Shown: positions 1 to 23,605 of the stretch, piece after piece
Layout of the letters: each line of letters starts with the position of its first letter
Position numbering within the stretch: the first letter of the stretch is position 1
Virus record (IMG/VR): IMGVR_UViG_3300030098_000632
Coordinates: 1,960 to 25,564 of that record
Source: a virus
Direction: 5' to 3' (one strand)
DNA length: 23,605 nt
Made by a program: the position numbers and the translations under genes
The notes under the pieces: model-generated
What the model saw: the letters and a program-made list of their open reading frames with translations, nothing else
Databases searched by the model: none
What the model was told of the DNA's origin: nothing

Positions 1-3
1 TAG

Positions 4-294
4 ATGAGAAACCATACTAAAGTATATATGACATTCTTTTACTTAGATGAAAGCGATTATATTGCTTGTGAAATGTGCGGAAGTCCAGGACAAGACATCC
101 ATCATATTCAAGCTAGAAAATTAGGAGGCTCAAAATGTATGGACTTTGTAGAGAACTTAATTTGCCTTTGCAGAGATTGTCATAATAGAGCAGAGAGTGA
201 TAAACAATTTAACATCTATTGTAGAATACAACATTTAGAAAACATTAAAAAATACTTATATGAAAATTACATTGATAGAGATAAACAGTCTTAA
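4..294 (+). CDS. HNH endonuclease
   Basis: A 96-residue protein with an intact zinc-bound HNH (beta-beta-alpha metal) nuclease core. It has C22-x2-C25, the paired histidines H33-H34, N51, then C56-x2-C59 followed by H60. The family cuts DNA. Free-standing HNH proteins beside terminase genes, such as HK97 gp74, assist the terminase in cutting DNA for packaging, and the position two genes upstream of the small terminase fits that role. An in-frame TAG lies directly before the ATG at position 4, so the gene cannot extend further upstream. An internal ATG at 28 is an alternative start. The 3' end overlaps the next gene by 35 bases. A homing-type HNH is less likely, because it sits within a tight packaging operon rather than inside another gene. 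Confidence 0.9.
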   Translation: MRNHTKVYMTFFYLDESDYIACEMCGSPGQDIHHIQARKLGGSKCMDFVENLICLCRDCHNRAESDKQFNIYCRIQHLENIKKYLYENYIDRDKQS

Positions 295-751
295 TCCTGC
301 TGAGTACAATCCAAGACAGATTAGTAATAAGCAACACGAAGATTTAAAAGCATCTATGGAGAAGTTCGGTTGTGTAGACCCTATTATAATAAACATCAAT
401 CCTGATAGGCAGAATGTAGTAGTAGGTGGACATCAAAGGCTCAGAATACTAAGAGATTTAGGAGCTGAGAAAGTGCCTACAGTAAGTGTAAACCTAAGCC
501 AAGAAGATGAAAGAGAATTAAATGTAAGGCTAAATAAAAATGGTGGAGAATGGGATATGGATTTGCTAAGTAATTTTGATGTAGTAGATTTAAAGGAATG
601 GGGGTTTAAAGACATAGAGCTTGGATTCAATATAGACAAAATAGATGAAGATAAGCCAATAACAATAACAGTAAAAGAAGATGATGCAGTATTAGCTAAT
701 GAATTATATGAAGATTTAAAAGGCAAGGGATATAAAGTAACTATAAAATAA
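260..751 (+). CDS. ParB/sulfiredoxin-domain protein
   Basis: A 163-residue protein. The N-terminal half is a ParB-type nuclease/CTPase fold, shown by YNPR at residues 16-19 and the signature GGHQR at 56-60 followed by a leucine- and arginine-rich helix. A stretch reading LNKNGGEWD at about residues 91-99 is typical of phage ParB-N proteins. In phages this domain is often found alone or fused to a DNA methyltransferase, usually near terminase genes. Here no methyltransferase domain follows; the C-terminal 60 residues are short, acidic and unassigned. The exact role, whether DNA binding or nicking during packaging or modification, is not shown by the sequence. The start lies inside the HNH gene, which suggests translational coupling. 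Confidence 0.85.
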   Translation: MKITLIEINSLNPAEYNPRQISNKQHEDLKASMEKFGCVDPIIININPDRQNVVVGGHQRLRILRDLGAEKVPTVSVNLSQEDERELNVRLNKNGGEWDMDLLSNFDVVDLKEWGFKDIELGFNIDKIDEDKPITITVKEDDAVLANELYEDLKGKGYKVTIK

Positions 752-761
752 ATTTAATAAA

Positions 762-1142
762 ATGAGCAAAAAAGAACACATAAAGAAAAAAATGTTAATA
801 GAGAGTTTAGAGAACTCATTAGGAATAGTATCTACAGCTTGTAGTAAAGCAAATATAAGTAGAAGTAGTTTCTATAAATGGTATAAAGAAGATGAAGAAT
901 TTAGAAAGAAAGTAGATGAGATAGATAGCGTTAAATTAGACTTTGTTGAAAGTCAACTATTTAAGAATATACAAAACCTAAAGGAAAAGAGTATTATATT
1001 CTATCTACAACATAAAGGGCATAAAAGAGGGTATATACAAAAGCAAAATATAAACCTTACTTCTAACGAAGAAAAAATAAATAAGATAGAAATTGAGATC
1101 GTTAAACCTACAGGGAACAGTAGTTCTACAGAAGAATCTTAA
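762..1142 (+). CDS. terS: Terminase small subunit
   Basis: A 126-residue, lysine-rich protein with an N-terminal helix-turn-helix at about residues 18-42 (pattern IVSTACSKANISRSSFYKWYK). This resembles the phBC6A51/HTH-type small terminases that recognise phage DNA and recruit the large subunit. The following helical segment (VESQLFKNI, then IIFYLQHKGHKRGY) matches the usual second half of that family, and the length is normal. The last 50 bases overlap the large-terminase reading frame. The ATG at 762 follows an A/T-rich stretch with no Shine-Dalgarno sequence, as expected for Bacteroidota. Assignment rests on the HTH, size and position directly before a clear large terminase. Confidence 0.85.
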   Translation: MSKKEHIKKKMLIESLENSLGIVSTACSKANISRSSFYKWYKEDEEFRKKVDEIDSVKLDFVESQLFKNIQNLKEKSIIFYLQHKGHKRGYIQKQNINLTSNEEKINKIEIEIVKPTGNSSSTEES

Positions 1143-2262
1143 TGCGACCACTAGAATCGTTGTAAATCAAGGGGGTACTAGAAGTAGTAAGACTTATTCT
1201 TTAGCACAGTTAATAATCCTTAAAGCTCTACAGGAACAGGGTAAGGTATATACAATATGTAGGAAAACACTACCTGCTTTGAAAGGTACTGCATATAGAG
1301 ATTTCTTTAATATCTTAGAAGAACATAATTTATATAATCCTGATAACCATAATAAATCAGAACTAACTTATAAGCTAAACAACAATGAGATAGAGTTCAT
1401 TAGCGTTGATATGCCTCAGAAAATTAGAGGTAGGAAAAGGCATATACTATGGCTTAATGAGGCTAATGAGTTTAGATTTGAGGATTGGATTCAGCTCAGT
1501 TTAAGAACTACAGAGAATATATATTTAGACTTTAACCCATCTGATCCTTATAGTTGGATTTATGATAATGTAATGAATAGAGAAGATTGTACCTTTATTA
1601 AATCAACATATTTAGATAATCCTTTTTTACCTGATGAAACAATAAAAGAGATAGAAAGACTTAGGGAGTTAGATAGTAACTATTGGAAGATATACGGACT
1701 TGGGGATATGGCTCAACCTACAGAAACTATATTCAGGCAATTTGAGATAGCTAATAATGTACCTACTGAAGCTCAGTTAGTTGCAATAGGAATGGACTTT
1801 GGATATAGTAATGATCCTACAGCAATAGCAGAAGTATATAAATTAAATGATGATTTGTATATTAATGAACTAATATATAGTAAAGGATTAACAAACCAAG
1901 ATATAGCACAGAAGCTAAGAGAACTAAATATAACAAGACAAACAGAAATAATAGCAGATAGTGCAGAGCCTAAATCAATAGAAGAACTACATAGACAAAA
2001 CTTTAATATCAAAGGAGCTAAGAAAGGAGCAGACTCTATTAATATGGGTATAGATGTTTTAAGGCGTTTTAAACTACATATAACTAAGAATAGTACAAAC
2101 ACATTAAACGAATTTAAATACTATAAATGGCTTACGGATAAGAATGGACATATAGTAAATAAACCTGCTACTAACCAAAAGGATCACATTATAGATGCTG
2201 TTAGATATGTTGCTTTAAATAAGCTAATGACTAACTATAGTGGACAATATTACATATTATAA
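1093..2262 (+). CDS. terL: Terminase large subunit
   Basis: The ATP-driven motor and nuclease that packages phage DNA. The ATPase half has a PBSX-type Walker A (GGTRSSKT, residues 27-34) and Walker B (ILWLNE, 118-123). The RNase H-like nuclease half has D235 in MDFGYSNDPTA, D289 in IIADSAEPKS, and D364 and D368 in DHIIDAVRY. The 389-residue length is typical of the family. The frame has no ATG before the Walker A motif. It opens after a TAG at 1087-1089, and the only common start codon is TTG at 1093, inside the small-terminase gene. An ATG at 1142 is in another frame and stops within eight codons. The protein begins about 26 residues before the Walker A, as expected for relatives, so the TTG start is believable. 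Confidence 0.95.
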   Translation: MRSLNLQGTVVLQKNLNATTRIVVNQGGTRSSKTYSLAQLIILKALQEQGKVYTICRKTLPALKGTAYRDFFNILEEHNLYNPDNHNKSELTYKLNNNEIEFISVDMPQKIRGRKRHILWLNEANEFRFEDWIQLSLRTTENIYLDFNPSDPYSWIYDNVMNREDCTFIKSTYLDNPFLPDETIKEIERLRELDSNYWKIYGLGDMAQPTETIFRQFEIANNVPTEAQLVAIGMDFGYSNDPTAIAEVYKLNDDLYINELIYSKGLTNQDIAQKLRELNITRQTEIIADSAEPKSIEELHRQNFNIKGAKKGADSINMGIDVLRRFKLHITKNSTNTLNEFKYYKWLTDKNGHIVNKPATNQKDHIIDAVRYVALNKLMTNYSGQYYIL

Positions 2263-2287
2263 ACGATTATTAACTAAATATATATAC
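2260..2287 (+). promoter_or_regulatory. Candidate phage promoter P1 (tail block)
   Basis: TAAAC at 2260-2264 and TATATAC at 2281-2287 are separated by 16 bases. The C of the second box is followed by TATTAAA and then the ATG at 2295. The first box overlaps the large-terminase stop codon. The same two boxes with 16-17 base spacing stand before three other gene clusters. If transcription starts about 7 bases after the second box, the mRNA would be leaderless. Promoter function is inferred. Confidence 0.6.
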
Positions 2288-2294
2288 TATTAAA

Positions 2295-2891
2295 ATGGGA
2301 AAAGAAAAAGTAAGCATTGAAATACCCACTACTTGGAATGACATAAGTATCAAGATGTATAACAAGTTTGAAAGGTTAAAGAAAAGGAAAAAAAAGTTAG
2401 GGGAGCAAGAGTTTAATATACAAGTGATTTGTATTATTTGCGATATTGAAAGAGAGATGTTGGAAAGAATGGAGGTTAAGGATATAAACAAAATAGCTAA
2501 AGAGTTAAGATTCTTAATGTCATCACTACCAAACACAGATCGGCTACAAAAGAAAGTAGAATGGAATGGAAAGAAGTATGGATTTATTCCTAACCTTAGT
2601 GAGATAACAATGGGAGAGTATATTGATATTGAAGAATATTGTAAGGAAGCTCATAAGAACATACATAAGATAATGAGCATATTATATCGCCCTATTGAAA
2701 AAGAGAGTAGTACAAGATATAAGATAGAGCCTTATAGTCCAAATGAAGAAATAGAGGAATCCTTTTTAGACTTCCCAATACTTCCCTCAATGTCAGCATT
2801 GAGTTTTTTTTTTCGTTTAGGGAGAAAACTACCAATCGCTTCAGTCAGATATTTGAGAAAGGAGAGGCAAAGATTGAGGGTAAAACGCTAG
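2295..2891 (+). CDS. Tail assembly chaperone, short form (G-like)
   Basis: A 198-residue protein in the unshifted frame. It has a short basic N-terminal region, an ICIICDIERE helix, and a stretch near residue 90 (KYGFIPNLSEITMGEYID) followed by ILYRPI. I associate this pattern with tail-assembly-chaperone-type proteins of Bacteroidota phages. Such chaperones coat the tape measure during tail assembly and are absent from the finished virion. The last 25 residues, after the T10 run at 2804-2813, are arginine-rich and look non-native, while the -1 frame continues with well-formed protein. The usual two-product arrangement (lambda G and GT) is therefore likely. This is the first gene after candidate promoter P1. 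The tape measure is about 6 kb downstream rather than next door, which is unusual. Confidence 0.65.
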   Translation: MGKEKVSIEIPTTWNDISIKMYNKFERLKKRKKKLGEQEFNIQVICIICDIEREMLERMEVKDINKIAKELRFLMSSLPNTDRLQKKVEWNGKKYGFIPNLSEITMGEYIDIEEYCKEAHKNIHKIMSILYRPIEKESSTRYKIEPYSPNEEIEESFLDFPILPSMSALSFFFRLGRKLPIASVRYLRKERQRLRVKR

Positions 2892-3067
2892 AGGGTAAGT
2901 GGGGTTGGTATAATGTTGTATTTGCTTTAGCAAATAATGATATATTAAAAATAAAGAAAGTAACAGAATTAGAGTTTTATTTAGTATTAACCTACTTATG
3001 TTACCAACAAGATAAAGAAAGTGTAAAGAATAATAATTATGGTAACATTAAAAAACATAATAGATGA
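2295..3067 (+). CDS. Tail assembly chaperone, -1 frameshift form (GT-like)
   Basis: If ribosomes slip back one base on the T10 run at 2804-2813, residues 1-173 of the short form are joined to 84 further codons read from 2813, with the stop at 3065-3067. The product is 257 residues. The extension contains NRFSQIFEKGEAK, then KWGWYNVVFALANNDILK and VTELEFYLVLTYLCYQQ. This is a helical, aromatic-rich segment I recognise as the second half of such chaperones. It explains the 147 bases between 2892 and 3038 that would otherwise be empty. The -1 frame is open from about 2745, and the +1 frame stops at once (TAG), so only a -1 shift works. The alternative is a homopolymer sequencing error within a single long gene; either way the extension is coding. 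Confidence 0.72.
2804..2813 (+). promoter_or_regulatory. T10 slippery site for -1 frameshifting
   Basis: Ten consecutive T residues fall at the end of the overlap between the chaperone frame and its -1 extension. In the zero frame they are read AGT TTT TTT TTT CGT, so two phenylalanine tRNAs can re-pair perfectly after slipping one base back. No obvious downstream pseudoknot was found by eye. Confidence 0.65.
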
Positions 3068-3551
3068 TTTTAGCAATATAGCTACTAATCATTATTTAAT
3101 AAACTCCTTTCATTCAGGATTCTTAGATGAAGTAGATATAAACAAATTAGATCAGGCTGACTTTCCAATACTTTACTGTGAGCCAGGTACAGCTACTATT
3201 GATATGGGAGTATTAACATACTCATTTACGATTTTTGTTTTAGATGTGCTTAAAGAAGATTTAACAAACAGAAATGCAGTATGGACTAATACGCTACAAA
3301 CAACACAAGATGTAGTTGCTGAATTTAGACAGAACTTAGCTTTACAAACATCAGGTGGAGATAGTGGTAAGAAGTTTAGCTATGTACCTGATGAAGCTGT
3401 TTTAGAGCTACCAATAAGTACAGAGCCATTTACTGCAAGATTTGCTAATATTCTTACAGGTTGGAGTACATCAATGTCAATACAAGTAAACAACGCTAAT
3501 AACCTCTGTAATGCTCCTATAGAGCCATCAGATAATAATCCTAATACATAA
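3039..3551 (+). CDS. Putative tail terminator/completion protein
   Basis: A 170-residue acidic protein. Features include DFPILYCEPGTATIDMGVLTY at about residues 41-61, then FVLDVL and VWTNTLQTTQDVVAEFRQNL, and a C-terminal ILTGWSTSMSIQVNN followed by NLCNAP. The pattern is two beta-rich parts around an amphipathic helix, with a size like small tail-terminator or neck proteins. I recognise the sequence type from structural clusters of Bacteroidota phages but not a proven function. The start lies 29 bases inside the frameshift extension of the chaperone gene. The stop codon overlaps the next ATG (TAATG), so the two genes are probably translationally coupled. Confidence 0.55.
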   Translation: MVTLKNIIDDFSNIATNHYLINSFHSGFLDEVDINKLDQADFPILYCEPGTATIDMGVLTYSFTIFVLDVLKEDLTNRNAVWTNTLQTTQDVVAEFRQNLALQTSGGDSGKKFSYVPDEAVLELPISTEPFTARFANILTGWSTSMSIQVNNANNLCNAPIEPSDNNPNT

Positions 3552-4162
3552 TGGCTGTAAGATTAAAATTAAGGAGTCCTGATGGTAAATATGTAAGAGG
3601 AGAAGTTAAACACTTAGAGAAAGCCTTAACAAGTTTTGGTTCTAATGTTATTAAAGAGGGTAGAAAGATATTAAATCAAAAGAGCAAAAGAACACAGGCA
3701 AATACTTTGTTTAATGATTATCACTACAAAATGAAAAGCTCAAGTAGTACAATTACTTTTGGCTTTGAGTTTGGTAGAGCAAGTGATTATTGGGAGTTTG
3801 TCGATCAAGGTGTTGTTGGCGTGGGTGGTTTTAAAGGTAGTGGAAATGCAAGAGGGGGAGCAAGTCCTTTTAAATTTAAATATGCTAATCCTGGAGGAGA
3901 TATGGTTAATGCTATTAAAGGTTGGATTAAGAACAAGCCTGTTAGTTTAGGGGATAGCAATATAAATAGTGCTGCTTGGGGAATAGGATATAGTATAAAA
4001 AGGCGTGGATTAGAAAGGACAATGTTTTATAGTAAGCCTGTGAATAAAGCCCTTAGAACGCTTCCTAACGAACTTACAGAAGCCTTTAGATTAGACTTAG
4101 AGAAGTTAGTGGGTAAATTACCAAATACAATAAAAATAAAAGAAGAAGATTTAAACTTTTAA
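3551..4162 (+). CDS. HK97 gp10-like tail completion/neck protein
   Basis: A 203-residue basic protein. The central segment YWEFVDQGVVGVGG, then SPFKFKYANPGGDMVNAIKGWIKNK, followed by AAWGIGYSIKRRGL and TMFYSKPVN, follows the layout of HK97 gp10/minor tail Z-type proteins. In those, a helix-rich start leads to a Y-x-FVexG motif, a glycine/serine loop and an R-R-G helix before TxFf. Such proteins sit between head and tail or finish the tail. Placement next to a terminator-like protein supports this. Beginning with TAATG, it shares bases with the stop of the preceding gene. Confidence 0.6.
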   Translation: MAVRLKLRSPDGKYVRGEVKHLEKALTSFGSNVIKEGRKILNQKSKRTQANTLFNDYHYKMKSSSSTITFGFEFGRASDYWEFVDQGVVGVGGFKGSGNARGGASPFKFKYANPGGDMVNAIKGWIKNKPVSLGDSNINSAAWGIGYSIKRRGLERTMFYSKPVNKALRTLPNELTEAFRLDLEKLVGKLPNTIKIKEEDLNF

Positions 4163-4165
4163 GAA

Positions 4166-5593
4166 ATGGCGTATACAATAGAACAGAAACCAAATCAATT
4201 AGCAGGAGCAAATAGCCCTATGGTGTTTGTATTAAAAGAAGATAGCCCTGCTATATATAATGCAGATAAATTTAGATATATAGCACAAGTATATATTAGT
4301 ACAACAGATGCTTCTACTTGGGTAGAAAGAGCTAAAATAAAAATACATAAAAATAGTGCAGATGTAGGAATAGTAGATGTTCATAAAATAGTTAGAAGCT
4401 ATTTAGAAACACAGGAAAAAAATGTAGGAAATCAAGAAGCAATAGCAGGTAGTATTCATTCTATAGGCATATCAGATACAAGTAATTCTTATTCACAAAA
4501 TACAAGCCAAGTAGTAGGTGTTAAATTAGTAGGTGGTTATGAAAAGGCTTCATCTGCTACCGCTGCTCCTGAAGAAACATTAACCTTAGCTAATACAATA
4601 ATATACTCTATTCCTGCATCTACTCCTTATACAGATACAGGAACAAATGTAGGTGGGTTAGATTACATTATAACAAGTCCATCTAGTAGTAACAATCCTT
4701 TAACAAACTATATACCTAGTGGAGCTACAAAGAAGTTTTTAACTAATGCTCCGAGAGTTCAATTTGTTAGAGGTAGTAGCACAGCAGCAGATAATGTAGA
4801 TGAGCTAACAATAGCTTTTATAAATAAAGGATTGGTTACTGATGGAGATGCTTTAGTAAAGATGGCTATTGAATATTACAATAGCGCAGGAGGGCAAATA
4901 GGATCAACTAAATACTTTACTAATGATACAGGTAGTGGTGGTAAAGCTACCGCTGATGATGTTAAAAATAGTTTGTTATATTTTGGTTGCGGTACAGCTA
5001 ACTTAGAAAATCAAGTAGATGAGCCTGACAATCAACCTAGTGAATTTGCAGATTGGGCGTATTATGTTATCTATGGAGCAGATGGCTCAGGAAACCAAGA
5101 AACAGATAAATATTATTTCTATAGATATGGGGCTACAAGAACAGGTGTGGATGATAGACATCAAAGTTGTACAAGATATGATAATGTTAGACTTGCTTGG
5201 CGTAATAGATTAGGAGCTTGGGATTATATGAACTTTAGAGGCAAATCAACAGAAAGCGTAGACATAACAAGAAGTGATGCAGGTAGCGTTCCTGGTACTT
5301 GGGATAGTGCTACATTTACTTACAATAATTGGGATAGAGGTAAAAAGACTTTATATACTGAAGCTACAAGAAAACTAACTATAAATAGTGATTGGCTTAA
5401 TCCTGATGAGGGGGTTTGGTTAGAAGAACTATTTACATCTACTAATGTACAAATATTAGCAGATGATAATGTGGTATATCCTGTAGTAATAACAGATAAA
5501 AAATACACTAAAAAAACAAGTGTAAATAACAAGATCAAAATACAATATACAGTTAATTTAGAATACGCTAATAAAGTAAGAACAAATAGCTAA
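4166..5593 (+). CDS. Tail structural protein, possibly distal tail/baseplate
   Basis: A 475-residue protein without a signal peptide or membrane segments, rich in Thr, Ser, Asn and Tyr, as in beta-rich virion proteins. The N-terminal part (FVLKEDSPAIYNADKFRYIAQVYI, then DVHKIVRSYLETQ) looks like a beta-sandwich. The C-terminal part has NVRLAWRNRLGAWDYMNFRG, then TRKLTINSDWLNPDEGVWLEEL and ends in a beta-rich segment. This W-x-N-x-x-G-A-W-D-x-x-x-F pattern recurs in large tail proteins of Bacteroidota phages. Lying before a 1074-residue tail protein and the tape measure, it is probably a tail tip or tail-associated protein. A major tail protein is the main alternative. The stop overlaps the next start (TAATG). 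Confidence 0.55.
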   Translation: MAYTIEQKPNQLAGANSPMVFVLKEDSPAIYNADKFRYIAQVYISTTDASTWVERAKIKIHKNSADVGIVDVHKIVRSYLETQEKNVGNQEAIAGSIHSIGISDTSNSYSQNTSQVVGVKLVGGYEKASSATAAPEETLTLANTIIYSIPASTPYTDTGTNVGGLDYIITSPSSSNNPLTNYIPSGATKKFLTNAPRVQFVRGSSTAADNVDELTIAFINKGLVTDGDALVKMAIEYYNSAGGQIGSTKYFTNDTGSGGKATADDVKNSLLYFGCGTANLENQVDEPDNQPSEFADWAYYVIYGADGSGNQETDKYYFYRYGATRTGVDDRHQSCTRYDNVRLAWRNRLGAWDYMNFRGKSTESVDITRSDAGSVPGTWDSATFTYNNWDRGKKTLYTEATRKLTINSDWLNPDEGVWLEELFTSTNVQILADDNVVYPVVITDKKYTKKTSVNNKIKIQYTVNLEYANKVRTNS

Positions 5594-8500
5594 TGGACAC
5601 GAGATTAGTAGTATATAGAAAAGATACATCAGGAGCAACAACTGATACCGCTTTTGAATTAGACTTAGATAAAGTTCCTAATATTAGAATCAACTATAAT
5701 TGGTTAGACATAAAAGAGCCTGATCAAAGAAAGTCTAATTTTAGTCAAAAAATAAAACTCCCATTCACTAATAGAAACAATACATTTTTTGAGAATTGGT
5801 TTGATGTTAATTTAGACACTTTGGTTTATAATACTAAGACTAAATTTAAGGCGGTAATATTAGTAGATACCATTCCTCAATTAGAGGGATATATACAACT
5901 TAAAGCAATTTATTTAAATGCAAGAATTTATGAGGTTGTGGTATTTGGAGATACTGCTAATTTCTTTGCTGATATTAAGAATAAAAAATTAAGAGATACA
6001 TTTATAAATGCTGATGGCGTAGTAGATAGACAGTTAGATCATTTTAACACAGCACAAAATGTAGTTACAAGTTGGACTACAGGACTAACCACAGTAGAAT
6101 CAACTACTACTAATGATGTAATGTATCCTGTTATAGATTATGGACACACCCAAATGCCTACCTCTGAGGCTATGTTTTTCTCTCCTAACACTATAGAAGC
6201 GATTACAAGTGAATCTACAACTTTTAATGACACTTTAAGTATGTTAGGAGCTGTAAGAGTAGGAGATTTAAAACCTGCAATAAGAATACAGAAGCTACTA
6301 TATATGATAATTCAAAAGGCAGGGTATAGTATTAAGAGTAGTTTTTTTGGATTAGATGATACAGCAGGAACTCCTGTTACAGATACTCAATGGTTTAGTA
6401 GATTATTTATGACTTTATCTCCTCAATTTTCAAAGGTAAGAACTAAAGTATTTGGTGATTTTAGATATACTTGTAATTCACAAGATATAGTATCTAATGA
6501 TGCAGGAGGATATTACTTAGATGCTCCTAATTGGAATACAGTTGTATATGATCCAAGTGGACTGTGGAGTACAGGAACAGATAATACTTTTACAATTACC
6601 TATAACCCTGATACTCCTAATGTTTTACCTACTGATTATATGTATATATCTATAACAATGGATATAAGTTTTGCTACCCAAGACTCAGGTGGTAATACTA
6701 TAGATACTTGGAATATATCCTCAAGATGGGAGTCGCAGGATCAATATTTTACAATAGTAAACCAAGACTATGATTCACAGATAGCTACTCAAAACAACTA
6801 CCAATATACTTATAATACACTACTCCCTGTTGGAGTTAGTCAAACCTGGCAATTTCAATTTTTTGTAAATAGCTATGATATAGTAGGAGCAAATACCGCT
6901 ACATCTACTTTAAATTCAGCAAGTATACAGAGTTTAAATTTAGGAGAATCAGCTTATACCAATGGTAATGTAAATGCTGAGATTGTAATGGCGGAGAATA
7001 TGCCTGATATAACACAAGCTGACTTTGTAAAAGACTTGGTAAATAGATTTAACTTAATAGTACAGGTAGATAAAGACAACCCTAAAATGCTATTAGTAGA
7101 GCCTTATCAGGACTTTATAGATACAGGTGTAACAAGATATTGGACAGATAAACTAGATATATCTAAAGAGCAAGTAGTTAAATCTACTAATGAGATACAA
7201 AGTAAGCAATTAAAATTTACTGACTTAGAGGATAAGGATTATTTTAATAATAGCTACATAAAAAAATGGAACGCTGTTTGGGGTAGTAGATTAAATTTTA
7301 ATAGAAATGATTTTGCTCAAAAAGACTTTACTAATTTTAGTATATACTCTCCCTTTATAGCTAATGGATTAATGGGAGGTAATGGAACAGAATCACAAGT
7401 AGCTGTAGCAAGTATATTTGAAATACAGGAAAACGATCAAACAAGAAAACCTATTGATGGTGGTAAACCTAAGTTATTTTATTATAGCGGTACTCCTATA
7501 TCAATATCAGGAACTGATGGATTAGATGTTGCTTATGACTTTAGAATATACTCAGGAGTATTAACCACACTTGGTAATACTGAGGCTTATAGCACAGGTA
7601 ACACCTTTCCTTTATGTACTCAATATAATTTAGATTCTTTAACTGCAATAACATCTTCCACAAAGATTGTAAGTTGGGATTACTATAATCCATTTTTCTC
7701 TACAGGATATACAACGCCTGTATTTGGGAATACAGTAAGTTTGCACGGATTTTATTATGATTATTGGGCAAGTTATATAAATGAGATATATAGTGATGAA
7801 GCAAGGATAATGGAGTGCAATTTAAATTTAAATGAGCAAGATATATTTGATTTTAATTTTGCTGATACTATTTATATAAAAAATACATTATGGAGAGTTT
7901 TGAGTATAGACAATTATGTTGTAGGTGGTAAAGAAACTACTAAAGTCAAGCTGATTAAAGTAATATCTAAACTAGCTTATGAATGTGATGTAATGCCTTA
8001 TGAATTTAATGAGAATGGAACAATAACATTTGTTGATCCTGAAAATCCAACAGGTGGCTCAGTAACTGTAACAAATGCTTGTTGTGAAGATATAGATAGT
8101 TCCTGGACTTTTGAACAAACAAATAATACTACAGGGGTTGGTACTTGTTATCATAATTTAAATAATCCTACAAATCCACAAGATACAGGAAATACTGATG
8201 CAGTAGTGGGTTTTAGTAATGTTGAATCTATTGGTTTTGGTAACAACCAAATACCTTTACCTATGCCTGTAATTGGCTCTACTGAAAACACAATACTAAA
8301 TAGAGGTTATGGCTCAGTACAGTCAAGCACATTCTATATGTATGCAAATACTTATGATAATACTGTTGCTAATTTTTTAGTAAATGGTATTGATCGTAAA
8401 ACTTTAGCTATACCCCCTAACACTATGGGTAGTATTGAAATAGAGTTAATAGGAACAGTACAAATAGATACAGATACTCCTGCAAATGTTAGCAAGGTTG

Positions 8501-8817
8501 GTTATTATAATTATACAACTTTATTAAAAAATATACAAGGAACAAACTCAGCAATAGGAACAGCAGGTGGTATATTAACTAAGTCTAATGCAGATAGTGG
8601 CTTTCCTACTCCCACAGCAGGATTTACAACATTTAATAATGACTTATGGACTCCAACAATACAAGTATCAGGAGAGCAACAAATAGGGTGGGTAGCTAAA
8701 GTAAAGATATTACTACAGCCTATACCACAAGACAGCTCACAATTTAGGAATTTAGCAATATATCAAAATGGAGATGGTATATTGTTCCAAGACATAAATA
8801 GATTAGAATGGAATTAA
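5593..8817 (+). CDS. Large tail protein, hub/baseplate-type candidate
   Basis: A 1074-residue protein, the largest in the window. The N-terminal section (LDLDKVPNIRINYNWLDIK, then NFSQKIKLPFTNRNNTFFENWF) is a pattern I associate with big tail proteins of Bacteroidota phages. Around residues 470-560 a segment reads DFVKDLVNRFNLIVQVDKDNP, then LVEPYQDFIDTG and YWTDKLDISKEQ, resembling a hub-type domain. The last 250 residues, after a CC pair near residue 830, are asparagine- and threonine-rich and beta-like, perhaps a receptor-facing or trimerising part. There is no enzyme motif. Its position between the 475-residue protein and the tape measure indicates a tail tip or baseplate component. Confidence 0.55.
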   Translation: MDTRLVVYRKDTSGATTDTAFELDLDKVPNIRINYNWLDIKEPDQRKSNFSQKIKLPFTNRNNTFFENWFDVNLDTLVYNTKTKFKAVILVDTIPQLEGYIQLKAIYLNARIYEVVVFGDTANFFADIKNKKLRDTFINADGVVDRQLDHFNTAQNVVTSWTTGLTTVESTTTNDVMYPVIDYGHTQMPTSEAMFFSPNTIEAITSESTTFNDTLSMLGAVRVGDLKPAIRIQKLLYMIIQKAGYSIKSSFFGLDDTAGTPVTDTQWFSRLFMTLSPQFSKVRTKVFGDFRYTCNSQDIVSNDAGGYYLDAPNWNTVVYDPSGLWSTGTDNTFTITYNPDTPNVLPTDYMYISITMDISFATQDSGGNTIDTWNISSRWESQDQYFTIVNQDYDSQIATQNNYQYTYNTLLPVGVSQTWQFQFFVNSYDIVGANTATSTLNSASIQSLNLGESAYTNGNVNAEIVMAENMPDITQADFVKDLVNRFNLIVQVDKDNPKMLLVEPYQDFIDTGVTRYWTDKLDISKEQVVKSTNEIQSKQLKFTDLEDKDYFNNSYIKKWNAVWGSRLNFNRNDFAQKDFTNFSIYSPFIANGLMGGNGTESQVAVASIFEIQENDQTRKPIDGGKPKLFYYSGTPISISGTDGLDVAYDFRIYSGVLTTLGNTEAYSTGNTFPLCTQYNLDSLTAITSSTKIVSWDYYNPFFSTGYTTPVFGNTVSLHGFYYDYWASYINEIYSDEARIMECNLNLNEQDIFDFNFADTIYIKNTLWRVLSIDNYVVGGKETTKVKLIKVISKLAYECDVMPYEFNENGTITFVDPENPTGGSVTVTNACCEDIDSSWTFEQTNNTTGVGTCYHNLNNPTNPQDTGNTDAVVGFSNVESIGFGNNQIPLPMPVIGSTENTILNRGYGSVQSSTFYMYANTYDNTVANFLVNGIDRKTLAIPPNTMGSIEIELIGTVQIDTDTPANVSKVGYYNYTTLLKNIQGTNSAIGTAGGILTKSNADSGFPTPTAGFTTFNNDLWTPTIQVSGEQQIGWVAKVKILLQPIPQDSSQFRNLAIYQNGDGILFQDINRLEWN

Positions 8818-8984
8818 AAGATATTAAAACATTAGGGGGTATAATACCAGGAGTATTAAAAATAGTTACTAAACACGAACTACCTGAAAAGGAATTTGAT
8901 TTTGTTTATGGACAAGAAGAATATACTACAGACTTTAATAAATTAAAAAAACAATTTAAAAGATTATGGCTAAAAAGAAAATAG
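8808..8984 (+). CDS. 58-residue hypothetical protein
   Basis: A short gene bridging the large tail protein and the tape measure. It starts at ATG 8808, inside the last codons of the upstream gene, and stops with TAG at 8982-8984, inside the start of the tape measure. The product begins MELKDIKTLGGIIPG and ends in a basic segment (KKQFKRLWLKRK). It fills 148 bases that would otherwise be empty. Overlap on both sides is the normal packing of this genome, which supports it being real. A mixed charged sequence without membrane segments gives no function; a small tail-assembly factor is possible from position only. Confidence 0.6.
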   Translation: MELKDIKTLGGIIPGVLKIVTKHELPEKEFDFVYGQEEYTTDFNKLKKQFKRLWLKRK

Positions 8985-11212
8985 ATATAGAATTAAATGT
9001 TAAAACAGGTAAAGCTGCAAAAGATTTAAAAAATGTTGATGAGGGGTTAAAAGGAATTGGTGGAGCAGGACAGTTAGCAGGTAAAGGCTTTAAGATTATG
9101 GGTACTGCTATGAAAGCAGCAGGTATAGGGTTGATAGTAACTTTATTTGCTAAGTTAGTAGAACAGCTACAAAAGAATCAGAAGTTTATGGACGCTATGA
9201 ATAAAATATTTTTAGCGTTAGAGCCTATCTTAATTGCTGTTGCAGACACTATTGCTTTTTTAGTAGATGGTTTAGCAAATTTACTTGGAGCAACTTTGAG
9301 TACTATATCAGGAACAGAAGATATGTCAGAGGCTTTAGTAAAACAAAGAAATGAAGTAAGATTATTAGAGGCTGAATTAGGGTTATTGCAGTTACAGTAT
9401 CAACAAGAAGCTGAGTTAATGCGGCAAATTAGAGATGATGAAAGTTTAAGTATTCAACAAAGAATAGATGCAAACCACGAATTAGGCAAAGTATTAGAAG
9501 AACAATTACAGCACGAAAGAAGTATAGCTATAGAAAGTTTAAATCTTGCAGAAATAGAATTAGCAAGAAATAAAGATAATGTAGATTTACAAGTTGCTTT
9601 GTTAGATGCTAAAACAAAATTAGCTGAAATAGATGAAAGAATAACAGGACAAAGATCAGAGCAGTTAGTAAATCTAAATTCATTAGAAAGAGAAAGAAAA
9701 ACACAGCAAGAAGAAAATGCAAAGATTAGGGAGCAACAATTACAGGAAGAAGCTAAAATGCTACAAGAGTTAATTGATTTGCAGAATGAAGATATAAAAG
9801 TAAAGAAAAAAGCAAATAAAGATTTAAATACACAATTTGAAAATGCAGAAGAAGCAAATGCAGAACTTATAAAGCAGAAAAAAGAGCAAATGAAAGCAGA
9901 GTTAGATACCCTTGATGCAAGTGTTAAAAACGCTAAAGCTAATATAACTACTCAAAAAGAACAGACACAAGCATATAAAGATGAAATAGAGGAAAGAAGT
10001 AAATCTGATAAAGAAATAGCAAAACAAAATGAAAAAATAATTAAAGAAGAACTAAAACTTTTTAGAGATAATGAAAGAATTTTTAATATGTCTTTTAAAA
10101 ATGCTTCAGAACAAGCAAATTCTAGATTAAATCAAGCTGACCGTTTTAACAATTTAATGAAAAATATGAATCTTCAAAACATAGAAGATGTAGATAATTT
10201 TATTGAAAAAATGAAAGAGGAACAAAACGCTATTATCAGTCATATGAAAACTGATGATGATTTTACAGAAGGTTCAATACAAGGTATGCAAAGAAGATTT
10301 GATTCTCAGCTTGAAATGATAGAGGTTTATAGAAATAATATAGAAAGAAAATTAGTAGATACAAGTGAAAATATTAATGCTATAACAGAGGAGCAAATAG
10401 CAACTTCTGAACAAAGTGCAGAAGCATCAGAAAATATAATTAATAATTCTGCTAATAAAAGAATAGAAATAGAAGAAAGATATGCAAAAGAAATAGAAGA
10501 ATTAGAACAAAGTTTGGTTACTACTAAAGATACTCTACAAAATCAAGCAGATGATGAATTATTTTTACACTTTGAAACAGCACAAGAAAAAGAGATTAGA
10601 TTAGCTACAGAAAAATATGATAAACTTATAGGTTTAGCTCAGGGTAATGCTGAGGCAACTGAAAAACTAGAACAAGAAAAAGCTGATGCTATAAACGAAA
10701 TAAATACAAGGGAGCAAAGACAAGCATTTAAAATGATGAGAGATAGGATTGCTCAGATAAGAAAGGAAAAAGAATTAGAAAAACAATTAGAAAGACAAGC
10801 AGGATTAGAAACTTTACAAATGGGTATGGATCTTGCTAAAGAGGGTACTGCTACTTTTAAAGCTGTTGCAAGTGCTGAAACTATTATGGCTACTTATATG
10901 GGAGCAACTAAGGCTATGGCTCAAGTTCCTTTTCCTTTTAATTTTGCTCAAGCAGGTTTAATTATAGCAACAGGTATAAAGAACTTAGCAGAAATTAGTA
11001 AGACTAAAGTACCTGGTGGTGGTGGTGGTGGTGGAGGCTCTATGCCTGATACTGTTACTGATGTTGGTGGAGATATGACAGGAGATGTTCCTGCAATAAC
11101 ATTTGGAGATGCAGGTAGTGATGTTCCCCCTGTTCAAGCGTATGTTGTAGAAACAGATATTAGTAATGCTCAGGCTTTACAAAGTGAGCTTGATTTACAA
11201 AGTACCCTATAA
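8966..11212 (+). CDS. Tail tape measure protein
   Basis: A 748-residue protein that sets tail length and is thought to pass through or line the tube during DNA injection. The N-terminus is basic and glycine/alanine-rich. Hydrophobic segments lie at about residues 44-64 and 81-110. They are followed by roughly 450 residues of charged, heptad-like coiled coil rich in E, K, Q and A. Near the C-terminus is a small hydrophobic part (PFNFAQAGLIIATG), then eight consecutive glycines at 684-691 (encoded from 11015) and an acidic tail. At the usual 0.15 nm per residue the tail would be roughly 110 nm, typical of a siphovirus. The stop codon doubles as part of the promoter-like TAAAC box for the head block. 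Confidence 0.9.
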   Translation: MAKKKIDIELNVKTGKAAKDLKNVDEGLKGIGGAGQLAGKGFKIMGTAMKAAGIGLIVTLFAKLVEQLQKNQKFMDAMNKIFLALEPILIAVADTIAFLVDGLANLLGATLSTISGTEDMSEALVKQRNEVRLLEAELGLLQLQYQQEAELMRQIRDDESLSIQQRIDANHELGKVLEEQLQHERSIAIESLNLAEIELARNKDNVDLQVALLDAKTKLAEIDERITGQRSEQLVNLNSLERERKTQQEENAKIREQQLQEEAKMLQELIDLQNEDIKVKKKANKDLNTQFENAEEANAELIKQKKEQMKAELDTLDASVKNAKANITTQKEQTQAYKDEIEERSKSDKEIAKQNEKIIKEELKLFRDNERIFNMSFKNASEQANSRLNQADRFNNLMKNMNLQNIEDVDNFIEKMKEEQNAIISHMKTDDDFTEGSIQGMQRRFDSQLEMIEVYRNNIERKLVDTSENINAITEEQIATSEQSAEASENIINNSANKRIEIEERYAKEIEELEQSLVTTKDTLQNQADDELFLHFETAQEKEIRLATEKYDKLIGLAQGNAEATEKLEQEKADAINEINTREQRQAFKMMRDRIAQIRKEKELEKQLERQAGLETLQMGMDLAKEGTATFKAVASAETIMATYMGATKAMAQVPFPFNFAQAGLIIATGIKNLAEISKTKVPGGGGGGGGSMPDTVTDVGGDMTGDVPAITFGDAGSDVPPVQAYVVETDISNAQALQSELDLQSTL

Positions 11213-11238
11213 ACAAAATATTAACAAATAATATATAC
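11210..11238 (+). promoter_or_regulatory. Candidate phage promoter P2 (head block)
   Basis: TAAAC at 11210-11214 and TATATAC at 11232-11238 have 17 bases between them; the ATG at 11246 lies 7 bases after the second box. Over the 28 bases ending in ATG, this copy is identical to P1 at 24 positions with no gaps. As in P1, the first box overlaps the stop codon of the preceding gene. Confidence 0.6.
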
Positions 11239-11245
11239 TATTACA

Positions 11246-12253
11246 ATGGCTGAAAAAAAGATAAAAAAAAGATTAGTAGAATTAATCATAGATGAACAAT
11301 CAGAAAGATTTGGCGTTGAAGCTATAAGTCTTGTTGAATTTCCTGCGATAGAAGAAAATTGGGTTTTTTTCAATAAAGACAATTTCCTATCCTTAGCAAA
11401 ATTAGATGAAGAAAAGAAAACTCTTGTAGGAGCTGTACTTATTCCTGAAAAAGAAATACCTAGATACGATCAAGAATTAAACGAAGAATACATAGTATAC
11501 TTTAGTAAAGAAACTATTAAACAAGCTCAGGAGCTATTTATGAGTAGTTTAAGAAACAATAACGCAACGTATGAACACAAAGTACCAATTGAGGGTTTAA
11601 GCGTTGTAGAGAGCTGGATTAAAGAAGATGAAAAATTTGATAAATCATCACAATTTGGATTTGAAAATATGCCTCTTGGAACTTGGTTTGTAAAAATGAA
11701 AGTTAATAATGATGAAGTATGGGATAAAGTAAAGAATAAAGAAGTAAAAGGATTTAGCATAGAGGGGTACTTTACAGATAAATTAATAGAGGCTTCTAAA
11801 AAGAGAGCATATAAAGATATAGAAAATAAAATAGCTGTTGTAGGAGCTTTAGATGGAGAGCCATTGTTTGCTACTAAAGAAGAAGCTGAGGCATACGCTA
11901 AGTTATTTAAGAATTGCGAGGGTTATCACGAACACGAAGTAGAGGGAGTAATTAGATATATGGCTTGTGAAAAACATTCAGATGCTACTGAAATGAAAAA
12001 AAGAAAATATAAAAGAAAAAAGATATACACAAAAGAAGACAGATTAAGTGATGAGGATTTGTTAGATAGAATTAGAATGATTATAGCTCAGGATGAGAAA
12101 GACCAATTTGAGCTAATGAAAGAATACATTACGAAAAGGGCGTTAGCAAAATATCCTTGGAAACAATGTATCGCTGATATGAAAAAAAAGTATGGAGAAA
12201 AATCTGCTGCTAAAATCTGTTCAGCTATTAAAAGTGGTACTGTAAAAAGGTAG
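11246..12253 (+). CDS. XkdF-like prohead protease
   Basis: A 335-residue protein with the layout of the XkdF/S78-type head maturation peptidase: an LVEFPAIEENW segment near the start, then LVGAVLIPEKEIPR, a probable catalytic histidine H111 in ATYEHKV, and a probable catalytic serine S171 in VKGFSIEGYF. After the protease are two add-ons. One is a GYHEHEVEG segment with MACEKHSDAT. The other is a small C-terminal domain at about residues 302-335 (KYPWKQCIADMKKKYG, then AAKICSAIKSG), a module I have seen on other phage head proteins. The enzyme would cleave the scaffold and capsid precursor during head maturation. The following genes are exactly those substrates. Confidence 0.85.
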   Translation: MAEKKIKKRLVELIIDEQSERFGVEAISLVEFPAIEENWVFFNKDNFLSLAKLDEEKKTLVGAVLIPEKEIPRYDQELNEEYIVYFSKETIKQAQELFMSSLRNNNATYEHKVPIEGLSVVESWIKEDEKFDKSSQFGFENMPLGTWFVKMKVNNDEVWDKVKNKEVKGFSIEGYFTDKLIEASKKRAYKDIENKIAVVGALDGEPLFATKEEAEAYAKLFKNCEGYHEHEVEGVIRYMACEKHSDATEMKKRKYKRKKIYTKEDRLSDEDLLDRIRMIIAQDEKDQFELMKEYITKRALAKYPWKQCIADMKKKYGEKSAAKICSAIKSGTVKR

Positions 12254-12257
12254 CCTG

Positions 12258-12286
12258 TAAACAAATATTAAATTAATTATATATAC
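12258..12286 (+). promoter_or_regulatory. Candidate phage promoter P3 (scaffold/capsid)
   Basis: TAAAC at 12258-12262 and TATATAC at 12280-12286 are separated by 17 bases. The ATG at 12305 lies 18 bases downstream, preceded by CTATTACA exactly as in P2. A predicted transcript would have a leader of roughly 11 bases. Confidence 0.55.
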
Positions 12287-12304
12287 TTATAAAAATCTAT
12301 TACA

Positions 12305-12958
12305 ATGAAAGACACGTTAGAAAAAATCAAAACTTTGTTGTCTATTGATAACAAAGAATCTAAGGAAGTTAAAATGTATGCAGAGATGAAACTAGATGAT
12401 GGGAGGGTTGTAGCTACCGAAGATGAGCAATTTATGATTGGCTCTGAAGTCTTTGTAGTAAATGATGATGGCGAGGCAAGTCCTTTATCAGCAGGATCAT
12501 ATACTATGGAAGATGGAGCTAAACTTACTATTGATGACAATGGTAAAATCTTAGATATGGGAGAAGAAAAAGAAGCTGAGGATGTGGAAGCATCAGAAGA
12601 AGTAGAAGAAATGCAAGAAGAAGCAGATGTTGCTGATTGGGCAGGTATGGAAAAGAGAATTAAAAATCTTGAAGATGCTGTAGCTGATTTAAAAGCAGAT
12701 AAAGAAAATATGTCTGTAGAAAATGAAGAAACAGTTGAAGAAGAAGTTTCTGAAGAAGAAAAAGTAGAAATGTCTAAAGATATGGTTACTAGCTTAGTAG
12801 AAGAAATAGAACACTTAAAAACTAAGTTATCAGAAATGGAAGAACAACCAGGAGCTGAGGGTTTTACTCACAATCCTGAACAAACTAAGTCAGAAAAAGC
12901 TGATTTAGCAAAGATGTCAGTTAAAGAAAGAACTGCATATTACATTAATAATAAATAA
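12305..12958 (+). CDS. Scaffold-like acidic head protein
   Basis: A 217-residue, strongly acidic protein between the protease and the major capsid protein, the standard place for a scaffold. Residues about 27-80 form a possible beta domain (KLDDGRVVATEDEQF, VFVVNDDGEASPLSAGSY). They are followed by long glutamate-rich helices (about 85-185) with heptad-like spacing, and a C-terminal basic, helical end (MSVKERTAYYINNK), which in scaffolds often contacts the shell. No enzyme motif is visible. Scaffolds guide shell assembly and are removed by the protease. The call comes from composition, coiled-coil character and position; a capsid-decoration role for the N-terminal domain is an alternative. 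Confidence 0.7.
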   Translation: MKDTLEKIKTLLSIDNKESKEVKMYAEMKLDDGRVVATEDEQFMIGSEVFVVNDDGEASPLSAGSYTMEDGAKLTIDDNGKILDMGEEKEAEDVEASEEVEEMQEEADVADWAGMEKRIKNLEDAVADLKADKENMSVENEETVEEEVSEEEKVEMSKDMVTSLVEEIEHLKTKLSEMEEQPGAEGFTHNPEQTKSEKADLAKMSVKERTAYYINNK

Positions 12959-12974
12959 TTTTAAAAATAAAAAA

Positions 12975-13952
12975 ATGGCGAATAAATATAATTTAAGCAA
13001 AGAATATCAGTTTGATATTGATGTTTCAGCGTACACTTCGTATGCTGGTAAATTAGCATTACCTTATGTAACTGCAGCAGTTAAGAGTCCTGACACTATT
13101 GCAAAGGGTTATGTTAGAATAATAGATGGACTAAATAAATCAGCAAGAATTACTAATCTAGGTATTAATGATCCTGTAGTTGCTGCAGGTTGTTCATTCT
13201 CATCAAGTAATGATACTTCTCTTACAGAGCAAGTTCTTACTCTTACTGACTTAAAAGTAAATGAGGAAATATGTAGAGGTACAGTATTCCCTACTTGGAT
13301 TGGAGAAAATATGGATAGAAACGGAAACCTACCAGGAACTTTCTCAGATTTCTTATTAGCTTCTATTGCAGCTAAAGTTGGAGAATCTTTAGAGAACTCA
13401 ATGTGGAAAGGCTCAGCTATATTTGGAACAGGTTTCCAATCAAATGATGGTACTTTAGATGAAACAGGAGCAGATGCTTCAGCTTGTAAAGATTTCTTTG
13501 AAGTTGATTTAGATGGAGCTATTTCTACTGTTGATATATTAACTGACTTAGGAGCAGTTTATAATTCTGTTGTAGCTAACGCTTCAGGTATGTTAAGTAA
13601 ACCAGGTTTTGGATTTTATATGAATCAAAAAACTTACGCTATATATGCTCAAAAATTAGCTGCTGAAACTACTTACCAACAAGTCGGAGCTGCAGGTACA
13701 TTTACAGGATTGACTTATATGGGATTCCCTATCTATGTTTGTCCAGGTATGTTTAATGACACTATTATAGCTACTTATCCTGAGAACTTAGTAGTAGGTA
13801 CTAACTTAGCTACAGACTACACAGAAGTATCTTTGATTCCTACATATCAGTATGATGGCTCAGATAATGTAAGAGTTGTTATGAACTTTGCTATGGGTGT
13901 ACAAACTGCAGTACCAACAGATGGAGTATTTGCAACTTCAGTTTGGAGCTAG
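12975..13952 (+). CDS. Major capsid protein
   Basis: A 325-residue protein, the expected size for an HK97-fold shell subunit without a long delta domain. Features include a helical middle (FSDFLLASIAAKVGESLENSMW), a central domain with GFYMNQKTYAIYAQKL and TYMGFPIYVCPGM, and a C-terminal strand-rich segment (VRVVMNFAMGVQTAV). These match the general layout of phage major capsid proteins, including the late hydrophobic G-x-P-I-Y-V motif. It follows the protease and scaffold and is directly followed by a strong terminator, as expected for a highly expressed gene. The ATG at 12975 follows a run of A residues. Confidence 0.85.
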   Translation: MANKYNLSKEYQFDIDVSAYTSYAGKLALPYVTAAVKSPDTIAKGYVRIIDGLNKSARITNLGINDPVVAAGCSFSSSNDTSLTEQVLTLTDLKVNEEICRGTVFPTWIGENMDRNGNLPGTFSDFLLASIAAKVGESLENSMWKGSAIFGTGFQSNDGTLDETGADASACKDFFEVDLDGAISTVDILTDLGAVYNSVVANASGMLSKPGFGFYMNQKTYAIYAQKLAAETTYQQVGAAGTFTGLTYMGFPIYVCPGMFNDTIIATYPENLVVGTNLATDYTEVSLIPTYQYDGSDNVRVVMNFAMGVQTAVPTDGVFATSVWS

Positions 13953-13968
13953 TAGTTAATTAATTAAT

Positions 13969-13993
13969 GGGGGTTGAAATATACCCCCTTTTT
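13969..13993 (+). terminator. Intrinsic terminator after the capsid gene
   Basis: A GGGGGT/ACCCCC stem (13969-13974 with 13983-13988) encloses an 8-base loop and is followed by T5 at 13989-13993. It ends the head transcript 17 bases after the capsid stop codon. GC-rich runs are rare in this AT-rich genome, so the hairpin stands out. Confidence 0.85.
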
Positions 13994-14018
13994 ATAAACA
14001 ATATAAAACTTATATAAA

Positions 14019-14621
14019 ATGGCTTGTAATTTAACAAAAGGTTTAGCAGTTGATTGTAAAGATCAGATTGGAGGCTTAAAGAGAATATTTTTTGTAAAGT
14101 CTTATTGTTCTGATATTAGAGCTAAAGCTACTTTTGATGGTACAGATGCTTTAGTTATGGACACAGCAGGTTTTGCAAGTTGGGATATTCAAGATGGTGG
14201 AGCTGTAACTGTATTTCAGTATGACTTACGCCCAAATCTATCTTCAATGACTGTTAATATTAATAGTGATCCTGCAACAGGAACTACTTTTTTTGAGCAA
14301 ACTTTGTCTCTTACACTACAGAAATTAAATGTAACACAAACAAACGAGTTAAAGTTAATCTCTTATAATCGTGCACAAATATTTGTACTTGATAATAATG
14401 ATAATTTATTCTTATTAGGTATGGATAATGGGTGTGATATTTCAGGTGGTACGGCTGTAACAGGAGCTGCAAAAGGTGATATGTCAGGATATACTTTAGA
14501 ACTAAGGGCAGAAGAAAAAGACCCAATGATTTGGATTAATGCAACTGCAGGACCAGGAACAGCTAAATATCCATTTGATGGATTGACTGATGAGGCTGCC
14601 TTGACTATTACTACAGGATAG
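14019..14621 (+). CDS. Virion structural protein, tail tube candidate
   Basis: A 200-residue protein beginning MACNLTKGLAVDCKDQIGG. It continues with alternating hydrophobic strands, a segment TTFFEQTLSLTLQKLNV, then NRAQIFVLDNNDNLFLLG, GCDISGG, and GYTLELRAEEKDP. I recognise this sequence type as a common structural protein of Bacteroidota phages. The strand pattern and the LDNNDNLFLLG hairpin fit tail-tube-like folds. It stands alone between two intrinsic terminators right after the major capsid gene, which would suit an abundant virion protein such as the tube. It could instead be a capsid-associated protein. No promoter with the TAAAC-N16/17-TATATAC spacing precedes it, so it may rely on read-through from the capsid transcript. 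Confidence 0.6.
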   Translation: MACNLTKGLAVDCKDQIGGLKRIFFVKSYCSDIRAKATFDGTDALVMDTAGFASWDIQDGGAVTVFQYDLRPNLSSMTVNINSDPATGTTFFEQTLSLTLQKLNVTQTNELKLISYNRAQIFVLDNNDNLFLLGMDNGCDISGGTAVTGAAKGDMSGYTLELRAEEKDPMIWINATAGPGTAKYPFDGLTDEAALTITTG

Positions 14622-14649
14622 TATTAATAAATCGTTACTCAATTAAAAT

Positions 14650-14676
14650 AGGGTTATCTAAGGATAGCCCTTTTTT
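14650..14676 (+). terminator. Intrinsic terminator
   Basis: A nine-pair stem with one G-U pair (AGGGTTATC at 14650-14658 with GATAGCCCT at 14663-14671) has a TAAG loop and is followed by T5 at 14672-14676. It separates the single structural gene from the next block. Confidence 0.9.
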
Positions 14677-14729
14677 ATTAAATAAATTTTATAATTAACT
14701 AAATAGTATAAAGTTTTTTTTACAAAACT

Positions 14730-14737
14730 TACATTTG
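14730..14737 (+). promoter_or_regulatory. Host-type -7 box
   Basis: TACATTTG fits the Bacteroidota -7 consensus TAnnTTTG exactly and lies in the gap after a terminator. No clear TTG -33 box was found at the usual distance. A 7-base inverted repeat (AAGTTTT/AAAACTT, 14711-14730) lies directly upstream and could bind a regulator. The box directly abuts the phage-type element P4. Confidence 0.4.
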
Positions 14738-14765
14738 TAAACGAATTAATTATATTTATATATAC
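14738..14765 (+). promoter_or_regulatory. Candidate phage promoter P4 (portal block)
   Basis: TAAAC at 14738-14742 and TATATAC at 14759-14765 are separated by 16 bases, with CTATTA following the second box as in P1 and P2. The ATG at 14784 is 18 bases downstream, the same distance as in P3. Standing directly after a terminator, the element is where a promoter is needed. Confidence 0.6.
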
Positions 14766-14783
14766 TATTAAAAGACAAATATT

Positions 14784-14987
14784 ATGGCTTGGAAAGTAAA
14801 AGAACAATACAAAGATTATAAACCAATAAATATGAACTTGGCTTATGGACAATTAAAGCCTCATCAAATAAATAATTTAAGTGATGAAGTAAAAGAGAAG
14901 TATTTTGAACAAGATACTCCTAAACCAAAAAAGAAAAAAAAAGAAGTTAAAATAGAAACAGATTCTTATAATGAGTACACAGACTAA
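14784..14987 (+). CDS. 67-residue hypothetical protein
   Basis: A short, charged protein beginning MAWKVKEQYKDYKPI. A helical middle (LSDEVKEKYFEQ) leads to a very basic run (KPKKKKKEVK) and an acidic end. No membrane segment or known motif is visible. It is the first gene of the portal block, behind candidate promoter P4. In many phages a small gene at this position belongs to head-tail joining, but nothing in the sequence proves that. The adenine run encoding the lysines does not appear to be a frameshift site, because the other frames stop quickly. Confidence 0.65.
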   Translation: MAWKVKEQYKDYKPINMNLAYGQLKPHQINNLSDEVKEKYFEQDTPKPKKKKKEVKIETDSYNEYTD

Positions 14988-15108
14988 AGTACCTGATTTT
15001 GAAATGTTTGCTGAGTACAATGAGAAATTTGACAAGGCTACAACACAAGAAGAAAAATTAGAAGTAATAAGAGAGTATCAAGATAAACTATGGAAAGATA
15101 ATGTATAA
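14971..15108 (+). CDS. 45-residue hypothetical protein
   Basis: A very short gene starting at ATG 14971, inside the end of the preceding gene, and stopping with TAA at 15106-15108, inside the start of the next. The product (MSTQTKVPDFEMFAEYNEKF at the start) is acidic and probably two short helices. It explains the 113 bases between its neighbours and follows the overlapping style of the operon, which argues that it is translated. Function is unknown. Confidence 0.6.
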   Translation: MSTQTKVPDFEMFAEYNEKFDKATTQEEKLEVIREYQDKLWKDNV

Positions 15109-15718
15109 AGCAGATTTCGTATTATTCCCTTTTACACAAAACTATTTATGGTTTTATGAAAACCTAAATGCTTATGTAGATTTACCATCTTCTACTTTTT
15201 GGATTGTGTTAAAATTTACAGGAAGAAATAATAACTATCAGCGATCAATTATAGCACGACCTACAAATGCAGACTTTTCAAGCCCTGTATACGAAAGTAA
15301 TGATAGATATGTTAAATTTGGTTGTACTGTTTATATGCCTAAATGGACAGGCACACAAACTATGGATATATCAGGTAATAAATACACAGGTAATGTAGTA
15401 TTGCCTACAAAAGACATATACGACATTAAGGTTTATTACTCTACTTCGCTTGAAATAGATACTGATGATTCTGATGTAACTTTAATACCTGAAATAAAAC
15501 CTGTTTTACTTTGTACTGATGAGAATAGGGATATAGTCACAAACTCATCTAGTTGGGCAAGTTATTTAAATCCTGCTTTTGTTTCTTATAACCCTTATAC
15601 AACAAATGATTTGACTGAGGTTGAGATGACTACTTTAGGTAAACCTGCTTCAGCTTCAGTAGATAATAGAGATGCTCAATATGGCGTACAAACTTGGACT
15701 CCTAATTATACCAACTAA
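15101..15718 (+). CDS. Hypothetical probable virion protein
   Basis: A 205-residue protein rich in Tyr, Thr, Asn and Ser with alternating hydrophobic strands (FWIVLKFTGRNNNYQRSIIA, VKFGCTVYMPKW, IYDIKVYYS). There is no signal peptide, membrane helix or enzyme motif. The composition suits a beta-rich structural protein. It overlaps the 45-residue gene upstream and shares bases with the portal start (TAATG). A head-associated role is inferred from position only; I do not recognise the family. Confidence 0.6.
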   Translation: MYKADFVLFPFTQNYLWFYENLNAYVDLPSSTFWIVLKFTGRNNNYQRSIIARPTNADFSSPVYESNDRYVKFGCTVYMPKWTGTQTMDISGNKYTGNVVLPTKDIYDIKVYYSTSLEIDTDDSDVTLIPEIKPVLLCTDENRDIVTNSSSWASYLNPAFVSYNPYTTNDLTEVEMTTLGKPASASVDNRDAQYGVQTWTPNYTN

Positions 15719-17904
15719 TGAAAAAGAAAAATAACACAGAAATATCAGTAATACATTTAGCAGAGTTTAATCTACCTGCTGTTACTGAAACAGCAAGTAA
15801 AGATTGGATTCAATTCGGTACAGATAATATGTACCCTCAATATCTACTTGAATTATACAATGGTAGTAGTATCAACAATGCTATTATTAAAGGCGTTTCA
15901 GCTATGATTTATGGAGAGGGATTAGATGCTACTGATAAACAAGATAGTGAAGAACACAAAGCACAATGGCTAAGACTTACATCTTTACTTGGACATTCGC
16001 AAAAAGATTTATTAAAATGTTTAGCTTTTGATCTAAAATTATTTGGAATGTGTTATGTAAATGTAATATGGAACAAACCTAGAACTAAGATAGTAGAGAT
16101 GTATCACATACCTGCACAATATATAAGAAGTGGAAAAACTGATGGTTATGGTAGAGTAAATGAGTATTATTATTCAGCAGATTGGACAAATACTAGAAAG
16201 CACAAACCAAGAACATATAAAGCGTTTGATGAAAAGGACAGAACAAGTGCAAGTCAAGTATTGTGTATCAAAGATTATTCTCCTGGTAGTTATTATTATT
16301 CGCTACCTGACTATCAAGGCTCTACTTCTTACATTCAGTTAGATATGGAGATTGCTCAATTTCACTTATCTAATATAAAATCAGGTATGTTTCCTAGTAT
16401 GGCTGTAAACTTCGCTAACGGAGTACCTACAAGAGAGGAAAGAAGAACTATAGAAAGACAGATAAATTCTAAGTTTGGAGGATCAGGAAATGCAGGAAAG
16501 ATTCTTATAACTTTTAATGATGGTAAAGACACAGCTCCTGAGATAGTTCCTATCAATGCTAATGACAATTCTGATAGCTACCAATTCTTATCTACAGAAA
16601 CTACTAGAAAGGTTTTAACAGGACACAGAGTTACTAGCCCATTATTATTTGGAGTAAAAGGAGATGGTGGTGGCTTTGGTAATAATGCTGATGAGCTTAG
16701 AGATTCTTACAGTTTATTTAACAATACTGTCATTAAACCTTTCCAAAACACACTTTTAGAGGGCTTACAAGCTGTTTTTAGTATTTGTGATATAAACCTT
16801 GATTTATACTTTAAATCGCTTAAACCTGCTGATTTCATAGATATTGAAACAGTAGCTAAAGTAAGTGAAGATGAGCAAGAGAAAGAAGGAATAGATACAG
16901 AGGATAAGGGAGAGCCAATTAAAAAAGAATTTAAGTCTTTGGATGATATAGATAGAAAGCCAACAAAACAAATGATGAGAGAGGCTAAGAAAGGACTTGA
17001 ATTGCGAAAAGAGTATGGTAGAGGTGGTACTGAGGTTGGTGTAGCAAGAGCAAGGGATATAATGAACGGAAAAAATCTATCTATTAAAACTATTAAAAGA
17101 ATGTACTCTTTTTTTAGCAGACAGGAAGAATCAATAAAAAATGGAGAGGGTTTTAAAAAAGGAGATAAGGGTTATCCAAGTGCAGGTAAAATAGCTTGGT
17201 TACTTTGGGGAGGACAAGGAGGTTTTGATTGGGCTAAAAGAAAAGTTAAGGAAATAGAAAATGTAGAAGAATTAACAGAGCTTTCTGATGATCAATTTGA
17301 TATTATATTAAACAACTTAGAGGGAGAGCAAATAAATGAGGAAGAATGGGAAGTTGTAGATGAAAGAGAGCAGGGAACAGGAGATAGCTATGAAGAATGG
17401 GCAGATAGATTAATACAAAAAAGAGAGGACTTTGCAGTAAATGAAATTAAAAGTAATGAGGATAAATTTAGTTATTTAGACAAGTCTTATTATAGAGTAC
17501 GATTTAAGTATGCAGTAGGATCAAGAAAGCCTAAAAAGACAGGTAATAAGTCAAGACCATTTTGTGAGAATATGATGAGATTAAGCAGAGGAGGGTTTGT
17601 TTATAGAATAGAGGATATAGATATAGCAAGTAGAGATGGCGTAAATAGACAATTAGGGCATAAGGGTAGACCTTATGATTTATTTAAGTTTAAAGGTGGT
17701 GTTTATTGCAGACATAAATGGAATGAAGTATTATATAGACTTAAAAAAGGAACTGAGTTAAAAGATGGGCAAAGTTTAGATGATGATTACACAAAAGTAA
17801 GTAGCATACCTAAAAGCTATGTTAGAAAACCTAAAGGAATAGAAGATAGTAAAATAGCTCCTGTAAATATGCCGAATCAAGGACATTATCCAGGAGTAAA
17901 ATAA
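15718..17904 (+). CDS. Portal protein with two C-terminal extra domains
   Basis: A 728-residue protein in three parts. Residues 1-375 are a portal: an N-terminal wing, DLKLFGMCYVNVIWNK, then YHIPAQYIR, and ETTRKVLTGHRVTSPLLFGV in the crown/stem region, typical of phage portals. After an acidic linker, residues about 414-512 (DNA 16957-17253) form a separate domain with RKEYGRGGTEVGVARARD, RMYSFFSRQE and GKIAWLLWGGQGG, known to me as an accessory segment on some phage head proteins. Residues about 550-728 hold SRPFCENM, H648 and YCRHKW, with C616, C664 and H666 possibly binding a metal. Portals form the DNA channel at one head vertex. Most are 400-550 residues, so the extension is long. It is followed directly by a connector gene. 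Confidence 0.85.
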   Translation: MKKKNNTEISVIHLAEFNLPAVTETASKDWIQFGTDNMYPQYLLELYNGSSINNAIIKGVSAMIYGEGLDATDKQDSEEHKAQWLRLTSLLGHSQKDLLKCLAFDLKLFGMCYVNVIWNKPRTKIVEMYHIPAQYIRSGKTDGYGRVNEYYYSADWTNTRKHKPRTYKAFDEKDRTSASQVLCIKDYSPGSYYYSLPDYQGSTSYIQLDMEIAQFHLSNIKSGMFPSMAVNFANGVPTREERRTIERQINSKFGGSGNAGKILITFNDGKDTAPEIVPINANDNSDSYQFLSTETTRKVLTGHRVTSPLLFGVKGDGGGFGNNADELRDSYSLFNNTVIKPFQNTLLEGLQAVFSICDINLDLYFKSLKPADFIDIETVAKVSEDEQEKEGIDTEDKGEPIKKEFKSLDDIDRKPTKQMMREAKKGLELRKEYGRGGTEVGVARARDIMNGKNLSIKTIKRMYSFFSRQEESIKNGEGFKKGDKGYPSAGKIAWLLWGGQGGFDWAKRKVKEIENVEELTELSDDQFDIILNNLEGEQINEEEWEVVDEREQGTGDSYEEWADRLIQKREDFAVNEIKSNEDKFSYLDKSYYRVRFKYAVGSRKPKKTGNKSRPFCENMMRLSRGGFVYRIEDIDIASRDGVNRQLGHKGRPYDLFKFKGGVYCRHKWNEVLYRLKKGTELKDGQSLDDDYTKVSSIPKSYVRKPKGIEDSKIAPVNMPNQGHYPGVK

Positions 17905-17912
17905 ATTAAAAT

Positions 17913-18491
17913 ATGGCAATACAACACACATTATTTATAAGCACAGATAGAATCAAGAAAGACACAGCGTTGGGTGGTAGCGTTGATGACAACTTATTAC
18001 TACCTTATATACTAATGGCTCAGGATAGGTACATATTACCTGTGCTTGGAACTGATTTAAATGACAAATTAATATCTGATATACAAGGTAGTAGTTTATC
18101 AGGGGCATATTTAACACTTTTACAAACTTACATTCAACCGAGCCTTGTACAATATAGCTTCGCTACTGTACTACCATTCCTTAGACTAAGAATGGTAAAT
18201 AATTCTGTAGTAACAATGAATAGTGAGCAAGGCAGTAGCGTATCTCACGAAGAACTAAAGCCTTTAATTAATGCAAGTATGGATCAAGCTGAGTTCTACA
18301 GAGAACGCCTCATAGAATACATAAGAAACAATACAAGTAGTTTTCCTGAGTATAGTACAAATACAGGAGCTGATTTAACTCCTACTACTCAGAACTACTA
18401 TGCAGGTTTAAACCTTGATGTTGCTCCTGTAAGTAATAAAGTAAAATCATTTATACAAGGAGCAGATATAACAATAGTTGATATATGTTAA
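17913..18491 (+). CDS. Head-tail connector-like protein
   Basis: A 192-residue, mainly helical protein. The N-terminal segment (FISTDRIKKDTALGGSVDDN, then LLPYILMAQDRYILPVLGTDL) and the long helix with PSLVQYSFATVLPFLRLRM match a small family of Bacteroidota phage proteins I know as DUF6712-like, which resemble head-tail connectors. Residues 115-145 include a Q-AEFYRERLIEYI helix. Its place directly after the portal supports a connector or head-completion role in the neck. The C-terminal 40 residues look flexible. An alternative is another neck protein. Confidence 0.65.
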   Translation: MAIQHTLFISTDRIKKDTALGGSVDDNLLLPYILMAQDRYILPVLGTDLNDKLISDIQGSSLSGAYLTLLQTYIQPSLVQYSFATVLPFLRLRMVNNSVVTMNSEQGSSVSHEELKPLINASMDQAEFYRERLIEYIRNNTSSFPEYSTNTGADLTPTTQNYYAGLNLDVAPVSNKVKSFIQGADITIVDIC

Positions 18492-18598
18492 CAAAACAAA
18501 AGAAAAAACAAAGGAAAAATAACGAACAAAAACTAAAAAAATATTTAGATAGTTATGGCGAATCAAAAGTTAACCGACAAGTCAGCGTTAGGAAGTAA
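18485..18598 (+). CDS. Possible 37-residue basic peptide
   Basis: ATG 18485 overlaps the stop of the connector gene, and the frame ends with TAA at 18596-18598, inside the fibre gene. The peptide is very lysine- and glutamine-rich (MLTKQKKKQRKNNEQK at the start). It covers the 63-base gap between the two flanking genes, in the same overlapping style as the 58- and 45-residue genes. The composition could equally come from an A-rich non-coding spacer, so support is weak. Confidence 0.3.
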   Translation: MLTKQKKKQRKNNEQKLKKYLDSYGESKVNRQVSVRK

Positions 18599-19106
18599 TC
18601 TTGCATCAGGAGATTTCTTAATGGTGGTAGATGTGTCAGATACAAGTTCTTCCTCAGCAGGAACAAGTAAAAAGGTAAAATCACAACACATAATACAAAC
18701 AGACAAAATCTCTTTGTCTAATGCTCAGATTATTGCTTTAGATGACAATGGATCAGCAGGAGAATTTCAAACGCTTGTAGGAGCTCCTGGTAGTGGGAAA
18801 GGGATAATACCTATAAGCATAACTGCAGTATGTACTTATGCTACGGCACAAGATACATCTAATAAAAGTTTAATAATAGGCTATCAAAATAACCAAACTT
18901 CAAGATATTGGACAAAGTTTAGTAGGATAATGTCCTCAATAACATCAGGAGTAAATACTTATATACAGGCTACTCCTTTAGCTTCTGGTACAGGAGCATC
19001 TTCTGCCTCAATAGATAACCTACCTTTATATATATGGAGTGATGGTACTTTTAATGGCGGTTGGAGTGCTGATATTTATATAACATATCAAATAATAACT
19101 TTATAA
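18555..19106 (+). CDS. Putative fibre or virion surface protein
   Basis: A 183-residue protein. The N-terminal stretch (LTDKSALGSNLASGDFLMVV, then DVSDTSSSSAGTSKKV) is a pattern common at the start of tail-fibre-like proteins in marine phages, where it probably anchors the fibre to the virion. The C-terminal part is beta-rich and small-residue-rich (TSGVNTYIQATPLASGTGAS, LPLYIWSDGTFNGGWSADIY), fitting a compact receptor-binding or capping domain. No signal peptide is present, unlike the next two genes. It ends with TAATG shared with the following start. Whether it sits on the head or the tail cannot be told from sequence. Confidence 0.6.
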   Translation: MANQKLTDKSALGSNLASGDFLMVVDVSDTSSSSAGTSKKVKSQHIIQTDKISLSNAQIIALDDNGSAGEFQTLVGAPGSGKGIIPISITAVCTYATAQDTSNKSLIIGYQNNQTSRYWTKFSRIMSSITSGVNTYIQATPLASGTGASSASIDNLPLYIWSDGTFNGGWSADIYITYQIITL

Positions 19107-20137
19107 TGAAGATAAATCATACACATATATATTTTTTAATAATAGTTTTTATTCTAGGAGCAGGAACTTGTAAAGCTCAGTTCTTTAAATACGCTACTTT
19201 TTATTCATCAGGAAGTATTAATACAAGTATGGTAGAGGATCAAGATTACATAGCTGTTAATAAAGGTTATGAAGAAACAACACAAATCAATCCTTATGAC
19301 TACAACTTTACACTCGGAATCAGAAAAATTGCAAGATTCAATTATGAGCAAAAACTTACAACTTGGTATTATGGTAATGAAAAAAGCGTTGGAGATAATA
19401 CTACCATTGGTAATAATAATGGTTGGGAGTATTTGTTTAATTATTCTTTTATTCGTAATCGTAGTGAAACATACACTAATAGAGATTTTTGGCTCAGATA
19501 CTTAGGCAATAAATGTGTTACTAAAATACAAGCAAAAAATGATGAGAGTAGAGATTTAGAGTATATATCTTTTGACACAAGGTTTAGAGTGAATAAAGGA
19601 GCTTTTGATTTTACTATTGGAGCTGTTGGAAGAAACCACCCTGTCTATGGTATAACTCCTATTGAGGATTTTTGGGTAAGTGGAGAGAGTGCTTTTCAAG
19701 AATTAGCAGAAGATTTTGGCTATTCAACTCAATTTGTAATGGGTAGTCATCATTGGTTTAATGATGGAGAATTAATAGCAACTTCAAATGATGAGTTTTT
19801 TAAGCATTATTTTGGCTCTGCTATAGCTCAGTATAACCGAGAGCAATTAAGCTCATTAGGAAGCGTTACAGAGCTTTCTGTGGTTATTGGAACAGCTTAT
19901 TATTACTATAGTGATAAATATTGGATTCATTCCTGGCTAAATGTGATGCCTTTTCACTATGGCTTAGATGATTATTCTTACGATTATGAGGGCGTTTCTA
20001 CTGATGTTGATTTTGGATTGGTAGCAGGTTGGAGAATTACAAAGAATTTAGGTGTATTTGTAGAGGGAACTTATTTAGAGTATTGGGAAAAACCTATACA
20101 GGAGTTCAAATTTGGGTTTAATTATTTAATATTTTAG
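19106..20137 (+). CDS. Secreted outer-membrane beta-barrel-like protein
   Basis: A 343-residue protein with a clear signal peptide: basic MKINH, a hydrophobic core (IYFLIIVFILGAG) and likely cleavage near TCKAQ at about residue 25. The mature part is rich in aromatic residues and alternating strands (FNYEQKLTTWYYGN, YLFNYSFIRNR, DFTIGAVGRN, VGWRITKN-type turns). It ends in FKFGFNYLIF with a terminal phenylalanine, the hallmark by which outer-membrane barrels are recognised for insertion. I have met similar sequences in marine flavobacterial phages. Outer-membrane insertion in the infected host is inferred. Roles could be blocking superinfection, altering a receptor or aiding lysis. It begins a run of exported and lysis proteins and is coupled to the fibre gene by TAATG. 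Confidence 0.65.
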   Translation: MKINHTHIYFLIIVFILGAGTCKAQFFKYATFYSSGSINTSMVEDQDYIAVNKGYEETTQINPYDYNFTLGIRKIARFNYEQKLTTWYYGNEKSVGDNTTIGNNNGWEYLFNYSFIRNRSETYTNRDFWLRYLGNKCVTKIQAKNDESRDLEYISFDTRFRVNKGAFDFTIGAVGRNHPVYGITPIEDFWVSGESAFQELAEDFGYSTQFVMGSHHWFNDGELIATSNDEFFKHYFGSAIAQYNREQLSSLGSVTELSVVIGTAYYYYSDKYWIHSWLNVMPFHYGLDDYSYDYEGVSTDVDFGLVAGWRITKNLGVFVEGTYLEYWEKPIQEFKFGFNYLIF

Positions 20138-20138
20138 T

Positions 20139-20624
20139 ATGAGAAAATTATTTTTGTTATTTGTATTTATATGTAGTTATGGATTTAGTCAAACGAATTG
20201 TGAATTATGTGTTGAGCAAAACGGATTCTATTGTGGTAATGATGAAGCTAATTGGACTGTTTATTCTCCACTTGGCTGTGTACCTAATGGCTATAATAAT
20301 CTCTATTATCTTAACGATGGTTGGTTAGACTGTGTAGATGGATCAGATGAGGCAGATGCAGTACCCACAACTTTAGAAGATTGTGCTGTATATGACTATG
20401 TGCCTTGCGATACTGTATATGTAGAAATCCCTATTATAGACACTTTATATGTTACTGAATATATTGACTGTGCTACAGGATTACCTTGTGGAAATACAGG
20501 TATTTTAGAGCTACTGCAAAAAACGAAAAACGAAAATAAAATATATAATTTAAATGGAAAGGAGATATACAAAAGAGAAAATGTATATATAGAGAATGGA
20601 AAAATTAACTTTAAAATAAAATAA
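20139..20624 (+). CDS. Secreted cysteine-rich protein with LDL-receptor-A-like motif
   Basis: A 161-residue protein with a signal peptide (MRKLFLLFVFICSYGFSQ, cleavage near residue 18). Mature residues about 24-82 are cysteine-rich: FYC at 30-32, GCVPNG at 46-51 and NDGWLDCVDGSDE at 59-71. The last closely follows the calcium-binding core of LDL-receptor class A modules (CDGxxDCxDGSDE), except that the first cysteine is asparagine. Such modules bind calcium and usually other proteins. The C-terminus (IYNLNGKEIY, then VYIENGKINFKIK) is faintly like the C-terminal sorting signal of the Bacteroidota type IX secretion system, which is speculative. It lies between the beta-barrel and lysis genes, suggesting action in the host envelope or outside the cell. 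Confidence 0.6.
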   Translation: MRKLFLLFVFICSYGFSQTNCELCVEQNGFYCGNDEANWTVYSPLGCVPNGYNNLYYLNDGWLDCVDGSDEADAVPTTLEDCAVYDYVPCDTVYVEIPIIDTLYVTEYIDCATGLPCGNTGILELLQKTKNENKIYNLNGKEIYKRENVYIENGKINFKIK

Positions 20625-20627
20625 AAA

Positions 20628-20813
20628 ATGAAAGAATTAATCTTAAAATTTATTAAATCAAGAAAATTTTGGTATGGTTTTGTAACTGTTATGTTAATAT
20701 TATTTTCTGACAGTTTTGGAATTAGCGATACTAAAATGAATACTTTAGTAATCACTACAGTAGCACTAATTATTGGACAAGGTATTGCTGACAATAACTG
20801 TAAAAAGTGTTAA
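20628..20813 (+). CDS. Small two-helix membrane protein, putative holin
   Basis: A 61-residue protein with a basic N-terminus (MKELILKFIKSRK) and two hydrophobic segments, at about residues 14-31 (FWYGFVTVMLILFSDSFG) and 38-54 (NTLVITTVALIIGQGIAD), ending in a short NNCKKC tail. The size, two membrane helices and charged end match small phage holins, and the VALIIGQGIAD ending is common in such proteins. Holins open the inner membrane at lysis. A second holin-like gene (21945) lies nearby, so this one could instead be an antiholin or unrelated membrane protein. Confidence 0.55.
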   Translation: MKELILKFIKSRKFWYGFVTVMLILFSDSFGISDTKMNTLVITTVALIIGQGIADNNCKKC

Positions 20814-20816
20814 ACT

Positions 20817-21107
20817 ATGGCTACAGAGGTATCAGAAAATAGCAAGTTTATACTTTCCATAAAATCTATTGGAGCTATTATAGCAATAGTTGCGAGTTTT
20901 ATTGGTATGTATTATTCACTTAGTATGGAAATAGAAGCAGCAAAGGAACTACCTAAAGTAGAGATTCCTGATCCTGAAATAACAAGACAGGAATTAGATT
21001 TAAAATTGGAGCTTATCAGTACTACTGTGATGGGTAATGCAGAGAAATTAGATAAAATAGAAACGCAGGTTGAGAAGATAGAGGAGAGAGTATATGAACT
21101 TAAATGA
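20817..21107 (+). CDS. Membrane-anchored coiled-coil protein, possible spanin/holin partner
   Basis: A 96-residue protein with one membrane helix at about residues 16-35 (KSIGAIIAIVASFIGMYYS). After it come a proline-containing linker (KELPKVEIPDPE) and a charged coiled coil at about 58-95 (EKLDKIETQVEKIEERVYEL). This inner-membrane anchor plus periplasmic or cytoplasmic coiled coil is the layout of i-spanins, which help disrupt the outer membrane. No separate lipoprotein o-spanin was identified. Its place among lysis genes fits. The stop overlaps the start of the next gene, indicating coupling. Confidence 0.5.
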   Translation: MATEVSENSKFILSIKSIGAIIAIVASFIGMYYSLSMEIEAAKELPKVEIPDPEITRQELDLKLELISTTVMGNAEKLDKIETQVEKIEERVYELK

Positions 21108-21481
21108 GATACCTTTTTTACATATTATTGTGGGTAGTACCTATTCAATGTTTTAGCCAATCGCTTATTAACAAAGCTGAACTCAAAGAGGCTCAAATGT
21201 CCACAGAGCCTATAGTAGTTGAGTTTTGGGCAGATTGGAACGACAGTAACAAATGCTATTTCTTAAGCAGTCTTAAAGACTGTAGGAAGTACAGAGTATG
21301 TATAGAGGACAATCCTGACTTAGCAGAATCTTACAAGATTAAAGTATTACCCACGATAATAGTTTTCAACAAAACAGAAGAAATAAAACGATTTAAAGGT
21401 AATCTAATGTTTCAGTTAGATGTTGATAAACAAGAAATTCAAGCTGTAATAGACAGCATTATAATCTCTAAATTTAGATAA
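21104..21481 (+). CDS. Exported thioredoxin-fold protein lacking CXXC
   Basis: A 125-residue protein with a signal peptide (MRYLFYILLWVVPIQCFSQS, cleavage near residue 19) followed by a thioredoxin-like domain: IVVEFWADWNDSNKC at 37-51, a strand and VCIEDNPDLAESYKIKVLPT with the cis-proline P83, then IIVFNKTEEIKRFKG. In active thioredoxins WCxxC would follow FWAxW; here the positions are N46 and N49, so disulfide exchange by that motif is not possible. C51, C60 and C66 remain and could form other bonds. The product is likely periplasmic, perhaps a structural or binding version of the fold. It lies between the spanin-like gene and the endolysin. Confidence 0.7.
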   Translation: MRYLFYILLWVVPIQCFSQSLINKAELKEAQMSTEPIVVEFWADWNDSNKCYFLSSLKDCRKYRVCIEDNPDLAESYKIKVLPTIIVFNKTEEIKRFKGNLMFQLDVDKQEIQAVIDSIIISKFR

Positions 21482-21948
21482 TGATTTTATCAAAGAACTT
21501 TACACTACAAGAATTTACTAAAAGTGTAACAGCAATTAGAAATGATATAGACAATTCCCCAAACGCTGAACACATACGAAATATACAACTATTAGTTAAG
21601 TTCGTTCTACAGCCACTTAGAGAGGGTTTAAATAAACCAATTAGAATCACAAGTGGTTATCGTTCAGAAAGCCTAAATAAGCTCATAAAAGGCTCTAAAC
21701 GAAGCCAGCATTGTAAAGGACAGGCAGCAGATTTACAATTTAGAGTAGATGGGGTAATGGACAATAAGGCTATTTGGGATAAGGTTATAGAGTTAGGATT
21801 ACCATTTGACCAAATGATTAATGAGTTTGAGTTTAGTTGGATTCATATAAGTTATAACCACGAACACAACAGAAAGAGTTTGCTTGAAGCATATAAAGAA
21901 AACGGAAGAACAAAATATAAATACCATACAATAGAAAGAGGATTATGA
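21481..21948 (+). CDS. Peptidase M15 endolysin
   Basis: A 155-residue zinc peptidase of the M15A/VanY-like family that cuts peptide cross-links in peptidoglycan. The fold is marked by ITSGYRSESLNK (residues 56-67), then SQHCKGQAADL with zinc ligands H77 and D84, and WIHISY with H122 as the third ligand. It has no signal peptide, so release needs a holin, and two candidates flank it. There is no cell-wall-binding domain, as is usual for endolysins of Gram-negative hosts. It starts at the stop codon of the previous gene and overlaps the next by four bases. Confidence 0.88.
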   Translation: MILSKNFTLQEFTKSVTAIRNDIDNSPNAEHIRNIQLLVKFVLQPLREGLNKPIRITSGYRSESLNKLIKGSKRSQHCKGQAADLQFRVDGVMDNKAIWDKVIELGLPFDQMINEFEFSWIHISYNHEHNRKSLLEAYKENGRTKYKYHTIERGL

Positions 21949-22337
21949 AAATACTACAAACAATTTTTGGGGGTGGAGCAGATAAGCTAGTAGAATCTGT
22001 AGGGGGTGTATTAGACAATCTAAGCACATCTAAAGAAGAAAAATTAGAAGCTAAAAGAAAGATTAAAGAATTAATGGTAAATCATCAGGTAGAAGTAGAG
22101 AAGAATGTAAGCGAAAGATGGAAAGCAGATATGAACAGCGATAGTTGGTTGTCTAAAAATGTACGCCCACTTGTATTAGTATTTACTATTGCCTGTACTA
22201 TGCTACTTGTATTCATAGATAGTGGTAGCATTAAATTTCAAGTAGAGGAAAAATGGACAGATTTACTACAATTAGTTTTAATAACTATTATTGGAGCATA
22301 CTTTGGTGGTAGATCGGTGGAGAAACTTAAAAAATAA
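21945..22337 (+). CDS. 3TM-type holin
   Basis: A 130-residue protein with a glycine-rich amphipathic N-terminus (IFGGGADKLVESVGGVLDNL), a charged helical middle, then the family motif DSWLSKNVRPLVLVFT. Membrane helices lie at about 74-92 and 106-121 (LVLITIIGAYFGG), with a basic end. This matches the holin family of gene-transfer agents and related phages (GTA holin 3TM type). Holins form membrane holes that release the endolysin encoded directly upstream. Its overlap with the endolysin indicates one lysis transcript. Confidence 0.8.
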   Translation: MKILQTIFGGGADKLVESVGGVLDNLSTSKEEKLEAKRKIKELMVNHQVEVEKNVSERWKADMNSDSWLSKNVRPLVLVFTIACTMLLVFIDSGSIKFQVEEKWTDLLQLVLITIIGAYFGGRSVEKLKK

Positions 22338-22397
22338 ATTATCAAAAAAGACTATAGACTTAGATTAACTAAAACAGAACACGACTTAATACAGGAG

Positions 22398-23078
22398 ATG
22401 AGAGTTTCTGAGGGTGGTGTAGTAAATAATGTTTTAGTAATAGGAGATTTACACGAGCCTTTCTGCTTAGATAAATACTTAGAATTTTGTGTATCTAAAT
22501 ATGAGCAATTTGATTGCACAGAAGTGGTATTTATTGGAGATATTATAGATAATCATTATTCTAGCTATCACGAAACAAACGCAGATGGAATGGGTGGAGC
22601 TGATGAATTAGAATTAGCTATAGAAAGAATATCAAGATGGTATAAAGCGTTTTCTGGAGTAAAAACAACAGTAATTATAGGAAACCACGATAGAATGGTA
22701 ATGCGTAAAGCACAAACCTCATCAATACCAAGTAAATGGATCAAGAGTTACAAAGAGGTATTAGAAGTTCCTAATTGGAATTTTGTAGAAAGATATGTTA
22801 AAGATGGAGTGCAGTATTTACACGGAGAGGGAGGTACTGCAAGGACTAAATGTAGGGCAGATATGATGAATACAGTACAAGGACATCTACATACTCAGGC
22901 TTATTGTGAGCATTATGTAGGACAGAACTTTAGAGTATTTGGTATGCAAATTGGAGCAGGTATAAACTTTTCAGAATACAGCTTTGCATACGCTAAGGCA
23001 GGAAAGAAACCTGCTATTGGTTGTGGCGTAGTCTTAAACAATGGTAAATTACCCATAAATCTCCTTATGGAACTATGA
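22398..23078 (+). CDS. Calcineurin-like metallophosphoesterase
   Basis: A 226-residue protein with the full metal-binding set of the family: GDLH at 16-19, GDIID at 47-51, GNHD at 95-98, YLHGE around H142, and GHLHT at 162-166. These enzymes cleave phosphodiesters or phosphomonoesters, and the substrate is unknown. ATG 22398 gives only 15 residues before the first motif. The same frame is open back to the holin stop (22335-22337) and reads KKDYRLRLTKTEHDLIQEM, which looks like coding sequence with a small helical domain. A non-standard start such as ATT at 22338 is therefore possible. Phage relatives may act in nucleotide or DNA metabolism. Its stop is followed by a promoter region, so it ends the late operon. 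Confidence 0.88.
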   Translation: MRVSEGGVVNNVLVIGDLHEPFCLDKYLEFCVSKYEQFDCTEVVFIGDIIDNHYSSYHETNADGMGGADELELAIERISRWYKAFSGVKTTVIIGNHDRMVMRKAQTSSIPSKWIKSYKEVLEVPNWNFVERYVKDGVQYLHGEGGTARTKCRADMMNTVQGHLHTQAYCEHYVGQNFRVFGMQIGAGINFSEYSFAYAKAGKKPAIGCGVVLNNGKLPINLLMEL

Positions 23079-23079
23079 T

Positions 23080-23111
23080 ATTAACAATTTCTTGTTAATA
23101 AACTTTATTAA
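23080..23111. repeat. Two overlapping inverted repeats
   Basis: ATTAACAA/TTGTTAAT (23080-23087 with 23092-23099, 4-base gap) overlaps TTAATAAA/TTTATTAA (23095-23102 with 23104-23111, one-base centre). They share TTAAT, so only one hairpin can form at a time. No U-run follows, so a terminator is not indicated; operator use is more plausible. Confidence 0.5.
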
Positions 23112-23115
23112 ATAT

Positions 23116-23131
23116 TTTATAACTTTATAAA
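23116..23131. repeat. Inverted repeat, possible second operator
   Basis: TTTATAA/TTATAAA with a two-base centre. Its CTTTAT core is 20 bases, about two DNA turns, from the same core in the previous repeat. It covers the region where the -33 element of the downstream host-type box would lie, so binding could block transcription. AT-richness makes chance repeats common. Confidence 0.35.
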
Positions 23132-23141
23132 AATAATTATA

Positions 23142-23149
23142 TATATTTG
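23142..23149 (+). promoter_or_regulatory. Host-type -7 box
   Basis: TATATTTG matches the Bacteroidota -7 consensus TAnnTTTG. It lies 27 bases before the ATG at 23176, in the gap after the late operon. No good TTG -33 box is visible at normal spacing. Confidence 0.5.
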
Positions 23150-23175
23150 TTGTATAATAATTAAAACTAAAAGAA

Positions 23176-23605
23176 ATGAAAAATATTAATAAAATGTTAA
23201 ACGATTCTATAAATAAATTAAAAGACTTACAAAAAGAAAGAGATAGTATAAGTGAGTTTGATAGGTATATGGAAGAATACAGAAGAAAATCAGCACGATC
23301 AGAAGAACTAAGTAACCCTGAATTTTACGATACTACAAGAGCTAAGTGGAGAATAGATTATATTGATTATAATGGAACTTTCTTAGAGGTTGCAAGACAT
23401 CATATTACAGGAGAGAACTTTACAGATTTACCAAGTAGCCGATACCAAAGCTCTGTATTTACAGGTACTAAAAAACAACTTGATGATATGTTAGCTGTGG
23501 TAAGTTTAAAGCCACATAACGAAATCAAAATAATAGGCTCATCTTTTATGGAAGATATTATACAAGGAGCTTATGGAGAGGACATAGATCACGAAGAAGT
23601 TATGC
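23176..23605 (+). CDS. Hypothetical protein, cut by the window end
   Basis: An open frame of 143 codons from ATG 23176 to the window edge with no stop, so the C-terminus is missing. The N-terminal 40 residues are a charged helix (NDSINKLKDLQKERDSISEF). They are followed by a probable alpha/beta part (AKWRIDYIDYNGTFLEVARH, then NEIKIIGSSFMEDIIQGAYG). No motif I recognise. It has its own host-type promoter box and operator-like repeats and so is probably the first gene of a separately regulated, non-virion region. Confidence 0.75.
   Translation, partial: MKNINKMLNDSINKLKDLQKERDSISEFDRYMEEYRRKSARSEELSNPEFYDTTRAKWRIDYIDYNGTFLEVARHHITGENFTDLPSSRYQSSVFTGTKKQLDDMLAVVSLKPHNEIKIIGSSFMEDIIQGAYGEDIDHEEVM

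Follow-up and report, generated by a model that had tools for sequence, protein, structure and literature searches.

We identified a repeated two-box element, TAAAC-N16/17-TATATAC, before four gene clusters of a marine Bacteroidota phage in the window, i.e. the whole stretch of 23,605 nucleotides analyzed here. At a probability of roughly 0.8, these elements are late promoters, with box 1 as the -35 and box 2 as the -10 element, read by the host core RNA polymerase together with an ECF-like sigma factor that would be encoded by the phage itself. The first-pass annotation had suggested that a sigma factor, either alternative or encoded by the phage, may recognize the element as a late promoter, and the sequence comparison lends support to this suggestion through the corresponding sites in related phages and a syntenic sigma-like gene. 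Transcription control in Bacteroidota phages has been little described; the outcome of the present analysis is a set of four predicted start sites and one named candidate sigma factor.

The pattern has four exact matches in the window, all on the plus strand, at the coordinates and with the spacings between the boxes (16, 17, 17 and 16 for elements 1 to 4) given in the first-pass annotation. The window holds no other exact match on either strand.

2260..2287, plus strand: element 1 (putative late promoter), TAAAC-N16-TATATAC, ahead of the first tail gene, which starts at 2295
11210..11238, plus strand: element 2 (putative late promoter), TAAAC-N17-TATATAC, ahead of the protease gene, which starts at 11246
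12258..12286, plus strand: element 3 (putative late promoter), TAAAC-N17-TATATAC, ahead of the scaffold/capsid cluster, which starts at 12305
14738..14765, plus strand: element 4 (putative late promoter), TAAAC-N16-TATATAC, ahead of the portal cluster, which starts at 14784

The chance expectation for the exact pattern in the window is 0.08, and four matches were reached in 0 of 100 dinucleotide shuffles, a comparison with shuffled sequence that had been named as a check. The whole record of 25,564 bases likewise contains exactly four exact matches and none of the reversed control pattern. Similarity among the four elements reaches slightly beyond the boxes (TRTAAAC[AG]A and TATATACTAT). With two mismatches allowed, the window pattern gave 14 hits versus 9.6 expected, so that near-exact copies alone are informative in this AT-rich DNA; relaxed matching was dropped because AT-rich chance hits swamp it. 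The host TAnnTTTG promoter was also rejected as the identity of the element. Box 2 (TATATAC) differs from this -7 box, as had been recognized before.

As originally described, each element stands before a cluster start. The start codons that follow are at 2295, 11246, 12305 and 14784. Box 1 overlaps the stop codon of terL at element 1 and that of the tape-measure gene at element 2. The surrounding genes and signals are as follows.

2295..2891, plus strand: first gene of the tail cluster (ORF; phrog_32199, without assigned function)
11246..12253, plus strand: prohead protease gene (ORF, family match to Peptidase_S78_2; S78-type)
12305..12958, plus strand: putative scaffold gene (weak phrog_24921 match; position before the major capsid gene)
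12975..13952, plus strand: major capsid gene (MCP), without an element of its own
13969..13988, plus strand: terminator-like hairpin and T run, directly 3' of the major capsid gene
14650..14671, plus strand: terminator-like hairpin and T run, between the capsid cluster and element 4
14784..14987, plus strand: 67-aa gene heading the portal cluster (ORF)
15718..17904, plus strand: portal gene (family match)

The hairpin at 14650-14671 lies ahead of element 4 and is the terminator that one of the elements had been said to follow.

A capsid search in IMG/VR yielded 80 related loci. The related set comprises about 36 uncultured phages, and sites were counted over 37 genomes. An alignment of the DNA upstream of orthologous genes showed that nearly all relatives have a two-box element at the corresponding positions: it precedes the first tail gene in 28 of 37 genomes, the protease gene in 34 of 37, the head of the portal cluster in 17 of 19 and, as the fixed pattern, the scaffold gene in 29 of 36, with a GTGAACAA...AATATTTAT form in others. 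The element was found before the MCP gene in none of 37 genomes and before the portal gene in one of 35, and it is almost absent from 18 other gene starts checked in 37 genomes. The proposed search of relatives thus returned the same four late-gene starts and almost never any others. A motif shared before structural gene clusters and nearly absent elsewhere is what would be expected of late promoters read by a phage sigma factor. The only other recurrent match stands before g20628 (10 of 19 genomes), inside coding sequence. This site and those near the sigma gene were left uncounted, because they lie in coding sequence and may reflect coding conservation.

On 26 long contigs the joint pattern gave 105 forward and 0 reverse matches, compared with 1.6 expected on both strands. 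Records of about 27-30 kb with exact terminal repeats were taken as complete genomes, which the repeats make probable. In these genomes the element again marks the four starts, and the minus strand has no copy; the fixed pattern finds three or four copies per genome, and some genomes have an extra site near the sigma gene. Most relatives carry TATATTTAT instead of TATATAC as box 2, so that a literal search with the window pattern would miss them. As an outside control, TAAACN16-17TATATACTATTA was scanned over 2.9 million viral contigs (IMG/VR), which gave 86 stretches. In the relatives, 47 of 48 exact matches have an open-frame ATG 33-36 or 46 nt from box 1, compared with an ATG at a fixed offset for 2 of 38 exact matches in unrelated contigs. 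The pattern is frequent by chance in AT-rich DNA and is fixed to gene starts only in this phage group. We left a scan of the collection for AAAACAA-N14/16-CGTTAATA unused, since the matches listed were mostly single and scattered. In the window's clade, the early region contains a fifth element-like site (TAAACA...TATATATATTTATAAAA), which precedes a 70-aa gene (L086:7530, L095:7526, L105:7498, L108:7522 and L111:7541); the window's record ends before such a site.

The first-pass annotation had recommended looking for a sigma-like gene elsewhere in the genome. An ECF-sigma-like gene is indeed located just left of the window, between a VRR-NUC nuclease gene and the terminase genes.

Record positions 850-1386 (G000/L005), about 0.6 kb left of the window: candidate sigma ORF, 178 aa

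This ORF has region-2-like and region-4-like stretches. Ten Ns immediately before the window start (L005:1950-1959), between the sigma gene and the window, indicate that the record is a scaffold joined there; on other contigs the sigma-like gene and the late-gene region occur together. A homologue was found in 26 of the 35 relatives searched, and the nine records without it are all below 23 kb in length. Every near-complete relative has a syntenic gene for an ECF-sigma-like protein of ~175 aa, and a separate search with the ORF gave 40 loci in which the same synteny and elements recur. The presence of such a gene in the element-carrying genomes is likewise expected of late promoters served by a phage sigma factor.

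The TIGR02937 sigma70-ECF model was matched by 27 of 28 family members (best E-value 1.7e-9, the record's own 0.0068), with nearly full-length alignments that include region 2 and a best score of 37.5 bits, below the curated cut-off of 42.9. Twelve members matched a PHROG RNAP sigma family (best 2e-7), and a Pfam search gave no Pfam call for the family. Its best-supported part is the C-terminal helix-turn-helix. AlphaFold models consist of two helical domains connected by a low-confidence linker. Fold searches with these models return mainly ECF sigma factors (TM up to 0.85 for the sigma-4 domain), with E-values versus the PDB that are not significant on their own; given these weak global E-values, we name the protein ECF-like. 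No relative of the family was found in bacterial genomes, and tblastn of two family members against the phage collection gave no match. In clade 2, an element-like site is located in a coding region upstream of the sigma gene, at a distance of 108-142 nt in L116:1754 and G005:26244 and of about 110-140 nt with G008:25338 included; it could reflect autoregulation or a coding coincidence.

The two boxes differ in their conservation. Box 1 keeps its AAC core throughout, with [AT][AG]AAC at nearly all sites, whereas box 2 is clade-specific (TATATAC/A versus TATATTTAT). In 10 genomes with a sigma protein at least 62% identical to that of the window phage, box 2 is TATATA(C/A/T); with a sigma protein of at most 54% identity it is TATATTTAT at nearly all sites, with few exceptions, clade and box type being confounded by common descent in this comparison. 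Box 2 changes together at separate sites of one genome, which argues for a single trans-acting reader.

The only named phages with a recognizable capsid relative are the cultured Nonlabens phages P12024L and P12024S (MCP 25% identical). Both carry a gene annotated as 'Sigma-70 region 2' that adjoins VRR-NUC upstream of terL, and each has seven AAAAC-N16/17-CGTTA sites, which are not annotated as promoters in either record. The ATG is always 33-34 nt from box 1.

Positions 145, 2997, 5378, 22057, 24738, 25977 and 27578 of P12024L (L203): AAAAC-N16/17-CGTTA sites

ECF promoters are marked by a -35 element with AAC and a -10 element with CGT (PMC8103513). Judged by their sequence, the sites of P12024L/S match this textbook AAC/CGT promoter. 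In the window phage and its relatives the AAC is present as well (box 1 [AT][AG]AAC; AAAAC in P12024L/S), whereas the CGT is found in P12024L/S only, box 2 of the window phage being TATATAC. In both groups VRR-NUC and a sigma gene stand in synteny ahead of terL, and box 1 and its distance from the ATG are the same; the groups differ in the number of sites (seven versus four) and in box 2 (CGTTA versus TATATAC). An hhalign comparison of the sigma-like family with P12024L gp35 gave no significant similarity; synteny together with shared ECF matches suggests the link between the two.

From these comparisons we infer recognition by the phage sigma factor, late timing, the start sites and leaderless mRNAs, and we propose the following mechanism. 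Host sigma-A would transcribe the early operon from a TAnnTTTG promoter.

23142..23149, plus strand: TATATTTG, host-type -7 box (TAnnTTTG), probable early promoter of the next cluster

The phage sigma factor would be made near the end of this operon and would then turn on four late transcripts (tail, protease, scaffold-capsid and portal-lysis), with box 1 (WRAAC[AG]A, here TAAAC) and box 2 (TATATAC in this phage) acting as the -35 and -10 elements, respectively. ECF promoters have AAC at -33 to -31 and a spacing of 16-17 nt. If the AAC of box 1 also occupies -33 to -31, position +1 would fall on or beside the A of the ATG at elements 1 and 2. Since most sites have their start codon at a distance of 33-36 nt from box 1, we predict that several of the late mRNAs lack a leader.

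About 2295, plus strand: predicted start site of element 1, on the A of the ATG
11245-11246, plus strand: predicted start site of element 2
About 12293, plus strand: predicted start site of element 3, leader of about 12 nt
About 14773, plus strand: predicted start site of element 4, leader of about 11 nt

Leaderless messages make up about 5.5% of those mapped in the flavobacterium F. psychrophilum (PMC9723704). Leaderless late mRNA, if true, would be unusual for the phylum.

In an alternative that we regard as unlikely, box 2 is recognized by host sigma-A and box 1 by a DNA-binding activator of the phage, namely the sigma-like protein, similar to the MotA-like middle promoters of T4. Box 2 of most relatives, TATATTTAT, is indeed one base off the host TAnnTTTG, and the prominence of the helix-turn-helix in the sigma-like family would suit an activator. 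However, both the TATATAC of the window clade and the CGTTA of P12024L are un-host-like, box 1 has the AAC core and the spacing of an ECF -35 element, and the alignments to ECF models cover almost the full length of the family, region 2 included.

It is also improbable that the promoters are served by an alternative (ECF) sigma factor of the host and that the phage gene has some other role, even though flavobacteria possess several ECF sigma factors and one motif class with a CGT -10 box (PMC9723704): box 2 changes jointly at separate sites from one phage clade to another, along with the phage gene, and all near-complete relatives have retained this gene. Finally, the near-constant distance to the start codon would be in line with a signal for translation or RNA processing ahead of the start codons instead of a promoter. 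Since the element is missing from almost every other gene in these operons and is found at cluster heads, once directly behind a terminator, we consider such a signal very improbable.

The proposed system would not be without precedent, as ECF-like sigma factors are already known from phages. Those of phiEco32 (gp36) and 7-11 direct the host polymerase to structural genes (PMC4331800, PMC7881722, PMC5312081), and a homologous sigma factor has been termed ECF (PMC7881722). The system proposed here is similar in that a phage sigma factor would serve structural-gene promoters. In contrast, the phiEco32 / 7-11 consensus is a single extended -10-like TAATGTATA, whereas two boxes with an AAC -35 are present here, and phiEco32 and 7-11 are different phages, C3 podophages of enterobacteria. 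Bacterial ECF sigma factors have only the sigma-2 and sigma-4 domains with a linker of under 50 residues, an architecture that the candidate may share. The AAC in the -35 element (PMC8103513) is common to the promoters of both; the promoters differ in that the CGT is kept only in P12024L/S. The form in Bacteroidota phages with two-box promoters appears to be new, and a literature search largely without subscription journals found no paper on such promoters.

We see about an even chance that a family of marine Bacteroidota phages relies on an ECF-type sigma factor of its own for the switch to late AAC-N16/17 promoters, which produce several leaderless mRNAs, and that sigma factor and -10 box co-evolved between clades. 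In that case CGTTA, TATATTTAT and TATATAC would form a natural series for reading a change in ECF -10 specificity. With box 1 conserved and box 2 switching between clades, such a change in sigma-2 specificity becomes testable, and P12024L/S on Persicivirga sp. IMCC12024 provide a cultured test system.

The primary promoter of the Bacteroidota host, with its TAnnTTTG -7 box, probably drives the early operon of the window phage; the late elements differ from it by the missing TTTG and by another upstream box. Of 34 genomes, 15 have a TAnnTTTG within 330 bp after the gene at the 23142-23149 site, where 0.22 would be expected by chance per 330 bp. A further host-type TAnnTTTG box, TACATTTG at 14730-14737, lies immediately next to box 1 of element 4, and the close relatives L027, L028 and L036-L038 retain it. 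Together with element 4 it possibly forms a tandem early plus late promoter. In L042 and L043 (the latter also labelled G013), a hairpin-like GTAATAGTG...CACTATTAC insert is located between element 4 and the g14784 ortholog.
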